From assembly GCF_010550695.1 (NCBI RefSeq), contig NZ_JAAGOB010000001.1:434001-498000 (forward strand): 64,000 nucleotides of DNA, written 5' to 3'. The stretch comes from Phytoactinopolyspora alkaliphila (lineage in GTDB: Bacteria; Actinomycetota; Actinomycetes; Jiangellales; Jiangellaceae). Each line of letters begins with the position of its first letter. Position 1 is the first letter of the stretch. Positions 1 through 64,000 of this stretch are shown here, piece after piece. Below the pieces are notes generated by a model, which was given only the letters and a program-made list of their open reading frames with translations, was not told the DNA's origin and did not search any database. A program made the position numbers and the translations under genes.

Positions 1-1
1 G

Positions 2-1492
2 TGGGCCGACGGCGTGCCGCACTGGGATGAGCTCGGCGATGAGGAGCGCCGTTCCGCGGCGTCGCTGATGGAGCTCTACGCGGGATTCGCCGAGCACACC
101 GACGACCAGGTGGGACGGCTGGTCGATGCTCTGGAGGACATGGGTGAGCTGGACAACACGCTGATCTTCTACATCCTGGGGGACAACGGAGCGTCGGCGG
201 AGGGTGGCCTGGGCGGCACGCTCAACGAGCACCGGTTCGCCAGCGGCATCCCGGACACCGCTGAGTTCATCAACGCCCACGACGACGCCCTCGGTGACGC
301 GACGACCCATGCGCACTATCCGGTGGGCTGGGCTTTGGCGATGAACACCCCATACCAATGGACGAAACAGGTGGCCTCGCATTTCGGTGGGATCCGCGAC
401 GGGCTGGTGGTGCACTGGCCGGAGGGCATCGAGGAACGCGGTGGCATCCGGAACCAGTTCCACCACGTGATCGACGTGATGCCGACCATCCTGGAAGCGG
501 CTGGACTGCCGCATCCGATCAGTGTGAACGGAGTCGCGCAGCAGCCCATCCAGGGCGCCAGCATGCTCTACAGCTTCAACGACTCCGAGGCGCCGGAGCG
601 TCGGCGCTTGCAGTACTTCGAGATGGTGGGCCATCGCGGCATCTACCACGAGGGCTGGATGGCCGTGACCCGCCACGGAGTCCCGTGGGAGATGGTGCAG
701 GACGGTGCCGCTTCGTCGTACGACGACGACGTCTGGGAGCTCTACGACACGAACGTCGACTGGACCCAGGCGCATGACCTCGCCGCTGATCACCCCGGAA
801 AGCTGCGGGAGCTGCAGCAGCTGTTCCTCATCGAGGCGGCGAAGTACAACGTGTTCCCGCTCGACGACCGGATGACCGAGCGGGAGAATCCCAAGGAGGC
901 AGGCCGGCTCGATCTGTTCGGGGACCGCAGGAGCGTCACGTTCCGCGGTCCGGGCCTCCGGCTGACCGAGGAGACCGCGCCGAACGTGAAGAACCGTTCA
1001 CACACCATCACCGCGACGGTCGAGGTGCCGCGGGAGGGTGCGTCCGGCGTCCTCGTCGCCCAGGGAGGCCGGTTCGGCGGCTGGTCCTTGTACGTCGACG
1101 CGGGCAGGCCGAAGTATGCCTACAACTACTTCGGCCTCACCGTGCACACGCTGACCGCGCCGGAGCCGCTGACGGTGGGCCGTCACGAGATCCAGCTGGA
1201 CTTCGCCTACGACGGCGGTGGCGTCGGGCAGGGCGGCACCGCACGGTTGCTCGTCGACGGCAGGAAGGTCGCGGAAGGGCGGGTGGACGCCACCATCCCG
1301 TACTACTTCGCCTTCGACGAAACCTTCGACCTGGGCGTCGACCGTGCCTCGCCGGTGACCGACGACTATCCGATCGCCGACAACCACTTCACCGGCCGGC
1401 TGTGCACTGTCCGGGTCGATCTCGGCGACGACCTGGCCAGCGACGCGGGCAGCGAGCACGAGCGAAGGCAATTCCGAGCCGCGCACGATTGA
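2..1492 (+). CDS. Arylsulfatase, C-terminal part (5' end outside window)
   Basis: This is the last ~496 residues of a sulfatase of the alkaline-phosphatase fold. The reading frame is already open at base 2 (W-A-D-G-V-P-H-W-D), so the true start lies upstream. The segment TDDQVGRLVDALEDMGELDN and the metal-site motif GDNGASAEGG near the beginning are typical of large arylsulfatases. HFGGIRDGLVVHWPEGI and a later all-beta C-terminal region also fit the AtsA-like class of about 750-790 residues. The formylglycine-forming C/S-x-P-x-R motif would sit upstream and cannot be checked. The family removes sulfate esters from organic substrates; the natural substrate here is unknown. The family is secure, the substrate is not. 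Confidence 0.9.
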   Translation, partial: WADGVPHWDELGDEERRSAASLMELYAGFAEHTDDQVGRLVDALEDMGELDNTLIFYILGDNGASAEGGLGGTLNEHRFASGIPDTAEFINAHDDALGDATTHAHYPVGWALAMNTPYQWTKQVASHFGGIRDGLVVHWPEGIEERGGIRNQFHHVIDVMPTILEAAGLPHPISVNGVAQQPIQGASMLYSFNDSEAPERRRLQYFEMVGHRGIYHEGWMAVTRHGVPWEMVQDGAASSYDDDVWELYDTNVDWTQAHDLAADHPGKLRELQQLFLIEAAKYNVFPLDDRMTERENPKEAGRLDLFGDRRSVTFRGPGLRLTEETAPNVKNRSHTITATVEVPREGASGVLVAQGGRFGGWSLYVDAGRPKYAYNYFGLTVHTLTAPEPLTVGRHEIQLDFAYDGGGVGQGGTARLLVDGRKVAEGRVDATIPYYFAFDETFDLGVDRASPVTDDYPIADNHFTGRLCTVRVDLGDDLASDAGSEHERRQFRAAHD

Positions 1493-1503
1493 CTAGTGAC
1501 AAC

Positions 1504-1523
1504 GCGTAACCAATAGGTTACGC
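1504..1523. promoter_or_regulatory. Palindromic operator of the ArsR-type regulator
   Basis: A perfect inverted repeat GCGTAACC-N4-GGTTACGC ends 8 bases before the ATG of the ArsR-family gene. Its size and position fit an autoregulatory site for a winged-helix dimer, which would block transcription of the arsR-SRPBCC pair. Binding by this regulator is inferred. Confidence 0.7.
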
Positions 1524-1531
1524 TTCTCGGC

Positions 1532-1894
1532 ATGGACGAGGTGGCCTCCGCGATCGCGGATCCGGTGCGACGGGAGATCCTGCGGATGCTGCGTGAACGG
1601 CGGCTTCCAGCAGGAGAGATCGCCGAGCGCTTCGACATCAGCCGGCCGGCCGTGAGCAGGCACTTGCGCGTGCTGAAGCACAGTGGCCTGGTGCGCGACG
1701 AGTTCGTCGGCCGGCATCGGTTCTATGTTCTGACCGCCGGGGGATTCTCCGAGCTCGTGGCTTGGCTGGCGGAGTTCACCCGGCCCGCGGACTGGGAGCG
1801 CCACCTCGACGCGCTGGAGACCGAGGTCTATCGGACTCGCCGGGAGCGCCGCTCCCATCAGGCAACACGCACGGACGAGGAGAAGACGGCATGA
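1532..1894 (+). CDS. ArsR/SmtB-family transcriptional regulator
   Basis: This 120-residue winged-helix repressor begins with the family opening ASAIADPVRREILRMLRE. The recognition-helix region AEIAERFDISRPAVSRHLRVL spans roughly residues 27-50 and the wing follows (GLVRDEFVGRHRFYVL). No cysteine cluster for metal sensing is seen. It belongs to the class that commonly pairs with an SRPBCC (AHSA1) gene rather than to the arsenic-responsive type. Its stop overlaps the start of that gene by ATGA, so the two are translationally coupled. A perfect palindrome 8 bases upstream is the probable operator. The ligand is unknown. Confidence 0.9.
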   Translation: MDEVASAIADPVRREILRMLRERRLPAGEIAERFDISRPAVSRHLRVLKHSGLVRDEFVGRHRFYVLTAGGFSELVAWLAEFTRPADWERHLDALETEVYRTRRERRSHQATRTDEEKTA

Positions 1895-2400
1895 CGAAGA
1901 CACCAACCGGCCGATTGTTTCGCGGTCAATCAGGGCCAGACCTGGTACTCACCCGGACCTTCCGGGCGGGCACCGAAGACGTGTGGGCCAGCATCACCGA
2001 ACCTGACCGCACGGCGCGCTGGTTCGGGCCGTGGGAGGGCGACGCGGGTCCCGGCCGGACCATCAAGGTGCAGATGGCCTACGAGGAGCAGACGCCGTGG
2101 TGCGATGTACGCATCGATGCGTGTGACCCGCCGCGCCGGCTGGCCGTGTCCATGACCGACGAGGCCGGCGAATGGGCCATGGAGCTGTTGCTGACCGAGG
2201 TCGCGAGTTCAACGGAGCTGCGTCTCGTGCAGCACCTGCAAAGTGAAGCCGGGCTCGGTGAGGTCGGCCCCGGCTGGGAGCATTACCTCGACATGCTGGT
2301 GGCGGCCGAGAACGGGCTGCCCAGACCACACTTCGACGAGTACTACCCGGCGATGAAGGCCTACTACGACGGGTTGACCGCGCAACCCGATGAGGCCTAA
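1891..2400 (+). CDS. SRPBCC / AHSA1-like domain protein
   Basis: A 169-residue START/Bet v1-like protein of the AHSA1 type. The N-terminal strand and helix LVLTRTFRAGTEDVWASITE and the following TARWFGPWEG are the family hallmarks. SMTDEAGEWAMELLLTEV is the usual later strand pair. These proteins form a hydrophobic ligand cavity, but no ligand can be predicted here. The ATG lies inside the stop of the preceding arsR-type gene (ATGA), which fixes the start and implies one operon. In comparable ArsR-SRPBCC pairs the regulator controls both genes; that is inference here. Confidence 0.88.
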   Translation: MTKTPTGRLFRGQSGPDLVLTRTFRAGTEDVWASITEPDRTARWFGPWEGDAGPGRTIKVQMAYEEQTPWCDVRIDACDPPRRLAVSMTDEAGEWAMELLLTEVASSTELRLVQHLQSEAGLGEVGPGWEHYLDMLVAAENGLPRPHFDEYYPAMKAYYDGLTAQPDEA

Positions 2401-2443
2401 TAGTCAGTTGCCTGTGTGATCACTGCCGGTGAGAATGGTCGGG

Positions 2444-3184
2444 ATGGTCGACATTGCGCACCGCGACGGGCGAGCCGGGATCGACGCGCAGCTGGTGGAG
2501 CGGCTGATCAGCGCCCAGTTCCCCCAGTGGAAGGATCTGCCGGTTACCCCGGTCGCGGTGGACGGCTGGGACAACCGCACCTACCGCCTCGGGGACGAGA
2601 TGACCGTGCGGTTACCGACCGCCGAGGCATACGCGCCCGCCGTCGAGAAGGAAGACCGCTGGCTGCCGCTGCTCGCTCCAGCGCTTCCGGTGCCGATCCC
2701 GGTGCCGCTGGCGAAGGGCGCACCGGGCGAAGACTTTCCGTTCAGCTGGTCCGTGCGTCGCTGGCTGGACGGGCGGATCGACGTCGCCGGCGCAGAAGCC
2801 GTCTGGGACGCCGCGTTGTCGGCAACCTGGCACGGTGACCCGGTATGGTTCCATGGCGATATCGCACACGGCAACCTTCTCGTCAAGGACGGTCAGCTTG
2901 CAGCGGTCATCGACTTCGGCACGTCCGGCGTGGGTGACCCGGCATGTGACCTGGTGATCGCGTGGACGCTGTTCTCCGGTGAGAGCCGGGAGGCCTTCCG
3001 CGCCGCGGTCGGGCAGGATCCGGGCACGTGGGCGCGCGCCCGCGGATGGGCGCTGTGGAAGGCCCTGATCGTCTTGGCGGATGTGATCGACAGCGACGAC
3101 GAGGCGGCGGCCGTCCAGCTGCGGGTGATCGGCGAGGTGCTGGCCGATCACCGTCGCGGCGGCTCTCCTGCCACGCATCGCTGA
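2444..3184 (+). CDS. Aminoglycoside phosphotransferase-like kinase with an apparent internal deletion
   Basis: A protein-kinase-fold phosphotransferase of the APH family. The catalytic loop HGDIAHGNLLV (HxD with a later N) and the metal-binding IDFG are intact, as are GDPACDLVIAW and the C-terminal helices ARGWALWKALI. The N-lobe strand WDNRTYRLGDEMTVRLP is also present. It is ~246 residues, against about 290-300 for the close relatives I recall. SWSVRRWLDG runs straight into RIDVAGAEAVWDAALSATWHG, although relatives have some 60 residues between these blocks, so an in-frame deletion is likely and activity doubtful. ATG starts at 2435 and 2444 and a GTG at 2429 are all possible, with no strong ribosome-binding site to choose between them. 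Confidence 0.75.
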   Translation: MVDIAHRDGRAGIDAQLVERLISAQFPQWKDLPVTPVAVDGWDNRTYRLGDEMTVRLPTAEAYAPAVEKEDRWLPLLAPALPVPIPVPLAKGAPGEDFPFSWSVRRWLDGRIDVAGAEAVWDAALSATWHGDPVWFHGDIAHGNLLVKDGQLAAVIDFGTSGVGDPACDLVIAWTLFSGESREAFRAAVGQDPGTWARARGWALWKALIVLADVIDSDDEAAAVQLRVIGEVLADHRRGGSPATHR

Positions 3185-3288
3185 GCCGCGCGTGTCACAT
3201 ATCCGCGTCACGCGGCGTCATATGGGTAAGCCGGCGAGCCACGTCCGGCGGAAGCCAGCACAGACGCGAGAGGTGGTGACACGGCTTC

Positions 3289-3684
3289 ATGCCCATCGAC
3301 CAGCGTGCACACGGCAGCCGCGAGCCGCACGAGATACTCGGAGTACCGCGGGGCGCGGGCCCGGCACAGGTCACGCGGGCGTTTCGTCACAAGGTCCTGC
3401 AGGGCGGCCATCCGGACACCGGCGGCGACGAGCGGACCTTCCGCGAGCTGGCCCGGGCTCGTGACGTCCTGCTGAGCGAGCGTCCCACCATTGCGACATC
3501 GGACCCGCCGCCGCAGCAGGGCCCGGTGCCGCCGGATCCGCCGCGGGGCCCCATGCCCACCGCTCCGCAGCGGCCCACGCCTGGCCCGCGTCGCGGGGCC
3601 GGCCCGTTCGTGTTCATCCTGCTCTTGTACTTCCTCGTGCTGCCGGTGGTGGCGCGCATCCTCATGCTTCTCTTCGTGAGGTGA
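3289..3684 (+). CDS. Small J-domain protein with C-terminal membrane anchor
   Basis: A 131-residue protein with three parts. Residues ~12-63 form a DnaJ-type J-domain: HEILGVPRGAGPAQVTRAFRH, then the HPD signature in GGHPDTGGDE, then FRELARARDVLL. Residues ~70-104 are proline-rich and probably unstructured. Residues ~106-128 are one hydrophobic segment (FVFILLLYFLVLPVVARIL). HPD is the loop that stimulates Hsp70 ATPase, so recruitment of DnaK to the membrane face is plausible. There is no zinc or substrate-binding domain. The gene stands alone between the APH-like gene and the convergent tre operon. Client and role are unknown. Confidence 0.75.
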   Translation: MPIDQRAHGSREPHEILGVPRGAGPAQVTRAFRHKVLQGGHPDTGGDERTFRELARARDVLLSERPTIATSDPPPQQGPVPPDPPRGPMPTAPQRPTPGPRRGAGPFVFILLLYFLVLPVVARILMLLFVR

Positions 3685-3724
3685 CCGCGGCGGCGGAGTA
3701 ACAGGGGAGTATCGATGCGCCTGG

Positions 3725-5455
3725 TCAGAGCCGGATGATCGCGGCCGTCTCAGCGGCGAGCTCGACGCCGCCGGAGGCGACAGCGGCCTCTCCGGTTGCC
3801 AGGCATATCTCGGACGTGGTCGTCGATACCTCCGCGACCGGGATGGTCTGCGCCGTGTCTGCGAGGTTCGCCACCACGCGCAGTGATCCGCGGTGCAGGA
3901 CGAGCCACTCGCGGTCCTCGTCGTAGTCGACCGCGACGGCGGTGAGGTCAGCGTCGCGCAGGTCCGGCTCGGCCGCCCGGAACGCGACCAGCCGGCGATA
4001 CAGGGCCAGCACGTCGGCGTGCTCGGGATCGTCGCGCTCGTCCCAGTTCAGCTTCGCCGTCGTGAAGGCGGCCGGGTCCTGTGGGTCGATCATGGTATCC
4101 GTGTCCCAGCCGTGCTGCGCGAACTCCTCGATCCGCTTGCTGCTGGCGATCTCGGCCAGTTCCGGCTCCGGATGCGAGGTGAAGTAAGGCCATCGGGTGG
4201 AGGCGGCCCACTCCTCGCCCATCCAGAGCATCGGCGTGAAGGGCAGGCTCAGCAGGAGGACGGCCCCGATCCGCAGGCGCCCCGGTGAGGTCAGTTCAGG
4301 AAGCCGGTCTCCGGCGGCGCGGTTGCCGACCTGGTCGTGGTTCTGCAGGCATACCACGAACCGGAAGCCCGGCGTATGTTCGCGGTCCACGGGGCGGCCG
4401 TGGACCGCACCGCGGAAACTCGAGTAGGTGCCGTCGTGCAGGAACGCGGCTGTGCACACCTTGGCGAGCACGGCCAGTGAGCCGAAGTCGCAGTAGTAGC
4501 CTTGCCGCTCACCGGTCAGCAACGCGTGCAGGGCGTGGTGGACGTCGTCGTTCCACTGCGCGTCCATGCCGTGACCGCCGGCCGCGCGTGGCTCGATCAT
4601 GATCGGGTCGTTGAGGTCGGACTCGGCGATGAGCGGCAAGGACCGTCCGACCTGCACCGCGAGCTCCTCGACTTCGGCGGAGAGCTCCGCCAGCAGATGC
4701 GGCGTGCGGCGGTCCACCAGCGCGTGCACGGCATCGAGCCGGAGCCCGTCGACGTGGTAGTCGCGCAGCCACATCAGCGCATTGTCGATGATGAAGCGCC
4801 GGACCACGTCCTCCTCGAGGTTGATCAGCTCACCCCAGGTGCTGCGTCCGGTGGTCTCGTACGGGCCGAACCGGCGAAGGTAGTTGCCGCTGGGGCCGAG
4901 ATGGTTGTACACCACATCGAGCAGAACGGCGAGCCCGCGCTCGTGGCAGACGTCGACGAACCGCTTGAAACCGTCCGGCCCACCCAGTGGCTCGTGCACC
5001 GCGAACCAGCCCACGCCGTCGTAGCCCCAGTTCCAGATTCCGTTGACCGCGTTGACCGGCAGCACCTCGACGTGCGTGATGCCCAGATCCACCAGATGGT
5101 CCAGGTGTGGGAGGGCGTCCTCGAAGGTGCCACCCGCGCTGAACGTGCCGATGTGCATCTCGTAGATCACCGCGCCTGGCAGCTCGCGGCCCGGCCACGC
5201 GTGATCGGTCCAGGCGAAGGCGTCGTCGTCGTACAGGCGGCTGGCTTCGTGCACCCCGTGCGGCTGCCAGCGGGAGCACGGATCGGGGAGCAGCTGGCTC
5301 GAATCGTCCAGCAGGTATCCGTAGTCGGTGCCCGGTGCCACGTCGGCGCTCGCCTCCCACCACCCGCCGGTGGTGGAATGCATCGGCACGGTCGAGTCGC
5401 CGGCCTGCAGCCGCACGCTGTTCGCCGCCGGGGCCCAGAGCTGGAAGTCGGTCAC
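3725..5455 (-). CDS. treZ: Malto-oligosyltrehalose trehalohydrolase
   Basis: A GH13 enzyme of 576 residues that releases trehalose from maltooligosyl-trehalose, the last step of the TreXYZ route. The N-terminal beta domain (FQLWAPAANSVRLQAG) leads into the barrel with YEMHIGTFSAGGTFEDALPHL. VLLDVVYNHLGPSGNYL follows. The nucleophile Asp is in DGLRLDAVHAL, the acid Glu in LIAESDLNDP, and the third acid lies near CLQNHDQVGNR. The length is normal for TreZ. The GTG start follows a purine-rich AGAAGGG. It is the last gene of the treX-treY-treZ operon, 34 bases after treY. Confidence 0.96.
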   Translation of the reverse strand: MTDFQLWAPAANSVRLQAGDSTVPMHSTTGGWWEASADVAPGTDYGYLLDDSSQLLPDPCSRWQPHGVHEASRLYDDDAFAWTDHAWPGRELPGAVIYEMHIGTFSAGGTFEDALPHLDHLVDLGITHVEVLPVNAVNGIWNWGYDGVGWFAVHEPLGGPDGFKRFVDVCHERGLAVLLDVVYNHLGPSGNYLRRFGPYETTGRSTWGELINLEEDVVRRFIIDNALMWLRDYHVDGLRLDAVHALVDRRTPHLLAELSAEVEELAVQVGRSLPLIAESDLNDPIMIEPRAAGGHGMDAQWNDDVHHALHALLTGERQGYYCDFGSLAVLAKVCTAAFLHDGTYSSFRGAVHGRPVDREHTPGFRFVVCLQNHDQVGNRAAGDRLPELTSPGRLRIGAVLLLSLPFTPMLWMGEEWAASTRWPYFTSHPEPELAEIASSKRIEEFAQHGWDTDTMIDPQDPAAFTTAKLNWDERDDPEHADVLALYRRLVAFRAAEPDLRDADLTAVAVDYDEDREWLVLHRGSLRVVANLADTAQTIPVAEVSTTTSEICLATGEAAVASGGVELAAETAAIIRL

Positions 5456-5489
5456 GGAATCGGCCCTTCTGCGAGTAGGGGCGTGCAGC

Positions 5490-7760
5490 TCAGACCGGTG
5501 CCAGCAAGGCGACCGGGTAGCGGGTCAGGAGCTCGTCGAGCGGTGTCCGGCCGCCCATCGGGCGCCCGGTGAGCAGATCGACCAGCCCGGCCGGCAGGTC
5601 GATCGCGGTGCCGGTCCAACCGCCCCCCGCCCGCAGCGCGACCGGCAGCCGGGCGGCGACGGTGATCGAGCCGCCCCGGTCGAAGGCGACGGCGTGCTCG
5701 GCTTTCGGACCGGTCACCGGAACCGGCTCATAGCCGCGGAAGAGCTCGGGCCGGTCCCGGCGCAGCCGCAACGCCCGGGACACGATCCATGCCTTGGCGG
5801 CCCCGGTGGCGTCGACCGGTGGCTGGTCCACCTCCAGCAGAGACCGCAGTGCGGTGAAGTCCACCGGGCGGCGATTGTCCGGATCGACGAGTGAGTCCTC
5901 CCACCCCTCGGTGCCTCGGTAGACATCCGGGATTCCCGGCATGGTGAGCTGGATCAGCTTCTGGGCGAGCGCATTGCTCCAGCCGAATGGGCGGATCCGG
6001 TCTCGCAGGGCATCGATCTGGGAGCGCAAACGCGGCTCGTCGTGAAGCGCGTCCAGGGCCGCGTGCACGGCGTGTTCGAACTTCTCGTCCGGATGTGCCC
6101 ACCCGGTGCCGTCCGCGGCTTCCCGCATCGCCTTCTCGGCGTAGGCGTGCAGCCGGGCGGGTTGATCCAGCCCGACGCCGACGACGCACTGCCACAACAG
6201 GTAGCCCAGCGCCGCATGGGGCATCGGGGCCGTGTCGGACAGGTGCCGGACGAGGACCGCCCACTCGTCCGGCAGCTCCGACAGTACCGCCAGCCAGGCT
6301 CGGACGTCCTCGCCTCTCTTGGTGTCGTGTGTGGACAAGGTGGTCATCGAGTACGGCGCGTTCGCCTGCCGCAGCCGCTGGGCATCGTGGAACTCGTCGA
6401 GATCGAGGCCGAAGAGCGACGGGTCGCCGCCCACCTCGTTGAGTGCCACGAAGCGGGCGTACCGGTAATAGGCGGTGTCTTCCACGCCCTTCGCCATCAC
6501 CGCGCCGGTCGTCTGCTGAAAACGCACACAGAGTTCGTCGGCGGGATCGGTCAGCCGGGGGAGGAGCGACGCGACGGCCTCGGCCAGCTCGGGCCGCCGG
6601 CGGCAGGCGAGCCGGACCGCTCCCGCCAGGTTCTCGGCGCCGTCCGGGAGATACGAGCGGTAGACGGGAAAGGCGACGGCAAGCTCCGTGAGCGCCTCGA
6701 CGGCCCGTGGCACGCTGGGGACGAGACGGGCCAGGCGGCGGATCTCGGCGCGCAGGATGGTGGTCGCGACAAGCCGTTTACCGGCCTGCACGTGGCCGGC
6801 GAAGTCGAGGTGGTCGCCGGTCACGTCCCGGTAGAGGCGGTCGAACGCAGGCTCCGCGCGCGGATCGACGAACAGAGGCCCCACCTCGGCCAGCGCGTCG
6901 TAGCCCGTGGTTCCGTCCACCGGCCACCGGGCCGGTAACGCCTCCCCGGGCTCCAGGATCTTCTCGGCGGTGAGCCACGCGTCCGGAGCTTCCGACCGCA
7001 ACCAGGTGAAGTACGCGGCTGGGTCGGCGAGTCCGTCCGGGTGGTCCACTCGCAGGCCGTCTATCTCGTCGTCCCGTACCCACGCGAGCACACGTTCGTG
7101 GGTAGCGGTGGCCACCGCCGGATCCTCGACCCGCACGCCGGCCAAGGTGCTGACGGCGAAGAACCGCCGGTAGTTCTGATCGGTGTCCGCGCGGCGGGAG
7201 TCGACCAGCTGGTAGTGCTGCCGGTCATGGACGTCGGCGGGGGAGTCGGCCGGGCCGGGGCCCGTGCCGGGGGCGAGTGGAAAACGATGCTCGAAGTAGC
7301 ACAGTTCGCCGTCGGCGACGGTGAGGTCCGTGGCCGGATCGGCGTCCGGGCCGAGCACCGGCAGCAGGATCCGTCCCCGGGCCCACTCGATGTCGAACCA
7401 CGCCGCGTACCTCGAGTTCCGGCCGTGGCGCAGGACGTCCCACCAGGCCGGGTTCTCTACGGCGCCGGCGACACCGAGATGGTTGGGAACGATGTCCACC
7501 ACCACGCCGAGGCCGAGGCCGCGGGCCGCGGACAGGAACGCCCGCCAGCCGTCCTCACCGCCACGTGCCTCATCGACGCGGGTGACGTCGACGACGTCGT
7601 ATCCATGGCCGGATCCGTCTGCCGACTGCAGTAGCGGCGAGCAGTACACGGCGCCGACCCCCAGTCGGTCCAGATGGTGCAGAACCCGAGCGGCGTCGGC
7701 GAGGGCGAAGTCAGGACTGATCTGAAGGCGATACGTGGAGCTGGGACGCTGGGCAGTCAT
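5490..7760 (-). CDS. treY: Malto-oligosyltrehalose synthase
   Basis: A GH13 enzyme of 756 residues that isomerises the reducing-end alpha-1,4 bond of maltooligosaccharides to the alpha,alpha-1,1 bond. The start STYRLQISPDFALADAARVL and YCSPLLQSADGSGHGYDVVD are TreY signatures. VVDIVPNHLGV follows, the nucleophile Asp is in IDGLRVDHPDGLADP and the acid Glu in LTAEKILEPGEALP. AKGVEDTAYYRY and TMPGIPDVYRGTE are further conserved blocks. Its ATG overlaps the treX stop (ATGA at 7757-7760), so the two are translationally coupled. The product feeds TreZ. Confidence 0.96.
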   Translation of the reverse strand: MTAQRPSSTYRLQISPDFALADAARVLHHLDRLGVGAVYCSPLLQSADGSGHGYDVVDVTRVDEARGGEDGWRAFLSAARGLGLGVVVDIVPNHLGVAGAVENPAWWDVLRHGRNSRYAAWFDIEWARGRILLPVLGPDADPATDLTVADGELCYFEHRFPLAPGTGPGPADSPADVHDRQHYQLVDSRRADTDQNYRRFFAVSTLAGVRVEDPAVATATHERVLAWVRDDEIDGLRVDHPDGLADPAAYFTWLRSEAPDAWLTAEKILEPGEALPARWPVDGTTGYDALAEVGPLFVDPRAEPAFDRLYRDVTGDHLDFAGHVQAGKRLVATTILRAEIRRLARLVPSVPRAVEALTELAVAFPVYRSYLPDGAENLAGAVRLACRRRPELAEAVASLLPRLTDPADELCVRFQQTTGAVMAKGVEDTAYYRYARFVALNEVGGDPSLFGLDLDEFHDAQRLRQANAPYSMTTLSTHDTKRGEDVRAWLAVLSELPDEWAVLVRHLSDTAPMPHAALGYLLWQCVVGVGLDQPARLHAYAEKAMREAADGTGWAHPDEKFEHAVHAALDALHDEPRLRSQIDALRDRIRPFGWSNALAQKLIQLTMPGIPDVYRGTEGWEDSLVDPDNRRPVDFTALRSLLEVDQPPVDATGAAKAWIVSRALRLRRDRPELFRGYEPVPVTGPKAEHAVAFDRGGSITVAARLPVALRAGGGWTGTAIDLPAGLVDLLTGRPMGGRTPLDELLTRYPVALLAPV

Positions 7761-9883
7761 GCGGCGACACTCTGGAGAACGACCATCGCCCGGCCGGTCA
7801 CGCCGACGGCCGAGCCCGCCTTGACCGGCTCGCTGCCCGGATCAGCCGCGTCGCCGGGGACGGCGGTGTCGAGCACCAGCTGCCACGCGCCTCCGTACTC
7901 GGGATCGGGCAGCGTGAAGTCCACCCGCTCGTCGTGCGCGTTGAAGCACAGGAGGAAGGAGTCGTCGATCACGCGCTGGCCGCGGACGTCCAGGCCGGCG
8001 ATGCCGTGGCCGTTGAGGAACACCGTGACCGATCTGCCGAACCCGCTGTCCCAGTCCTCGTCGCTCATGCCGGTGCCGTCGGGGCGGAACCAGTCGATGT
8101 CCGGCACCCGCTCCGCCTCGCGCTGGGGCACCGGCCGTCCGTCGAAGAATCGGCGGCGGCGGAATACCGGGTGGTCCGCACGCAGCGAGACCAGGCGGCG
8201 AGTGAACTCCAGCAGCCCGGCGTCGGCACTGTCCCAGGCGATCCAGGTGATCTCGTTGTCCTGGCAGAAGCCGTTGTTGTTGCCGTTCTGAGTGCGGCCG
8301 AGCTCGTCGCCGTGACAGATCATCGGCACCCCCTGGGACAGCAGCAAGGTGGTCAGGAAGTTGCGTTGCTGCCGCGCGCGAACGGCGTTGATCTCGGGGT
8401 CGTCGGTGTGGCCTTCCGTGCCGCAGTTCCACGACCGGTTGTGGCTTTCGCCGTCATTGTTGTCCTCGCCGTTGGCCTCGTTGTGCTTCTCGTTGTACGA
8501 GACCAGGTCACGCAGGGTGAAGCCGTCGTGCGCGGTGACGAAGTTGATCGAGGCGACCGGACGGCGCGCCGAGCGCTCGTAGAGGTCGGCCGAGCCGGTG
8601 ATCCTGGCGGCGAACTCGCCCAGTGTGGACGGCTCGCCGCGCCAGAAGTCGCGCACGGTGTCCCGGTACTTGCCGTTCCATTCGGTCCACTGCGGCGGGA
8701 ACTTGCCCACCTGGTAGCCCCCTGGGCCGAGGTCCCACGGCTCGGCGATGAGCTTGACCTGGCTCACGGTGGGATCCTGCTGGACCATTTCGAAGAAGGT
8801 CGACAGCCGCTCCACGTCGTAAAACTCCCGTGCCAGAGTGGACGCAAGGTCGAAGCGGAAGCCGTCCACGTGCATCTCGGTGACCCAGTACCGCAGCGAA
8901 TCCATGATCAGCTGCAGGGTGTGGGGATGGAGGACGTTCAGGGAGTTCCCGGTGCCGGTGTAGTCCATGTAATACCGCTTGTCGTCCTCGACGGTCCGGT
9001 AGTACGCCGCATTGTCGATGCCGCGGAAGGACAACGTGGGGCCCAGGTGGTTTCCCTCGGCGGTGTGGTTGTACACGACATCGAGGATGACCTCGATGCC
9101 GGCCGCGTGGAGTTCCCGCACCATGGCCTTGAAATCCTGGACCTGGCCGCCCGGCGTGGAGCTGGAGCTGTACTTGGGGTCAGGGGCGAAGAAGCCGATG
9201 GTGTTGTAGCCCCAGTAGTTGGCCAGCCCCTTGTCCTGCAGCGTGGAGTCATCGGCGAAGTGGTGCACCGGCATCAGCTCGATCGCGGTGACCCCAAGCG
9301 AGGTCAGATATTCGATCATCACCGGGTGGGCGATCGCGGCGTAGGTGCCCCGGATCTCCTCCGGGATGTGCGGGTGAGTCTGAGTCAGGCCCTTGACGTG
9401 CGCCTCGTAGATCACCGTCTCCGTATACTCGTGGCCCGGCGGGCGGTCCACGCCCCAGTCGAAGAACGGGTTGATGACGACGGACTTGGGCATCAGACGC
9501 GCGGAGTCGTCGTCGTTGCGGCTGTCCGGGTCGCCGAAGTTGTAGCTGAACAGGGTCTGGCCCCAGCCGAACGTACCGTCGATCGCCTTGGCATAGGGAT
9601 CGAGCAGGAGCTTCGCCGGATTACAGCGGTGCCCGCTGCCAGGGTCGTACGGCCCATGGACGCGGAACCCGTAACGCTGTCCCGGCTCGACCCCGGGCAG
9701 GAAACCGTGCCAGACGAAACCGTCCACCTCGGTCAACGGCACCCGGGTCTCCGCGTCGTCGGCATCGAAAAGGCACAGCTCGACCTGATCGGCGATCTCG
9801 CTGAACAGCGCGAAGTTGGTGCCCGAGCCGTCGTACGTCGCGCCCAGCGGATATGCCTCGCCTGGCCAGACCTCGCTGCTCAT
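7757..9883 (-). CDS. treX: Glycogen debranching enzyme (isoamylase type, TreX/GlgX)
   Basis: A GH13 debranching enzyme of 708 residues that hydrolyses alpha-1,6 branches of glycogen and supplies linear chains to TreY. The carbohydrate-binding N-terminal domain has GEAYPLGATYDGSGTNFALF. The barrel contains VILDVVYNHTAEGNHLGPTL, the nucleophile in VDGFRFDLASTL and the acid Glu in LIAEPWDLGPGGYQVG. NFVTAHDGFTLRDLVSYNEK and SQGVPMICHGDELGRTQ follow. I start it at MSSEVWPGEAYPLG because this is where family similarity begins and a GGAG lies ten bases upstream; the frame stays open 25 codons further. It is the first gene of the trehalose operon. Confidence 0.95.
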   Translation of the reverse strand: MSSEVWPGEAYPLGATYDGSGTNFALFSEIADQVELCLFDADDAETRVPLTEVDGFVWHGFLPGVEPGQRYGFRVHGPYDPGSGHRCNPAKLLLDPYAKAIDGTFGWGQTLFSYNFGDPDSRNDDDSARLMPKSVVINPFFDWGVDRPPGHEYTETVIYEAHVKGLTQTHPHIPEEIRGTYAAIAHPVMIEYLTSLGVTAIELMPVHHFADDSTLQDKGLANYWGYNTIGFFAPDPKYSSSSTPGGQVQDFKAMVRELHAAGIEVILDVVYNHTAEGNHLGPTLSFRGIDNAAYYRTVEDDKRYYMDYTGTGNSLNVLHPHTLQLIMDSLRYWVTEMHVDGFRFDLASTLAREFYDVERLSTFFEMVQQDPTVSQVKLIAEPWDLGPGGYQVGKFPPQWTEWNGKYRDTVRDFWRGEPSTLGEFAARITGSADLYERSARRPVASINFVTAHDGFTLRDLVSYNEKHNEANGEDNNDGESHNRSWNCGTEGHTDDPEINAVRARQQRNFLTTLLLSQGVPMICHGDELGRTQNGNNNGFCQDNEITWIAWDSADAGLLEFTRRLVSLRADHPVFRRRRFFDGRPVPQREAERVPDIDWFRPDGTGMSDEDWDSGFGRSVTVFLNGHGIAGLDVRGQRVIDDSFLLCFNAHDERVDFTLPDPEYGGAWQLVLDTAVPGDAADPGSEPVKAGSAVGVTGRAMVVLQSVAA

Positions 9884-9983
9884 GTCCCGGGCGCTCCATA
9901 TCGTCGGCGGCATCGTGGTGGGTGGGACCATGAAGGTTCCCACCCACCGGCAGTTCAATCACCAAATGCGCCGACGTTCCGGA

Positions 9984-10562
9984 TCAGCAGTACGGGGGAG
10001 CGGCGCCGACGTTCGAGACGTAGCGGGCCGACACCCACTGCCCGCCGCCGTCACCGGTGAGCTGGTACCAGCGGGCGTTGCCATCGATCTTCTGATTGTC
10101 GACCTTGCAGACGATGGGGAGCACGATGCCGCGCGGGGCGGAGCTGACCTTGAGGTTGGCGGTGCTGGGGCCGCTGCGAACGGCGAGCGACTTCTGCGCG
10201 ATCACCTTGCCGCTGTACTCCCTGCCGTCACCGCAGAACCGGGGGGCTTTGCCGACGTTGGAGACGTAGCGGGCGGTCACCCAATTGCCGTTGGCGAGCT
10301 TGTACCACAGGTCGTTGCCGCCGACCCTGGGCCCGATTACCTTGCACTGCAGCTTGACCGTTGTGCCCCGGCTGAGCGATCCGGCCTTCGCCGAGGCACC
10401 CGTGGGAGCACTCCTGACGTTCAGCGACGAGGCCGTGACCTTGCCCTCGTAGGGAGCGTGCGAGGCCTGTGCGAGCGGTGCCGTCGCTATCATCCCCAGG
10501 GGGATGACGGTGGCAGCACCAACCGCGACCGCGAGCTTGCGTACACGATGCCTGATGTTCAT
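9984..10562 (-). CDS. Secreted protein with two bacterial SH3-like repeats
   Basis: A 192-residue exported protein. The signal peptide runs to about residue 34 (RRH-type basic start, then AVAVGAATVIPLGMIATAPL, cleavage near AQASHA). The mature part is two SH3b-like repeats, KVTASSLNVRSAPTGASAK... and KVIAQKSLAVRSGPSTANLK.... Each closes with WVxARYVSNVGxAPxxC. Each repeat carries an internal Cys (LQCKV, PIVCKV) and a terminal Cys, probably a disulfide. SH3b modules usually bind peptidoglycan or cell-wall peptide. The start is fixed by AGGAGG seven bases upstream. No enzyme domain is attached. It is divergent from the dipeptidyl-peptidase-like gene. Confidence 0.8.
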   Translation of the reverse strand: MNIRHRVRKLAVAVGAATVIPLGMIATAPLAQASHAPYEGKVTASSLNVRSAPTGASAKAGSLSRGTTVKLQCKVIGPRVGGNDLWYKLANGNWVTARYVSNVGKAPRFCGDGREYSGKVIAQKSLAVRSGPSTANLKVSSAPRGIVLPIVCKVDNQKIDGNARWYQLTGDGGGQWVSARYVSNVGAAPPYC

Positions 10563-10755
10563 AGTGGACCTCCTGACGTCGCCGGCCACACCCAGGCGGC
10601 CGGTCTCTCGGCATCTCACTGAAGAACACGCCTGAGGGTGTGGTTCGGTTGCACCGCGCCACCCGGCGTTCGCTCCATCACATGTCGGGCGCGCTCGCTC
10701 GGACGTAGGACAGCTGTCTGATGACACGCTTTCCGCTCGTCGCTACTGTCCGAGC

Positions 10756-12924
10756 ATGATGAGATCGCCGGAGTTGCGTGGAATGCGCCGTCGGATACCC
10801 GCAGGAGCGGCGGCGATCACCGCCGGAGTGCTCGCGGCAGGGATGCTGACCGCCGCGGGCGCCCAGGCCGCCCCACAGGACACCGAGCCCGCCGCGGACG
10901 CCGACACGGCCGCATCCGGGCCGGTCTTCGTCGACGGCATGGCTCAGCCGGTGTTCGAGGAGCCATGGGTGCGGCACGAGCTCTGGGTGGAGACCGAGTT
11001 CGACAGCGACGGCGACGGCAAGCGGGATCGGATGCACGTCGAGGTGGCCCGGCCCAGCGAGACCGAGACCGGCGACCTGACTGTCCCCGTGGTCTACGAG
11101 ACCAGCCCGTACTACTCCGGCTCGGCGTCCACGCAGTCCCGGTACTTCTGGGACGTCAACCACGAACTCGGAGAGAAGCCGCCGCTTCGCGAGTCCCCTC
11201 CGCCCATCAGTGCACCCGGGGGCACCAGCCCGATCATCTCGAACAGCCATGTCAGTACCTGGGTGCCGCGTGGGTTCGCCGTGGTGCATTCGGAGTCTCC
11301 GGGCACCGGCTTGTCGCAGGGGTGCCCAACGGTCGGCGGCAGCAACGAGTCCCTCGCGCCGAAGGCGGTGGTGGACTGGCTCAACGGCCGCGCGACGGGC
11401 TACACGAGCGCCGACGGCGACGAGGAGGTCGACGCGTACTGGTCGACCGGCAAGGTCGGGATGACGGGGACGTCGTACAACGGGACGCTTCCGCTGGCTG
11501 CGGCCACCACCGGCGTCGACGGCCTGGAGGCCATCATCCCGGTGGCGCCGAACACGTCGTACTACCACTACTACCGCTCCAATGGCCTGGTGCGGAACCC
11601 GGGCGGATGGCTCGGCGAGGACGTCGACTACCTGTTCGACTACATCAACAGCGGCGACCCGGACAATCGTCAGTACTGCATCGACACGTATCGGGATCAG
11701 ATGCAGGCCGAGCACGATCGGGTGACCGGTGACTACAACGAGTTCTGGGCCGAGCGTGACTACCTGAACCAGCTCGATGACCTCGAGGCGGCCACCCTGA
11801 TGGCGCACGCGTTCAACGACTGGAACGTGATGCCCGAGCACAGCGTGCGGATCTCGGAGGCGCTCAAAGAGCGCGGCGTTCCTGTCCAGGAGTACTTCCA
11901 CCAGGGCGGTCACGGTGGTGCTCCGCCGCACGAGATGATGAACCGCTGGTTCAGCCGGTATCTCTACGGCGTGGAGAACGGCGTCGAGGACGACCCGCGG
12001 CGAGCCTGGATCGTGCGCAACGAGACCGGCGCGAGCACCCTGACCCCGTACGACGACTATCCGAACCCGGCCGCGGCGACGGTGACGCTCAATCTGCAGG
12101 CGGGTGGCGCATCGGTGGGCGGCATGACATCCCTGGCCAAGCCCGGGACGGAGCGCGAGACCCTGGTCGACGCCGGGAACGCCGCATGCAACGCCGGCAC
12201 GCTCGCCACCCAGGAGTCGCAGCACCGGCTGCTCTACACCACGCCGGTGTTCGACGAGGACGTGCACATCTCCGGCACACCGACGGTCACGGTGCGCATG
12301 GCGTCGAGCAAGGACCGGGCGAACCTGTCGGCGGCTCTGGTCCGGCTGCCGTGGACCGGAGCCTCCGGATGCACGTCGAGCACTCGAAGTTCGAGTACCA
12401 GCGTGGTCACCCGCGGGTGGGCCGATCCGCTCAACCGGACCTCCCTCAGCGAGGAGGACCCGATGGAGCCGGGTGAGTTCGTCGACGTGACCTTCCCCTT
12501 GCAGCCCGACGACCAGGTGATCCCCGCCGGGCGCCAGCTGGGCCTGATGATCTACTCGACCGATCCGGAGTTCACGATCCGGCCGCAGCCGGGCACCGAG
12601 CTGACCATCGACCTCACAGCCACCTCGGTAGAGCTGCCGGTGGTGGGCGGGCCGCTCGCGATGCCGGTGTGCACGGAGGACGACGACCGGGCGACGGTGG
12701 TGATCGGCGGCGTCGACAGCGGCGTCCCCAACCACGCGCTGGCCGGGTCCTGTACCGTCAACCACCACATTCTCGACGGCGAGCACTGGGATAACCATGG
12801 CGAGTTCGTCCGGCATGCGAGCGACGTCGCGGACCAGCTGCGAGCTGCCTCGGTCATCACCGCCCGGGAACGCGCGGCCATCGTCAGCGCCGCTGCCCGT
12901 TCAGCAGTGGGGCGAGGCCGCTGA
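10756..12924 (+). CDS. Secreted X-Pro dipeptidyl-peptidase / CocE-type serine hydrolase
   Basis: A 722-residue alpha/beta hydrolase of the S15 type. A signal peptide (RRRIPAGAAAITAGVLAAGM, cleavage near AQAAP) indicates export. VRHELWVETEFDSDGDGKRD opens the catalytic domain. The nucleophile serine is in GMTGTSYNGTLPLAAAT, the acid probably in HAFNDWNVMPEH and the histidine in YFHQGGHGGAPP. The C-terminal jelly-roll region (HISGTPTVTVRMASSKDRAN, IYSTDPEFTIRP) is the usual X-Pro dipeptidyl-peptidase C-domain. Substrates should be peptides with proline at position 2, though cocaine-esterase-like acyl substrates are possible. An ATG at 10783 with GGAG ten bases upstream is an equally good start. 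Confidence 0.88.
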   Translation: MMRSPELRGMRRRIPAGAAAITAGVLAAGMLTAAGAQAAPQDTEPAADADTAASGPVFVDGMAQPVFEEPWVRHELWVETEFDSDGDGKRDRMHVEVARPSETETGDLTVPVVYETSPYYSGSASTQSRYFWDVNHELGEKPPLRESPPPISAPGGTSPIISNSHVSTWVPRGFAVVHSESPGTGLSQGCPTVGGSNESLAPKAVVDWLNGRATGYTSADGDEEVDAYWSTGKVGMTGTSYNGTLPLAAATTGVDGLEAIIPVAPNTSYYHYYRSNGLVRNPGGWLGEDVDYLFDYINSGDPDNRQYCIDTYRDQMQAEHDRVTGDYNEFWAERDYLNQLDDLEAATLMAHAFNDWNVMPEHSVRISEALKERGVPVQEYFHQGGHGGAPPHEMMNRWFSRYLYGVENGVEDDPRRAWIVRNETGASTLTPYDDYPNPAAATVTLNLQAGGASVGGMTSLAKPGTERETLVDAGNAACNAGTLATQESQHRLLYTTPVFDEDVHISGTPTVTVRMASSKDRANLSAALVRLPWTGASGCTSSTRSSSTSVVTRGWADPLNRTSLSEEDPMEPGEFVDVTFPLQPDDQVIPAGRQLGLMIYSTDPEFTIRPQPGTELTIDLTATSVELPVVGGPLAMPVCTEDDDRATVVIGGVDSGVPNHALAGSCTVNHHILDGEHWDNHGEFVRHASDVADQLRAASVITARERAAIVSAAARSAVGRGR

Positions 12925-12945
12925 TATCCTCCTTTACTGTTACAT

Positions 12946-12966
12946 TTGATCACGTTGAGTGATCAA
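12946..12966. promoter_or_regulatory. Inverted repeat upstream of the PPOX gene
   Basis: TTGATCA-N7-TTGATCA as a dyad (arms 12946-12952 and 12960-12966) lies in an AT-richer stretch between the dipeptidyl-peptidase-like gene and the PPOX gene, about 48 bases before the ATG. It could be an operator or a weak terminator hairpin. No T-run follows, so I favour an operator. Confidence 0.35.
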
Positions 12967-13013
12967 TTCGGTGGGGCTGCGACAGGCCTGGGCGGGCTTG
13001 GAGGTTCGTGATC

Positions 13014-13664
13014 ATGACACACCCGGATGCGGGCATAGGCGAAGATCGTCCCGGTTCGGCTGGTGAACACGCGCTTCAGGAAGCCTGCGGCACGCGAGAC
13101 CGGGCGGATCGGTTCTATCGCGAACAGATGTCGGACCGGGTGAACGAGCACATGCGGGAGTTCATCTCACGCATGGAGATGGTCTTCGTCGGCACCTCGG
13201 ACGCCGGGGGTGAATGCGACGTGACGTTCCGGGCCGGGCCGGCCGGGTTCGTCCGGGTCCTCGACTCGACCACCCTCGCGTGGCCCGAGTACCGCGGCAA
13301 CGGCGTGCTCGCCAGCGCGGGCAACATGACGGAGAACCCGCATGTCGGCCTGTTGTTCATGGACTTCGTCCAGGATCTCGTCGGGTTGCACGTGAACGGG
13401 GCGGCATCGCTGGTCGCGGCAGAGGAGTTCCGCGCCCGGTACCCGGAAGTGGACGTAGACACCGACATCCCGGGACGCCGGCCGGAGCGCTGGGTGGTCG
13501 TGGACGTCGAGGAAGCGTATATCCACTGCTCGAAACATGTCCCCCGAATGGTGCCCGTGCCGCGGACACGCGCATGGGGGACCGACGACCGCAAGAAGAA
13601 GGGCGGCGACGCCTTCGGGGTGGCCGCAGAACGCGGACTCAGAACAGCCAGCGCGTCGCGCTGA
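13014..13664 (+). CDS. Pyridoxamine 5'-phosphate oxidase-family (PPOX) protein
   Basis: A 216-residue flavin-binding split-barrel protein. The core runs FISRMEMVFVGTSDAGGECD, VLDSTTLAWPEYRGNGVLAS, ENPHVGLLFMDF and LHVNGAASLV. The C-terminal half has WVVVDVEEAYIHCSKHVPRM, the helix that often carries cofactor contacts. This subgroup usually binds FMN and acts on small molecules of unknown identity; it is not the pdxH enzyme. The start is chosen at ATG 13014 because GGAGG sits nine bases upstream; the GTG at 13008 would be too close to it. Confidence 0.8.
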   Translation: MTHPDAGIGEDRPGSAGEHALQEACGTRDRADRFYREQMSDRVNEHMREFISRMEMVFVGTSDAGGECDVTFRAGPAGFVRVLDSTTLAWPEYRGNGVLASAGNMTENPHVGLLFMDFVQDLVGLHVNGAASLVAAEEFRARYPEVDVDTDIPGRRPERWVVVDVEEAYIHCSKHVPRMVPVPRTRAWGTDDRKKKGGDAFGVAAERGLRTASASR

Positions 13665-13698
13665 CCGCGGGAGCCGGCTGCTGGATAGAGTCGGCACC

Positions 13699-14190
13699 GT
13701 GAGTGACGCGCAGTCCAGCAGATCCAAGAGCCGGCAGGGCCGGCTCGGCCGGCTGGCGGGTGCGGTCACCGGGCGAGTGGTCGAGACGATCGATCCGGAC
13801 TCCGTCATCGAGCACGTCGACGTCGACGCCCTGCTCGACCGGGTGGACGTGAACCGCCTTCTCGATCGCATCGACGTCAACCGGCTGCTTGAGCGAGTGG
13901 ACGTGGACCGGCTCATGGATCGAGTGGATGTGAACCGTCTGGTCGCCCGGGTGGATCTCGACGCCGCGTTGGAGAACGTCGACCTGGAAGCAGCTGTCCG
14001 GCGGGCCGGTGTGCCGGAGATCGTGGCGGAAAGCACCGGGCGAGTGGCCGGGTCCGCCCTGGATCTTGCTCGCCGGCAGATCGTCGGCCTCGACGTCGTC
14101 GTCGACCGTCTGGTCAACCGTCTCCTTCGCCGCGATCCCGAGGAGCAGCCGTGGGGTCCGCCCCGGCTTTCCGGGGAGCGCCCGGCATGA
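13699..14190 (+). CDS. Nonapeptide-repeat protein of unknown function
   Basis: A 163-residue protein of which I recognise no named family. A basic N-terminus (SKSRQGRLGRLAGAVTGRVV) is followed by seven back-to-back nine-residue repeats at residues 40-102, with consensus [VI]D[VL][DN]xL[LM][DE]R. Next comes a helical segment (AAVRRAGVPEIVAESTGRVA) and a C-terminal LDVVVDRLVNRLLRR. The repeats look like a regular amphipathic or solenoid helix-turn structure. The start is a GTG after a weak ribosome-binding site. The stop overlaps the ATG of the RDD membrane protein (ATGA), so the two are coupled. The long acidic/basic repeat may be a scaffold for that partner; this is inference. Confidence 0.75.
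   Translation: MSDAQSSRSKSRQGRLGRLAGAVTGRVVETIDPDSVIEHVDVDALLDRVDVNRLLDRIDVNRLLERVDVDRLMDRVDVNRLVARVDLDAALENVDLEAAVRRAGVPEIVAESTGRVAGSALDLARRQIVGLDVVVDRLVNRLLRRDPEEQPWGPPRLSGERPA
13816..14004 (+). repeat. Seven tandem 27-bp units encoding a nonapeptide repeat
   Basis: Seven consecutive 27-base units encode VDVDALLDR, VDVNRLLDR, IDVNRLLER, VDVDRLMDR, VDVNRLVAR, VDLDAALEN and VDLEAAVRR. The DNA copies differ at many third positions and the protein pattern is better kept than the bases, suggesting an old, selected protein repeat rather than recent slippage. Confidence 0.9.
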
Positions 14191-14729
14191 CGGTCGTGCC
14201 CAGGCTCCGGGTGACCGGCCACTACGCGGGTGCCGTCAGCCGTGCCGCGGGAGCGGCGCTCGATGTCGCGATCGTGCTCGGTTCGTTCACCGCGGGGGTG
14301 GCCGGGCTGGACCTGCTCGCCCGGGTGGTCGTGGGCGCGTCCCTGGCGAACGACCCAGCTGGCCCGGTGTCGTCCATCGCTCTGGCGATCTGGGCCTTCC
14401 TCTACATGTACATCAGTCTGGCCATCGCGGGCCGCACACCCGGAAAAGGGCTCGTGGGCTTGCGCGTGGTGGCCGCGGACGGTTCGACCTTGCCGGGCCG
14501 GAAGGCGTTGGTGCGCACTCTGGCCTTCCCGCTCAGCGCGGTGATCGCCGGGCTCGGGTTCGCCGGTATCGTCCTCCAGCGTGAACACCGGGCCATGCAC
14601 GACCTCATCGCGGGCACGGCAGTCGTGTACGACTGGGGAGGAAGGGTGGCGGAGCTGCCCGGCCCTCTGTCCGAGTTCCTGGCCCGGCGGGCGGGTGCGG
14701 AGTACACCGCGAAGCCGCCACGGGTCTGA
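14187..14729 (+). CDS. RDD-family membrane protein
   Basis: A 180-residue integral membrane protein of the RDD family. The first membrane helix starts at AAGAALDVAIVLGSFTAG. The second is SSIALAIWAFLYMYISLAIA, followed by the conserved GRTPGKGLVGLRVVAADG and then RTLAFPLSAVIAGLGFAG. QREHRAMHDLIAGTAVVYDW is the family C-terminal signature. The classical R-D-D order is only partly visible. Function is unknown for most members; ion or osmolyte transport has been proposed for some. Translation is coupled to the nonapeptide-repeat protein by ATGA. Confidence 0.85.
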   Translation: MTVVPRLRVTGHYAGAVSRAAGAALDVAIVLGSFTAGVAGLDLLARVVVGASLANDPAGPVSSIALAIWAFLYMYISLAIAGRTPGKGLVGLRVVAADGSTLPGRKALVRTLAFPLSAVIAGLGFAGIVLQREHRAMHDLIAGTAVVYDWGGRVAELPGPLSEFLARRAGAEYTAKPPRV

Positions 14730-15656
14730 TCACCGTCTCCGGTACCGCGATATCGCCACCCCTACGAGGCAGATCGTTCCGCCGGCCATGCTGTAGGCCG
14801 TGGGCACCTCGCTCAGCAGGACCCACGACAGGGCCACCGAGACCGCCGGTACGGCGTACGTGGTCGCGCTGAGCCGTCCGGCATCCATCCGGCGGAGCGC
14901 ATAGGCCCACGTGGTGAAGCCGATAGCCGTGGGGAACAGGCCGAGGTAGACAGCGGCGAGGACCGAGCCGGCGGAGGCCGCCTGGATCTCGCCGAGAAGC
15001 TGCGGCGCCCAGGGAAGCAGCGCCGCCGTGCCCACGACGCAGCCGAGCCAGGTGGTGGTGAGCACATCGACACGGCGCAGGATGACCTTCTGGATCAGTA
15101 CGCCCGCCGCATACAACAGGGCCGCCAGGAGGCAGAGGAGGACGCCGAGAGAGTCCCGCTCCCCGTCGGATCCGAGCGCGATCACGGCGACCCCGGTGAG
15201 GGCGACCACGGAGCCGAGGATGAGTGGCCGCGGGTACCCCTCGCCGAGGAACATGCCAGCACCGAACGCGATGAGCAGTGGGGCGACGTTCACCAGCAGC
15301 GCCGCCGTGCCCGCATCGACATGGCGTTCCGCGGCGTTCAGGGCGACGGTGTACCCGGCCAGCCACAGAACGCCGTAGGCGACGAGAAGGCCCGCGGACC
15401 GCCTGGGTACCGCCACTCGTGGCCGGCCACGGTGCACCACCAGCATCACGACCGTGAGCGTGGTGGCGGCGACGGCCAGCCGCACGAGCGCCATCGGCGC
15501 GGGGGAGAGTTCGTGGCCGATGCCCCTGATGGCGACGAACGCCGATGCCCACAGGACGACGGTGACGCCCGCCGCAAGTGCGGCCTTGGCGCTGCTTCGC
15601 GACGGGGTGGGTGGGGTGGGGCGAGGCTCGATACGGTCGTCCAGGCGGATGGTCAC
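14730..15656 (-). CDS. EamA/DMT-family metabolite exporter
   Basis: A 308-residue protein with ten predicted membrane helices in two EamA repeats (ALAAGVTVVLWASAFVAIRG near residue 28; GVLLCLLAALLYAAGVLIQK mid-protein). It ends in a positively charged SRYRRR. The second repeat contains YLGLFPTAIGFTTWAYALRR, typical of RhaT/YdcZ-type drug and metabolite transporters. The likely role is proton-driven export of a small metabolite. It is divergent from a LysR regulator across an 82-base gap with LysR-type sites, so that regulator probably controls it. It converges with the RDD gene, with no gap between the stops. Confidence 0.88.
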   Translation of the reverse strand: MTIRLDDRIEPRPTPPTPSRSSAKAALAAGVTVVLWASAFVAIRGIGHELSPAPMALVRLAVAATTLTVVMLVVHRGRPRVAVPRRSAGLLVAYGVLWLAGYTVALNAAERHVDAGTAALLVNVAPLLIAFGAGMFLGEGYPRPLILGSVVALTGVAVIALGSDGERDSLGVLLCLLAALLYAAGVLIQKVILRRVDVLTTTWLGCVVGTAALLPWAPQLLGEIQAASAGSVLAAVYLGLFPTAIGFTTWAYALRRMDAGRLSATTYAVPAVSVALSWVLLSEVPTAYSMAGGTICLVGVAISRYRRR

Positions 15657-15680
15657 GACACCTATCGTGGAACCGCAAAC

Positions 15681-15720
15681 ACTTCAGGACAAGCGATTAT
15701 TACTTCAGGTTCGTTAAGTA
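15681..15720. promoter_or_regulatory. Candidate LysR-regulator sites between exporter and regulator genes
   Basis: Two ACTTCAGG copies (15681-15688 and 15702-15709) are 21 bases apart, two helical turns. The second overlaps a dyad TACTT-N10-AAGTA (15701-15720), close to the T-N11-A form expected for LysR-type regulators. They lie in the shared 82-base promoter region. Binding is inferred. Confidence 0.5.
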
Positions 15721-15738
15721 GCGCTGTATGGTTGGCTC

Positions 15739-16638
15739 ATGCTCGATGTATCTCGCCTTCGCGTGCTGCGCGCCGTCGTCGCCACCGGTTCCATCCGGGC
15801 CAGCGCGGAGTCGCTCGGCTACACCTCCTCCGCGGTCAGCCAGCAGTTGTCGCAGCTCCAGCGGGAGACCGGGCTCCACCTGCTCGAACGGGTCGGCCGC
15901 GGAGTCGAGCCGACCGCCGCGGGCCGGGTGCTGGCCGCCGAAGCTGAAAGCCTGTTCGAGGCGCTCAGCCGGCTGGAGGGTATCGCCGCCGACCTGCGTG
16001 ACGGCCGCGTCGGCAGCCTGTCCATCGGCTACTTCGGCTCGGCCGGGGCCGCGTGGCTGCCTTCCGTGGTCGGCGCGCTGCACACGGATTTTCCCGAGCT
16101 CAGAGTGGACATGCGGATGACCGAGTTCGACACCGGCACGTCCGCGGTACCGGACGTCGACATCTTCGTGGAAGACGCGGCGTCGCGGCGGTCTGCTGAC
16201 GTCGAGGTCCACCGGCTCGCCGACGACCCGTATGTGGCGGTGGTCCCTGTCGGCCATCCGCTCGCCGATCACGCGGAGATCGCCCTGGGTGAGCTGGCGG
16301 CGGAACGGTGGATCGACGCCGACCTCAGCCACGGTGTATGCCGTCAGGTGTTGCTCACCGCGTGCGCGGAAGCGGGGTTCACCCCGGAGTTCGCGGTCGA
16401 GACGCATGATTACCCCACGGCGATCTCGTTCGCGACGACCGGAATCGGCCTGACGGTCCTTCCCGAGCTCGGCCTGGGGGATCTGCCGAGCGGCGTCACG
16501 GCCGTCCGGCTCGTCTCACCCACGCCGGTTCGCCACATCTGCGTCGCGGTCAAGAAGTCCGTCGCCGGGCACCCGGCGGCGTTGCGCATCCTCGAACTCC
16601 TCCGCGCTGAGGTATCAAGAAGCCAAACAGTGACCTGA
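15739..16638 (+). CDS. LysR-family transcriptional regulator
   Basis: A 299-residue LTTR. The N-terminal winged helix (residues 1-60: LRVLRAVVATGSIRASAESL, then TSSAVSQQLSQLQRETGLHL) and ERVGRGVEPTAAGRVL are standard. The substrate-binding domain follows from about residue 92 (GSLSIGYFGSAGAAWLPSVV). It ends in a full-length effector domain. The ATG is 82 bases from the divergent EamA exporter, the usual layout of a regulator next to its target. The effector is unknown. Confidence 0.92.
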   Translation: MLDVSRLRVLRAVVATGSIRASAESLGYTSSAVSQQLSQLQRETGLHLLERVGRGVEPTAAGRVLAAEAESLFEALSRLEGIAADLRDGRVGSLSIGYFGSAGAAWLPSVVGALHTDFPELRVDMRMTEFDTGTSAVPDVDIFVEDAASRRSADVEVHRLADDPYVAVVPVGHPLADHAEIALGELAAERWIDADLSHGVCRQVLLTACAEAGFTPEFAVETHDYPTAISFATTGIGLTVLPELGLGDLPSGVTAVRLVSPTPVRHICVAVKKSVAGHPAALRILELLRAEVSRSQTVT

Positions 16639-16719
16639 CGGTGATGTTTCGAGACGCCGTCTTCGGGCACTCTTGATGTATCGGCCAATGTGGTGAGACG
16701 TCCCGTGAGGAGAGTAGCG

Positions 16720-16908
16720 ATGGCACAGACCCTGTCGTCGAAGATCCGCCGGGTCGATGACGAGCTGCATACACTCGTCGAACGGCGTGGCACCAGTGAC
16801 AGCCCTCTGGAAGAACTACGCGCGATGGAGACGATCGACGACCTGCTCGACGAGCGCCTCCAGCTGATGAACACGCAACGGGATCGCGGCGGAGAACGCA
16901 AGAGCTGA
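16720..16908 (+). CDS. Small charged helical protein
   Basis: A 62-residue acidic/basic protein with no signal or membrane segment. It is almost wholly helical by composition: SSKIRRVDDELHTLVERR, then LEELRAMETIDDLLDERLQL. The pattern weakly resembles the short actinobacterial DUF2630 proteins, which I cannot confirm. The start is supported by GAGGAGAG five to seven bases upstream. Codon use matches neighbouring genes. It stands alone between a LysR gene and the epoxide-hydrolase remnant. Function is unknown. Confidence 0.6.
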   Translation: MAQTLSSKIRRVDDELHTLVERRGTSDSPLEELRAMETIDDLLDERLQLMNTQRDRGGERKS

Positions 16909-16912
16909 CCGG

Positions 16913-17588
16913 CTAGCGAACCTTGGCGAAGAACGCCCTGATGTCCGCCACGTGCGCCTCCGGCACTTCCATGGCGACGAAGTGATTGCCGGGATTGCCC
17001 TCGGGCCAATGCACCACCGTGTTTTCGCGCGCCGCCAGCTTGCGCATGAGGGCCGAGCCGCCGCCATACACGCCCGTAGGCACCTTGCCCTGCCCCTTCG
17101 GCCAAGCGAAACCGCCGTCGCCGAGTCCCTCGTACATCGGCCACGATGACGTGCCTGTGCTGCCGGTGAACCAGTAGAGGCTCGTGGCGGTCAGGATCTG
17201 GTCGCGGTCTATCGCATCCTCCGGCACGCGCGCCATCGGCGTGAACTCCTGGAACTTCTGCCGCATCCATGCGAGCACGGCGATGGGGGAGTCGGTCCAC
17301 CCGTGCGCGAAGGTCTGCGGTGCCGCCCGAAGTAGAGCGTGGTGGTCCACACCGCCCTCCATCCACTGGAGCATGTGGCGGCCCACATTCGGGCGACGCG
17401 TGTACGTTCCAGCCGCCCTCTCGGGGCGCGTCGGAGAAGGCGAAGCCCGGCACCGATGGCACCACCACATGAAAGGCGTGCGCCGGGTCCCCACCATACG
17501 CACGCGGATCTGCCAGCGGAGCGATGGTCGCGGCGAACTCGGCGAACGTGTTGGGCCACCCGTGGGTCAGGATCAGGGGCAACGACTC
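16913..17588 (-). pseudogene. Epoxide hydrolase remnant (5' half deleted, internal frame break)
   Basis: Pieces of an EphB/microsomal-type alpha/beta hydrolase are read right to left. LPLILTHGWPNTFAEFAATI and HVVVPSVPGFAFSDAPREGG lie in one frame (about 17588-17410). The rest is in another frame, which is open to the left: FAHGWTDSPIAVLAWMRQKF, then ENTVVHWPEGNPGNHFVAME, where the catalytic His would be GNH. The usual N-terminal ~100 residues and the nucleophile block (GGDWG) are absent. The right edge abuts a remnant of a WYL regulator on the plus strand. It is clearly non-functional as a hydrolase. Confidence 0.8.
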
Positions 17589-17733
17589 GCTCGAGTGGCT
17601 GGCCGGCCGGATGGTCGTGCTCGGTTGCGATTTCGAGGTACATGCTCCGGCCGAGCTTGTCGCCGCCATGCGTACTCTCGCCGACCGGGCAGCGCGGGCG
17701 GCTGCCAGGGCGCAGGTGGACGGTAGTCTCTGA
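17585..17733 (+). pseudogene. C-terminal remnant of a WYL-domain regulator
   Basis: About 48 codons (LEWLAGRMVVLGCDFEVHAP, then AELVAAMRTLADRAARAA) match the usual ending of YafY-type WYL-domain regulators and run to a stop at 17731-17733. Everything before LEWLAG in this frame is antisense of the epoxide-hydrolase remnant. The regulator has therefore lost its HTH and most of its WYL domain in the same event that truncated the hydrolase. Confidence 0.65.
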
Positions 17734-17772
17734 GCGATGGCACCTGTCGAATGACGTACCTGAGGAGTGAAT

Positions 17773-18174
17773 GTGCAGAGACCGCCGATACCCGCCGAAC
17801 TCGCCGAGCTGCTCCGGAAGCCGAACCCCGCCGTGATGGCCACGGTGCGCCCCGACGGCACCCCGGTCACGGTGGCGACCTGGTATCTCTGGGACGACGG
17901 CCGCGTGCTGCTCAATCTCGACGCCGGTCGCAAGCGCCTCGAGCACATCAAGGCCGATCCTCGTGTCTCGCTGACGGTCCTGGACGACGAGTCCTGGTAC
18001 CGGCATGTGAGTGTGCAGGGCACGGTCAGCCTTGAGGACGATCCGGATCTGTCCGGGATCGACCGGCTCGCCCGGCACTACACCGGCAAGCCCTATCGCA
18101 AGCGAGACCGGCCGCGGGTCAACGCCTGGCTGGACATCGCCGCCTACCACGCCTGGAATGTCCAAGGTTCCTGA
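17773..18174 (+). CDS. F420-dependent-type PPOX oxidoreductase
   Basis: A 133-residue split-barrel protein of the actinobacterial F420-dependent class. LLRKPNPAVMATVRPDGTPV, TWYLWDDGRVLLNLDAGRKR and RLEHIKADPRVSLTVLDDES form the core. GSIDRLARHYTGKPYRKRDRP is replaced here by SGIDRLARHYTGKPYRKRDR, followed by the C-terminal strand NAWLDIAAYHAWNVQ. Such proteins reduce small unsaturated compounds with F420H2 or bind flavin or heme; the substrate is open. The start is GTG 17773, seven bases after GAGG; GTG 17767 would be too close to it. Confidence 0.85.
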   Translation: MQRPPIPAELAELLRKPNPAVMATVRPDGTPVTVATWYLWDDGRVLLNLDAGRKRLEHIKADPRVSLTVLDDESWYRHVSVQGTVSLEDDPDLSGIDRLARHYTGKPYRKRDRPRVNAWLDIAAYHAWNVQGS

Positions 18175-18204
18175 GTCGCGCCGGAGCCTGGGTATCGTCG
18201 AGAG

Positions 18205-18867
18205 ATGATGGGTGCCGCCAGGCCGGCCGAGCTGGACTGCGAGCTGTTCGGGGAGGGGTTCTTCGGGCAGCCGGCCAATGCGGTCACGAGCCTGGCGTTC
18301 GTGGCCGTCGGTCTGGGCGTGCTCGCCTCCGGACGGCTCCGCCAGCGCCAGCGCACCGTCTACGGGCTGCTGATCGTGACCACAGGCGCGGGGTCGGTGA
18401 TCTTCCACGGCCCTGCGCCCGAGTGGAGCGGCGTGGTACATGATCTGCCGCTGGTCGCCCTGATCGCGTTCGTCGCGGCCGACGCGGCGTCCGACCTTGC
18501 GGGCCGCCGGTTGACTGATGCATGGTGGCTGGTTCCCAGCGTCGCGGCCGTGGCCGTCAGCGCGATCGGCGAACCGGTGCGGCTGGCCGCCCAGGCTACC
18601 CTGGCAACCGCGGCGGTCGGGCTGTCGGTCCTGCGGTGGCAGGCTCGTCCCCAGCACCGCCGGACCATCGTCAGAGCGCTGCTGGTCCTCGGCACCGGTG
18701 CGCTGATCGGCACCTTGTCCCGCAGTGGTGGACCGCTGTGCCACCCCGACAGCCTGTTCCAGGGGCACGCCGTGTGGCACGTCATGGCGGCGTCGGCCGT
18801 GGGCCTGCTGACACCGGTGATCGGCCGGGTCGGCAGCCGGGCTAGCCGGCTTGCCCCCGGCCGCTGA
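18205..18867 (+). CDS. CREST-superfamily (ceramidase-like) membrane hydrolase
   Basis: A 220-residue protein with about seven membrane helices. It keeps the superfamily signature of alkaline ceramidases and PAQR receptors: S64-x3-H68 (GSVIFHG), D80 (VVHDLPLVAL) and H188-x3-H192 (QGHAVWHVMA). These residues bind catalytic zinc in known members. The conserved GGPLCHPDSLFQ precedes the last helix. An amidase or lipid hydrolase role in the membrane is likely; the substrate is unknown. The 3' end overlaps the convergent GH3 gene by 26 bases. The first of two adjacent ATG codons is used. Confidence 0.75.
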   Translation: MMGAARPAELDCELFGEGFFGQPANAVTSLAFVAVGLGVLASGRLRQRQRTVYGLLIVTTGAGSVIFHGPAPEWSGVVHDLPLVALIAFVAADAASDLAGRRLTDAWWLVPSVAAVAVSAIGEPVRLAAQATLATAAVGLSVLRWQARPQHRRTIVRALLVLGTGALIGTLSRSGGPLCHPDSLFQGHAVWHVMAASAVGLLTPVIGRVGSRASRLAPGR

Positions 18868-20326
18868 GGATGTCGGCCGCGGCCTCGGCCGTGACGCGAG
18901 CCGCGCCGTACGCGACGACGTGGTGTGTGCCGAGCACCTCGCCCGGTGTCCCGGAGTCGTGGTCGACGACGATCACGTCGGGCCGCGACCGGCGGACCGC
19001 CGCCACTAGCCGCGCCTGCCACGGTCGCCGGCGTACCCCTCGGACGCACACCACCACTCGCGCTTCCGGGTGCTGCGCGATCACTGTGGCGGGGTCCGCG
19101 TCGTTGGCGCTCATCTGGACGACGACGGTCCCCGGGAGTCGCGCCGTCAGCGGCGCCCCCACACCCCAGGGGACGTCTCCCGCTGCCAGGGACGGTTCGT
19201 CGTGCAGCTCGATCACCAACGCTGGCCTGGTGAGCAGAACGTCACCACGACTGATCACAGCTCGCCGGGCGGCGTGAGCGGCTGCGCCGCTTGCGGGAAC
19301 CTGGGGCACGAGCTGGCGCGACCACGCGCGTAGCTGGTTCACCCGGGACGCTGCCTCGGCCAGCCGCGCGGCCGGCAGGCGTCCGGAGAGGACGGCGTCG
19401 ACGAGCGCCTGGGCCATCTTCTCGACGAGCTCCGGCCCGGTGGTGTCGCCGCCGACGCACAGGGCGTCCACCCCGGCCGCTAGTGCGAGCACCCCGGCTT
19501 CGACATGCCCCGATGTGCGGCTGATCGCGTGCATGTCCAGGCCGTCGGTCATCACCACGCCGTCGAACCCGAGTTCGTCGCGCAATATGCCTGTCACGAC
19601 GGGTGAGAGGGTGGCGGGCAGCTCGGGGTCGAGCACGGGTATCCGCACATGCGCCGTCATGACCACCTTCACGTCCGCCTTGACGGCGGAGCGGAACGGC
19701 GGGAGGTCGGTGCGCCGGATGTCGTCGATCCCCGTGCCGAGCACGGGAACGGTCAGGTGACTGTCCTCGCTCGTTCCGCCGTGACCCGGGAAGTGCTTGG
19801 CGGTGGCGCCGACGCCGTGTCGTTGCTGGCCTCGGACGAACGCGGCGACATGCCGGGCGACCAGGTCCGGGTCCGAGCCGAACGAGCGCACCCCGATCAC
19901 CGGGTTGCCGGCATGAGTGTCCACGTCGGCCACGGGGGCCAGGTTCAGGTCGATTCCGCAGCTCTTCAGCCGGGCGCCGAGTTCTGCGGCGACCTGCTCG
20001 GTCAGCGCGGGGTCGTCAACAGTGCCGAGGGCGGCGTTTCCGGGCAGGGACGAGCCGCGTGCCGCGTCGAGCCGGGTGACGTCGCCGCCCTCCTCGTCGA
20101 TCGCCACCAGCAGGCCGGCATCGTGCAGCGCAGCGGTGAGCTCACCCACGCCGCGGTCGCCCCGCGCCGGGTCGACGTTGCGTCCGAAGAGCACCACACC
20201 GCCGAGCCCTTCCGCGCCGAGCCTCAGCACCCACGGCGGCGGCGCGGCCGTTCCCTCGAAACCTGGGAACAGTGTCGTCAGGGCCTGCCGGCGTAGCTCG
20301 CCGGCATGGGGGATCGTCGGTGGCAT
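18842..20326 (-). CDS. nagZ: GH3 beta-N-acetylhexosaminidase
   Basis: A 494-residue cytoplasmic glycoside hydrolase family 3 enzyme with no signal peptide. The barrel shows GLGGVVLFGRNVD, LVAIDEEGGDVTRLDAARGS, the NagZ-type loop KHFPGHGGTSEDSH (catalytic His/Asp) and the nucleophile in GVVMTDGLDMHAIS. A second alpha/beta domain follows, as in the longer actinobacterial forms. It would hydrolyse terminal beta-GlcNAc from chitobiose or muropeptides. Its ATG shares one base with the permease stop (TGATG), so it is the last gene of a sugar-import operon and probably cleaves the imported disaccharide. Confidence 0.88.
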   Translation of the reverse strand: MPPTIPHAGELRRQALTTLFPGFEGTAAPPPWVLRLGAEGLGGVVLFGRNVDPARGDRGVGELTAALHDAGLLVAIDEEGGDVTRLDAARGSSLPGNAALGTVDDPALTEQVAAELGARLKSCGIDLNLAPVADVDTHAGNPVIGVRSFGSDPDLVARHVAAFVRGQQRHGVGATAKHFPGHGGTSEDSHLTVPVLGTGIDDIRRTDLPPFRSAVKADVKVVMTAHVRIPVLDPELPATLSPVVTGILRDELGFDGVVMTDGLDMHAISRTSGHVEAGVLALAAGVDALCVGGDTTGPELVEKMAQALVDAVLSGRLPAARLAEAASRVNQLRAWSRQLVPQVPASGAAAHAARRAVISRGDVLLTRPALVIELHDEPSLAAGDVPWGVGAPLTARLPGTVVVQMSANDADPATVIAQHPEARVVVCVRGVRRRPWQARLVAAVRRSRPDVIVVDHDSGTPGEVLGTHHVVAYGAARVTAEAAADILSGRGQAG

Positions 20327-21213
20327 CAGCCCTTCACCGCCCCGGAGACCAGTCCGGAGGCCATCCGATGCTGTACCAGCAGGAAGAACACCATGACGGG
20401 GACGGCGATCAGCACCGAGCCGGCCATGATCCCGGCCCAGTCGCTGACCCGGTTGGCATCGGTGAACGTGCGCAGCCACAGCGGAAGCGTCATGTTCTCC
20501 GGACGGGTCATCACCACCAGGGCCAGGGTGAACTCGTTCCATGCCTGCAGGAATGCGTACACGCCGCTGGCGACCAGGCCGGGCGCCAGAAGCGGCAGGG
20601 TGATCCGGAAGAACGCCTGGGTCCGGCTGCACCCGTCGACCAGCGCGGCCTCCTCCAGGTCGCGTGGCACCCCGGCCACGAAGCCGCGCAGCATCCAGAT
20701 CGTGAACGGCACGACCGCGGCGATATAGAGCAGCGACAGGCCGAGGACGCTGTTCAGCAGTTTCCAGCCCTCGAGCAGCTTGAACTGGGAGATGAAGAGT
20801 CCCTCGGCGGGAATCATCTGGATGATCAGCACCGTGACGACGAAGCTCTTGCGGCCGCGGAAGCGGAAGCGGGACAGAGCGAGCGCCGCGAGGAACGCGA
20901 ACAGCAGGGCCGCGCCGACGGTGATCAGCGTGACCATCATGCTGATCCGCATGGAGCTGAGGAAGTTCCCCTCCAAGACCCGCCCGTACGCGCCGACGGT
21001 GCCGCCCAGAGGGAAGAACGTCGGGTCGGGGTTGCGGATCCGGTTGTAGGGGAGAAGTGAGCTGTTCACCATCCAGTACACCGGAAACGCCCAGATGGCC
21101 GCGATGACGACGGTGAGGACGCCCAGGAGCCTCCGCCGTCGCCGGGACGGCGAACGTGCCGGTCGCGGCGGCGTCCGTCGTTCCGGGAGGGTGGCTGTGG
21201 CGACGGCGGTCAT
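20326..21213 (-). CDS. Carbohydrate ABC transporter permease (MalG type)
   Basis: A 295-residue membrane protein with six helices, from LGVLTVVIAAIWAFPVYWMV to SVLIAVPVMVFFLLVQHRM. The EAA loop that docks to the ATPase is EEAALVDGCSRTQAFFRITL with the later LPLLAPG. It pairs with the MalF-type permease upstream; ATGA at 21210-21213 couples their translation and GAGGAGG precedes the start. A proline- and arginine-rich cytoplasmic tail precedes helix 1. No ATPase gene is present in the operon. Confidence 0.93.
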   Translation of the reverse strand: MTAVATATLPERRTPPRPARSPSRRRRRLLGVLTVVIAAIWAFPVYWMVNSSLLPYNRIRNPDPTFFPLGGTVGAYGRVLEGNFLSSMRISMMVTLITVGAALLFAFLAALALSRFRFRGRKSFVVTVLIIQMIPAEGLFISQFKLLEGWKLLNSVLGLSLLYIAAVVPFTIWMLRGFVAGVPRDLEEAALVDGCSRTQAFFRITLPLLAPGLVASGVYAFLQAWNEFTLALVVMTRPENMTLPLWLRTFTDANRVSDWAGIMAGSVLIAVPVMVFFLLVQHRMASGLVSGAVKG

Positions 21214-22133
21214 AGTTCCTCCTCGTCGCGGATCAGGATCCGGACGTAGTACAGGCTCAGTCCCACGGTGATCAGCAGGATGAACCAGGACGCGGCCGCG
21301 GCGAGGCCGAACTGCCCCTCGCCGAGGCCGAGGCGGTAGATGTAGGTGCCGATGAGGTTCGTATCCCGCGTGATGCCCCCGGCGTCCTGAAGCACGAAGA
21401 TCTGGGTGAAGACCTTGAGATCCCAGATGATCTGCAGCAGGCCGACGATGAGCAGCACCGGCTTGACGAGCGGAACGGTGATCATCCGGAAGCGCTGGCG
21501 CCCGGAGGCGCCGTCCAGCGCCGCCGCCTCGTACAGCTCGGCCGGTACCTGGCTCAAACCGGCGTAGACGGCGAATGCCACGAACGGCACGCTCATCCAC
21601 ACCACGACGATTCCCGCGACCACGAAGAATGACAACGGGTTGAGCAGCCACGAGTGCCCGGTGAACTGGTCGAAGCCCACCCCGGTGAGCAGCCAGTTCA
21701 CGACGCCGTACTGGGACTCGAACAACCATTGCCACACGGTGAGCGAGGCCAGGTGCGGCATCGCCCAGGCCAGCAGGAGCGCGATCTGCAGCGTGAGCCG
21801 CGGGCCGCGAGAGACCGCGGTCATCAGCACCGCCAGCGCCGTGCCCAGAGCCATGGTGGTCGCCGCGGCGGTGAGACAGAACGCGATCGACCGGGCGAGC
21901 ACGGTCCACAGGTACGAGTCCGTGACCAGCCGGGCATAGTTGTCGAATCCCACCCATTCCGGCGCCTGGCCGAACTGCTGGGCCAGACCGTACTCCTGGA
22001 AGGACATCACGGCCTGGCGGAACAGGGGGTAGCCGAGCGCTGCCAGCAGCACGGCCAGCGCCGGGACGAGTAGGACGTAGGGGAGTAGCGGACGCCTCCG
22101 TACAGGCGGGGCGGCGCGCTGCGAGACAGTCAC
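21210..22133 (-). CDS. Carbohydrate ABC transporter permease (MalF type)
   Basis: A 307-residue membrane protein with six helices beginning LLPYVLLVPALAVLLAALGY. FRQAVMSFQEYGL and WVGFDNYARLVTD are typical of MalF/UgpA permeases. The EAA loop is YEAAALDGASGRQRFRMITV followed by PLVKP. It forms the channel with the MalG-type partner. It lies 21 bases after the binding-protein gene and overlaps the next permease by four bases. Confidence 0.93.
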   Translation of the reverse strand: MTVSQRAAPPVRRRPLLPYVLLVPALAVLLAALGYPLFRQAVMSFQEYGLAQQFGQAPEWVGFDNYARLVTDSYLWTVLARSIAFCLTAAATTMALGTALAVLMTAVSRGPRLTLQIALLLAWAMPHLASLTVWQWLFESQYGVVNWLLTGVGFDQFTGHSWLLNPLSFFVVAGIVVVWMSVPFVAFAVYAGLSQVPAELYEAAALDGASGRQRFRMITVPLVKPVLLIVGLLQIIWDLKVFTQIFVLQDAGGITRDTNLIGTYIYRLGLGEGQFGLAAAASWFILLITVGLSLYYVRILIRDEEEL

Positions 22134-22154
22134 TGAGCTGAGCCGTCCGGCGAG

Positions 22155-23465
22155 CTAGCGCAGCTGCTCGGTGATGGCGGCATCCGCAGCCTCGGCAAGC
22201 TGCTGGACGTCCCCGCCTCCGGCGATCGCGACGAAGAGATCCTCCAGGACCCGGGAACCCTCCACCACCGCCCAGCTGGCCGCGGCAGGGGTGAGCTTCG
22301 CGTTGCTGACCGCCTCGACGGTGGCGGCCGCATACTCGTCGTCGCCGAGCCCGTCGGCCAGTGACAGTTTCGCGGGGGTGAGCCCGTTCTCGGCATACTG
22401 GCGCTGGAAGTCGTCGCTGAGGATCAGCTCGAGCAGGTTCTTCGCGAGCTCTTGGTTCGGCGACGCCGCGGAGATCGCGACGTTCGAGCCGCCGAGCAAC
22501 ACCGGCGCGGGTGTCCCGTCGGAGCCGGGAAGGGCGAACACGCCCACGTTCTCCATCATCTCCGGGCAGCCGATCTCCTCGTTGTCGATGCTCCAGCGCA
22601 CCCAGCCCGGACGGAGCATCATGGCGACCTCACCGGCGCAGAACGGCACGTGCGGCTCGCTCTCGTTGCCGTCGCGCGGTGCGCCGGACGCCTCGGTGAA
22701 CAGCTTCTGGACGAGCTTCAGGCCCTCCTGTGACTCCGGGCGGGACAGCGCGCCCACCCACTCGCCGTTCTCCTCGACGGCGAAGTCGCCGCCGGCGTCC
22801 CAGAGAAACGCCGCGCCGTCGCGCCAGTCCTGGCCGGGAAGCCAGAAGCCGGAGAAGTTCTCGACGTCGGCGTTGTCCTCCTTCAGCGTGACGGCGGCCT
22901 CGACGAACTCCGCCATCGTAGTCGGTACGTCGAGCTCCGAGGCCTCGAACAGGTCGGTGCGGTAGAACACGTAGGCGGACCCGGCGTACAGCGGCACCGC
23001 ATAGGTGCTCCCGTCGACGCTGCCCGCCTCCACGAAGCCCGGAAGGAGGTCGTCTCCGCCGATATCGGGGAGCATGTCGGTGATGTCACTGAACGCGCCC
23101 ACCGTGGTGAACGTCGGGGCCTGGGTGTTGCCGACCTCCACCACGTCCGGAGTCTCAGACGTGCTGCCGAGCGACGTGGTGAGGCGGTCGACCAGGCCTT
23201 CCCACTGCTGTTCCTCGATGGCCAGGGTGGATCCCGGATTCTGCTCCTCGAAGGCGTCGACGAGCCATTCGCGCATCGAGTCCGGAGTGTCGCCGCCGTT
23301 GAGCCACAGGCGGATCTCGGCGGGTTCGGGGGCCTGGGCCTCGCCAGCGGTGTCCTCCGCGGTGCCCTCGGCGGTGTCCTCTGTGGCGCCGTCCTCGTCC
23401 CCACAGGCGGCGAGAAGCAGGGCGGTGGCGGCGAGTGCGGTACCGAGCATGCGTGCTCTGGTCAT
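22155..23465 (-). CDS. Sugar ABC transporter substrate-binding lipoprotein
   Basis: A 436-residue family 1 extracellular solute-binding protein. The signal sequence RMLGTALAATALLLAACGDE has a lipobox LAAC. An acidic linker (EDTAEGTAEDTAGEAQ) leads to the binding fold with IRLWLNGGDTPDSMREWLVD. GSTYAVPLYAGSAYVFYRTD and LLGGSNVAISAASPNQELAK are typical of NgcE/DasA-like binders. With the GH3 enzyme downstream, an N-acetylglucosamine oligosaccharide is the best guess. GGAGG lies seven bases before the ATG. A large imperfect palindrome immediately upstream is the likely operator. Confidence 0.9.
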   Translation of the reverse strand: MTRARMLGTALAATALLLAACGDEDGATEDTAEGTAEDTAGEAQAPEPAEIRLWLNGGDTPDSMREWLVDAFEEQNPGSTLAIEEQQWEGLVDRLTTSLGSTSETPDVVEVGNTQAPTFTTVGAFSDITDMLPDIGGDDLLPGFVEAGSVDGSTYAVPLYAGSAYVFYRTDLFEASELDVPTTMAEFVEAAVTLKEDNADVENFSGFWLPGQDWRDGAAFLWDAGGDFAVEENGEWVGALSRPESQEGLKLVQKLFTEASGAPRDGNESEPHVPFCAGEVAMMLRPGWVRWSIDNEEIGCPEMMENVGVFALPGSDGTPAPVLLGGSNVAISAASPNQELAKNLLELILSDDFQRQYAENGLTPAKLSLADGLGDDEYAAATVEAVSNAKLTPAAASWAVVEGSRVLEDLFVAIAGGGDVQQLAEAADAAITEQLR

Positions 23466-23479
23466 GGTGGTGCCTCCGC

Positions 23480-23537
23480 AAAACTAGAAGGATACTTTCC
23501 AGTAGTGGGTACTACTGTAAGGTTCCTTTTCAGTTTT
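23480..23537. promoter_or_regulatory. 58-bp imperfect palindromic operator for the ROK regulator
   Basis: Two 27-base arms (23480-23506 and 23511-23537) around GGGT pair at 20 of 27 positions. The outer AAAACT/AGTTTT and inner CAGTAGT/ACTACTG ends are perfect. Each arm carries an A/T-rich GGATACTTTCC or GGTTCCTTTTC core like known ROK sites. It fills the gap between the rok stop and the binding-protein start, so it probably represses the importer operon. No U-tract follows, which argues against a terminator. Confidence 0.65.
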
Positions 23538-23542
23538 GCGGG

Positions 23543-24712
23543 TTACGGTTGCGTAACGCTGAACAGAGCCTCGCGGGCCTTCTCCACGGAGGCCAGGACC
23601 GCGCCGCGGAGGACAGGCGCGTCGGGAATCATGGTGGGAACCACTCGTGGATGGACGGGTGCGATCCGCTGGACCGCGTCGGCTACCAGGTCACAGAGCT
23701 TGCCTCCGCCGGCGGAGCCGAGTTCGCCGGCCATGACCACCAGCGCCGGATCAACCACGGTGCACACCGAGGCCACGCCCAATGCGAGCCGGCCGGCGAA
23801 CTCGTGCAGGAAGGCTTCTGCCGCCGTGCCGCCCGCCAGCGCCGCGCGAATGGCGCCCGCGGCGTCGTCGGCGACGATGCGGTGGGCACGGGCGAGGTCG
23901 ACGACGGCGGCGGCGCCGACGAGCGCCTGGAATCCGCCCTTGTCCGGAACCCGCACACTGGCGGGCACCTCGACGCCGGGGGCCGGGAGATAGCCGATCT
24001 CTCCGGCGGCTCCGGTGGCGCCACGGTGCAGGTGCCCGCTGAGGACCACCGCGAGGCCGACGCCCCGGCCGACCCAGAGCAGGACCATGTCGTCGACGTC
24101 TTGGCCCGCACCTTCGGCGCGCTCCGCCTCGGCGGCCAGGTTCACGTCGTTCTCGAAGGTCAGGTCACAGCCCAGGTCCGTGGCGAGCGTGGTGCGCAGC
24201 CCGCGGTGCCATCCGGGCAGATCGTAGGACAGTTCGATGTCGCCGCTCACCGGGTCGACGACGCCGGGCATGCCGATGACGACCTCGGAGACGTCTGCGA
24301 CCTTCAGCCCGCACTCCTCGGCTGCCGAGACGACCAGATCGTGGACGAAGTGGTTCGGGTCGGACGCCGCGTCCACCGTGCGCTCGACCCGGGCGACGAC
24401 GGTGCCGGTGACGTCCGCGACGGCGACCTTCGCACGGTCCGGATTGAGCTCGACGCCGATGCTGTGGGCGCAACCGGGGCGAACAGCGTAGAGCTCAGCG
24501 CTCGGCCCTCGTGCAGCGGACTGCGTACCGACGACCTCCACCAGATCGCGTTCTTCGAGCCGGGCCAGCAGCTGTGAGGCTGTCACCTTGGACAAGCCGG
24601 TCTGCTTGCCCAAATCGACCCTGGTCAGCGGCCCGTGTTCCAGCAACAGCTCCAGAGCGGCGCGATCGTTCATGGAGCGCAACAGGCTGGGGGTGGCGGG
24701 TCGTCGGGACAC
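23543..24712 (-). CDS. ROK-family transcriptional repressor
   Basis: A 389-residue NagC/XylR-type regulator. The N-terminal winged helix (residues ~12-70: DRAALELLLEHGPLTRVDLG, then TGLSKVTASQLLARLEERDL) is followed by the sugar-kinase fold. That fold has SIGVELNPDRAKVAVADVTG, ENDVNLAAEAE and LLWVGRGVGLAVVL. The ROK zinc motif (GHxxx...CxCGxxGC) is not recognisable; G-A-T-G-A-A-G-E-I-G-Y is followed by no cysteine cluster, so metal binding is probably lost. It sits upstream of, and on the same strand as, the importer operon and should respond to the imported sugar or its phosphate. Confidence 0.9.
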   Translation of the reverse strand: MSRRPATPSLLRSMNDRAALELLLEHGPLTRVDLGKQTGLSKVTASQLLARLEERDLVEVVGTQSAARGPSAELYAVRPGCAHSIGVELNPDRAKVAVADVTGTVVARVERTVDAASDPNHFVHDLVVSAAEECGLKVADVSEVVIGMPGVVDPVSGDIELSYDLPGWHRGLRTTLATDLGCDLTFENDVNLAAEAERAEGAGQDVDDMVLLWVGRGVGLAVVLSGHLHRGATGAAGEIGYLPAPGVEVPASVRVPDKGGFQALVGAAAVVDLARAHRIVADDAAGAIRAALAGGTAAEAFLHEFAGRLALGVASVCTVVDPALVVMAGELGSAGGGKLCDLVADAVQRIAPVHPRVVPTMIPDAPVLRGAVLASVEKAREALFSVTQP

Positions 24713-24727
24713 GTCGGCTCCCTGGGA

Positions 24728-27700
24728 TTAGAAGCGGCTGCCGCTGTCTGGAAACAGAATCGTCAGAAACTCGGCGTGGGAAAGCGTACCTCGCATGCTC
24801 GCAGCGTCGTCGCCGGTGAGCTCCGCTGGATTGACCTGTGCGCCACGGCCGAACTCGGCGGCGAACAGCTCGGGCCCGAGCGCGGCAACGGCTCGGGCGG
24901 TGATTCGCTCCACATCGTGCCGCTCACCTTCCGGCAACGGCGCGCCGACCGACGCACGAGCGGTGTCGGCTGCACCGAGCAAGCGAGCGGCCAGCGGTGA
25001 GCGCCCGGCGAGTGTCTCCGCGCCGGCGAGCCCTTCCAGTGCCAGCGCGACGGCTCGGACGTCACCGGTGCTCAGTGCCGCTGCGAGGCCCTCGGTGTGC
25101 AGGGATCGCGCGGCGTCGGCGTCCCCGCGCAGTTCGGCGACGAAGCCCAGCTGCGCCAGGATCAGCGCAGCGCCGTAGTCTGCCTCCACGTCACGGTTCC
25201 AATCCAGCCAGGGACGCAGCAAGCGCTCGGCGTCGTCGAGGCGTCCTTTCCGGCGCGCGCCGAGGGCTAGCCCGATGACGGCGAACTCTTGTCCCGGGCG
25301 GTCCGCGTGCTCGACCGCGACCTGCAAGCCCTGCTCATGAAGCTGATCCGCTTCGGCGAGGTCACCGGTCAGGAGCGAGATCCTCCCGCGCCGGGACATC
25401 ATCCAGGACAGCTCCGTCCAGAGCTTGAGATCCTCGGCGATGGTATGCGCCTCGCGAAGCAGGTCTGCGGCGCGCTCATACTGGCCGCTGATCTCCGCGT
25501 GCGTGCCCAGAACCTCGAGTGCCTGTAACCGACCCCAGCCGTCGCCGACCCGGGTGAACGCATCGAGGCTGTCCTCGCCCTGCTGACGCATCGCGGTGAG
25601 ATCGTTGCGGAAGACCGCATGGTTGGCTTTCAGGGCGAGACAAGCCGCCATACCCCATCGCTCTCCGAGTGCGCGAAACCCGGCGAGCGCGTCGTCGGCC
25701 AGCTGCTCACTGGCGGCCAGGTTGCCATAGGCGAACTCGGCATGCCCCAGCAGCCACACCGTGCTCGCCCTGCCCGCCGGATCGTCGATGTCCTCGTACA
25801 GCTTGAGGACGGCCTCGTTCGGCTCGGCCCGCCGGACATGGTCGATCATCGTCAGCCCGGCTCGCCAGCCCCGGGCGCGCGCGGCGGCGACATCATGCTC
25901 GGGTGTGCCCGCGCTGTTCAGCTCGAGGGCGCGGTTCAGTGAGCGGATCGCCTCGTGTCTCCGGCCGCGGAGGAACCAGTACCAGGCCAGCGCATTGACG
26001 ATTCGCAGCGACGTATCGGCATCGGCCGCGTGCACGGCGCCGTCCAACGCCCGCCGTACGTTGGCCGACTCGGCGTCGAGCTTCCACAGCCACGAACGCT
26101 GATCAGGTCCACGCAGGTGCCGCGCTGCCTGCTCGGCAAGCTGCGTGTAGTAGCGGCGGTGCCGTCGCCTGATGACGTCGGCCTCCCCGGCCTCCACGAG
26201 CCGCTCCCGGCTGTACGCCGACACCGACTCGAGCAAGCCGTATCGGGGTTCCATGCACGCAGACGCGACGACGAGCGAACGATCCACGAGCCGGCCGAGA
26301 ATGGCGGCGACGTCAGCCTCGTCGACATCGCCGCCCCCGCATATGTGCTCGGCGGCGGCGAGGGTGCAGCCATCGGCGTGCACGGCCAGCCGCCGCAGAA
26401 CGGTCCGCTCGTCGTCGCCGAGCAGGTTCCAGCTCCAGTCGATGACGCCGCGCAAGGTGCGCTGCCGCGCCGGCACTCCGCGCTTGCCCGCGGTCAGCAG
26501 CCGGAACCGGTCGTCGAGCTTGCGGGCGAGCTCGTGCACGCCCAGCGCGGGCACACGGCTGGCAGCGAGCTCGAGAGCGAGCGGGATGCCGTCGAGCCGG
26601 CGGCAGACCGCTCTGACGGCGGCGGCGTTCGTCTCGTCGATGACGAATCCCGGTGCCACCGCGGCGGCCCTCGCGGCGAACAACGCGGCGGCACTGTACT
26701 CCTGCAGGAGATCCGGGTCCGAGACCACCGCTGAGGGGAGGTCGAGCGGGGGAACCGCCCACACCACCTCACCGGCGACGCCGAGAGGCTCCCGGCTGGT
26801 GGCGAGCACACGCACATGCGGTGCCGAGGACAGGAGGTGGTGCACCGTCTCGGCGACCGCCTCGATGACGTGCTCACAGTTGTCGAGAATCAGCAGCACC
26901 TGGGCGTCGCGCAGGGCATCGGTCAGCCGTGGGATGGCCGGGCCGTCCCGGAGGTCCAGCGTCGAGGCGATCACCTCGGCGATGTCGTCCATGGTGGTCT
27001 CAGGACGCCCCGGGGCCGCGGTGGTCAGCGCGGCGAGCTCGACCAGCCAGATGCCGTCCGGCGGATGATCGGCGCCTCCCGCCAGCGCGTCGGTGCTGGC
27101 GACTGCAAGGCGCGTCTTGCCGACGCCGCCCGGCCCCGTCAGGGTCACCAGCCGATGAGCACGCAGCTGGGCGCACACCTCGGTCACGGCGCCGGCTCGG
27201 CCGATCAGTTCTGTGAGCGGCAACGGGAGGTTCGTCCGCGCTCTGGTCCGCGGTTTCGCCGATGGGGCGGGCGATGACTGCGGGGCCTGCGGGTCCGGCC
27301 GTCGTTCGAGAATGGCCTGGTGCAGAGCCTCGAGCTCCGGGCTGGGGTCGATACCGAGCTCATCGGCCAGGTGCTCGCGGAAACTCTGGTACGCGGCGAG
27401 CGCGTCGGTCTGCCGGCCGGCCTGGTAGAGCGAGCGCATGTGCGCGGCTCGCAGCCTCTCCCGCAGTGGATGGTGTTCTATCGACTCACTCAGCTCCGCC
27501 GTGAGCGTGGCGTGCTCACCGATGACCAGCCGGGCTTCCACGTGGTCTTCCAGGGCCAGGACTCGTTCTTCGTCGAGCCGGGCGACGGCCGCCATGGTGA
27601 ACGGCTCGTCGCGGAAGTCGGCGAGGGCAGGCCCGCGCCAGAGCTTGAGGGCCTCGCCGAGAAGCTGGGCACGGACACCGGGGTCGGCCGCAGCGCGAGC

Positions 27701-28036
27701 CCTGCTGACCAGCCCAGAAAACTGGTGAACATCGAGCGCGGACGGCTCGATTCTGAGAATGTAGCCGGCGGGCTCGAAGGTCAGCAGGTTCCGGCCGCCA
27801 GGCTCTGCCGTGTCGAGGACGTTGCGTAACTGGGAGATCTTGCGCTGCACGGTGTTGGCCGCCGTGGCCGGTGGTTTGTTTCCCCACAGGTGATCGATCA
27901 GCCGATCTGCGGAGAGCGGCTGACCGAGGTGGACGAGAAGATCCGCCAGCAGCATCCGGACCTTGCGCTCCGGCACTGCGACGATGCTGCCGTCGTCCGC
28001 CCAGACAGCCAGCGCGCCTAGCAGACCGAATCGCAT
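24728..28036 (-). CDS. AfsR/SARP-type multidomain transcriptional regulator
   Basis: A 1102-residue regulator with four parts. Residues 1-95 are an OmpR-like winged helix (MRFGLLGALAVWADDGS, ERKVRMLLADLLVHLGQPLS). Residues ~100-245 are the bacterial transcriptional activation domain (LDVHQFSGLVSRARAAADPG, YQSFREHLADELGIDPSPEL). The STAND ATPase follows from ~270, with Walker A GPGGVGKTRLAVAS, LLILDNCEHVIEAV and GIPLALELAASRVPALG. TPR-like helices fill the C-terminal third. Such proteins activate secondary-metabolite or stress genes. No obvious biosynthetic cluster adjoins it here. The start is the ATG at 28036, where the winged helix begins. Confidence 0.92.
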   Translation of the reverse strand: MRFGLLGALAVWADDGSIVAVPERKVRMLLADLLVHLGQPLSADRLIDHLWGNKPPATAANTVQRKISQLRNVLDTAEPGGRNLLTFEPAGYILRIEPSALDVHQFSGLVSRARAAADPGVRAQLLGEALKLWRGPALADFRDEPFTMAAVARLDEERVLALEDHVEARLVIGEHATLTAELSESIEHHPLRERLRAAHMRSLYQAGRQTDALAAYQSFREHLADELGIDPSPELEALHQAILERRPDPQAPQSSPAPSAKPRTRARTNLPLPLTELIGRAGAVTEVCAQLRAHRLVTLTGPGGVGKTRLAVASTDALAGGADHPPDGIWLVELAALTTAAPGRPETTMDDIAEVIASTLDLRDGPAIPRLTDALRDAQVLLILDNCEHVIEAVAETVHHLLSSAPHVRVLATSREPLGVAGEVVWAVPPLDLPSAVVSDPDLLQEYSAAALFAARAAAVAPGFVIDETNAAAVRAVCRRLDGIPLALELAASRVPALGVHELARKLDDRFRLLTAGKRGVPARQRTLRGVIDWSWNLLGDDERTVLRRLAVHADGCTLAAAEHICGGGDVDEADVAAILGRLVDRSLVVASACMEPRYGLLESVSAYSRERLVEAGEADVIRRRHRRYYTQLAEQAARHLRGPDQRSWLWKLDAESANVRRALDGAVHAADADTSLRIVNALAWYWFLRGRRHEAIRSLNRALELNSAGTPEHDVAAARARGWRAGLTMIDHVRRAEPNEAVLKLYEDIDDPAGRASTVWLLGHAEFAYGNLAASEQLADDALAGFRALGERWGMAACLALKANHAVFRNDLTAMRQQGEDSLDAFTRVGDGWGRLQALEVLGTHAEISGQYERAADLLREAHTIAEDLKLWTELSWMMSRRGRISLLTGDLAEADQLHEQGLQVAVEHADRPGQEFAVIGLALGARRKGRLDDAERLLRPWLDWNRDVEADYGAALILAQLGFVAELRGDADAARSLHTEGLAAALSTGDVRAVALALEGLAGAETLAGRSPLAARLLGAADTARASVGAPLPEGERHDVERITARAVAALGPELFAAEFGRGAQVNPAELTGDDAASMRGTLSHAEFLTILFPDSGSRF

Positions 28037-28116
28037 GGTGCCCACGGTAATCGCCGGAACTGACAGACGTGTGGCAGGACGGAGCACACCATCGGCGGGC
28101 AACCCCGGCGGGGCGG

Positions 28117-30153
28117 TCAGAACGGCGGTGGCTGACCTCGTGGCGGCTGACCCGGCGGGTCAGGGGCCAGCCTCGGCAGCTTCACGATCTTGGGGTGGCC
28201 GGTGGGACTGGTCCAGCGCTGAACTCCTGGTCTGAGCTGCTCTACGGTCCAACCGGCACGGTGCTTCTGCAGGTGACACGGCTGGCACAGAGCTGAGCAG
28301 TTGCAGGCCGCTGTGGGGCCGTGCGGGTAGGGATCGCGATGATCGATCTGGCACCGGCGGGCGGGTCGATGGCAGCCCGGCATCTGGCACTCGCGATCGC
28401 GGAGCAGCACGAAATCGACGAGGTCTTGCGGCGGTGTGTAGCGGGTCCGTCCGTAGTCCAAGGCGTGACCGCCCGTGGGATGGGTGCCGACCCAGCGCCA
28501 TACGCCGGCGGCGGCCAGATGACGGGCGGTGTCGGCGTCGACGGGGCCGTAGCCGTCGAGCTCACCGGGGTGCTCGTCCAGTCCGATGAGCGTGGACAGG
28601 GCGACCGTGACATTCACCGACACGGGGTGGCCGTGCGCGGTGGACAACGGGAATCCGAACGGCGAGCCGCAGCCCGCGCACGCGGTGCCGCCGAGGTACC
28701 CGGTCCGCAGCGACGCCCACGCCAGCCCGGCCAGCATGTCGGCGCGCAACTGGTCGAGCGTACGGGCCGGCGCCGGCGACGTGAGGTCGCTCTGCTGGCT
28801 GTCTCGCGCGTCGTGGTTCCCGCTACTCTGCATGCCGCCACCGCTGTGCGAGCTGTGTCGGCTGTCCGGCCCGTCGTGTCGCCTGTCGTGCCGCCCGTCA
28901 GGTCGGCTGTCCTGCCGCCCGTCCTGCTGCCCGTCGCGTGGCCTGTCGTGCCGCCCGTCCTGCTGCCCGTCGCGTGGGCTGTCCTGCTGTCCGCCGCCGG
29001 GTTGGTTGTCTCGTTGTCTGTCCGGCCCGGCGTGCCGCGGGCGAGTGTCCCTCGACCCACGGCGCTCGTGACGGCGTTCATTGTTCGCCGCGGCATTGAG
29101 CGCGGTCATGATCGCTTCGGCGTCCTCAGCCGGAAGGTAGGCGTACAGCCATGCCATGCCGTCAGCGTCGGGTTCGATCCAGACCCGCCGCTTCTGCCTG
29201 GCCTTTCGGCGGCAATCCTTCGATTGTTCGGGGGCGAGTTCGGCAAGCAGCCGGTTCACCACATACGACACCTTGACCGACGTCCAGGCGTGCACGTGCG
29301 GCAGCACCGCGGCCTCGACCATGCGCCGCACGGGGATGTCGTGATCGCGCAGCGCGTCCGTGATGATCCTGGCCCGGCGGGCATCAATCCGTCCTTCGGC
29401 GAGGGCCTTATGCACGGCCGGGAACGAACCGACCAATTGCACGCTCCAGTCCACGATCCGCTCGGACTGCGGCTTGGTCCACGGCCACACCGTGCACAGG
29501 TCACCGGCCGTGACCGGGACCGGATGCAGGGACGCGCTCCGGGCATCAGGATCGCTGGCCTGCACCTCTGGGCGGCGTGTGAGCTCGGCAGCGGCAGCCG
29601 CCTGCTGGGCTTGCGCCCAGGCGATGAGCTTCTCCCATCCGGCCACCGCGTCGGCGAGGTGATATGCGCTCATGTGTGCCGGCGGGAGGGCACGCAGCAC
29701 ACCGGCGAGCTCCACGCCAGGAGAGACGTCAGCCCACGCGGATTCCTCACCGCCGGGTAGATCCTCCAGCAGGCCCCCGTTCGCCGCGAGCCACCCCGTG
29801 TCATGGTCGGTGGCGCCGAACCCGTCCTCGTCGCGGTCAGCAGCGCCGAGCCCCTCCCCGGCGGCACTGCGGTCGGCGACATCGTGTGCGTTCACGCCTG
29901 TGCTGCCCATTGCCGTCGCGGTCATCTCAGCGGCCTCGAACTCAGCCTCCACCAGCGCACGCCACCTGGCGTCCACGTCGGACCCCGCCATGTGCTCGCT
30001 GTGGGAAGCCACAGTCCGGCCGGCGCCGGCGGCCACGGATCCTTCACTGGCACGGTTGGTGCCCCGAGCGTCATCGGTCGCGCCCACGGCGCCGCATCTG
30101 CCCGGCCGCTGCTCCGGCGGGGCGGTACGAACGCCGCGACTCTGACCTCTCAT
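28117..30153 (-). CDS. DUF222 / 13E12-type HNH endonuclease
   Basis: A 678-residue protein of the actinobacterial DUF222-HNH family. The DUF222 region (residues ~165-350) includes YHLADAVAGWEKLIAWAQAQ, FPAVHKALAEGRIDARRARI and VNRLLAELAPEQSKDCRRKA. A hydrophilic low-complexity insert of about 85 residues rich in D, G, Q, R and H follows. The C-terminal HNH nuclease keeps CQMPGCHRPARRCQIDHRDP and LCQPCHLQKH, with zinc cysteines and the catalytic His. Members are often multicopy and mobile-looking, with no established role. The start ATG 30153 is 14 bases from an SOS box, which implies damage induction. Confidence 0.88.
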   Translation of the reverse strand: MRGQSRGVRTAPPEQRPGRCGAVGATDDARGTNRASEGSVAAGAGRTVASHSEHMAGSDVDARWRALVEAEFEAAEMTATAMGSTGVNAHDVADRSAAGEGLGAADRDEDGFGATDHDTGWLAANGGLLEDLPGGEESAWADVSPGVELAGVLRALPPAHMSAYHLADAVAGWEKLIAWAQAQQAAAAAELTRRPEVQASDPDARSASLHPVPVTAGDLCTVWPWTKPQSERIVDWSVQLVGSFPAVHKALAEGRIDARRARIITDALRDHDIPVRRMVEAAVLPHVHAWTSVKVSYVVNRLLAELAPEQSKDCRRKARQKRRVWIEPDADGMAWLYAYLPAEDAEAIMTALNAAANNERRHERRGSRDTRPRHAGPDRQRDNQPGGGQQDSPRDGQQDGRHDRPRDGQQDGRQDSRPDGRHDRRHDGPDSRHSSHSGGGMQSSGNHDARDSQQSDLTSPAPARTLDQLRADMLAGLAWASLRTGYLGGTACAGCGSPFGFPLSTAHGHPVSVNVTVALSTLIGLDEHPGELDGYGPVDADTARHLAAAGVWRWVGTHPTGGHALDYGRTRYTPPQDLVDFVLLRDRECQMPGCHRPARRCQIDHRDPYPHGPTAACNCSALCQPCHLQKHRAGWTVEQLRPGVQRWTSPTGHPKIVKLPRLAPDPPGQPPRGQPPPF
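28916..28987 (-). repeat. Two tandem 36-bp repeats in the DUF222/HNH linker
   Basis: Two adjacent 36-base copies (28916-28951 and 28952-28987) differ at only two positions. They encode repeated D-G-Q-Q-D-G-R-x-D-x-x-R units in the low-complexity linker. Degenerate copies continue on both sides. Near-identity implies recent slippage and likely length variation between strains. Confidence 0.85.
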
Positions 30154-30167
30154 AGGACCAATTCTAC

Positions 30168-30183
30168 TCGAACACACGTTCTT
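30168..30183 (-). promoter_or_regulatory. LexA (SOS) box upstream of the HNH endonuclease gene
   Basis: TCGAAC-ACAC-GTTC matches the mycobacterial/actinobacterial SOS consensus TCGAAC-N4-GTTCGA except for the last two bases (TT). It lies 14 bases before the start codon of the DUF222/HNH gene in an AT-rich promoter region. LexA repression and damage induction follow from the consensus, not from data. Confidence 0.7.
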
Positions 30184-30392
30184 ATTCAAATCTATAAGCG
30201 CGAGACAAGGCTCGCCGCCCAACGTGGGTAGCGTCCCTGTCGATCGAGGCGTCAGCAAAGCGTCAGTGGTTCACCAGCGGGGCAGCGCAGTCTTGAGTTC
30301 GAGAGCGGCCAGGGCACCGAAGCCGCGACAGCCGTATCGCGATCACGCAACCACAAAGCGGGTTCACGAGCCACGACACGAACGGAGACGGC

Positions 30393-31328
30393 ATGAATAT
30401 GACAACGACAGCCGACGACGAGGACCGCGTCCCGGTAACCGTGCTGGGCCTCGGGCCGATGGGTGCCGCGTTGGCATCGGCTTTCCTTGAGAACGGATAT
30501 CCCACCACGGTGTGGAACCGCACGGCCAGCAAGGCCGTTGCGCTGGTGGAGAAGGGCGCGGTGTCCGCGGCGAGTGTGGCAGACGCCGTGCGGGCCAGCC
30601 AGCTGGTGATCGTGTCCGTGCTCGACTACGCCGCGGCGCGAGCCATCATCGAACCGGTTGCGGCCGACCTCCAGGGCAAGATGCTGGTCAACGTGACCAC
30701 GGACTCACCGGACCGGGCCAGGGAGATGGCCGGGTGGGCGAGCGGACACGGCGTGGAATACCTCGACGGATCCATCATGACGCCGACGCCGACCATCGGG
30801 CGGCCGGAGGCTGTGTTTTTGTACAGCGGGCCGGAAGCAGTGTACGAGAAGAGCCGCCCGGTACTGGCGAGCTTGGGTGGCACCGCTACGTATGTCGGAG
30901 CGGACCCCGGCCGGGCGGCGGCGTTCGACTTCGCTCTGCTCGACGTCTTCTGGACCGGCATGGCCGGCGTGGTGCACGCGTTCGCCTTGGCGCGGACCGA
31001 GGGCATCACGGCCGCCGAGCTCCTGCCGTTCGGGCGGGGGATCATCGATCTGCTCGGCGAGGTGACCGCAGAGGTAGCCAACGATGCGGACCGTGACCAC
31101 TACCCGGGCGACGAGTCGACGCTGGTCTCCAACGTCACCGGGATGGCGCACATCATCACGGCCGCGCAGGATCGCGGCGTGGACGTCAGCGTGCTCAGGT
31201 CGGCGGTCGGCGTCGCCAACGGCGCGATCGCCGCGGGTCACGGGGAGGACAACTTCGGCAGGCTCGTCGAAGTGCTCGCCCGTTCGGCTGCCCGCCAGGG
31301 CCAGGACCGGCCCCGGACCGCCGCATGA
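30393..31328 (+). CDS. Imine-reductase-like NADPH-dependent oxidoreductase 1
   Basis: A 311-residue protein of the beta-hydroxyacid dehydrogenase/imine reductase superfamily. The Rossmann part has VTVLGLGPMGAALASAFLEN, and VWNRTASKA, where N-R-T favours NADPH. VNVTTDSPDRAREMAGWASG and YLDGSIMTPTPTIGRPEAVF are IRED hallmarks; the canonical HIBADH lysine motif is absent. The C-terminal helical part (AAAFDFALLDVFWTGMAGVV) would form the dimer active site, with acidic residues at the region where IREDs carry Asp or Tyr. It probably reduces a cyclic imine or related C=N compound. It is first in an operon with a paralogue and an LLM oxidoreductase. Confidence 0.82.
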   Translation: MNMTTTADDEDRVPVTVLGLGPMGAALASAFLENGYPTTVWNRTASKAVALVEKGAVSAASVADAVRASQLVIVSVLDYAAARAIIEPVAADLQGKMLVNVTTDSPDRAREMAGWASGHGVEYLDGSIMTPTPTIGRPEAVFLYSGPEAVYEKSRPVLASLGGTATYVGADPGRAAAFDFALLDVFWTGMAGVVHAFALARTEGITAAELLPFGRGIIDLLGEVTAEVANDADRDHYPGDESTLVSNVTGMAHIITAAQDRGVDVSVLRSAVGVANGAIAAGHGEDNFGRLVEVLARSAARQGQDRPRTAA

Positions 31329-31387
31329 GCTCCGGCTTCTTTCACGAAGACCACCATTCTCCCGTACTCAGACAGGAGCAGCACACT

Positions 31388-32287
31388 ATGACGGAGCAGA
31401 AAGCCCCGGTCACGGTCCTCGGCCTCGGGGACATGGGGCGAGCATTGGCTGAAGCCCTCCTGGACAGCGGTCACTCGGTGACCGTGTGGAACCGGTCAAC
31501 GGGCAAGGCGGACCACCTGGTAGCGAAGGGCGCCGCCGAGGCCGCATCCGCCCGCGCGGCCATCGAGGCCAGCCCTCTCGTGATCGCCTGCCTACTGGAC
31601 GACGCGAGCGTGTACGGGGTCCTGACGCCCGCAGCGGAAGTTTTGGCCGGGCGCACTCTTGTGAACCTGACCACGGGTTCCCCCGATCAAGCCCGCGAGA
31701 TGGCGCAGTGGGCCGAGAAGCAGGATGTCGGTGGGTTCCTCGACGGCGGGATCATGGCGGTGCCCTCCATGATCGGCGGATCAGACGCGTTCATCCTCTA
31801 CAGCGGCTCAGCAAGCGCGTTCGACCAGTATCGGGACACCTTGGCAGAGCTGGGAGCGCCGACCTTCGCCGGTGCGGATCCAGGCCTGGCTGCGCTGCTC
31901 GATCTGGCCCTTCTCAATGGCATGTACGGCATGTTCGCCGGCTTCCTGCAGGCGGCGGCGATCGTCGACACCGAAGGCATCCCCGTCACCGAGTTCTCGG
32001 CCACGCTGCTCACGCCGTGGCTGCAGGCCGTGATCGGCTTGCTGCCCGAGTTCGCCCGGCAGATCGACACGGGGCAGTACGCCGCCGAGGAGTCCAACCT
32101 GGCGATGCAGACGTCTGGCGTCGGATTCGTGGAGTTCGCCGAATCGATCGGCATCAGCGGTGAGCTGATGGCGCCGATGCAGCGGCTGATGGAGCAGCGG
32201 GTCGACGACGGACACGGCGGCGACGACCTGTCCAGCGTCTTCGAACTGATCAGGAAATCACGTGAGCGCAAGGAGAACGGGAAATGA
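31388..32287 (+). CDS. Imine-reductase-like NADPH-dependent oxidoreductase 2
   Basis: A 299-residue paralogue of the upstream gene. It has VTVLGLGDMGRALAEALLDS, VWNRSTGKAD, VNLTTGSPDQAREMAQWAEK and FLDGGIMAVPSMIGGSDAFI. The helical domain contains LLDLALLNGMYGMFAGFLQA. The residues after ALL differ from the first copy (NGMYGMF against DVFWTGM), so substrate scope or stereochemistry may differ. The two copies are clearly diverged, which suggests distinct roles or a heteromer. The ATG at 31388 follows a short leader after the first gene. The stop overlaps the next gene by ATGA. Confidence 0.82.
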   Translation: MTEQKAPVTVLGLGDMGRALAEALLDSGHSVTVWNRSTGKADHLVAKGAAEAASARAAIEASPLVIACLLDDASVYGVLTPAAEVLAGRTLVNLTTGSPDQAREMAQWAEKQDVGGFLDGGIMAVPSMIGGSDAFILYSGSASAFDQYRDTLAELGAPTFAGADPGLAALLDLALLNGMYGMFAGFLQAAAIVDTEGIPVTEFSATLLTPWLQAVIGLLPEFARQIDTGQYAAEESNLAMQTSGVGFVEFAESIGISGELMAPMQRLMEQRVDDGHGGDDLSSVFELIRKSRERKENGK

Positions 32288-33183
32288 GCACAGACACGAT
32301 CACCGGCGTCGACCGCCCCACGATCGACGCAGGATTGCGCGTAGGCGTGATGGTCATGGCCGACGCGCCGATGCCCACGCTTCTGGAGCGGTTTCGCCGC
32401 CTCGAGGAGCTGGGCTTCGACCAGTTGTTCCTCGCCGACCATCTCGCCCATCCGTTCGAACCCGGAAAGACCTGGTTCGACTACGGGAGCCTCGTGGGCG
32501 CTGCCGCCACGGTGACCGAGCGGATCAAGATCGGGACCATGGTGAACAACCCGATCCTGCGGCCGCCGGCTCTGCTGGCCAGAGAGGCCGTGACCGTCGA
32601 CCATCTCTCCGGTGGCCGCCTGGAGCTTGGGATCGGCGCGGGAATCGTCGAACTCGACCATCTGGCGACAGGTACCCAGCCCTGGACGGTCCGGCAGCGC
32701 GTCGGAAGATTCGTCGAGTACGCCCGGATTGTGGATGAGCTTCTACGTAGCACCGGCGGCGAGTACGAGTTTCTCGGTGCGCATCTTCAGGTGCGGGGTC
32801 TTCCGACCAACCCGGGCCCGGTGCAGCGCCCTCGGCCACCGATCATCGTTGGGGGACAGGCGCCCACCATCCTGCGGGTGGCGGCGCAACGTGCCGACAT
32901 CTGGAACACCATCGGGCGGCTCGACGCGACAGTGGACGAGAACATCGAGCTGACCCGTGGGCAGAACCGGCGGCTGGACGAGCTCACCGCCGAGATCGGC
33001 CGGGACCCGCGTTCGTTGCGGCGCTCGGTGGCGATAGATCCGTTCACAGCTCCCGAGACGTTCGACGAACAAGTGGAGCGGTTCACCGCCGTGGGCTTCG
33101 ACGAGTTCTTCTTCACCTGGCCCGACGACGAGCACGACGACGAGCTCACCCGGATCGCGAAGGCACTGCCGTCTCTGCGCTGA
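32284..33183 (+). CDS. LLM-class flavin/F420-dependent oxidoreductase
   Basis: A 299-residue luciferase-like TIM barrel. LRVGVMVMADAPMPTLLERF, ELGFDQLFLADHLAHPFEPG and TERIKIGTMVNNPILRPPAL are standard. REAVTVDHLSGGRLELGIGA is the most conserved block of the family, followed by PPIIVGGQAPTILRVAAQRA. The cofactor may be F420 or FMN. It is translationally coupled to the second IRED-like gene, so it may oxidise or reduce the same compound. Its last 38 bases overlap the convergent serine hydrolase gene. Confidence 0.9.
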   Translation: MSTDTITGVDRPTIDAGLRVGVMVMADAPMPTLLERFRRLEELGFDQLFLADHLAHPFEPGKTWFDYGSLVGAAATVTERIKIGTMVNNPILRPPALLAREAVTVDHLSGGRLELGIGAGIVELDHLATGTQPWTVRQRVGRFVEYARIVDELLRSTGGEYEFLGAHLQVRGLPTNPGPVQRPRPPIIVGGQAPTILRVAAQRADIWNTIGRLDATVDENIELTRGQNRRLDELTAEIGRDPRSLRRSVAIDPFTAPETFDEQVERFTAVGFDEFFFTWPDDEHDDELTRIAKALPSLR

Positions 33184-34270
33184 GGGCCGCCACCTTCTGT
33201 CGGATGCCGGAGATGACCGACCAGTCCCGAGACGGGTGGACGCGGTTGGTGAGCAGGATCGTCACGGTTTTCAAACGCGGCGTGATCACGAGCGACGTGC
33301 CGGTGAAACCGGTATGGCCAAAGGCGCGATGCTCGGCGAGCACACCCATGAACGAGCGGTCGCCGATGCGTGGGCCGATGCCCTGCCGGTATCCGGGATC
33401 GAGGCTGAGCGGCAGCTGATCACTGGTCATCTGCCCGACGGCCTCGGCACTGAGAATCCGTTGCCCGTCCAGCTCACCTCCGCGGCGCAGCATCTCGGCG
33501 AACCGGGCGAGGTCGGCGGCCGTGCTGAACAAGCCGGCGTTGCCCGCGGTGCCGCCGAGGAACCAGTTGTTCTCGTCGTGCACAGCGCCGCGGACGATGC
33601 CGCGGCCCACGTAGGGCTGGTGCTCGGTGGCTGCGATCCGGTCCAGCAGAGCGGAGCCAGGCAGGTACGTGGTGTCGTTCAGCCCCAGCGGTTCGAGGAC
33701 GGTCTCGGAGACCAATCGGGGCAGCCGGGTGCCGGTGAGCCGTTCGAGGAGCAAGCCGGCGACGATATAGCCGACGCACGAATACTCGAATGCGGTGCCC
33801 GGCATAGACCGCAAAGGGGTTTCGAAGACCGAGGCCATGCGGCGAGCCTGCGTGGGCAGCTCCCACAGCCGCAGAACTGCCGGCAGTCCGGACGTATGTG
33901 TGAGAAGGTGCCGGAACGTCAGCTGGCCGCGTTGGTCGCCTGCCCATTCCGGTGCGAGCGGCGCGACTGGAGCGTCGAGGGAGACGAGCCCGTCGTCCAC
34001 CAGAGCCAGCGTGGTCACCGCCGTGAACAGTTTGTTCAGTGACGCGATGTCGAAGACGGTGTCCGGGCGCATCGGGACCCGCTGACCCGGGGGGAGTGGC
34101 CGGAGTCCGTCGTCGCCGGCGGTGTAGAGCACGGCGTCGCCTACGGTCGCCTGCTCCACCACGGCGCCGTCGTGCATCAGCAAAGCGACCGCGCCCGGAT
34201 ACAGCGGATGGTCGCATCCCGCCGTCTCGGCTTTCAGCCCGGACTCCAGCGTCTCCTGCAACGTACCCAT
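33146..34270 (-). CDS. Class C beta-lactamase-fold serine hydrolase
   Basis: A 374-residue cytoplasmic-looking member of the beta-lactamase/EstB family. The nucleophile motif is S77-L-N-K80 in DIASLNKLFTAVTTLALVDD. The second motif is YSC (FEYSCVGYIV), where relatives have YSN, and the third is GHTGFTGTSL. FRHLLTHTSGLPAVLRLWEL is typical. There is no signal peptide from the chosen ATG. It likely hydrolyses an ester or amide rather than conferring resistance. No strong ribosome-binding site is seen. It converges with the LLM gene with 38 bases of overlap. Confidence 0.85.
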   Translation of the reverse strand: MGTLQETLESGLKAETAGCDHPLYPGAVALLMHDGAVVEQATVGDAVLYTAGDDGLRPLPPGQRVPMRPDTVFDIASLNKLFTAVTTLALVDDGLVSLDAPVAPLAPEWAGDQRGQLTFRHLLTHTSGLPAVLRLWELPTQARRMASVFETPLRSMPGTAFEYSCVGYIVAGLLLERLTGTRLPRLVSETVLEPLGLNDTTYLPGSALLDRIAATEHQPYVGRGIVRGAVHDENNWFLGGTAGNAGLFSTAADLARFAEMLRRGGELDGQRILSAEAVGQMTSDQLPLSLDPGYRQGIGPRIGDRSFMGVLAEHRAFGHTGFTGTSLVITPRLKTVTILLTNRVHPSRDWSVISGIRQKVAALSAETAVPSRSG

Positions 34271-34416
34271 GCGAAGGAGCCTAATCTGCCTGCAGATTGG
34301 GCCATGCCTCGCGTCACCACGGGGGCGAACGGTGAAAAGCGCGAAGAATCTGTGCACAATGGCGGGAAGTAACCGTGCTGGCAAGGCTCGGCTCTGAAAC
34401 GAAAGGCCACCACAGC

Positions 34417-35727
34417 GTGCGCATCTCCGTCATTGGCACCGGATACCTCGGCGCCGTCCATGCGGTAGGGATGGCCGAACTCGGCCACACGGTTGTCGGC
34501 GTTGACGTCGACGAGGCCAAGATCGCGGCCCTGGGCGCCGGTCAAGCGCCGATCTTCGAACGGGGGCTGGACGAGCTCCTGCAGAAGCACGCGAAGACCG
34601 GCCTGGTGCGCTTCACCACTGATTTCGCCGAGGCCGCCGGGGCCGATGTGCATTTCATCTGTGTCGGCACCCCGCAACGCGGGGATGGCCTAGCCGCCGA
34701 CATGACCTACGTCGACATGGCTGTCGACACGTTGGCGCCATACCTCGCCCGTCCGTGTCTCGTCGTCGGCAAGTCGACGGTTCCCGTCGGTACCGCGCAG
34801 CGACTTGCGAACCGGCTGACCAAGATCGCGCCGGCAAGCAGCGACGTCGAGCTGGCCTGGAACCCGGAGTTCCTGCGGGAGGGCTTCGCCGTTGAGGACA
34901 CCTTGCGCCCCGACCGGCTGGTCTTCGGGGTCTCGTCGGAGCACGCCGAGGCCACTCTTCGGGAGGTGTATGCCGACGTCATCACCGCCGGCTCGCCCGT
35001 GGTGGTGACCGACCTTCCCACGTCGGAGCTGGTCAAGGTCTCCGCCAACGCCTTCCTCGCCACCAAGATCTCGTTCATCAATGCCATCTCCGAAATCTGC
35101 GAGATCACCGGGGCCGACGTGACACACCTCGCCGATGCCATCGGCTACGACGACCGGATCGGCCGCAAGTTTCTCAACGCCGGCCTCGGCTTCGGCGGCG
35201 GCTGCCTGCCGAAGGACATCCGAGCCTTCATGGCTCGCGCCGGGGAACTGGGAGCTCCGCATGCGCTCACCTTCCTCAGCGAGATCGACGCGATCAACCT
35301 GCGCCGGCGAGAGAGAGTGGCCGAGATCGCCCGCGAGGTGCTCGACGGGAAGCTGGTCGGCCGGCGCATCGCCGTGCTCGGTGCGGCATTCAAACCGGAC
35401 TCCGACGACGTCCGCGACTCGCCCGCGCTGAACGTCGCGGGGCGCCTTCAGCTGCAGGGCGCGCACGTCGCCGTCTTCGATCCGAAGGCCATGGACAACG
35501 CCCGGAAGGTCTTCCCGACGCTGGAGTACGCCGCGTCGGCGATCGACGCCTGCAGCCGCGCGGACCTGATCCTTCACCTGACCGAGTGGAAGCAGTTCCG
35601 TGAGCTCGATCCGGTCGAGCTAGCCGGTGTGGTGAGTTCACGCAACGTCGTCGACGCGCGCAACTGCCTGGACGCCGACGCGTGGAAGTCCGCGGGCTGG
35701 ACCTATCGCGGCCTCGGCCGGCCCTAG
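34417..35727 (+). CDS. ugd: UDP-glucose 6-dehydrogenase
   Basis: A 436-residue nucleotide-sugar dehydrogenase that would oxidise UDP-glucose to UDP-glucuronate. The NAD-binding start RISVIGTGYLGAVHAVGMAE is followed by VHFICVGTPQ. VVGKSTVPVGTAQRLANRLT and AWNPEFLREGFAVEDTLRPD are conserved. ANAFLATKISFINAISEICE carries the catalytic lysine, and the catalytic cysteine is in GGGCLPKDIRAF. GDP-mannose dehydrogenase is less likely from the C-terminal VLGAAFKPDSDDVRDSPAL. The GTG start is ten bases after GAAAGG. It supplies uronic acid to the surface-glycan genes that follow. Confidence 0.92.
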   Translation: MRISVIGTGYLGAVHAVGMAELGHTVVGVDVDEAKIAALGAGQAPIFERGLDELLQKHAKTGLVRFTTDFAEAAGADVHFICVGTPQRGDGLAADMTYVDMAVDTLAPYLARPCLVVGKSTVPVGTAQRLANRLTKIAPASSDVELAWNPEFLREGFAVEDTLRPDRLVFGVSSEHAEATLREVYADVITAGSPVVVTDLPTSELVKVSANAFLATKISFINAISEICEITGADVTHLADAIGYDDRIGRKFLNAGLGFGGGCLPKDIRAFMARAGELGAPHALTFLSEIDAINLRRRERVAEIAREVLDGKLVGRRIAVLGAAFKPDSDDVRDSPALNVAGRLQLQGAHVAVFDPKAMDNARKVFPTLEYAASAIDACSRADLILHLTEWKQFRELDPVELAGVVSSRNVVDARNCLDADAWKSAGWTYRGLGRP

Positions 35728-35933
35728 CGTCGCGCCTTTTCCGCCACACCACCACTGACCGGGGTCACCCGGCTGATGGTACCGCCCTGGAATTCGACGA
35801 ACAGGGGCCCGGAGTAAGCCCGGACAGAGCCGGGCCAGTCGGCGGGAGCGGGCCGGTCGAAGACCAGGGGTGCCTCGTCGGGGCACGGCCTGAGCTTGTA
35901 CGGCGCCGTGTCAACTATGGGGCGACCGCCCAC
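35724..35933 (-). other. Out-of-frame 3' continuation of the lipoprotein gene
   Basis: Directly past the lipoprotein stop, another minus frame stays open for ~67 codons (IVDTAPYKLRPCPDEAPLVF, then PGPLFVEF-like SGPLFVEFQGGTISRVTP). It ends at a TAG that overlaps the ugd stop (CTAG). The residue pattern looks like real protein. It may be the original C-terminus, separated by a one-base frameshift near 35925-35935. Confidence 0.4.
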
Positions 35934-36640
35934 ACCGGCATGCCGTCGTCCAGGCGTGCGCTGATGGCCTCACCCGGCTGCGGCAAGGGCACCACGCCTG
36001 CTGGATGCGCGACGTCGTCGACCGGCATCGGCAGTATGGAAGGCCCTTCCCCGCTATGCGCGGGAAGGTCCACGACGACCGGCTCGGCCTGTTCGCGGGC
36101 ACGATTTGCGATCCGGCTGAACGTCATCGGGCCGGGACCGAGGTCGATGAGAGCGATGGCCGCGACGTGGTATCGCAGTCTCAGGTCGTCCGTGCATACC
36201 TCGTGGGGGAGTACTGCTGCGAACACGGCCTGGGCGGTGCGAATGTCTGGGTCCACGTCGAACCTGGCGACGTGTTCAAGGCAGGAACCGCTCCCACCCA
36301 CCAGGTACGCGACCACGACCTGCTGGCCGAAGTCCACGGACGGCACGGGCCGGGGTGATCCGATCTCGGTCCAGAGGGCGTCCAGTTCGCCGCGGTCCGA
36401 TGCGGTGAGGATTACTTCCGGCTCGGGGTCAGCCGTTTCATAGTCGACGCTCTCGTAGTTGAACTCCGTGACCTCCAGAATGTCGTAACCCGGCGATCGC
36501 GCCGGCGCCGTGGGCGACGACACCTTCTGAGTCTGCTCCTCCGTCGTGCCGGCGGGTACGGCCGCATCTCCGCATGACGCGAGGACGAGCACCATGAGCG
36601 CGAGTGTGACTTTGTGAGCCGGCTTTCCGGTGACCGTCAT
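35915..36640 (-). CDS. Putative lipoprotein, possibly frameshifted near its end
   Basis: A 241-residue protein with a lipoprotein signal (KVTLALMVLVLASCGD, lipobox LASC). The folded part begins around YDILEVTEFNYESVDYETAD. A core DFGQQVVVAYLVGGSGSCLE recalls PrcB-like beta domains, an impression only. Two cysteines (GSCLEH, HEVCTDD) could pair. The frame ends at DDGMPVWAVAP, but a good-looking continuation exists in a neighbouring frame, so the end may be a frameshift. GGGAGGG precedes the ATG. It is convergent with ugd and downstream of a methyltransferase on the same strand. Function is unknown. Confidence 0.65.
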   Translation of the reverse strand: MTVTGKPAHKVTLALMVLVLASCGDAAVPAGTTEEQTQKVSSPTAPARSPGYDILEVTEFNYESVDYETADPEPEVILTASDRGELDALWTEIGSPRPVPSVDFGQQVVVAYLVGGSGSCLEHVARFDVDPDIRTAQAVFAAVLPHEVCTDDLRLRYHVAAIALIDLGPGPMTFSRIANRAREQAEPVVVDLPAHSGEGPSILPMPVDDVAHPAGVVPLPQPGEAISARLDDGMPVWAVAP

Positions 36641-36726
36641 CAGCGGCCCTCCCCTCACGCCCGGATGCTGATCGGACGGCGGCCAGGTGCCGACGGTTCC
36701 CCTCGCAGCTGAAAACCAGAACCCGG

Positions 36727-37401
36727 CTACGCCGCGCGGCCCCGGAGGAGCCCGCGGCGTGGGGACCGCTTCCGAGCCCAGCCCCACCCTTCCCATTCGG
36801 CATCTTCGTGGACGTCGGTGTAGTTGGGGTGGGGCCGGACAAGCAGGTCGAAGACCTTCCGGACCTGTGGGGTGGCACATTGTTCGGCGGGCAGGTCCTT
36901 GGCCCACGCGTGCTTGCGCGCTTTGGAACCGGCGATCGTCCAGTCCATGTCGTCGAAGAGCAGCCAGCCGCCTGGGGCCAGGAGCAGGTCGACCAGGAAG
37001 AACGCATAGCCCGTGACATCCCACGTGTGCCCGGCGTCGAGATAGACGAAATCGAACTGCGGGCGCGGGTCTTGCTCGAGCATCTTCATGAGTTCCCAGG
37101 TGAAAGACGCCTCGGCAAAGATGGGCGTGGCCCGGTCGGTGAGAGAGCACCGTTCCAGGAGCTCGTACACGTTGGGTTCCCGGCTTCGGGACGCCTCCCG
37201 GTCGATCGTCACCACATGTGCGTCGCCCCCGACCTCATCGGCCGCGGCAGCGAAATAGCATGTGGACTTTCCGTAGGCGAACCCAAGTTCGAGGATACGA
37301 GGCAGCTTGTTCTGGACGACGAAATCGTAGGCGATGCGGGCCTGCTGGGGCTTCATGAACTTCACGCCCCGGACCAGGCGGTCCACCTCATCGAACTTCA
37401 T
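36727..37401 (-). CDS. Class I SAM-dependent methyltransferase
   Basis: A 224-residue protein of the Methyltransf_24 type. The SAM-binding motif I is ILELGFAYGKSTCYFAAAAD, with the acidic end of strand 2 in HVVTIDREASRSREP. FDFVYLDAGHTWDVTGYAFF and LAPGGWLLFDDMDWTI complete the fold; the Asp-rich pair may bind a metal. Such enzymes often modify sugars or glycan-linked groups, which fits the surface-glycan neighbourhood. AGGAG lies six bases before the ATG. It is divergent from the next methyltransferase gene across a 247-base, partly AT-rich gap. The substrate is not known. Confidence 0.82.
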   Translation of the reverse strand: MKFDEVDRLVRGVKFMKPQQARIAYDFVVQNKLPRILELGFAYGKSTCYFAAAADEVGGDAHVVTIDREASRSREPNVYELLERCSLTDRATPIFAEASFTWELMKMLEQDPRPQFDFVYLDAGHTWDVTGYAFFLVDLLLAPGGWLLFDDMDWTIAGSKARKHAWAKDLPAEQCATPQVRKVFDLLVRPHPNYTDVHEDAEWEGWGWARKRSPRRGLLRGRAA

Positions 37402-37648
37402 CGGGTCTCCTGTCAGTTGTTCGGCCGCGTTCCTGTGCAGGATTGCCATTTTTCGGGTCAATTATTCACACAATGACATTCGTATTTCCGATTGCGGATC
37501 ATTTGCACCTGCCGGAAAATGCTGCGGGCGAAGCGTACGGCGCGCTGCACTGGCGCCGTGCTTTGGGTGTAGCTTATCGAGACGTGAAGCGCGCTTCCGC
37601 GGACCTGCGGAGCGTCAGGGTCGGTATTTGTCGAGACAAGGTCTGCGT

Positions 37649-38728
37649 ATGTTCAGGACAGCATTCGGAGTGACCCGGCGGCAGCAGGCTGTCAGCTCGC
37701 TGGTGGCATTGATTTCCCTGGTGGCGGTAGTCGCAGCCGCCTTCGGCGCCTGGCGGCTCGCCGGTACCGCGGCGACGGCGGTGATCGGGGTGGCCGCACT
37801 GGTGACCCTGGATGTCCGCCGCCGCTCCGGGGAGCTGGCGCGCCACGTGAAGACGGCCGCGATGTCCAGCGAGGCTCTGTTAACGAGGCAGAAATATGAA
37901 TTCAGCAGTGGGGTAACCAACGCGACAATAATTGACGCAGTCGAGACCAGCCGAAAGGAACTCATGTCGGCCGTCGAGTTGCTCAGTGGCCAGGCTCCGG
38001 GCGGGGACAGCCTCGGGGGCACCGCCCACGCGCTGGTGGAGCAACAGCGAAGCCAGGAGCTGCTGGGCAAGCGGCTCGCGACCCTCGTCAAGACCCAGAC
38101 TCGCGAAATGGAAGCCCTCCTGCAGCTGTATTCGAGAGTTCAGCCGACGGAGCCGATGCCACCGTCGGGCAAGTGGGCGCTGAACCCGCAGGGACTGCTC
38201 AACCTGTACGCGCTGGTGCAGCGGCACCGCCCCAAGGTGGTCCTGGAACTGGGGAGCGGCACCTCGACGGTGTGGCTGGGACATGCGCTGGCGAACAACG
38301 GCGAGGGCCGGCTGGTCTCGGTCGACCACGAGCGCGAGTACGCCGAACAGTCTGCTGCCATGGTGGGGCTGCACCGTGACGAGATCGCTCCCACCGAAGT
38401 ACGGCATGCGCCACTTGTGGACGTCACTGTCACGGGGCAAGACTTTCGCTGGTACGACCCCCACCTGCTCGCTGACGTACAAGGAATCGACCTGCTGATC
38501 GTCGACGGCCCACCGGAACGCACCGGGCCGCACGCACGTTACCCGGCTGTGCCGGTCTTGCGAGAGCAACTTGCCGTGGGAGCGCTGGTCATCCTCGACG
38601 ACGCGGGCCGCCACGATGAGCAACAGATCATCGAACGCTGGATCCAGGAGACGCCGGGATTGGTCCGCGAACCGGTCTCGTTCGGGCGGCAGGCGGTACT
38701 GCGCTACGCCCCCGGCTCCGGGCATTGA
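37649..38728 (+). CDS. Membrane-anchored class I methyltransferase with coiled coil
   Basis: A 359-residue protein. Residues ~14-55 hold two close hydrophobic segments (AVSSLVALISLVAVVAAAFG and ATAVIGVAALVTLDV), a membrane hairpin. Residues ~60-155 are helical and probably coiled coil (QRSQELLGKRLATLVKTQTR). From ~160 it is a SAM methyltransferase: VVLELGSGTSTVWLGHALAN, VSVDHEREYAEQSAAM, GIDLLIVDGPPERTGPHARY and ALVILDDAGRHDEQQIIERW. The catalytic part faces the cytoplasm if the hairpin is near the N-terminus. It overlaps the region just before the large FkbM-glycosyltransferase gene and is probably the first gene of that operon. Confidence 0.8.
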   Translation: MFRTAFGVTRRQQAVSSLVALISLVAVVAAAFGAWRLAGTAATAVIGVAALVTLDVRRRSGELARHVKTAAMSSEALLTRQKYEFSSGVTNATIIDAVETSRKELMSAVELLSGQAPGGDSLGGTAHALVEQQRSQELLGKRLATLVKTQTREMEALLQLYSRVQPTEPMPPSGKWALNPQGLLNLYALVQRHRPKVVLELGSGTSTVWLGHALANNGEGRLVSVDHEREYAEQSAAMVGLHRDEIAPTEVRHAPLVDVTVTGQDFRWYDPHLLADVQGIDLLIVDGPPERTGPHARYPAVPVLREQLAVGALVILDDAGRHDEQQIIERWIQETPGLVREPVSFGRQAVLRYAPGSGH

Positions 38729-38763
38729 GCGTCACCTGCGACAGCACGAGAGAAACAGGGACA

Positions 38764-41700
38764 ATGGGAACGGCGAAGGACGGCAACACCCCAGGTGAAG
38801 ATGCCAAGGGCGAATCCGCCCGGCAAGGGAAGGCGGCACACCCGTTCATCCGGGATCTCGAACCGTTCTTCTACACGCGACCGATCACCTACGTGGACGT
38901 CGGCGCCCATGAGGGCAGCGTCTTCGAGCGGATGACCGCGTCGTCGATCAACGTGCGGGAAGCGCACCTGATCGAGCCGAACAGGCGCAGCTTTGACGTG
39001 TTGCGAGAGTCGGCGGAGGAGCACGTGAAGACCGGCAACGTCGCATGCCACAACGTGGCGATCAGCTCCGCCCCAGGCAGTTTGACGATGCGGGACGAGG
39101 GCACCATGACCCACGTCGCGCAGGCTCCAGGGGGACAACCGCCGGACGAAGGCGTCGAATCTCCGTTCTTCGAGGTCAAGACAGTTACCTTGGATGAGCT
39201 CGCACGGTCGTGCGACATCAAGCACATCGAGATCCTCAAGATCGACGTCGAGGGTCACGAGATGGCCGTGCTGGAGGGCGCCAAGGAGCTCCTGACCGCG
39301 GAAAGCGTGGACGTCATCTACGTCGAGGCCGGGCTGAACCCGGAGGCCGAGCAGCACACGTACTACCGATCGATCGAGGACACACTCAACTCGTACGGCT
39401 ACAAGATCTTCAAGATCTACGAGCAGAAGAACGAGTGGATCGACGATTCCCCCGCGTTGCGCCGGGTGAACATCGCGTTCATGAGCGCCGCTTTCGCGGC
39501 CAACAATCCGTATCGACTGTCGCGGGAGCTGTTCAGGCTACGGGAGCAGCACAAGGCGCTGGCAGAGGAAGCCGATGAGCTTCGCGCACAGCTGGAGAAG
39601 CGGGAGTCTGCGCTCGCGCTGCGGGAACGGGAGCGGCGCGCCGCGGCGTCGCGTCTGGCCGACATCGAACAGCGGCTCGCCGAGCAGTCGGTGCTCCTTC
39701 GGCGGCACAACGCCGAGGTGGCGCAGATACGCAGCGAGCGGGACGCGTACGTCGAGTACGCGGACAAGCTGGAGATGAAATATCAGAGCGTGCTGAAGAG
39801 TCGTACCTGGCGTGCGATGGCTCCGGTCAGGATCGCCGGACGGGTGATGCGCAGGGGGCTGGGCAAGTCTGCCAGCGGCCGCAGCCGGCTGCCGAAGCGT
39901 CCTCGTCTGGACGGCACGGCTTTGAGCCGTGCCGGGTCCAGCCAGGTGGCCGGGAACGCCGAGTACATCACCACTCTGGTCAAGGAGCTCGACTTCGAGA
40001 ACATCTTCGCTCTCAAAGAGAAGTTCGAGCGAGCGCTCGCCACCGAGGAAGGCTTCCTCTCGCACAGTTACCTGCTGGGCGCGCTCGCTCGCAAGACCTC
40101 AGCGTTCGGGTTCGGCGCTCAGGCGGCGGACGCGGTGTTCCGCAGGTACCACGGCCGCCGGGACGAGCTGGTCGCGGCGTACGGTGAACGTGACTATCGC
40201 AGGTTCATCGCCGACACCGCCGTGAACTTCACCCGGGTGGGCCGCTATGACGACGCCAGAGCGATGCTCGACGAGGAGATCGCCGCCGGCATGGGCGGGC
40301 TGCTCGCGACCCGGGCGGAGATCTGCTGGATCCACGATCCTGAGGCGGCGGCCGCGGATGTCGCCACCGTGTTGACGCAGCAGGGCACCAAGGGCGAGTC
40401 GACGGGCAATGCCCTGCTGTACAAGCACCTGCGGCTCAACGTGCTCAGGGAGTCCGGGCTCGCCGAGCTGCCTTCGGCGGACGACGGCGAGTTTCTGCTC
40501 GTGGACGCCGCCCAGGCCCTGGAGACTGGGCAGTTCGACGAGTACCGCCGCCAGGTGAACCGGTTCTTCGAAGACCAGGAGCTCTCCGCGCCGATCAGTA
40601 GCTCCTCTACGGCGTTCGCGTTCGAGGAGCTGGCTCCGGCGAGCACCCCATCCACCGACGACGGACCGCTCGTGTCGGTGATCATGACGACGTTCAACGC
40701 CGCGAGCACCGTGGAGTACGCGGCGCGCTCGATCCTCGGCCAGACGCACCGTCGCCTCGAGCTGATCATCGTCGACGATCAGAGCACGGACGCCACCATG
40801 GACCTCCTGACGGAGATCGCCAGGTCCGACGGGCGGGTGAAGGTCGTGCGTAGTGACGTCAACGCCGGCACATACGTCGCGAGAAACTCCGCCCTGGATA
40901 TGGCCGCGGGCGAGTACATCACCTTCCACGACTCCGACGACTGGGCCCACCCGCAGCGGATCGAGACACATGTGTCGGTGATGCAGAGCGATCCAGTGCT
41001 GTACGCCACCCGCTCGTCGTGGCTGCGCGCGGATGCCGGCGGCCGGCTGGACTTCCGGCGCTGGCGAAAGCGGCTCGCGCACCCGAACCCGGCGTCGGTG
41101 TTCATGAAGCGCGATGTCCTCGAGATGATTGGCCATTTCGATCGGGTGCGGTTCAGCGCCGACTCGGAGTATTGGTACCGATTGCAGCGGGTCTTCGGCC
41201 GCAAGGCGGTCCGCAGCATCCCGCAGTGTCTCGGGTTCGGCCGTCAGCATGATTCGTCTCTGACCACCAGCGGACCCGGAGCGCGCGACGCCGAGGACTA
41301 TTCCGCCATCCGCTCCGCGTACCAGTACAGCTGGCTGGAATGGCACTCCACCAACCGGATCAGCGACCTGTACCTGGAGCCGGCCGGCGGCCAGCGCCGA
41401 TTCTGGGCTCCGCCGGAGATGCTCGCCGCCGGCGACGAAGGCAACGATCGGCTCGCCTCGCTGGCCCGGTGCTATCCGCAGCTGTCCGGCACCAAGAGTA
41501 CGCCCAACCTGCTGTTCGCCATCTCGTTGGCGTCCCAGAAGGCGGCGGCCAACTGGGATCTGACCTCGGACTTGCTCAGACGGACGCTCCTCTCCGTAAT
41601 CAACCAGACGGACGGTCGCTGGAGGGTCATCGTCTGTGGGCACGAGAAGCCGGAGCTGAAGGAGTTCGACGACCCGCGCATCATGTTCGTGGAGGCGGAT

Positions 41701-42270
41701 ATCGACCCGCCGGCGCACTCCGGGCAGTTCCGCAAGGACAAGATGTGGAAGCGGCGACTCCTGGGGTCCTTCCTGCGTGACCTCGGCGGCGGGTACTTCT
41801 TCCCGCTCGATGCGGACGATCTGATCCACAAGGATCTCGTCGCATCGGTACTGGAGAGCGACAACAGGCGGGGGTACCGGATCGAGCGCGGATACGCCCA
41901 TGACTTCGCCAATCAGCGGCTGGCCCCGGTCCCTGGAGTATGGTCGGTGCCGTTCGACCGGGTGTGCGGCAGTTCGGCGGTGCTGCATTTCGAGGCGGAG
42001 GATCTGCCCCGGGACGGCAGATCGGATCCAGACCTGTATTTCAACCTGTTCCAGAGCCATGCGTACTGGCCGATCGTGGCGGAGGAGTCGGGGCGTCCGT
42101 TCGAGACGTTGCCGTTCCCCGCGGCGGTGTATGTAGTGAACCACAGCCAGAACCTCTCTTTCGGCCTGCAGCGGGCGGGGGAGCGAACCCGGAACATCAT
42201 CGCCTCCATCGAGCGTGAAGCGTTGCCGGACGGCGAAAAGGTACTCCGGGACGATTTCGGACAGGATTAA
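38764..42270 (+). CDS. FkbM methyltransferase - glycosyltransferase - glycosyltransferase fusion
   Basis: A 1168-residue protein with several domains. Residues ~25-240 are FkbM-type (YVDVGAHEGSVFERM, IEILKIDVEGHEMAVLEGAK). Residues ~250-350 are coiled coil (RAQLEKRESALALRERERRA). Helical repeats follow to ~620. Residues ~635-860 are a GT2 domain (VSVIMTTFNAASTVEYAARS, IIVDDQSTDATMDLL, DxD-type HDSDDW). The last ~280 residues are a second GT-A-like domain with YFFPLDADDLIHKDL. It likely builds and methylates a surface glycan. The ATG at 38764 is preferred; an in-frame TTG at 38725 overlaps the previous stop. Confidence 0.85.
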   Translation: MGTAKDGNTPGEDAKGESARQGKAAHPFIRDLEPFFYTRPITYVDVGAHEGSVFERMTASSINVREAHLIEPNRRSFDVLRESAEEHVKTGNVACHNVAISSAPGSLTMRDEGTMTHVAQAPGGQPPDEGVESPFFEVKTVTLDELARSCDIKHIEILKIDVEGHEMAVLEGAKELLTAESVDVIYVEAGLNPEAEQHTYYRSIEDTLNSYGYKIFKIYEQKNEWIDDSPALRRVNIAFMSAAFAANNPYRLSRELFRLREQHKALAEEADELRAQLEKRESALALRERERRAAASRLADIEQRLAEQSVLLRRHNAEVAQIRSERDAYVEYADKLEMKYQSVLKSRTWRAMAPVRIAGRVMRRGLGKSASGRSRLPKRPRLDGTALSRAGSSQVAGNAEYITTLVKELDFENIFALKEKFERALATEEGFLSHSYLLGALARKTSAFGFGAQAADAVFRRYHGRRDELVAAYGERDYRRFIADTAVNFTRVGRYDDARAMLDEEIAAGMGGLLATRAEICWIHDPEAAAADVATVLTQQGTKGESTGNALLYKHLRLNVLRESGLAELPSADDGEFLLVDAAQALETGQFDEYRRQVNRFFEDQELSAPISSSSTAFAFEELAPASTPSTDDGPLVSVIMTTFNAASTVEYAARSILGQTHRRLELIIVDDQSTDATMDLLTEIARSDGRVKVVRSDVNAGTYVARNSALDMAAGEYITFHDSDDWAHPQRIETHVSVMQSDPVLYATRSSWLRADAGGRLDFRRWRKRLAHPNPASVFMKRDVLEMIGHFDRVRFSADSEYWYRLQRVFGRKAVRSIPQCLGFGRQHDSSLTTSGPGARDAEDYSAIRSAYQYSWLEWHSTNRISDLYLEPAGGQRRFWAPPEMLAAGDEGNDRLASLARCYPQLSGTKSTPNLLFAISLASQKAAANWDLTSDLLRRTLLSVINQTDGRWRVIVCGHEKPELKEFDDPRIMFVEADIDPPAHSGQFRKDKMWKRRLLGSFLRDLGGGYFFPLDADDLIHKDLVASVLESDNRRGYRIERGYAHDFANQRLAPVPGVWSVPFDRVCGSSAVLHFEAEDLPRDGRSDPDLYFNLFQSHAYWPIVAEESGRPFETLPFPAAVYVVNHSQNLSFGLQRAGERTRNIIASIEREALPDGEKVLRDDFGQD

Positions 42271-42369
42271 TGGGTAGTCAGACGGTGCGTGGCGGTGGTC
42301 AGCGCCGATGTGTCACACCATGCTCACGTGCGCGCAATGACGTACGGCCTTGCGAAGGGTTCAGTGTCG

Positions 42370-44562
42370 ATGGTGGCTGATTACGACGTCTTGATGGTCT
42401 CGGACCTGAGGCTGCCCGGTGGTACCACGGCGAGCATGGCCGAAGAGATCAGGGCGCACTCCGCGGCGGGCTATCGCACCGCCCTTCTCCACGTCAACAG
42501 CTCGCTCACTGGTAAGGCACTGGGGTTCTCCGGTCATCTGGTGCGCCTCATCGAGGCCGGCTTAGCCGACCTGGTACTGCCCGGCGACCGCGTGCACGCC
42601 CGGCACGCTCTCGTGCGGCAGCCGATCGTGGCGCACGGCATGACGGACCCGCAGCGCGGACTCACCGTGGACGGTGTCAGTGTCATCGCGAATCACCCCG
42701 TGCGAGACGCCGCACAGGTCGAGCAGTACGACCCGGTCGCGGTGACGGAGAACATGGTGGCTTACTTCGGCCACAAGCCGGTGTGGCGACCGATCGGCCC
42801 GGTGGTGCGGCAGCAACTGCTGGAGTACGCCACCCGCTCGCAGATCAAACTCGCTGACACGGACTGGCGCAATCTCATCGACGTCGCGGCCTGGAGCCGA
42901 GATCGGTCGGGCGGTGTGGGCCCGGTGCCGGTCCTGGGCCGGCACAGCCGTCCACACCCCGCGAAGTGGCCGCGCAAGGCGGCAGACATCCTGGCCGCGT
43001 ACCCGGACGCGGAGGACTTCCGCGTGCGGATCCTGGGCGGTGCGGAACCGGCGTACAAGGTGCTGGGGCGGATACCCCGGCGATGGCTGGTCGAGCCGTT
43101 CGGTGCCCGCCATCCCGCGGACTTCCTCGCCGAGATCGACTTCTTCGTCTACTACCACCATCCCAGCTGGGTCGAGGCATTCGGCCGGAACATCATCGAG
43201 GCGCTCGCATCAGGCGCGGTGGCGATCCTTCCCGAGCACTTCCGGGAGACGTACGGCGACGCCGCTGTGTACGCGCAACCGGCCGAGGTGCGTTCCGTGG
43301 TCGCTCGTCTGGCCGCGGACCCCGACGCGTACGCCGAGCAGTCGACCCGCGGGCGGGAGTACGTCGCGTCCCGGCACGGCTTCCAGATGCACGTGGACCG
43401 GCTGGCGGCAGAGATCGGTGAGCCCGTGACGTCGTGGGCCGCCGGCACGCCGGCCCCGTCGCGGACGCGCGTCGGCACACCTCCCGCCCGGGTGCTTTTC
43501 GTCAGCAGCAACGGGACGGGCATGGGACACCTGACCCGGCTCCTGGCCATGGCCAACCGCACCAGCGAGCGGATCGAGCCGTTCTTCTTCTCCATGTCGT
43601 CCGCCGTCCCCGTCGTGGCGAAGTTCGGGTACCACTGGGAGTACTGCCCGTCGCGCGACGACCTGGACGTGACGGCGAGGGAGTGGAACCCGTTCTTCGC
43701 CGCTCGCTTCGTGGACGTGATACGACGCTTCCAGCCGAAGGCGCTGGTCTTCGACGGGACCTGGCCGTACCGAGGATTCGGTGAAGCCAAGGAGATCTTC
43801 CCCGAGCTGGTGTACATCTGGTCGCGGCGGGCGATGTGGGTGCCTGAGCATCGCACCGACGGCTTGGACAAGTCAGCATGGTTCGACCTGGTCATCGAGC
43901 CCGGTGAGATCGCGGCGGAGGCGGACCGCGGCCCGACGGTGGGCCGCGAGGACGCGAGAAGGATCGGACCCGTCACGTTGCTCGACCACGCGGATCTGCT
44001 CAGCCGTGAGCAGGCCCGGGCCGAACTCGGCATGGACCCGGACGAGCAGGCCATGCTCGTGACTCTCGGTGGCGGAAACGCGAACGAGCTCGGGCCGGAT
44101 CTCGAGGCCATTGCCACGGTGATGGAACGGCGGCCCGGCTGGACGGTGTACGCCACACGCGCGCCGATCGCCCGGGCCGCGATGACGCACGCCGACATCC
44201 GTACGATCTCGCCGTATCCGCTCAGCCGGGTGATGCGCGCGTTCGACGTGGCGGTGGTGGCGTGCGGCTACAACGCGTACCACGAAACCATCATGGCCGG
44301 GGTGCCCACCATCTTCGTCCCCAAGCCGAAGGTCACCGACGATCAGTTCGCCCGGGCACGCTACGCGGGTGAGGCAGGTCTGGGAGTGAGCGTGGAGGAT
44401 GTCTCCCCGGTGGCGATCGAGGGCGCTCTCGCGCGGCTGCTCGCGCCGGGGGAGAGCGAGCGCATCCGCGACCGGTGCGCTGCCCTGTACCCGGAGAACG
44501 GCGCCGCCGACGGCGCGGCGCTGCTGGAGAACGTACTGGTGAAGAAGGGCGTGATCCGATGA
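42370..44562 (+). CDS. Tandem GT-B glycosyltransferase (GT4-like + GT28-like)
   Basis: A 730-residue protein with two glycosyltransferase units. The first half is GT4-like: YDVLMVSDLRLPGGTTASMA, and the E-x7-E motif at E269-E277 in VEAFGRNIIEALASGAVAIL. The second half from ~373 resembles GT28/MurG: RVLFVSSNGTGMGHLTRLLA, LVTLGGGNANELGPD and the donor-site CGYNAYHETIMAGVPTIFVP. Each half seems complete, so two sequential sugar transfers are plausible. Starts at GTG 42364 or ATG 42370 follow AAGGG. Its stop overlaps the next ATG. Confidence 0.85.
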   Translation: MVADYDVLMVSDLRLPGGTTASMAEEIRAHSAAGYRTALLHVNSSLTGKALGFSGHLVRLIEAGLADLVLPGDRVHARHALVRQPIVAHGMTDPQRGLTVDGVSVIANHPVRDAAQVEQYDPVAVTENMVAYFGHKPVWRPIGPVVRQQLLEYATRSQIKLADTDWRNLIDVAAWSRDRSGGVGPVPVLGRHSRPHPAKWPRKAADILAAYPDAEDFRVRILGGAEPAYKVLGRIPRRWLVEPFGARHPADFLAEIDFFVYYHHPSWVEAFGRNIIEALASGAVAILPEHFRETYGDAAVYAQPAEVRSVVARLAADPDAYAEQSTRGREYVASRHGFQMHVDRLAAEIGEPVTSWAAGTPAPSRTRVGTPPARVLFVSSNGTGMGHLTRLLAMANRTSERIEPFFFSMSSAVPVVAKFGYHWEYCPSRDDLDVTAREWNPFFAARFVDVIRRFQPKALVFDGTWPYRGFGEAKEIFPELVYIWSRRAMWVPEHRTDGLDKSAWFDLVIEPGEIAAEADRGPTVGREDARRIGPVTLLDHADLLSREQARAELGMDPDEQAMLVTLGGGNANELGPDLEAIATVMERRPGWTVYATRAPIARAAMTHADIRTISPYPLSRVMRAFDVAVVACGYNAYHETIMAGVPTIFVPKPKVTDDQFARARYAGEAGLGVSVEDVSPVAIEGALARLLAPGESERIRDRCAALYPENGAADGAALLENVLVKKGVIR

Positions 44563-45116
44563 GTACGCGCTCGACGACGATGCCCCTGCGCGCGCGTATA
44601 CCGGGGTACGGCGCATTGCGGGCGAAGGCCGCTACGGCATTGCGTGGATCGCCATTGGCACGTCGCGTGGCCTACGCCGTGGTCGGCTTGGACCGGGAAG
44701 GCACCCAGGGGACACCGATGGGTTTTCGTCCGGGCCGCTACTTCACCGACGTGGAGGCTCGCCACCTGCCGGTGGTGGTGATCGTCGTCATCGGCTTCGA
44801 GGGGGACGCGACGGAGCGGCTGGCTCGCGAGATCGAGAGCGCGCAGATGCTGACCGGTTCGTTTCGTCCGCTGTTCGTCATCGACACGCCCCACTTCGGG
44901 CCGTTCCGGTCCCGTGGGTTCGCCGTGGAACGAGTGATGCGAGCGGAGGAGCTCGCGGCCGCCAACCCGCTCGATTCGTACGGTGACTATCTCTTCGACC
45001 GGGTGCGCTCGATCGCCCGCGATTACGGTGCGTCGTCCGTCGTCCCGGTTCCCGCTGAGGCGGCCGATTCCATGCGGGGGTTGACAGCCCGGCTGGTGGG
45101 GGCCATGCCCGCGTGA
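44559..45116 (+). CDS. Unknown protein of the glycan cluster
   Basis: A 185-residue soluble protein I do not recognise. The N-terminus is basic (LRARIPGYGALRAKAATALR). The core alternates strands and helices in Rossmann-like order: VVVIVVIGFEGDATERLARE, then FRPLFVIDTPHFGPFRSRGF, then DYLFDRVRSIARDYGASSVV. No catalytic motif stands out. The ATG overlaps the preceding stop (ATGA), so it belongs to the glycosyltransferase operon, and its last gene position suggests a partner or accessory role. It converges with the lipoprotein hydrolase gene. Confidence 0.7.
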   Translation: MSTRSTTMPLRARIPGYGALRAKAATALRGSPLARRVAYAVVGLDREGTQGTPMGFRPGRYFTDVEARHLPVVVIVVIGFEGDATERLAREIESAQMLTGSFRPLFVIDTPHFGPFRSRGFAVERVMRAEELAAANPLDSYGDYLFDRVRSIARDYGASSVVPVPAEAADSMRGLTARLVGAMPA

Positions 45117-45137
45117 GTCACGCACCCGCGAGGATTG

Positions 45138-46502
45138 CTACGAGTCGCCAAGCAGAGTGAACGCCTGTTCGGCGACCGCGACGATGTAGGCGGTGTCGGA
45201 GAGCAGCTCCGGCTCTGTGGCGGCGAGCTGGATCACCAGGACATAGGCCCCGCCGTCCGTGTCCTCGGCATACCAGGACAGCGCGAACACGCCGGGCGCG
45301 GCGCCGCCCTTGTACGCCACGTAGGGCCATCGGCCGGGGTCGAGCCGCACACCAGGGTTCTCGGCAAGCAGATCGCGTACTGTTCCGGTGGCATCGTCGT
45401 CGGCCATGTCCTGCAAAGCTCGGTGCGCCTCAGCGATGTCGGACCCGGTGGCGAACCACTCGATCCCGTCCGGCCAGCTCGGGTCGGTGACCGCCTGGGG
45501 TTCCACCTCGAGCTCGCCGTCCGGGAGGCTCTCCAGGAGGTCGTAGCGCCCGGGCAGGTCCGCCTCGCGCCACGCCTCACGCAGTTCCGGCGTGGACCAG
45601 CCGAGCCGGAACAGCTCACGGGTTGTGAGGAACGGCTGGAGCAGAGCCGGGTCGGCGTGGCCCATCGCGGCGACGGCGTCCTCCACCGCAGCCCGGCCGA
45701 CCAGGTCGATCAGCATGTCGGTGGCGGTGTTGTCACTGATGGAGATCATCTTGCCTGCCGCCTCGGCCACGCTCACGGGCGTACCGTCGGGTTGATCCTG
45801 CAGCTCACCCGTCGGCAGGCTCCGGACAGCGGCGGTGACCGTCACCTCGTCGTCCCAGCTGACCTCACCCTCCAGCACCGCCTGCTGGACCGCGCCGAGG
45901 ACGTACAGCTTGAACACGGAGCCGAGGGGCAGCACCTCGGAGCCGGGCGTCGAATGCACCGTGTTCCACGAGCCGCGTGACTCCCGCTCAGCCAGCACCG
46001 AGACATCGGCGCCGGTGGCCATCAGGGCAGCCTGGAGATCTTCCCAGCCGGCGATGTCCGGTATCTCGGTGCTGGGCTCGACGAGCAGGGTGGTGATCTC
46101 GTCGTTGTCGATGGCGACACTCAGCCGCCAGGCCGTGTCGTCAGCGCCGTCGAGCATGACGACCGCCTCGTCGCCGCGACTTGAGTACGACGTCGGCGTG
46201 AACGGCCCGAGGGCCCGCAGCTGGGCGAAGGTCGCGTCCATCTCCTCCGCCGGCACGTGGGCGAGGAACTCGTCGCTGAAGCGCTCTTGGGCGGTTTCGG
46301 TGTCCGGTCCGGAACCGGCCCCGAGCTGATCGAGGACCCACTTGACCTGGCTGCCGACCGCGTCGGCGGGAATCTCGACTGCCGGGGTGCTCGGATCCGT
46401 CGGCCCGGTCCCAGGCACGCGACCCTCATCCGGCGAACACGAGGTGAGGATCAGCGCGGCCCCGAGTACGGCGGAGGCCAGGCATGTGAATGTGCGGCGC
46501 AA
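45138..46502 (-). CDS. Class A beta-lactamase-fold lipoprotein (Cpe/LpqF type)
   Basis: A 454-residue exported serine hydrolase. The signal LASAVLGAALILTSCSPDEG has lipobox LTSC. An N-terminal domain of ~120 residues (steroid-isomerase-like Cpf domain: AVGSQVKWVLDQL, FSDEFLAHVPAEEMDATFAQ) precedes the penicillin-recognising fold. The active-site motifs are S-V-F-K (LPLGSVFKLYVLGAVQQAV), S-D-N (SISDNTATDMLIDLVG) and K-G-G (YKGGAAPGVFAL). The two-domain layout matches LpqF and clavulanate-cluster ORF12 proteins, which act as esterases. It would work on the outer face of the membrane. Confidence 0.85.
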   Translation of the reverse strand: MRRTFTCLASAVLGAALILTSCSPDEGRVPGTGPTDPSTPAVEIPADAVGSQVKWVLDQLGAGSGPDTETAQERFSDEFLAHVPAEEMDATFAQLRALGPFTPTSYSSRGDEAVVMLDGADDTAWRLSVAIDNDEITTLLVEPSTEIPDIAGWEDLQAALMATGADVSVLAERESRGSWNTVHSTPGSEVLPLGSVFKLYVLGAVQQAVLEGEVSWDDEVTVTAAVRSLPTGELQDQPDGTPVSVAEAAGKMISISDNTATDMLIDLVGRAAVEDAVAAMGHADPALLQPFLTTRELFRLGWSTPELREAWREADLPGRYDLLESLPDGELEVEPQAVTDPSWPDGIEWFATGSDIAEAHRALQDMADDDATGTVRDLLAENPGVRLDPGRWPYVAYKGGAAPGVFALSWYAEDTDGGAYVLVIQLAATEPELLSDTAYIVAVAEQAFTLLGDS

Positions 46503-46826
46503 GCGTGCTCCAGGTGGTCCGTCCCGACCCTGCCGACTTTACAGGGAGGGCGCGAACGGGCCGATCGGTGCATCGAGGCCACACCGGCACGGCCCATGAC
46601 TGTTGCCAAGACAATGTATGACTGACCTGTCGCGGCGCTGGTCGTCGGTGTCGCGTGAATGACTCCCTGCCATTCAGGGCGAGTTTTCTGGAAAATGTCG
46701 CCAAGACTCTTTACTCGTCTAATTGACATGGTTATAGTCATGGCCATGGCTTCACGGATCTACCGGTACGGCTAGCCAGGATCCGTTGGCTGAAATGTCG
46801 GAGATACTCTCTGAAGGGAGGCGCTC
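46503..46826. other. Intergenic region with a plus-strand promoter and leader hairpin
   Basis: A 324-base stretch between the lipoprotein hydrolase gene and the small-peptide gene. Its right half (about 46670-46740) is richer in A/T than its surroundings. It holds a promoter-like pair for the peptide and a leader stem, ACGGATC (46754-46760) with GATCCGT (46780-46786), loop 19. I see no other gene in it; the open frames here are short and have poor codon use. Confidence 0.5.
46710..46738 (+). promoter_or_regulatory. Candidate promoter of the small-peptide gene
   Basis: TTTACT (46710-46715), 17 bases and TATAGT (46733-46738) fit a housekeeping sigma promoter, five of six in the -10. The transcript would start near 46745 with an ~80-base leader before the ATG. 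A closer TTGACA at 46723 has no proper -10. Confidence 0.45.
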
Positions 46827-46898
46827 ATGGGACTCTTGGATTCCTTGCTCGAACTGGTTGGCGGTCTACTGGACACACTGCTGGGCCTGCTTGGATAA
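46827..46898 (+). CDS. 23-residue hydrophobic peptide made of two 11-residue repeats
   Basis: A tiny gene with strong support despite its size. AGGGAGG sits five bases before the ATG. After Met the product is GLLDSLLELVG followed by GLLDTLLGLLG, two matched 11-residue units. The codons of the two units differ throughout (CTC TTG GAT against CTA CTG GAC), so the repeat is kept at protein level. The peptide is Leu-rich with acidic D5, E9 and D16 and no basic residue, and would form a membrane-active or self-assembling helix. A promoter-like pair lies upstream and a 16-bp-stem terminator 130 bases downstream. I know no family; toxin, signal peptide or membrane-protein partner are all possible. 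Confidence 0.6.
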   Translation: MGLLDSLLELVGGLLDTLLGLLG

Positions 46899-47031
46899 CG
46901 CTCACATGAGGGTCTCCCGGTAAGAGATCCGAGAAGAGCCGACAGACGCCCCGACGGCCGGGAGCGGCACGGGGGATCGCCACCGCCCGGGCGGCGTCAA
47001 GAACGCAAGATTACAACAATCACGGGGGACG

Positions 47032-47070
47032 GCCCGCGTGTCTCACACGTTATTTGTGAGGCACGCGGGC
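47032..47070. terminator. Strong hairpin terminator, probably bidirectional
   Basis: A 16-base stem (47032-47047 with 47055-47070; one G-U pair) closes a 7-base loop. TATCTGTATTT follows on the plus strand. It lies between the small-peptide gene and the convergent 5'-nucleotidase stop and can end both transcripts. Confidence 0.8.
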
Positions 47071-47109
47071 TATCTGTATTTACGGCACCATCCGATGCAA
47101 CGCGCGAAT

Positions 47110-48537
47110 TCACTCATGACCGGTGTCCCAGGGCAGGACGTCATGCGGGAGTGTGGTGCGTGTAGCGCGCAGCAACGCATACGGGGTCCGCAGCCCGAAG
47201 TTCGCCACCCGTGAGGTGTACACGTCGGCATAACGTTCAACCTGGCGGGCGAAGAGACTCTTGTCGTTTCCGGCGCGCATCAGCGGGCCCCACGTGGGAT
47301 TGCCGAGCTCCGCGGCGCTCTTGGCCAGCGGGGTGATCCGCTGGTCGAGTTCCCTCATCTGCTCCAGAATCCGGCCGATCGACGGGCCCTCCCACGGTGG
47401 GAACGAGTCGTCGCCGGCCGAGTGGCGCAGCTCCGCCAGCCTGGCCTGTGCCACCTGGTCTTCGAGGTTGATCTTCTCCGACATCAACCGGCGCAGCGTG
47501 GCCTCGTCGGCGGCGAACCGGGTGGCGTCGGCGATGTCCGACTCCAGCTCCTGCATGATCAGCGCGGTCCGCCAGCGGAGCACCGACTTGGTCACGTGGA
47601 CGTCGCCGAACAGGTGGTCGCCGGCATAGAGAATGTGCTCGCCGTCGAGACCCAGGCTGCGCTCGACCAGCCGGGCGGATCCGCCGTAGTACACGTCGCC
47701 GACGCCGAGCGGGCCACGGTGCGGTTCCAGCAGTCCGCGGTCCGGATCCACAACCCGGAAGGCGGCGCTGTCCTCGGCGAAGAACCTGGGCTTCGACGCG
47801 GCGACGACCACGATGTCGAACAGATCGCGCCACGAGCCTCCGGGGACGTGCCGGTCGAAGGCGTAGCTCATCATCGCCCGGGTGTAGGTCCAGTCGCTGT
47901 TGGTGATCAGCAGCACCCGCTTACCGGCACGTCGCTGGTCGATCAGCGTCTGAGCGGTATTGGGGTCGATATCGCAGAACTTGTCCGGGTCAGCGGCGAT
48001 CTCGGCCTTGAGCGGACCGAGCGCGTGTGACTCGTCGAGCGCCGCGGCCACTATGCGGTACAGCTCGTCGTACCCGATCGGGCCCTCGATCACGTCGGCG
48101 TCGAGCCGGTCCACCAGTTGGGCATACAAGGCGGCTTCGGAGATGGAGAACCTCGTGTTGAGAAACCGGAATCGTGGTTCGCCCAGATCGACGAAGACGC
48201 CGGCATACGCGCGCCGGAGCTCGTCGAACGTCAGCTGCCGGGTGCCGTGCTGAGCCTGGATGACGTAGCCGAACCGGGTGGCCTTGACCAGATTGCCGAG
48301 GTCGAGGTCGATCACCAGTCCCTGAAGGTAGTGGTCTGCCTCGAACACGACGTCGCCGACCGGATATCCGCGTTCCACGAGCAGCCGGCGAGCATGCTCG
48401 AACGCCGCACCCTCCCACTCCTCGGTGCGGTAATGCAGCAGCGTGTAGTCCATGTCGTAGCCGATGGCCTCGACGGAACGCAGGTTGAGCGTGCGGTTCG
48501 CGTAGATGTCGCGTTCTGGACCGTGGTCGCGTGTCAT
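47110..48537 (-). CDS. HAD-superfamily IG 5'-nucleotidase
   Basis: A 475-residue cytosolic purine 5'-nucleotidase-like enzyme. The nucleophile motif DxDxT is in AIGYDMDYTLLHYRTEEWEG. The second motif is in KRVLLITNSDWTYTRAMMSY and the acidic third motif in ILYAGDHLFGDVHVTKSVLR. The long C-terminal helical part and the 5-NT_C2 signature AKATRFGYVI-like LVKATRFGYVIQAQHGTRQL fit. It dephosphorylates nucleoside monophosphates or similar. The start was chosen at MTRDHGPERDIYANRTLNL because GGGAGAA sits seven bases upstream. Confidence 0.9.
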   Translation of the reverse strand: MTRDHGPERDIYANRTLNLRSVEAIGYDMDYTLLHYRTEEWEGAAFEHARRLLVERGYPVGDVVFEADHYLQGLVIDLDLGNLVKATRFGYVIQAQHGTRQLTFDELRRAYAGVFVDLGEPRFRFLNTRFSISEAALYAQLVDRLDADVIEGPIGYDELYRIVAAALDESHALGPLKAEIAADPDKFCDIDPNTAQTLIDQRRAGKRVLLITNSDWTYTRAMMSYAFDRHVPGGSWRDLFDIVVVAASKPRFFAEDSAAFRVVDPDRGLLEPHRGPLGVGDVYYGGSARLVERSLGLDGEHILYAGDHLFGDVHVTKSVLRWRTALIMQELESDIADATRFAADEATLRRLMSEKINLEDQVAQARLAELRHSAGDDSFPPWEGPSIGRILEQMRELDQRITPLAKSAAELGNPTWGPLMRAGNDKSLFARQVERYADVYTSRVANFGLRTPYALLRATRTTLPHDVLPWDTGHE

Positions 48538-48705
48538 TCGTCGTTCTCCCACATCGGGTGCCAGGTTACGGCACATCCCGGGCGTGGGGCTCGTCGTTCG
48601 GCGGTCCTCCGGAATACCGGATAACGAATGGGTTACGCTGGCGCTTCCGGGTCAGCTCCCGAAGATCGCCAGTTCGTCCTGCCGGAGTGAGAATGTCGAG
48701 CATGT

Positions 48706-50040
48706 ATGAGTAGTGACCAGCAGTTCAGTACGTTTCCAGAACACGGGTCGCCAGCGGGGGAGGTGAACGAACAGCTCCGAAGTCGTGGAGCGGGCGACGT
48801 CGACTGGCGCAACGGACGGATCTGGAGCCTGGTCTACTCGGCGGGCGCGGAGCACGACGACGTCGTGCACGACGCGTACCGCAGGTTCGCCTCGGAGAAC
48901 ATCCTCGGCCCCACCGCATTCCCCAGCATCGCCACCATGGAGAAGGAAGTGGTGTGGATGCTGCTTGACTTGCTGGGCGCCGACCCTGCCGTCTCCGGTG
49001 GGACCATGACATCTGGTGGCACGGAGAGCATCATCCTCGCGGTCAAGGCGTATCGGGACCGCGCTCGGGCCGAGCGTCCCGAGGTCGCCGTGCCGGAGAT
49101 GGTGGTGCCCGTCACGGCGCATCCCGCGTTTCTCAAGGCGGCCGACCTCCTCGGTGTCCGCCCGGTCCCGGTGCCGGTCGACGAGTCGTTCCGGGCGGAC
49201 TCGGTGGCCTTCGCGGACGCAATGTCGGACTCGACGATTCTCGGCTGCGCTTCGGCACCGTGCTTTCCCTACGGTGTGGTCGATCCGGTGACGGATCTCG
49301 GCGCGATCACGCAGGAACGCGGGATCGGGCTGCACATCGACGCCACCATCGGCGGCTTCGCCTTGCCATTCGTGAGGGAGTTGGGGTACAAGGTCCCGGA
49401 CTTCGACTTCACGGTGCCAGGCGTCACCTCCATCACGGCGGATATGCACAAATACGGCTACGGACCGAAAGGCTCGTCGAGCATTCTCTACCGGGACCGC
49501 AGCCTGCGCCGCTTCCAGTTCGCCGCCTACACCGATTGGCCCGGTGGCATTCTGGCGTCGCCGACCCTGCTCGGCACCCGCCCGGGAGGTGCCATCGCCG
49601 GCGCCTGGGCGGCCATCGTCTACGAGGGAAGAGCCGGATACCGGGAGATCTTCTCCACCGTGATGCGGACCACCGAACGGATCCAGGAAGGCGTACGGGC
49701 AGTGCCAGGACTGCACATCGTGGGTGAGCCCCCGATGAGCGTCTTCGCGGTGGCATCGGAGCAGGTGGACATGATGGCGGTCGCAGACCGGATGGAGAGC
49801 CGGCAGTGGCGAATCGACCGGCAGCGCGATCCGGACAGCATCCACCTGATCGTCAACCCCACGCACGCGCCGGTCGCCGAGGACTTCCTCCGTGATCTGC
49901 GCTGGGCAGTCGCCGACGCCCCACCCGCGTCGTCGGCGGACAACCGCGCCACGCTGTACGGCGTGACGTCGCGGATCGATGCCGGAGCAGATGTCCGCAC
50001 AGCCGTTCTGGACCAACTGGAAAGCCGATACGACACGTGA
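48706..50040 (+). CDS. PLP-dependent decarboxylase/lyase of the S1P-lyase type
   Basis: A 444-residue fold-type I PLP enzyme of the group II decarboxylase/sphingosine-1-phosphate lyase branch. PTAFPSIATMEKEVVWMLLD, TMTSGGTESIILAVKAYRDR and PVTAHPAFLKAADLLGVR are typical. The Schiff-base Lys249 is in SITADMHKYGYGPKGSSSIL with HIDATIGGFALPF ahead of it. It should cleave or decarboxylate an amino-alcohol or amino acid, perhaps phosphorylated. Its stop overlaps the GTG of a second PLP enzyme, so the pair is co-translated. The native substrate is unknown; lipid catabolism is one option. Confidence 0.85.
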   Translation: MSSDQQFSTFPEHGSPAGEVNEQLRSRGAGDVDWRNGRIWSLVYSAGAEHDDVVHDAYRRFASENILGPTAFPSIATMEKEVVWMLLDLLGADPAVSGGTMTSGGTESIILAVKAYRDRARAERPEVAVPEMVVPVTAHPAFLKAADLLGVRPVPVPVDESFRADSVAFADAMSDSTILGCASAPCFPYGVVDPVTDLGAITQERGIGLHIDATIGGFALPFVRELGYKVPDFDFTVPGVTSITADMHKYGYGPKGSSSILYRDRSLRRFQFAAYTDWPGGILASPTLLGTRPGGAIAGAWAAIVYEGRAGYREIFSTVMRTTERIQEGVRAVPGLHIVGEPPMSVFAVASEQVDMMAVADRMESRQWRIDRQRDPDSIHLIVNPTHAPVAEDFLRDLRWAVADAPPASSADNRATLYGVTSRIDAGADVRTAVLDQLESRYDT

Positions 50041-52181
50041 CCGACGCATCGCTGGCTCCGGCCGTCCTCGAATCCACCGGCAAGACCCCTCCTGTTCCGT
50101 GGCCCGTCATCGAGGCGTGCGGGCTGCCGGAGATCGGCGCCCGCCTTTCCGGGTTCTCGGTGCGGATCGACCCTCAACTGAGCCGCCCCTTCGCGGTGGC
50201 TCCCGGCAACGTCACGATCCGGCCGGACAGGGCAGCCACCGTGACGGGTGCGGCCCTGATCTTGCGAGAGGCGATCGAGCTCGGTGAGAAGGGAATCACG
50301 GAGGCCGCGTGGGCCGACCGGATCCTGGCCCACGCCACCGCGGTGGTGTTCGGCGCCACCGGGCTGGCCGGTCGCGCCGAGAGCGCGGCGTGCGCAGCCT
50401 TCTCACCGTTGAGTGCCGATGCGGCAGAGATCATCGCCCTGCATGACCGGATCGGCTCGGCCGGCTCGGCCGCGACCGCCCGCTCGGCCGGCTCGGCCGC
50501 GACCGCCCGCGACCTTGCCGAGCGGATCGCGCGCTTCCTGCGCGAGCGGGACGAGTCAGCCGACGAGTGCCCGCCGGGCGAGATCGAGCGGGCCGCCCGA
50601 GCCCTGCCGTTCTCGCCCCCGGCAGAGGTGCTGATCGCCAGCGGCGGCGACAGCCGGCAGAGCGTGGACTGGTTCAGCGGCTGCAACTCGTACGGTGTCT
50701 CGCCCAGCCCCACGCCATGGACGGCCCTGTTCGGCTCGTGCACCGCGTCGTCGCCGACGGTGCGTGCGTTCGACGCCGCAGCCGGCCTGCGCCGCCGGCT
50801 CATCGACGCGGCCCTGGCCGACGACATCGAGGCGATGGTCAGCACATACACGGCGGCGATGCGTACCACACTGCTCACCGCGCTGGGCGTCACGGCACCC
50901 GTCGAGGTCGTGTTCACACCGTCGGGAACCGACGCCGAGCTCGTGCCGCTTCTGATCGCGCTGTCAGAGGGTGAGCCCGTCCACTCGGTCGTCGTCGGCC
51001 AGCACGAGATCGGCAGTGGGGGCGTGTACGCCGCTGCTGGGAGGCACTTCTGTGATCGGCTGCCCTCCGGGGAGGCAGGACAGGCAGGAGCCCCGGTCGG
51101 CGGTCTGGACTCCTCGGCGGTGGTGACGTCCGTCGTCGACGTGCGCGGTGACGACGGACAGATGCTCCGGCCGCAACACCTGGAGGAGTTGATCGAGGAG
51201 GCGATCGACGCATACCCCGGCTATCGGAGTCTGGTGCACGTGGTGGAGGGCTCGAAGACCGGTATCCGGCTTCCCCGGCACGAGACGGTTCGAGCCTGGC
51301 GGCAGCGGTACGGTGACCGGCTGGACGTGGTCGTCGATGCCGCTCAGATGCGTGTCGACCAGCATACGGCCGCGGCGCACGTGCGGGACGGGCACATCGT
51401 GATCGTCACCGGCTCCAAGTTCTTCGGCGGTCCGCCGTTCTCCGGTGCTGTGATCATTCCGGCTCACCTGGCGGCCCGGCTCGCGTCCGGCCGGCAATTG
51501 CCTGCCGGGGTGGCCGGGTACCTCAGGCGGTCCGATGTCCCCGCGTCGCTCCCGGACCTGCACGCCGTGGCCAAACCGGGAATGAACGCGGGCCTGCTGC
51601 TGCGCTGGGAAGCCGCCCTTGCCGAGATGCGCTCGTTTCACAATGCTTCACCGGAGATCCGGGACGAGGTGCTGCGCGTCCTCGCGTCGGGCCTGCGGCG
51701 CATCGTCGAGGAGACACCGTGGGTGTCGCTGGTGGAGAGCCCCTATACGGCCATTCCCGATCCGGACCGCCGTGGTCTGGACGACCTGCCGACCATCTTC
51801 ACGTTCCTGGCCATCGGCGCCGACGGGCGCCCCATCACCATGGAGCAGGCGAAGGTAGTGCACCGGCTCCTCAGCCAGGACCTGCGTGACATTGTCCCGG
51901 TCAACGAGCCCGTGCTGCGGCGCACATTCCAGCTCGGGCAGCCGGTGCGGATTCTGCGCCGCGGCGACGCCTGGCTGGCAGGGCTGCGGCTGGCAGTCGG
52001 CGCCCCCACGGTGTCGGAGATCGTCTTCGACCACACCCGCGGCCGGGTCTGGACCGAACGGCTCGAACGGACCCTCGCGGACAGCGCCGACGCGCTGCGC
52101 AAGCTCGGACTCATCCTCGAGCACCTGGATCTCGAGCAGACCGCCGATACGGACGGAGGATCCCCACGATGCCTGGCATGA
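50037..52181 (+). CDS. Large PLP-dependent enzyme with unusual N-terminal domain
   Basis: A 714-residue protein. The C-terminal ~500 residues look like a fold-type I (class V-like) PLP enzyme. It has VEVVFTPSGTDAELVPLLIA, YRSLVHVVEGSKTGIRLPRH, DVVVDAAQMRVDQHTAAAHV and the Schiff-base Lys461 in VIVTGSKFFGGPPFSGAVII. About 180 N-terminal residues are extra and match nothing I know; they contain an AGS-AATAR tandem repeat. It starts at GTG 50037, overlapping the S1P-lyase-like gene, and its end overlaps cysH by 13 bases. It may be a desulfurase, aminotransferase or decarboxylase. Confidence 0.75.
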   Translation: MTDASLAPAVLESTGKTPPVPWPVIEACGLPEIGARLSGFSVRIDPQLSRPFAVAPGNVTIRPDRAATVTGAALILREAIELGEKGITEAAWADRILAHATAVVFGATGLAGRAESAACAAFSPLSADAAEIIALHDRIGSAGSAATARSAGSAATARDLAERIARFLRERDESADECPPGEIERAARALPFSPPAEVLIASGGDSRQSVDWFSGCNSYGVSPSPTPWTALFGSCTASSPTVRAFDAAAGLRRRLIDAALADDIEAMVSTYTAAMRTTLLTALGVTAPVEVVFTPSGTDAELVPLLIALSEGEPVHSVVVGQHEIGSGGVYAAAGRHFCDRLPSGEAGQAGAPVGGLDSSAVVTSVVDVRGDDGQMLRPQHLEELIEEAIDAYPGYRSLVHVVEGSKTGIRLPRHETVRAWRQRYGDRLDVVVDAAQMRVDQHTAAAHVRDGHIVIVTGSKFFGGPPFSGAVIIPAHLAARLASGRQLPAGVAGYLRRSDVPASLPDLHAVAKPGMNAGLLLRWEAALAEMRSFHNASPEIRDEVLRVLASGLRRIVEETPWVSLVESPYTAIPDPDRRGLDDLPTIFTFLAIGADGRPITMEQAKVVHRLLSQDLRDIVPVNEPVLRRTFQLGQPVRILRRGDAWLAGLRLAVGAPTVSEIVFDHTRGRVWTERLERTLADSADALRKLGLILEHLDLEQTADTDGGSPRCLA
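50457..50510 (+). repeat. Perfect 27-bp tandem duplication in the large PLP gene
   Basis: Two identical 27-base copies (50457-50483 and 50484-50510) encode SAGSAATAR twice. The unit keeps frame, sits in the novel N-terminal domain and, being exact, is recent. It probably lies in a flexible loop. Confidence 0.95.
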
Positions 52182-52861
52182 CCACCGATGGGCTTCGCAG
52201 AGTGGCCGAGGCCGCAGCGCGCGACCTCGACACCGCGAGCGCGCACGACATCGTCCGGTGGGCGAATGAGACGTTCGGCGCGGGTTTCGTCGTCACCGCC
52301 TCGATGGCCGACGGGGTGCTGTCCCACGTGGCCTCCCAGGCGGTGCCGGGGATCCGGGTGCTGTTTCTGGACACCGGGTACCACTTCGCGGAGACCATCG
52401 GCACCCGGGACGCGGTCGCGTCTGCCTACGACGTAGACGTGCACACCGCCCGGCACCCGCTCCCGGTGGCCGACCACGAGGCCAGCTACGGCAAGCTCTA
52501 CGAGACCTATCCGGACCTGTGCTGCGCCATGCGCAAGGTGTTCCCACTCGACCAGGCGCTGCGCCCGTTCGACGCCTGGGCCAGCGGAGTCCGTCGGGCG
52601 GAGTCGGACGGCCGGCAGACGGCCTCCGTGGTCGGCTGGGATGCCCGCCGTCGCAAAGTCAAGGTCAACCCACTTGCGGCGTGGACCGACGAGCAGGTCG
52701 AGGCCTACATCGAGGAGCACGCCATCCTGGTGAACCCGCTACGGCAGCTGGGTTACACATCGATCGGGTGCGCGCCGTGCACCCGGCCGGTGGCCGACGG
52801 CGAGGATCCCCGGGCGGGGCGCTGGGCCGGCCGGTCGAAGACCGAATGCGGAATTCACTGA
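52169..52861 (+). CDS. cysH: Adenylyl-sulfate (APS) reductase
   Basis: A 230-residue assimilatory reductase that turns APS into sulfite with thioredoxin. The PP-loop-like start VVTASMADGVLSHVASQAVP and VLFLDTGYHFAETIGTRDAV are conserved. The cysteine pattern CC (DLCCAMRKVFPL) with C-A-P-C (IGCAPCTRPVADG) marks the [4Fe-4S] class, so APS rather than PAPS is the substrate. The catalytic cysteine is in the terminal ECGIH. The start ATG follows GGAGG at nine bases. No sulfite reductase or cysD/N gene is adjacent. It is translationally linked to two PLP enzymes, which is unusual for sulfate assimilation. Confidence 0.92.
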   Translation: MPGMTTDGLRRVAEAAARDLDTASAHDIVRWANETFGAGFVVTASMADGVLSHVASQAVPGIRVLFLDTGYHFAETIGTRDAVASAYDVDVHTARHPLPVADHEASYGKLYETYPDLCCAMRKVFPLDQALRPFDAWASGVRRAESDGRQTASVVGWDARRRKVKVNPLAAWTDEQVEAYIEEHAILVNPLRQLGYTSIGCAPCTRPVADGEDPRAGRWAGRSKTECGIH

Positions 52862-52889
52862 CGGCCCGGTCACGCCGCTGACGGTTCGC

Positions 52890-53885
52890 TCACGCGCGGC
52901 CGAGGTACAGGGGCTCGACGCGCTCCGTGCCCGCAGTGCCGGTTTTGTGCGGCGTCGCCCGGGCCGACGCCCACCGTGGGGAGTCGAGATAGTGATCCAG
53001 GATCGCTCCCGCGACGTCGCATGGCTCTCCGTCGGTGGGGAACTGCGCCACCGGTACCGCCGAGCAGTCCACGTAGGTCACCACCGGTGAACCAGCCGCG
53101 GCGCCGGCGCGGACGGGTTCTGGAGCGATCACGTCCACGGTGCCGTATGCCATGCCCGGCAGCGCCTGGACGGCTGCCACAGCGACCGCCCGCACGGCCG
53201 CGGCGTCGCCGTCGCGGGCCGTGTCCTCGGCGGTCTGGTGGGGCGGGGCGAGGTTGACCAGCCGGCCGTGAGCGGGCGTGGTGGAGCCGTGCCGGAACAC
53301 CCGGGTCTGTCCCGGAGGCACCCCGACGAGCTCGGTGACGGCGGCGACGTTGCCCGCGACGACGAAGACCTGCATGCGGCGGCCGCCGATCTCTTCGCGC
53401 ACCAGGACGGCGTCGGCGGCGGTCGTGTGCGAAGAACCGGTGCGGGTGGCTTCGATGCTGGCTTGCCATGCGTCGCGGAACGCGGTCGCTCCGGTCACGT
53501 CGGCGGTGGCACCGTCGTCGCCCGACGCGCGCGCGGGGCGCACCGTCACCGGCCAGCCGAGACCGCGGGCGTAGGACAGGGCGGGCTTCCGCTGCTCCGT
53601 GGTGAATACCGACCACCGCGGCACGGGCACGCCGCGGGCGGTGAGCAGGGTGTACAGGGTGTCCCGGTGAGTGCGCATCAGCTGCGCGGTCTCGCTCGTG
53701 TCCGGGCCGTTGACGCCGTGGAAGGGAACGACGGCGGCGCCGAGCCGGACGAGGACGATCTGCCGGTTGAACCGGCGCACCTCAAGGCCTCGTCGCAGCG
53801 CCGCATGCTCGAGCAGCGCGGACGCGAGACCACAACGGGCCGGCACGGCGTCGCCGACGAATTGCTCCACGCTCGGTAACGTCAT
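52890..53885 (-). CDS. Degenerate ATP-grasp protein
   Basis: A 331-residue protein of ATP-grasp shape that lost key residues. The N-domain (RHRDTLYTLLTARGVPVPRW) and DAVLVREEIGGRRMQVFVVA are recognisable. The ATP lysine strand reads GWPVTVRPARASGDDGA (Arg or Thr where KP is usual), and the metal-binding E-x-N reads TYVDCSAVPVAQFPTDGEP (Asp/Ser). It may be a pseudoenzyme subunit. Its ATG overlaps the stop of the enolase/ATP-grasp/acylphosphatase fusion (ATGA), so the two are coupled, probably as a complex. It converges with cysH across 28 bases. Confidence 0.75.
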   Translation of the reverse strand: MTLPSVEQFVGDAVPARCGLASALLEHAALRRGLEVRRFNRQIVLVRLGAAVVPFHGVNGPDTSETAQLMRTHRDTLYTLLTARGVPVPRWSVFTTEQRKPALSYARGLGWPVTVRPARASGDDGATADVTGATAFRDAWQASIEATRTGSSHTTAADAVLVREEIGGRRMQVFVVAGNVAAVTELVGVPPGQTRVFRHGSTTPAHGRLVNLAPPHQTAEDTARDGDAAAVRAVAVAAVQALPGMAYGTVDVIAPEPVRAGAAAGSPVVTYVDCSAVPVAQFPTDGEPCDVAGAILDHYLDSPRWASARATPHKTGTAGTERVEPLYLGRA

Positions 53886-56434
53886 GGCAGAACCTCGAAC
53901 CGATCGGTGGCGGGCAGGTCGGGAAGGTGCGTGGTGCGCACCTGAGTGACGACGGCGCGCCGTGACCCCAGGATCGCGCTCGAGGCGAGCACGCAGATCT
54001 CCGCGGCGGGACCGGACGCGAGCACCTCCACGCCTCCCTCGGGGAGGTTGCGGATGGAGCCGGTCACCTGCCGTTCCTGTGCCATCGCGGCGAACCACGC
54101 ACGGTACCCGACATTCTGCACCCGGCCGTCCACCTCGATGCGCACCGTCAGGCGGTCCCGCGGTGCACCCGGGTCGAAGCCCGCGAGGGAGCAGCTGCGC
54201 AGTACCAGATCGCTGGAGACGTCACGCGGAGTTCCGGCGAGCGGGAAGTGGTTGAACGTCGTGGCGGGGTTGCCGTTGACCTCGATGATGGCCGCCGGAT
54301 GGCCGTCCACGGCGCGTAGGTGATCACCCATCAGGTCGATTCCGGCATGGTCGAGGCCGGGGACCGCGTGGACCGCGCGTACAGCCAGCTCGAGCATGCT
54401 CGGGTGGGTCTCGTCCAGGACCTCGATGCTCTCGCCACCGGCGGCGATGTTTCCCGCGCTGCCGAGGCGCACGAACCGGCCCTCGTCAGGGACGCTGTCC
54501 GGAGTGAGGCCCTGCCGGCCGAGCCAGTACATCGCGTCGCCGCCGAAGCCGAGCAGGCAGCTGCGGGTGTGCGGGTTCTCCAGCCGCCACCGGTTCTTCT
54601 CGAGCACCAGGTCGACCACGCGGGAGCTGCCGTCGCCCACCACCGAGGCGGGCCGCTTGAGAACGACCGACACGACCTGGTCGCCCACGACGAGGAGCCG
54701 GTAGTCGTCACCCGGGATGAACGTCTCGACGATGAACGGACGGCCCCGGAAGGCGGTCGAGTCGAGCGCCGCGATCGCCGCACGGACCTCGGCTTCGGTG
54801 CGCAGATCGGTGGAGACGCCGGTGCCGTGGATGCCGTTGCGTGGCTTCACGACGACAGGAGCCGCCAACGACAGCGCGTACTTGACGGCGTCGTCGACCT
54901 GATGTGCGTCGAACGCGGTGCCATGCGGGACCGGGACGTCCATATCCTGCAGGAGCGTCCGCGTGAGTTCCTTGTCGACCGTGGCCCGGTGCGCCGGCCG
55001 GCCGGTCCAGGGCGACTTGCTGGGCGTGAAGCACAGTGGCATGGGCAGGTCGTGATGGTCGACGACGAGTTCCCGGCTGTTCATCCGGACGGTATCGAGG
55101 CCGCGGGACAGGGCCGCGCGCTCGACCAGCGGGCTGGCGAACCTGATCTCGCCCTTCGGGGTGACGAAGGGCAGCAACGGGTCGACGTCGAACACGTTGG
55201 CCGGGCGCCCGCCGTAGCTCATCGGCCGCACTGGGGTCGCGGGGCCCGCCGCGAAACGAGTGAGTGCCGCCACGGCCGAGGTGAGCACGAGCGAGCCGTC
55301 CTCGGCGAGACGGACCCCGTCCGCCGCCGTCCGCGGCACGGCTACGTAGTCCAGCCCGGGCATGCCGGTCGCGACGTCGCTCAGCGCCCGGGCTCCCACG
55401 TCGGAGATGTGCGGTACGTCGCCGAGTCCGAGCCGGACGGCGGCCCCGAGGCGGTCCCGAATCTCCGCCGCGACCCCGAGGACGGCCTGAGCGCCGCCGA
55501 GACGCTGCGGACTGAGGCTGAGGCTCCGGACGCCGGCGGCCGCGAGCTCGCGCGCGTGGTGGTCGGTGGCGACGCCGGCCATCACCACGACGCCAGGTCC
55601 CGGTGCAGGATCCACCTCCGGCGGCGGCGCCGCCGCCTGCAACTCCAGCAGCGACTGAGTCTCGGCGGGGCCGGCGGGTTGCTCCACGACCACGTGGGGC
55701 GGGAGAACCCCGGCGGCGATGCGGGCGAGCAAGGTCTCGACCAGCGTGAGCAGCTGCGGCTGCGGCTGGGGCCGGCCGAAGCCGAGCCAGATCACCCCTG
55801 GGCCGTCGAAGACTTTCGCCGCACGTAGCGCCAGGGCCAGCGCGGTCTCGCAGTCCGGAACATCCGCCAGCTTGATCGCCGAGCCGGCCCGGGCGGCGAT
55901 CGCCTTGTGAAGCTTGCGTTCGGGCAACGAGGCGCTGACCACGTTGACAGGCATGGGGGAGCGCGACCCGGCGGGCGGCGTGGGAGCACCGGCACCGAGC
56001 AATTCGGCAACGGTGCAGCCGGCCGCCTTGGCGGCCAGGTCCAGGAGCGCGGACTCCAGGCCCGCCAGGATGCCCCGGTAAGGCTGTTCGGTGGTGCTCT
56101 TCGTGCTCGTCCGGACCGCGAGCTGCCTGAGCTCAACCATGAGTCCGGCGATGTCGTCGCGTGCGTCTGCCGGGCGACGCCGCAGCTCTGCACCCTCGAG
56201 TGCACCCAGCGCCGCCTCCAGGAACCGCCAAGATCCCACCCGGGTGTCTCCCGTGATGGTCCATCCCCGGGGCGCCGCCTCGCCGATTCCCTGGACCGGC
56301 TGACCCTGCGGTGTGGCGTCGAGGCGGACGATCACGTTGTGGGCGTACAGGTCACCGCGGCGGGGGCCTCGCGAGTTCGGCACCCGGAACTGCATGGCGG
56401 ATGCCTGGGTCACCGTGGTTCTCTTTCGCAGCAC
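53882..56434 (-). CDS. Enolase-fold - ATP-grasp - acylphosphatase fusion
   Basis: An 850-residue protein of three domains. Residues ~15-400 are mandelate-racemase/muconate-lactonising-like (AGLESALLDLAAKAAGCTVA, LGGAQAVLGVAAEIRDRLGA). The KxK site keeps only K188 (A190 for the second), E251 remains (VVEQPAG), but the next acid is replaced (M285-A-G), so it is likely inactive. Residues ~440-740 are cyanophycin-synthetase-like ATP-grasp with K530 (VVVKPRNGIHGTGV) and E718-x-N720 (IIEVNGNPATTFNHFPLAG). Residues ~760-850 are acylphosphatase with R778 (GYRAWF) and N796 intact. It probably forms an amide through an acyl phosphate. The GTG start at 56434 is uncertain; ATG at 56395 is possible. Confidence 0.85.
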   Translation of the reverse strand: MLRKRTTVTQASAMQFRVPNSRGPRRGDLYAHNVIVRLDATPQGQPVQGIGEAAPRGWTITGDTRVGSWRFLEAALGALEGAELRRRPADARDDIAGLMVELRQLAVRTSTKSTTEQPYRGILAGLESALLDLAAKAAGCTVAELLGAGAPTPPAGSRSPMPVNVVSASLPERKLHKAIAARAGSAIKLADVPDCETALALALRAAKVFDGPGVIWLGFGRPQPQPQLLTLVETLLARIAAGVLPPHVVVEQPAGPAETQSLLELQAAAPPPEVDPAPGPGVVVMAGVATDHHARELAAAGVRSLSLSPQRLGGAQAVLGVAAEIRDRLGAAVRLGLGDVPHISDVGARALSDVATGMPGLDYVAVPRTAADGVRLAEDGSLVLTSAVAALTRFAAGPATPVRPMSYGGRPANVFDVDPLLPFVTPKGEIRFASPLVERAALSRGLDTVRMNSRELVVDHHDLPMPLCFTPSKSPWTGRPAHRATVDKELTRTLLQDMDVPVPHGTAFDAHQVDDAVKYALSLAAPVVVKPRNGIHGTGVSTDLRTEAEVRAAIAALDSTAFRGRPFIVETFIPGDDYRLLVVGDQVVSVVLKRPASVVGDGSSRVVDLVLEKNRWRLENPHTRSCLLGFGGDAMYWLGRQGLTPDSVPDEGRFVRLGSAGNIAAGGESIEVLDETHPSMLELAVRAVHAVPGLDHAGIDLMGDHLRAVDGHPAAIIEVNGNPATTFNHFPLAGTPRDVSSDLVLRSCSLAGFDPGAPRDRLTVRIEVDGRVQNVGYRAWFAAMAQERQVTGSIRNLPEGGVEVLASGPAAEICVLASSAILGSRRAVVTQVRTTHLPDLPATDRFEVLP

Positions 56435-56491
56435 CCGAACACCCTACGCGAGCCGGCAGGGTGCGGACTCAGGCACGGTCCGGCCGGCCGA

Positions 56492-58816
56492 TCACACCGT
56501 CACGGTGAGCTCCGTGGTGCCGGCCGGAGCCTCGGCGACGAGATCCGTGCCGGCGACCGTCGCGCTCCATGCGGCCGGGAACCGACCGGCGAAGACGGCG
56601 CGCACGATGACACTGGAACCGCGTCGAGCCACGTGGAAAGTGCTGTGCCCGGCCCCTTCGGCGTCGGGGATCGTGAGCGTCGAATCGTGCCCGTCGGCGA
56701 GTTGGTACAGATGCAGCGTGAGGCCGTCGGCGTAATCGTAGTCCGGTCGCGCATCGACGGCGCCCAGCGGCAGGACCGTGTCCGGGCGGACCAGGAGCGG
56801 GAGACTGCCGATGCTGTGCGTCTCGGTCAGCCAGCGGCCGCCGTCGAACGTGCCTCCGTCCAGCAGGGACGTCCAGGTTCCGCTGGGCAGGTAGTACGAC
56901 ACCTCGCCCGATGCCGACATCACGGGGGCGACGAGCAGCCGGTCGCCCAGCATGTACTGCAACTCCAGGTGTGTCGTCGCCCGGTCCTCCGGGAACTCCA
57001 GTGCCATCGGCCGCATGACCGGGACACCATCGCCGTACGCCTCGCGTGCCGCGGCCGACAGGTACGGCATCAGCCGCATCTTGAGTTTGGTGAAGGTCCG
57101 CAGGATGTCGACCGCCTCGTCGTCGAACTCCCACGGCACCCGATACGAGCCGGAACCGTGCAACCGGCTGTGCGAGGAGAGCAGGCCGAACGCGCACCAG
57201 CGTTTGAAGACCACGGGGTCGGGGATGTTCTCGAACCCGCCGATGTCGTGGCTCCAGAAGCCGAAACCGGACATGGCCAACGACAGCCCGCCGCGCAGGC
57301 TCTCCGCCATCGAGGCGAACGTGGAGTCGCAGTCGCCGCCCCAGTGGACCGGGAACTGCTGCCCGCCCGCGGTCGCGGATCGGGCGAACACGACGGAGCC
57401 GTCGTCGCCCTTGTGCTCGCGCAGCACGTCGAAGACGGTCTCGTTGTACAGGTGCGTGTAGTAATTGTGCATGCGCTGCGGGTCGGCGTCGTCGTGCCAC
57501 ACCACGTCCGTGGGGACGCGCTCGCCGAAATCGGTCTTGAACGCGTCGACGCCCATCTGGAGGAGCCGGCGAAGATGCCCGGCGAACCACTCCCGGGCCC
57601 GCGGATTGGTGAAGTCGACCAGAGCCATCCCGGCCTGCCACATGTCCCACTGCCACACCGAGCCGTCGGGCCGCCGAACCAGGTAACCCCTCGCCTTGCC
57701 TTCGGCGAACAGCGGGGACCGCTGCGCGATGTAGGGGTTGATCCACACGCAGATGTTCAGCCCCCTTCCCTTCAGGCGCTTGAGCATCCCCGGCGGGTCG
57801 GGGAACGTGCGCGGGTCCCACTCGAAGTCGCACCAGTTGAACTCGCGCATCCAGAAGCAGTCGAAGTGGAAGACACTCAGCGGGATGTCCCGCTCGGCCA
57901 TGCCCTCGACGAAGGACGTGACCGTGGCTTCGTCGTAGTCGGTGGTGAACGACGTCGACAGCCACAGCCCGTACGACCACGCCGGCACCCGTGCTGGACG
58001 CCCCGTGAGTGCCGTGTAGCGAGTCAGGATCTCCTTGGGCGACGGACCGTGGATGACGTAGTACTCCAGCTCCTGGTCCTGGACGCTGAACTGGGTGCCG
58101 GCCACGATCTCGGAGGCGACCTCGAAGGAGACCAGCCCCGGGTGGTTCACGAACACGCCGTAGCCCGCGTTCGTCAGGTAGAACGGCACATTCTTGTAGG
58201 CCTGCTCCGTGGCGGTGCCGCCGTCGTTGTTCCAGATGTCGACCACCTGCCCGTTCTTCACCAGTGGCCCGAACCGCTCGCCGAGCCCGTAGACCGCGTC
58301 GCCGGGGTTCAGATCGAGCCGCTCCACGACATGGTGCCCGCCGTCGGGCATCGTCATGAATCCCATGCTCTTCGGGCCCGACGATGTCAGCACACGCTCC
58401 TGTCCGGTGGCCCGATCCGTGGCGACGAAGTCCAGCCGCCACGTGTCGCCGCGATGCACACGGGCGGTGAGCGAGCCGCTGGTGAGCTCGGCGACATCGT
58501 CGTCCACCCGGATCGACGCGCGATCCTTGCCGTCGGCAGCGCCGGCACCCGGCAGCGCGAAGTGCGGAGGGCGCTCCCGGCCACCGGCATGATGGGTGAG
58601 CCGGACACCGACGACCCCGGGCGCGGGGGAGAAGAGCCGGATCGTGGCCATGGGCCGGTTCAGGGTGTCGCCCCGGTGCCTGATCCGCCTGGTCGGCGCG
58701 TATACCGTCAGCGACGCGTCGCCGGACTCGGTCCCTGCCTGGACGTCATAGGCCTGCGCCGGATGCAGCGCCTGGACTCCGGGGCGCATGCCCCAGTAGC
58801 CGTCGGTGAACTTCAA
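56492..58816 (-). CDS. GH31 alpha-xylosidase/alpha-glucosidase
   Basis: A 774-residue cytoplasmic glycoside hydrolase family 31 enzyme of the YicI type. The N-domain has YGLGERFGPLVKNGQVVDIW, then PAWSYGLWLSTSFTTDYDEA. The nucleophile Asp is in GVDAFKTDFGERVPTDVVWH and the acid/base region in VFARSATAGGQQFPVHWGGD. FHFDCFWMREFNWCDFEWDP sits at the substrate pocket. There is no signal peptide. It is the last gene of an importer operon, 22 bases after a permease. It would cleave imported isoprimeverose- or alpha-glucoside-type disaccharides. Confidence 0.92.
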   Translation of the reverse strand: MKFTDGYWGMRPGVQALHPAQAYDVQAGTESGDASLTVYAPTRRIRHRGDTLNRPMATIRLFSPAPGVVGVRLTHHAGGRERPPHFALPGAGAADGKDRASIRVDDDVAELTSGSLTARVHRGDTWRLDFVATDRATGQERVLTSSGPKSMGFMTMPDGGHHVVERLDLNPGDAVYGLGERFGPLVKNGQVVDIWNNDGGTATEQAYKNVPFYLTNAGYGVFVNHPGLVSFEVASEIVAGTQFSVQDQELEYYVIHGPSPKEILTRYTALTGRPARVPAWSYGLWLSTSFTTDYDEATVTSFVEGMAERDIPLSVFHFDCFWMREFNWCDFEWDPRTFPDPPGMLKRLKGRGLNICVWINPYIAQRSPLFAEGKARGYLVRRPDGSVWQWDMWQAGMALVDFTNPRAREWFAGHLRRLLQMGVDAFKTDFGERVPTDVVWHDDADPQRMHNYYTHLYNETVFDVLREHKGDDGSVVFARSATAGGQQFPVHWGGDCDSTFASMAESLRGGLSLAMSGFGFWSHDIGGFENIPDPVVFKRWCAFGLLSSHSRLHGSGSYRVPWEFDDEAVDILRTFTKLKMRLMPYLSAAAREAYGDGVPVMRPMALEFPEDRATTHLELQYMLGDRLLVAPVMSASGEVSYYLPSGTWTSLLDGGTFDGGRWLTETHSIGSLPLLVRPDTVLPLGAVDARPDYDYADGLTLHLYQLADGHDSTLTIPDAEGAGHSTFHVARRGSSVIVRAVFAGRFPAAWSATVAGTDLVAEAPAGTTELTVTV

Positions 58817-58838
58817 CGTGTGGTTCCTTTCGCGGGTG

Positions 58839-59735
58839 TTACTTGACGGCGCCTGCGGAGATGCCGCGTGCCAGCGTGCGCTGGAAGAACAGGAAGAACA
58901 GGATGGCCGGGACGACGCCGAGGAGAGCCGCGGCGCTGGTGGTGGTGGCGTCCATGAGCCGGTCGCCCTCCAGTACGCCGAGCGCCACTGGAACCGTCTG
59001 CTTGTCGTTGGACACCAGGAAGATCAGGGGGATGAAGAACTCGTTCCAGGTCCAGATGAAGAAGAACACGACCAGGACGGAGAGGGTGGGCCGGCTCATC
59101 GGGAACACGACCCGCCACAGGATCTGCCATTTCGACGCTCCGTCGAGCGCGGCGGCCTCGAGCATCTCCTTCGGGAAGGTGCCGAACACCGACGCCAGGA
59201 GGTAGGTGCCGAACGCACTCTGGATCACTGTGAAGATGATGATCACCGCGAGCTGGGTGTTGTACAGGCCCACCTCGTTGGCGATGAAGTACAGCGGGTA
59301 GATCAGCGCCTCGTGCGGGAGCATGTTGGCGATGAGGAAGAGCACCACGATGCTCAGCCGGCCCTTCACCCGTCCGATGCCCAGCGCGTAGGCGTTGAAC
59401 AGGGAGACGAGCACGGCGAGGATCGCCACTGAGCCCGCGATCATGAACGAGTTCCACAGCTTCTGGCCGAAGTTGACCCGATTCCAGAAGTTGATCATCC
59501 CGTCCACATAGAACTCGGTCGGGATGGCGAGCGGTCCGGCGCCGGAGTATTCGGCCGGAGTCTTGAACGCGTTGAGCACGATCACCGCGAACGGGAAGAG
59601 CATCGCCGCAGCCGCGATCACCAGCAACGCCAGCACGATCCAGCGGCCCACGCCGCGGTGGTGGCGGTCCTTGCGGCGGGGCAGCGCCGGGCCGGGGGCG
59701 CTCGAAGACGGGGGAGCCGTACGGGTGGCGGTCAT
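58839..59735 (-). CDS. Sugar ABC transporter permease (MalG type)
   Basis: A 298-residue protein with six membrane helices starting WIVLALLVIAAAAMLFPFAV. The ATPase-docking loop is EAAALDGASKWQILWRVVFP. MLPHEALIYPLYFIANEVGL and FFIWTWNEFFIPLIFL are typical of this half-transporter. A proline- and arginine-rich N-terminus precedes helix 1. Its ATG overlaps the preceding permease stop (ATGA). Confidence 0.93.
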   Translation of the reverse strand: MTATRTAPPSSSAPGPALPRRKDRHHRGVGRWIVLALLVIAAAAMLFPFAVIVLNAFKTPAEYSGAGPLAIPTEFYVDGMINFWNRVNFGQKLWNSFMIAGSVAILAVLVSLFNAYALGIGRVKGRLSIVVLFLIANMLPHEALIYPLYFIANEVGLYNTQLAVIIIFTVIQSAFGTYLLASVFGTFPKEMLEAAALDGASKWQILWRVVFPMSRPTLSVLVVFFFIWTWNEFFIPLIFLVSNDKQTVPVALGVLEGDRLMDATTTSAAALLGVVPAILFFLFFQRTLARGISAGAVK

Positions 59736-60703
59736 CGGCCTCGCTCCTTGCGCTCGCTCGCCGCCTGGAAGCGGATGAAGATGATGCTGAGCACGATGAT
59801 GATCAGGGTGAGGATGGTGGAGATCGCGGCGCCGTACCCGACGTTCGCCCGCTCGAAGAAGTTCTGGTAGGCAAAGTAGGACGGCACGTTGGTGGCGTGC
59901 CCGGGCCCGCCCCCGGTGAGCACGTAGACCGGCCCGAAGACCTTCATCGCCGCGATCGTGGCGGTGAGCGCGACCACGAACATCTCGGGTCGGATCTGCG
60001 CGATGGTGATCGCCCGGAATCGCCGCCACCAGCCGGCGCCGTCGAGCTCCGCGGCTTCGTAGAGGTCCGGGTCGACCCGCTGGAGAGCGGCCATGAAGAT
60101 CACGACCGGGTACCCGATCTGGACCCAGACCAGGATGGCCATCACGCTCGGCAGGGCCGTGGACGGGTCACCGAGCCAGTTCTGCGCCAGGTCCCCGAGT
60201 CCCACGGCCTCCAGGAGCGTGTTCAGGGCACCGTTCTGGGGCCGGAGGATCCAGCCCCAGACGATGCCGGCCACGGCGACGGGCAGAATCTGCGGGAGAT
60301 AGAACATCGCCCGCAGAGCGCTGGCCGTGCCGTTGCCGAACCGCTTGCCGACGACGTCGAAGAGCACGGCCGCGAGGACGAGCCCGATCGCCGTCGGGAC
60401 GATCACCATCGCCACGATCATGGCCACCGAGTTGCGGAACGACGTCCAGAAGGTGTCGTCGGCGAACAGGCGCGTGTAGTTGTCGAACCCGATCCAGGTG
60501 ATGTCGCCGACGCCTGGCCATCGCGCCATGCTCAAGCCCAGGTTCATCACGAACGGAACGATGATGACCGCGGCGAACAGCAGCCCGCCCGGCACCAGGT
60601 AGAGCCAGTAGACGGGACTGCGTTCGCCGATGCCCGTCCTGGTGCCGCCGCGGGATGCCTTGGCCCTCGTCGTCTTCGCTCGGGAAGGACTCGTGGTGGC
60701 CAT
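59732..60703 (-). CDS. Sugar ABC transporter permease (MalF type)
   Basis: A 323-residue permease with a long basic N-terminus (SRAKTTRAKASRGGTRTG) before helix 1 (YWLYLVPGGLLFAAVIIVPF). The helices continue through VAMIVAMVIVPTAIGLVLAA, and the docking loop is YEAAELDGAGWWRRFRAITI. FFERANVGYGAAISTILTLI ends the core. It pairs with the MalG-type subunit encoded downstream. No ATPase gene is present in the cluster. Confidence 0.93.
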   Translation of the reverse strand: MATTSPSRAKTTRAKASRGGTRTGIGERSPVYWLYLVPGGLLFAAVIIVPFVMNLGLSMARWPGVGDITWIGFDNYTRLFADDTFWTSFRNSVAMIVAMVIVPTAIGLVLAAVLFDVVGKRFGNGTASALRAMFYLPQILPVAVAGIVWGWILRPQNGALNTLLEAVGLGDLAQNWLGDPSTALPSVMAILVWVQIGYPVVIFMAALQRVDPDLYEAAELDGAGWWRRFRAITIAQIRPEMFVVALTATIAAMKVFGPVYVLTGGGPGHATNVPSYFAYQNFFERANVGYGAAISTILTLIIIVLSIIFIRFQAASERKERGR

Positions 60704-60719
60704 GATGAGTTCCTGCCGT

Positions 60720-62039
60720 CTAGTTGAGGAAGTCGTCGACGCCGGTGTCGTAGGACGCCTGCAGTTCGCTGAGGACGTCGTCGACCGACGCGCTCTGGTT
60801 GATCAGCTGCTGGATGGCGCTGGCTAGATCGTCGTAGAAGCCGGGAGCCGGCCAGTCGGGGTAGAACGCAAGCCCGTCCACCTCGTTGACCTGGTTGAAC
60901 AGCGAGATGAGCTCGGTGCTCTTCTCATCTTCGATGTCCGCCGGGTCGGCCGCCACCGGCACGCCGCCGTTGTTGCCGAGCGTTGCCTGGATCTCCGGTC
61001 GCATCGTGATGTCGATGAACTGGTAGGCCAGCTCCTGGTTCTCCGACGCGGTCGGGACCACCCAGATGTTGCCACTGGAACCTGGGTGCAGATCGGCGCC
61101 GGGGAACGGGAAGATGCCCCACTCGAAGCCGTCGATCTCGTCGGTGAACCGCCCGTACCACCACGATCCGGAGAAGAGCATCGGATAGTCACCGGCGATG
61201 AACGAGGTGCCCATGTCCTCCGCGGTGAGACCGGCCGAGAAGTCGTCGATGTAGCCGGCCTTCACCCACGTGTCGAACTCCTCGGCGCCGTGGCGCAGGA
61301 CCGGGCCGGAGAAGTCCACCGGGTTCTCGTAGAGCTGGTAGTCGTTGACGAACTGCCGGTCACCCTCGGTGAGCGCGAGCTGGTAGAACAGCTGGCCGGC
61401 CGGGTACTCGGCGCCGGACATGGCAAACGGCGTCACACCCTCGGCCACGAAGGAGTCCATCGCCGCGACCAGGTCGTCATAGGTCTCCGGGATCTCGACG
61501 CCGTGCTCGTCGAACAGATCCTGGTTGTAGTAGACCATCACGAACTCGCCGTAGTTCGGCACGCCGTACCACGCGCCCGAGCCCATGACGCCGCGCTCGT
61601 CGTACCTGACCGTCGTCTGCAGGCTCTCCGACAGCATCTCGTCCCAGCCATACTGCTCGACGGCCTCCGAGATGTCCGTCAGCAGGCCCTGGGAGGCGAG
61701 CAGCCCGGCGGAGGCGTTGCCCTTGTTGTACTCCATGAGGTCGGGCGCCTCACTGGTGTTCAGGATCATATTGGCGGACTGCCGGATCTGCTCGAAGGCC
61801 TTCTCCTCGAACTCGACGGTGGCCCCGGTCTCCTCCTCGAAGACCTGGATCGCCTCGTCCCAGGCGATGCCCATGGCGCTGTTCTCGCCCTCGTAGTGCC
61901 AGAGCGTCAGCGTGCCGCCTTCTCCGCCGGCGGAGGTGTCGCCACCGGAGCCGCCGTTGTCGTCACCGCCGCAGGCGGCGAGGACGAGGGCCGTCGCGGC
62001 CAGGAAAGCCGTGCCGGCCAGGATGCGTCGTTGTGCCAT
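60720..62039 (-). CDS. Sugar ABC transporter substrate-binding lipoprotein
   Basis: A 439-residue family 1 binding protein. The signal ILAGTAFLAATALVLAACGG has lipobox LAAC. TLTLWHYEGENSAMGIAWDE opens the fold and EEETGATVEFEEKAFEQIRQ follows. MEYNKGNASAGLLASQGLLT and GDYPMLFSGSWWYGRF are typical of maltose- or xylose-type binders. It is the first gene of the LacI-regulated operon and probably captures the oligosaccharide that GH31 cleaves. The ribosome-binding site overlaps a short stem (62047-62060). Confidence 0.9.
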   Translation of the reverse strand: MAQRRILAGTAFLAATALVLAACGGDDNGGSGGDTSAGGEGGTLTLWHYEGENSAMGIAWDEAIQVFEEETGATVEFEEKAFEQIRQSANMILNTSEAPDLMEYNKGNASAGLLASQGLLTDISEAVEQYGWDEMLSESLQTTVRYDERGVMGSGAWYGVPNYGEFVMVYYNQDLFDEHGVEIPETYDDLVAAMDSFVAEGVTPFAMSGAEYPAGQLFYQLALTEGDRQFVNDYQLYENPVDFSGPVLRHGAEEFDTWVKAGYIDDFSAGLTAEDMGTSFIAGDYPMLFSGSWWYGRFTDEIDGFEWGIFPFPGADLHPGSSGNIWVVPTASENQELAYQFIDITMRPEIQATLGNNGGVPVAADPADIEDEKSTELISLFNQVNEVDGLAFYPDWPAPGFYDDLASAIQQLINQSASVDDVLSELQASYDTGVDDFLN

Positions 62040-62046
62040 GGTGTTC

Positions 62047-62060
62047 TCACTCCTTAGTGA
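62047..62060 (-). promoter_or_regulatory. Short stem over the binding-protein ribosome-binding site
   Basis: TCACT-CCTT-AGTGA forms a 5-base stem directly before the ATG. On the minus strand AAGGA is in the loop and adjoining arm. Whether it tunes translation is unknown; the stem is weak. Confidence 0.3.
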
Positions 62061-62103
62061 GGCTGGGCAGGGGGTGCTGATCAGGGGGTTCTGGTCATGT
62101 TGG

Positions 62104-63138
62104 TCATGGCGTGTGATTCATGGGTAGGCGTGCCGGGCCGGTGGTGGACTGCACATCAAGCCGGCACGGAATCAGTGTGTGCAGCGCTGTGGCGCCCGTT
62201 CCTTCGATCTGGGCGATGAGCGAGGTGACCCCGAGCCGGCCGAGCTCGGTGCCGGGAGCGGACATCGTGGTGAGCCGCGGATGGCTGAGTGCCCCCACCC
62301 GCGGTGAAGAGACGATCGACAGCACGGACATGTCGTCCGGGATCCGTTTCCCGCGCTCCAGGAGCTCGGCCATCGCCCCGAAGGTGGCGGCGTCGTTCAT
62401 GGTCATGAGCGCGGTCACCCGCGGATGGCTGGCGGCCAGACCGGCCGTCGCGATCCGGCCCGCGTCAGCCGACTCGTCGCAATGGCGCACGACGACGGAA
62501 AGCCCGCGCTCGGTCATGTACCGCTCGAACGCCGCGCCCACCCGGACCGTCGGCCCGTACCCCGCGTCCAGACTGGCCCGCGAGTGGCTGAGCAGTGCGA
62601 TGTCGCGGTGCCCCAGTGCGGTGAGGTGGTCCAGGGCGTCACGGACAGTGGTCTCGAAATCGATGTCCGCATAGTGAAGGGTGTCCGGGTCCTCCGTCCG
62701 TCCGATCAGTGTGAACGGGGTTCCGACCTCGTGCAGCAAAGCAACGCGGGGATCATCGAGACGGACTTCCATCACCAGCGCGCCGTCGGCCAGCCCTTGC
62801 TGAAGGAGTTCGCGGGTCTCGTGGCCCTCCTGGTCGTTCACGGGCCAGAGAACGAGGTGATAGCCCCGCTCGCGTGCCGTCTCGGCGGCCGAGGTGACGA
62901 ACTCGAGTGCCGTGCCGGACAAGCCCCGCTCGATGGCGGGGAAGAGCATCGCGAGGATGTGAGTTCGCCGGCTGGCGAGGCTACGGGCGATCGCGTTGCG
63001 CTGATAGCCGAGCTGGTCCATGGCCGCCTGGATCCGCGCCCGCGTCTTCTCCGACACCGGGCGGACGCCGGTGAGCGCATAGGAGACCGTGCTCAGGGAT
63101 ACGCCCGCCAGGTTGGCGACGTCGTGCATCGTAGCCAT
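62104..63138 (-). CDS. LacI-family transcriptional regulator
   Basis: A 344-residue repressor. The N-terminal HTH (MHDVANLAGVSLSTVSYALT) is followed by the hinge GYQRNAIARSLASRRTHILA. The periplasmic-binding-like effector domain has LRMLFPAIERG-like AMLFPAIERGLSGTALEF and later VTALMTMNDAATFGAMAELL. It precedes the alpha-glycoside importer operon on the same strand and probably represses it until the sugar binds. Three TCGAAACG repeats lie in its own leader. GGGAGG is five bases before the ATG. Confidence 0.93.
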   Translation of the reverse strand: MATMHDVANLAGVSLSTVSYALTGVRPVSEKTRARIQAAMDQLGYQRNAIARSLASRRTHILAMLFPAIERGLSGTALEFVTSAAETARERGYHLVLWPVNDQEGHETRELLQQGLADGALVMEVRLDDPRVALLHEVGTPFTLIGRTEDPDTLHYADIDFETTVRDALDHLTALGHRDIALLSHSRASLDAGYGPTVRVGAAFERYMTERGLSVVVRHCDESADAGRIATAGLAASHPRVTALMTMNDAATFGAMAELLERGKRIPDDMSVLSIVSSPRVGALSHPRLTTMSAPGTELGRLGVTSLIAQIEGTGATALHTLIPCRLDVQSTTGPARLPMNHTP

Positions 63139-63164
63139 GGGACCTCCCTGTCGAACGCGACCCA

Positions 63165-63204
63165 TCGAAACGGATAGTCGAAACGGTTAGTCGAAACGCT
63201 TCGA
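63165..63204. promoter_or_regulatory. Three tandem LacI-type operator repeats
   Basis: Three 13-base units starting TCGAAACG lie head to tail (63165, 63178 and 63191): TCGAAACGGATAG, TCGAAACGGTTAG and TCGAAACGCTTCG. The last extends into a palindrome TCGAA-ACGC-TTCGA (63191-63204), the usual LacI-site symmetry. They sit 27 bases before the lacI-type ATG, so autoregulation is likely. Confidence 0.65.
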
Positions 63205-63434
63205 CACCATGTTTCGCGCACGTTGCCGGTTCCGTCAAGCGAAATCGGGTCACGAATTGGTCTCGCGCCCCGTGATCTCGGGCCGGTTTCGGGCACGTGC
63301 GGGCGCCGTCGCAGGTGATGATCTGCGTCACATCGGCGAGCCGATGTGCGAATTGGGTAAGAAATCAGGCACAATCTCGGCGCCGGACCGGGCACAACCA
63401 CGGGCTCTCATGCGTTAGCAAGAGCACGACGGAA

Positions 63435-63456
63435 CGTGGTACCGCCTGGTGCCACG
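63435..63456. promoter_or_regulatory. Leader hairpin upstream of DUF4193
   Basis: CGTGGTACC-GCCT-GGTGCCACG forms a 9-base stem with one G-U pair, about 50 bases before the ATG. The function is unknown; it could be a 5'-UTR structure or a protein site. Confidence 0.35.
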
Positions 63457-63504
63457 GAACGTACTGTTTGACTCTTTAGCGCTCACCCAAGGGGGAAAGC
63501 CCTG

Positions 63505-63804
63505 ATGGCAACCGATTACGACGCACCACGCAAGACCGACGACGACATCTCCGAGGACTCGATCGAGGAGCTGAAGAACCGCCGGATGGACAAGGCGTCC
63601 GGCATCGTCGACGTCGACGAGGCCGATCTCAACGAGTCCCTCGAGCTCCCTGGTGCTGACCTGTCCAACGAGGAACTCGCAGTCCGGGTTCTTCCGCGGC
63701 AGGCCGACGAGTTCACCTGCGGCCAGTGCTTCCTGGTTCACCACCGCAGTCAGCTGGCCAAGGAAGTGAACGGGCAGCTCGTCTGCCGCGACTGCGCAGC
63801 CTGA
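63505..63804 (+). CDS. DUF4193 family protein
   Basis: A 99-residue acidic protein conserved across actinomycetes. DDDISEDSIEELKNRRMDKA and SGIVDVDEADLNESLELPGA are the family blocks. The C-terminal part has a zinc-ribbon-like C-G-Q-C (FTCGQCFLVHHRSQL) and C-R-D-C pair near the end. A role in transcription or RNA metabolism is suspected for the family but not established. AAGGGGGAAAG lies ahead of the ATG. It precedes dut, from which a perfect 13-bp hairpin separates it. Confidence 0.9.
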   Translation: MATDYDAPRKTDDDISEDSIEELKNRRMDKASGIVDVDEADLNESLELPGADLSNEELAVRVLPRQADEFTCGQCFLVHHRSQLAKEVNGQLVCRDCAA

Positions 63805-63829
63805 TGCGGTCCGGCGCCGTCGGCACATC

Positions 63830-63864
63830 GGCCGGTGTGGGGTCTGGTAGGCCCCACACCGGCC
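63830..63864 (+). terminator. Hairpin between DUF4193 and dut
   Basis: A perfect 13-base GC-rich stem (GGCCGGTGTGGGG with CCCCACACCGGCC, loop 9) follows the DUF4193 stop by 25 bases. There is no U-run, common for actinomycete terminators. It might instead be an attenuator of dut. Confidence 0.6.
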
Positions 63865-63884
63865 GAACGGTAGGGTCAGCCACC

Positions 63885-64000
63885 GTGGACACCTCATCGA
63901 CGCCAGCCGGTGCGGCCCCCGTGGACGTGCTGGTCGCCCGGCTTGACGGCGGCATCGGCCTGCCCTCCTACGCCCATCCGGGCGACGCCGGCGCGGACCT
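63885..64000 (+). CDS. dut: dUTP diphosphatase, N-terminal part (continues past window)
   Basis: The first 38 residues of dUTPase, from a GTG start with no strong ribosome-binding site. VLVARLDGGIGLPSYAHPGD followed by AGADL is motif 1 of the trimeric dUTPase family. The enzyme hydrolyses dUTP to dUMP and keeps uracil out of DNA. The remainder lies outside the window. Confidence 0.85.
   Translation, partial: MDTSSTPAGAAPVDVLVARLDGGIGLPSYAHPGDAGAD

Follow-up and report, generated by a model that had tools for sequence, protein, structure and literature searches.

The stretch analysed here, hereafter the window, comprises 64,000 nucleotides of the Phytoactinopolyspora alkaliphila genome, in which an 850-codon reading frame, open throughout, joins an enolase-fold, an ATP-grasp and an acylphosphatase domain (Table 1). 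An alpha-xylosidase gene ends 57 bases upstream of this fused gene on the same strand, and the two possibly form one operon in this species. UDP-glucose dehydrogenase and glycosyltransferase genes are located ~ 9–20 kb away, and the protein with weak glycosyltransferase matches is 44% identical to two genes of a second island in the same genome (G000, contig C2). Pfam searches detected no CapA, TupA or exporter among the 14 genes called between positions 44655 and 63804, and TupA was not found among the 28 window proteins scanned. The whole genome likewise gave no TupA match with a model that matched 50 of 159 genomes of a Bacilli family; 14 control genomes gave none either.

Table 1 Genes and domains of the window discussed in the text
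Feature	Position	Strand	Basis
Protein with weak, below-cut-off glycosyltransferase matches	42289..44562	+	Domain scan
MfnA-like PLP decarboxylase, convergent operon	48706..50040	+	Pfam, NCBIfam
714-aa protein, motif VTGSKFFGGPPFSG, probable PLP fold-type I enzyme	50037..52181	+	Low-confidence model
PAPS/APS reductase-like protein	52169..52861	+	Pfam, NCBIfam
Companion, degenerate ATP-grasp, 331 aa, 4-base overlap with the fused gene	52890..53885	-	NCBIfam, residue audit
Three-domain protein (enolase-fold, ATP-grasp, acylphosphatase), 850 aa	53882..56434	-	ORF, Pfam/NCBIfam, homologues, model
Acylphosphatase domain, residues 762-848, R778 and N796 present	53891..54151	-	Pfam, alignments
ATP-grasp ligase domain, cyanophycin-synthetase-like, residues 423-755, active-site residues intact	54170..55168	-	NCBIfam, alignments, model
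Enolase-superfamily (MLE subgroup) barrel, residues 4-399; A190, G218, G287, S308 are losses, E251 kept	55238..56425	-	Model, structural alignment, residue audit
Alpha-xylosidase (GH31)	56492..58816	-	Pfam, NCBIfam
ABC importer: two BPD_transp_1 permeases and solute-binding protein	58839..62039	-	Pfam
LacI-family regulator	62104..63138	-	Domain scan

The original prediction that three families share one 850-residue frame was borne out by the open frame, homologues, Pfam matches and a structural model. The Pfam search returned Acylphosphatase and ATP-grasp_3, while the enolase part alone gave a sub-threshold match (MR_MLE_N, E 0.009). In related genomes, conservation at the protein level spans nearly the whole length: query residues 2-848 are 57% identical in G001, and residues 1-848 are 53% identical in G005. 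The AlphaFold model (pLDDT 88) matches both muconate-lactonizing/dipeptide-epimerase enzymes and cyanophycin synthetase with Z ~ 32 each. In an even sample of 396 actinobacterial genomes, with two candidates per genome scored, the architecture was present in 3, one of them the window's own, which argues against a common architecture, the outcome named beforehand as unfavourable to the prediction; it recurs in 15 named actinobacterial genomes and is thus rare but recurrent in this phylum. Two scans of viral contigs revealed no relative; in a plasmid collection 60 records matched, but no single place in any record covered 80% of the query, and the best was a protein with three ATP-grasp regions and no enolase match on an Agrobacterium plasmid. 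Titles, abstract openings and passages retrieved in a literature search gave no description of the architecture; parts of it could be covered by the survey of ATP-grasp amidoligase operons that Iyer and colleagues published in 2009. We know of no product for any member of the family.

The ATP-grasp domain matches Pfam ATP-grasp_3 at residues 487-725 (E 7e-7) and, over residues 482-744, the NCBIfam cyanophycin synthetase model NF010623 (E 3e-58); a model of N-acetylglutaminylglutamine synthetase, an osmolyte enzyme, also matches below its cut-off (E 1e-29). Its best structural match is cyanophycin synthetase 7wae, solved with an ATP analogue, chain and aspartate (Z 32.3, 317 aligned residues, 28% identity). 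The site residues K488, K530, E570, E718 and N720 form the pattern KKEEN, shared by 77 of the 81 acylphosphatase-fused ATP-grasp domains; K530, E718 and N720, singled out by the original prediction, are invariant in all 24 aligned three-domain proteins. The window protein is therefore well supported, from residues and model alike, as a putative ATP-dependent ligase. It resembles CphA1/CphA2 in these respects; however, cyanophycin synthetases combine the ATP-grasp with a C-terminal Mur ligase, whereas the window protein has no Mur ligase match, bears an enolase-fold N-terminus and an acylphosphatase C-terminus, and scores far below the family cut-off (197.6 vs 877 bits).

A key question is whether the enolase-fold domain is still an enzyme. 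The possibility that residues 15-400 hold no enolase fold is contradicted by the AlphaFold model, in which residues 4-394 superimpose on muconate lactonizing enzyme 3i6e (Z 32.2, rmsd 2.8 A, 325 residues) and the domain matches dipeptide epimerase 3q45 (Z 31.8). Since the domains of relatives match MR_MLE_C (E 1.6e-8 in locus L022 and 2.9e-19 in L057) and the predicted two-part fold with barrel agrees, the assignment to the MLE subgroup of the enolase superfamily is secured. Active enzymes of the subgroup carry a Lys base, three acidic metal ligands and a second Lys base, the catalytic positions of the superfamily. In the window, A190 replaces the base Lys, G218 and G287 two metal acids, and S308 the second base Lys, so that E251 is the sole one of the five to remain. 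Thus, the loss of the second KxK lysine and the next acid, noticed earlier, proved to be part of a wider one, and the domain, which unlike dipeptide epimerases is fused to a ligase, is well supported as a catalytically dead pseudo-epimerase. Because the site is lost and the ligase is intact, a non-catalytic role of the barrel is likely, in line with the scaffold suggested at the outset.

By contrast with the window copy, eight of 45 related enolase domains share one identical intact nine-residue signature and keep the base, metal and base residues. The window's own genome, like those of Ilumatobacter, Ruania and Vreelandella, carries an enolase-ligase fusion with an intact site, and the tree of enolase domains requires three changes between the intact and the lost state. 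Degenerate enolase domains drift faster (38-60% identity) than the adjoining ligase domains (68-91%) or intact enolase domains (69-71%), a comparison from which one degenerate Ilumatobacter pair (ligase 27.5%) was left out because different ATP-grasp domains were paired. This drift, together with the erosion of both the enolase and the companion active sites, could mean that the window gene is a decaying duplicate of an island gene heading for loss; we regard this as very improbable, given that ligase-domain identity to three related species lies at 68-78%, with no audited active-site residue lost, and that one species has three tandem copies. The companion itself, with RRRYD at the catalytic positions instead of KKEEN, is a degenerate ATP-grasp, or pseudo-ligase, coupled to the fused gene.

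The acylphosphatase domain scores well above the Pfam cut-off (PF00708, residues 765-847, E 6e-13; 49.3 vs 22.5 bits), and the catalytic R778 and N796, as originally noted, are kept and are invariant in 15 aligned proteins, although not in the wider set. Of the 34 enolase-fused copies from actinobacteria, 22 retain the Arg/Asn pair; in Bacilli, where the domains are distant and the alignment is less sure, 5 of 27 copies show it in alignment and the other 22 do not keep it. The family therefore probably does not depend on hydrolysis, and the notion of an acylphosphatase serving as built-in, essential proofreader is weakened. Unlike a free acylphosphatase, moreover, the domain is part of a ligase.

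Searches by sequence clusters revealed, in several other actinobacteria, islands similar to the second one of the window's genome. The fused genes commonly lie in islands that also contain genes for CapA, 'sugar-transfer' ATP-grasps, a racemase, UDP-glucose dehydrogenase or glycosyltransferases, and some relatives are accompanied by ABC exporter genes. The second island of the window's genome harbors UDP-glucose dehydrogenase, Asp/Glu racemase, Asn-synthase-like and 'sugar-transfer' ATP-grasp genes, as well as a 1228-residue frame that includes CapA, an ATP-grasp and an enolase domain with its site intact. Elsewhere, the enolase domain is fused to a TupA-like ATP-grasp (L047), a Mur ligase (L058) or CapA (L034), Haloechinothrix being among the carriers of a TupA-like fusion; in Halomonas, Vreelandella and Sulfitobacter a separate enolase gene directly precedes an ATP-grasp-acylphosphatase gene. 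TupA-like genes were also found in a Phytoactinopolyspora endophytica island (L053) and a Halomonas locus (L061). The best sequence and structure matches, cyanophycin synthetases, might suggest a synthetase of an intracellular storage polymer, but the CapA, glycosyltransferase and exporter genes, together with the missing Mur ligase match and the low family score, make this improbable.

The relatives from Bacilli bear on the nature of the product. TupA is described in published passages as a teichuronopeptide gene; the locus belongs to alkaliphilic Bacilli, and its polymer consists of poly-gamma-L-glutamate linked to polyglucuronate. In the Bacilli family of the Virgibacillus locus, 34 genomes have ATP-grasp-acylphosphatase genes, and in 33 of them these lie immediately after TupA (gap of 98-164 bases), a count drawn from related genomes and hence from fewer independent events; they are present in 33 of 50 genomes with TupA vs 1 of 109 without it. 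In an even sample of the class, with three ligase candidates per genome scored, the ligase occurred in 2 and TupA in 16 of 398 genomes, 14 of the latter having no ligase. The adjacent TupA frames are long (455-509 aa in 32 of 33, 284 in one), while the other 25 copies comprise 19 of 241-329 aa, one of 471 and five of 723-866; the association is thus with the long TupA frame. The Bacilli proteins examined carry no enolase domain, and TupA itself could be the glutamate polymerase.

Taken together, the reading that we favour, with moderate confidence, is that the window protein is an amino-acid or peptide ligase of a family building acidic peptide chains, teichuronopeptide-like or poly-gamma-glutamate-like, on cell-surface glycans, in which a dead epimerase is retained for binding. 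We infer the polymer, the substrate and the role of the acylphosphatase. Judging from its family, the ATP-grasp (residues 423-755) would phosphorylate a carboxylate, join an amine and extend the chain as cyanophycin synthetase does. The barrel would once have been of the dipeptide-epimerase type, inverting a residue of the chain; having lost, as residues and fold show, the metal site and both bases, it may now bind the chain or serve in docking, while an apparently active version persists elsewhere, on proteins of this type. The acylphosphatase might hydrolyse unused acyl phosphate, or bind it, and the coupled pseudo-ligase and active ligase may form a heteromer.

Some observations count against a surface polymer. 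The window copy has other neighbours than the island genes: a sugar importer and an alpha-xylosidase are encoded upstream of it, and a PLP/PAPS-reductase operon converges on it; furthermore, the genome has no TupA, the 33 of 34 cases come from related genomes, and 14 of the 16 TupA genomes of the class sample are without the ligase. The window copy might instead, unlike its island relatives, make a small soluble peptide (an osmolyte or a sulfonate-capped peptide), the amine being supplied by the PLP enzyme/PAPS reductase/decarboxylase operon, e.g. taurine formed from serine and activated sulfate via cysteate. Although rather unlikely in our estimation, this would agree with the sugar import and glycosidase genes upstream, with the N-acetylglutaminylglutamine synthetase match, and with gene order: all three genes of the operon accompany fused genes in the window and G003, the 714-aa gene and the decarboxylase do so in G001 and G005, and the 714-aa gene and the reductase in G002, where the decarboxylase region lay outside the part covered. 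A homologue of the 714-aa protein is also encoded near enolase and ATP-grasp genes in Sulfitobacter (L059). PF01507 has three matches in the window's genome, this reductase among them. However, the 714-aa protein has no Pfam or NCBIfam match, and its low-confidence model (pLDDT 56.5; best PLP fold-type I match E 7e-9) gives only a hint of a probable PLP enzyme; the taurine route is conjectural, and synteny inside one family may carry no meaning.

For the favoured surface-polymer ligase, the Bacilli relatives offer a wider context. According to passages of a 2013 review (PMC3815933), the genome of Bacillus halodurans contains no pgs or cap operon, yet this species produces L-poly-glutamate, so an unidentified system, e.g. 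an ATP-grasp synthetase, is surmised there; amide ligases are also said to lack, commonly, isomerization activity toward residues of the growing chain. The Bacilli ATP-grasp-acylphosphatase genes following TupA are concrete, deletable candidates for the predicted synthetase, TupA being another. Fusions with an intact enolase site would bypass the isomerization limit, and the window protein represents a natural case in which the epimerase is switched off and the fold is kept.

More broadly, and on the whole doubtfully, bacteria of salty and alkaline habitats might share an undescribed peptide-polymer machinery. Its core would be a polymerase of the ATP-grasp-acylphosphatase type, one form of which would be the synthetase so far missing for the poly-gamma-L-glutamate of teichuronopeptide, and in actinobacteria and a Halomonas relative a fused peptide epimerase would let the ligase set residue handedness after joining. 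Were this true, the recurring loss of epimerase sites, of which the window protein is an example, would point to polymers with chirality fixed upstream. Salt, soda or alkali appears in the genome names at 15 of 39 loci, a raw count that includes two metagenome-assembled genomes with bird-gut names.

The window encodes a real, rare fusion. The original prediction that an enolase fold, an ATP-grasp domain and an acylphosphatase are joined in one frame is confirmed by Pfam matches, the profile scores of relatives and superpositions of the predicted structure. In the window protein, Pfam placed ATP-grasp at residues 487-725 and acylphosphatase at residues 765-847 (E 6e-13); the enolase part by itself gave a sub-threshold match to MR_MLE_N (E 0.009), and the enolase C-terminal model matched the domains of relatives at E 1.6e-8 and 2.9e-19. 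The AlphaFold model, built on an alignment of 24 sequences, had a mean pLDDT of 88.1 and a pTM of 0.86. Superposition on solved structures matched residues 4-394 to muconate lactonizing enzyme 3i6e (325 residues at rmsd 2.8 A, Z 32.2). Dipeptide epimerase 3q45 gave Z 31.8 over residues 6-398, and the predicted N-terminal part appears to have the fold of MLE-type enzymes. Residues 423-755 similarly appear to share the ATP-grasp fold of cyanophycin synthetase 7wae (317 residues at rmsd 2.6 A, Z 32.3).

The architecture is as unusual as had been supposed. Among 60 genomes, the window's own included, whole-query matches were found only in its genus (five genomes, one with split frames) and in one member of the family outside that genus, and an even draw of 396 genomes from the phylum, with two candidates scored per genome, contained the full architecture in three, namely the window's own and two others. 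It is not named in the titles or abstract openings of the literature searched. A motif scan of genome contigs yielded 39 loci, which is a scan yield and not a census. By custom domain models, 15 named genomes carry three-domain genes in which the enolase match is long: four Phytoactinopolyspora, two Haloechinothrix, a Nitriliruptoraceae and an Actinophytocola MAG, Ilumatobacter nonamiensis, two Propionibacteriaceae MAGs (one named Avipropionibacterium), three Ruania and Nesterenkonia alkaliphila. The genomes of 15 of the 39 loci bear names referring to salt, soda or alkali (a raw count), and others are known from such habitats.

A further question is whether the enolase domain is catalytic. 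Catalytic positions (Lys base; Asp, Glu and Asp metal ligands; second Lys) were placed by phmmer alignment of a Vreelandella domain with solved MLE-subgroup enzymes, these being the residues that we take to be catalytic here. The predicted loss of the site was borne out: E251 is the only one of the five left in the window protein, with A190, G218, G287 and S308 at the other positions, and judged by these residues the domain is almost certainly a dead epimerase. Among 45 distinct aligned domains, each with >300 matched residues, all five residues occur in eight, which have one nine-residue signature in common; the remaining 37 keep three (4 domains), two (14), one (14) or none (5). The intact state changes three times on a tree of 43 domains, which would mean at least three losses if the site was never regained.

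Compared with its counterparts in three relatives, the window-type protein of the window's genome is least conserved in the enolase (38-44% identity), more so in the acylphosphatase (49-58%) and most in the ligase (68-78%); the protein of a second island, compared with four relatives, follows the same order (53-60%, 74-81% and 88-91%). Two genome pairs give 69-71% identity between intact enolase domains, and the two intact Ilumatobacter copies are 58% identical in enolase and ligase alike. Because the degenerate enolase diverges faster than the ligase and than intact enolase domains, this drift fits a domain that would have lost catalytic constraint and kept its fold. Four Ilumatobacter nonamiensis genes lie close together, two with an intact and two with a degenerate enolase, and one of the intact genes lacks both the acylphosphatase Arg and Asn; a division of labour is possible.

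Family membership makes a ligase function nearly certain. Of 81 ATP-grasp domains that are joined to an acylphosphatase, 77 carry the KKEEN signature (window K488, K530, E570, E718, N720). Both the Arg and the Asn of the acylphosphatase (window R778, N796) are present in 22/34 actinobacterial enolase-fused copies, 11/14 actinobacterial copies without enolase, 5/5 proteobacterial copies whose enolase match is weak, 2/4 other proteobacterial copies and 5/27 Bacilli copies. Of 39 distinct three-domain genes whose neighbour could be read (five of them proteobacterial with a short, weak enolase match and two actinobacterial with a partial one), 30 are followed within 150 bases on the same strand, mostly with overlap, by a further ATP-grasp gene. 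This companion carries KKEES in 12 of the 30 and is eroded in all seven of the window's lineage (RRRYD in the window).

Coordinates of the features discussed (L-numbers denote loci)
Sequence	Position	Strand	Feature
Window	53882-56434	minus	Three-domain protein, single frame, 850 residues
Window	50037-52181		714-aa protein
Window	45138-46502		Beta-lactamase-fold protein with ORF_12_N domain
L054, Ilumatobacter nonamiensis	2105-15254		Four enolase-ATP-grasp-acylphosphatase genes
L059, Sulfitobacter	3872-6463		863-aa extended homologue of the 714-aa protein
L030, island of relative G002	3285-8372		1695-aa protein
L057, Vreelandella nigrificans	8891-13051		1386-aa protein
L021, Agrobacterium tumefaciens plasmid pAt (CP048491.1)	16296-21278		1660-aa "hypothetical protein"
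L078, Paceibacterota MAG	5993-8974		Cyanophycin-like ATP-grasp genes

In one Bacilli family, relatives of the ligase are linked to TupA. A Virgibacillus locus (L069) carries in a row an ABC permease and ATPase, a glycosyltransferase, a TupA-like ATP-grasp (E 5e-72) and tandem ATP-grasp-acylphosphatase genes, and a TupA-cluster gene is followed by the ligase cluster in 7 of 10 Bacilli loci. Across 159 genomes of the family to which this Virgibacillus belongs, the ligase (E <=1e-100) occurs in 34, TupA (E <=1e-25) in 50 and both in 33 (Fisher p 2e-20, uncorrected for relatedness); in all 33 the two genes share a strand, the ligase starting 98-164 bases past the TupA domain. When the class was sampled evenly, the ligase turned up in 2/398 genomes, both with TupA, and TupA in 16/398, 14 of them without the ligase. 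An island of Phytoactinopolyspora endophytica and a locus of Halomonas also carry TupA-like genes; a search of the window's genome found none. Passages of PMC8153356 describe teichuronopeptide as poly-gamma-L-glutamate plus polyglucuronate, aiding pH homeostasis, with tupA as a biosynthesis gene. Passages of PMC3815933 suggest an ATP-grasp synthetase for B. halodurans, whose genome has neither pgs nor cap, and state that amide ligases are commonly unable to isomerize residues in the growing chain; a passage of PMC4431377 names cyanophycin, peptidoglycan and teichuronopeptides as products of linked peptide ligases.

The family is likely to have a surface-polymer role; this is less certain for the window copy, which may make a soluble peptide or a surface polymer. 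An alpha-xylosidase gene precedes the window copy by 57 bases, and genes for a sugar-type ABC importer and for a LacI regulator lie further upstream. This upstream neighbourhood differs between relatives: a GH1 glycosidase lies directly upstream in G002 and G005, and the genes scanned in G001 include none. A convergent operon meeting the end of the companion encodes an MfnA-like decarboxylase, a 714-aa protein and a PAPS reductase. Pfam, NCBIfam and PDB sequence searches gave no match for the 714-aa protein, probably a PLP fold-type I enzyme; its Sulfitobacter homologue has enolase and ATP-grasp genes nearby. Elsewhere in the window, the beta-lactamase-fold gene adjoins a glycosyltransferase-like gene.

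Contig C2 of the window's genome holds the second island, with another three-domain gene and its companion, an AMP-binding enzyme, a glycosyltransferase, UDP-glucose dehydrogenase, an Asn-synthase-like protein, a sugar-transfer ATP-grasp, an Asp/Glu racemase and a single 1228-residue frame joining an intact enolase domain, CapA and ATP-grasp. In other loci the fusion partner of the enolase domain is CapA, TupA-like ATP-grasp or Mur ligase. Halomonas encodes this domain on its own, in a gene ahead of the one for the ATP-grasp-acylphosphatase protein; the pair lies in a group that includes dTDP-rhamnose genes and a CapA-Mur ligase fusion, and the separate copies examined keep one of the five catalytic residues.

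Several other proteins were observed. The G002 protein combines ATP-grasp, acylphosphatase, CapA and further ATP-grasp stretches, and the Vreelandella nigrificans protein two ATP-grasp regions, acylphosphatase and an MmgE/PrpD domain pair. The Agrobacterium protein has a YheC/D-type and two further ATP-grasp regions, and its gene adjoins a type I secretion system and a BapA-prefix gene. In Paceibacterota MAG contigs (L078, with a similar gene order in L080), cyanophycin-like ATP-grasp genes adjoin a protein resembling MATCAP, the microtubule-associated tyrosine carboxypeptidase, and L078 also carries an ATP-grasp/zinc-protease fusion.
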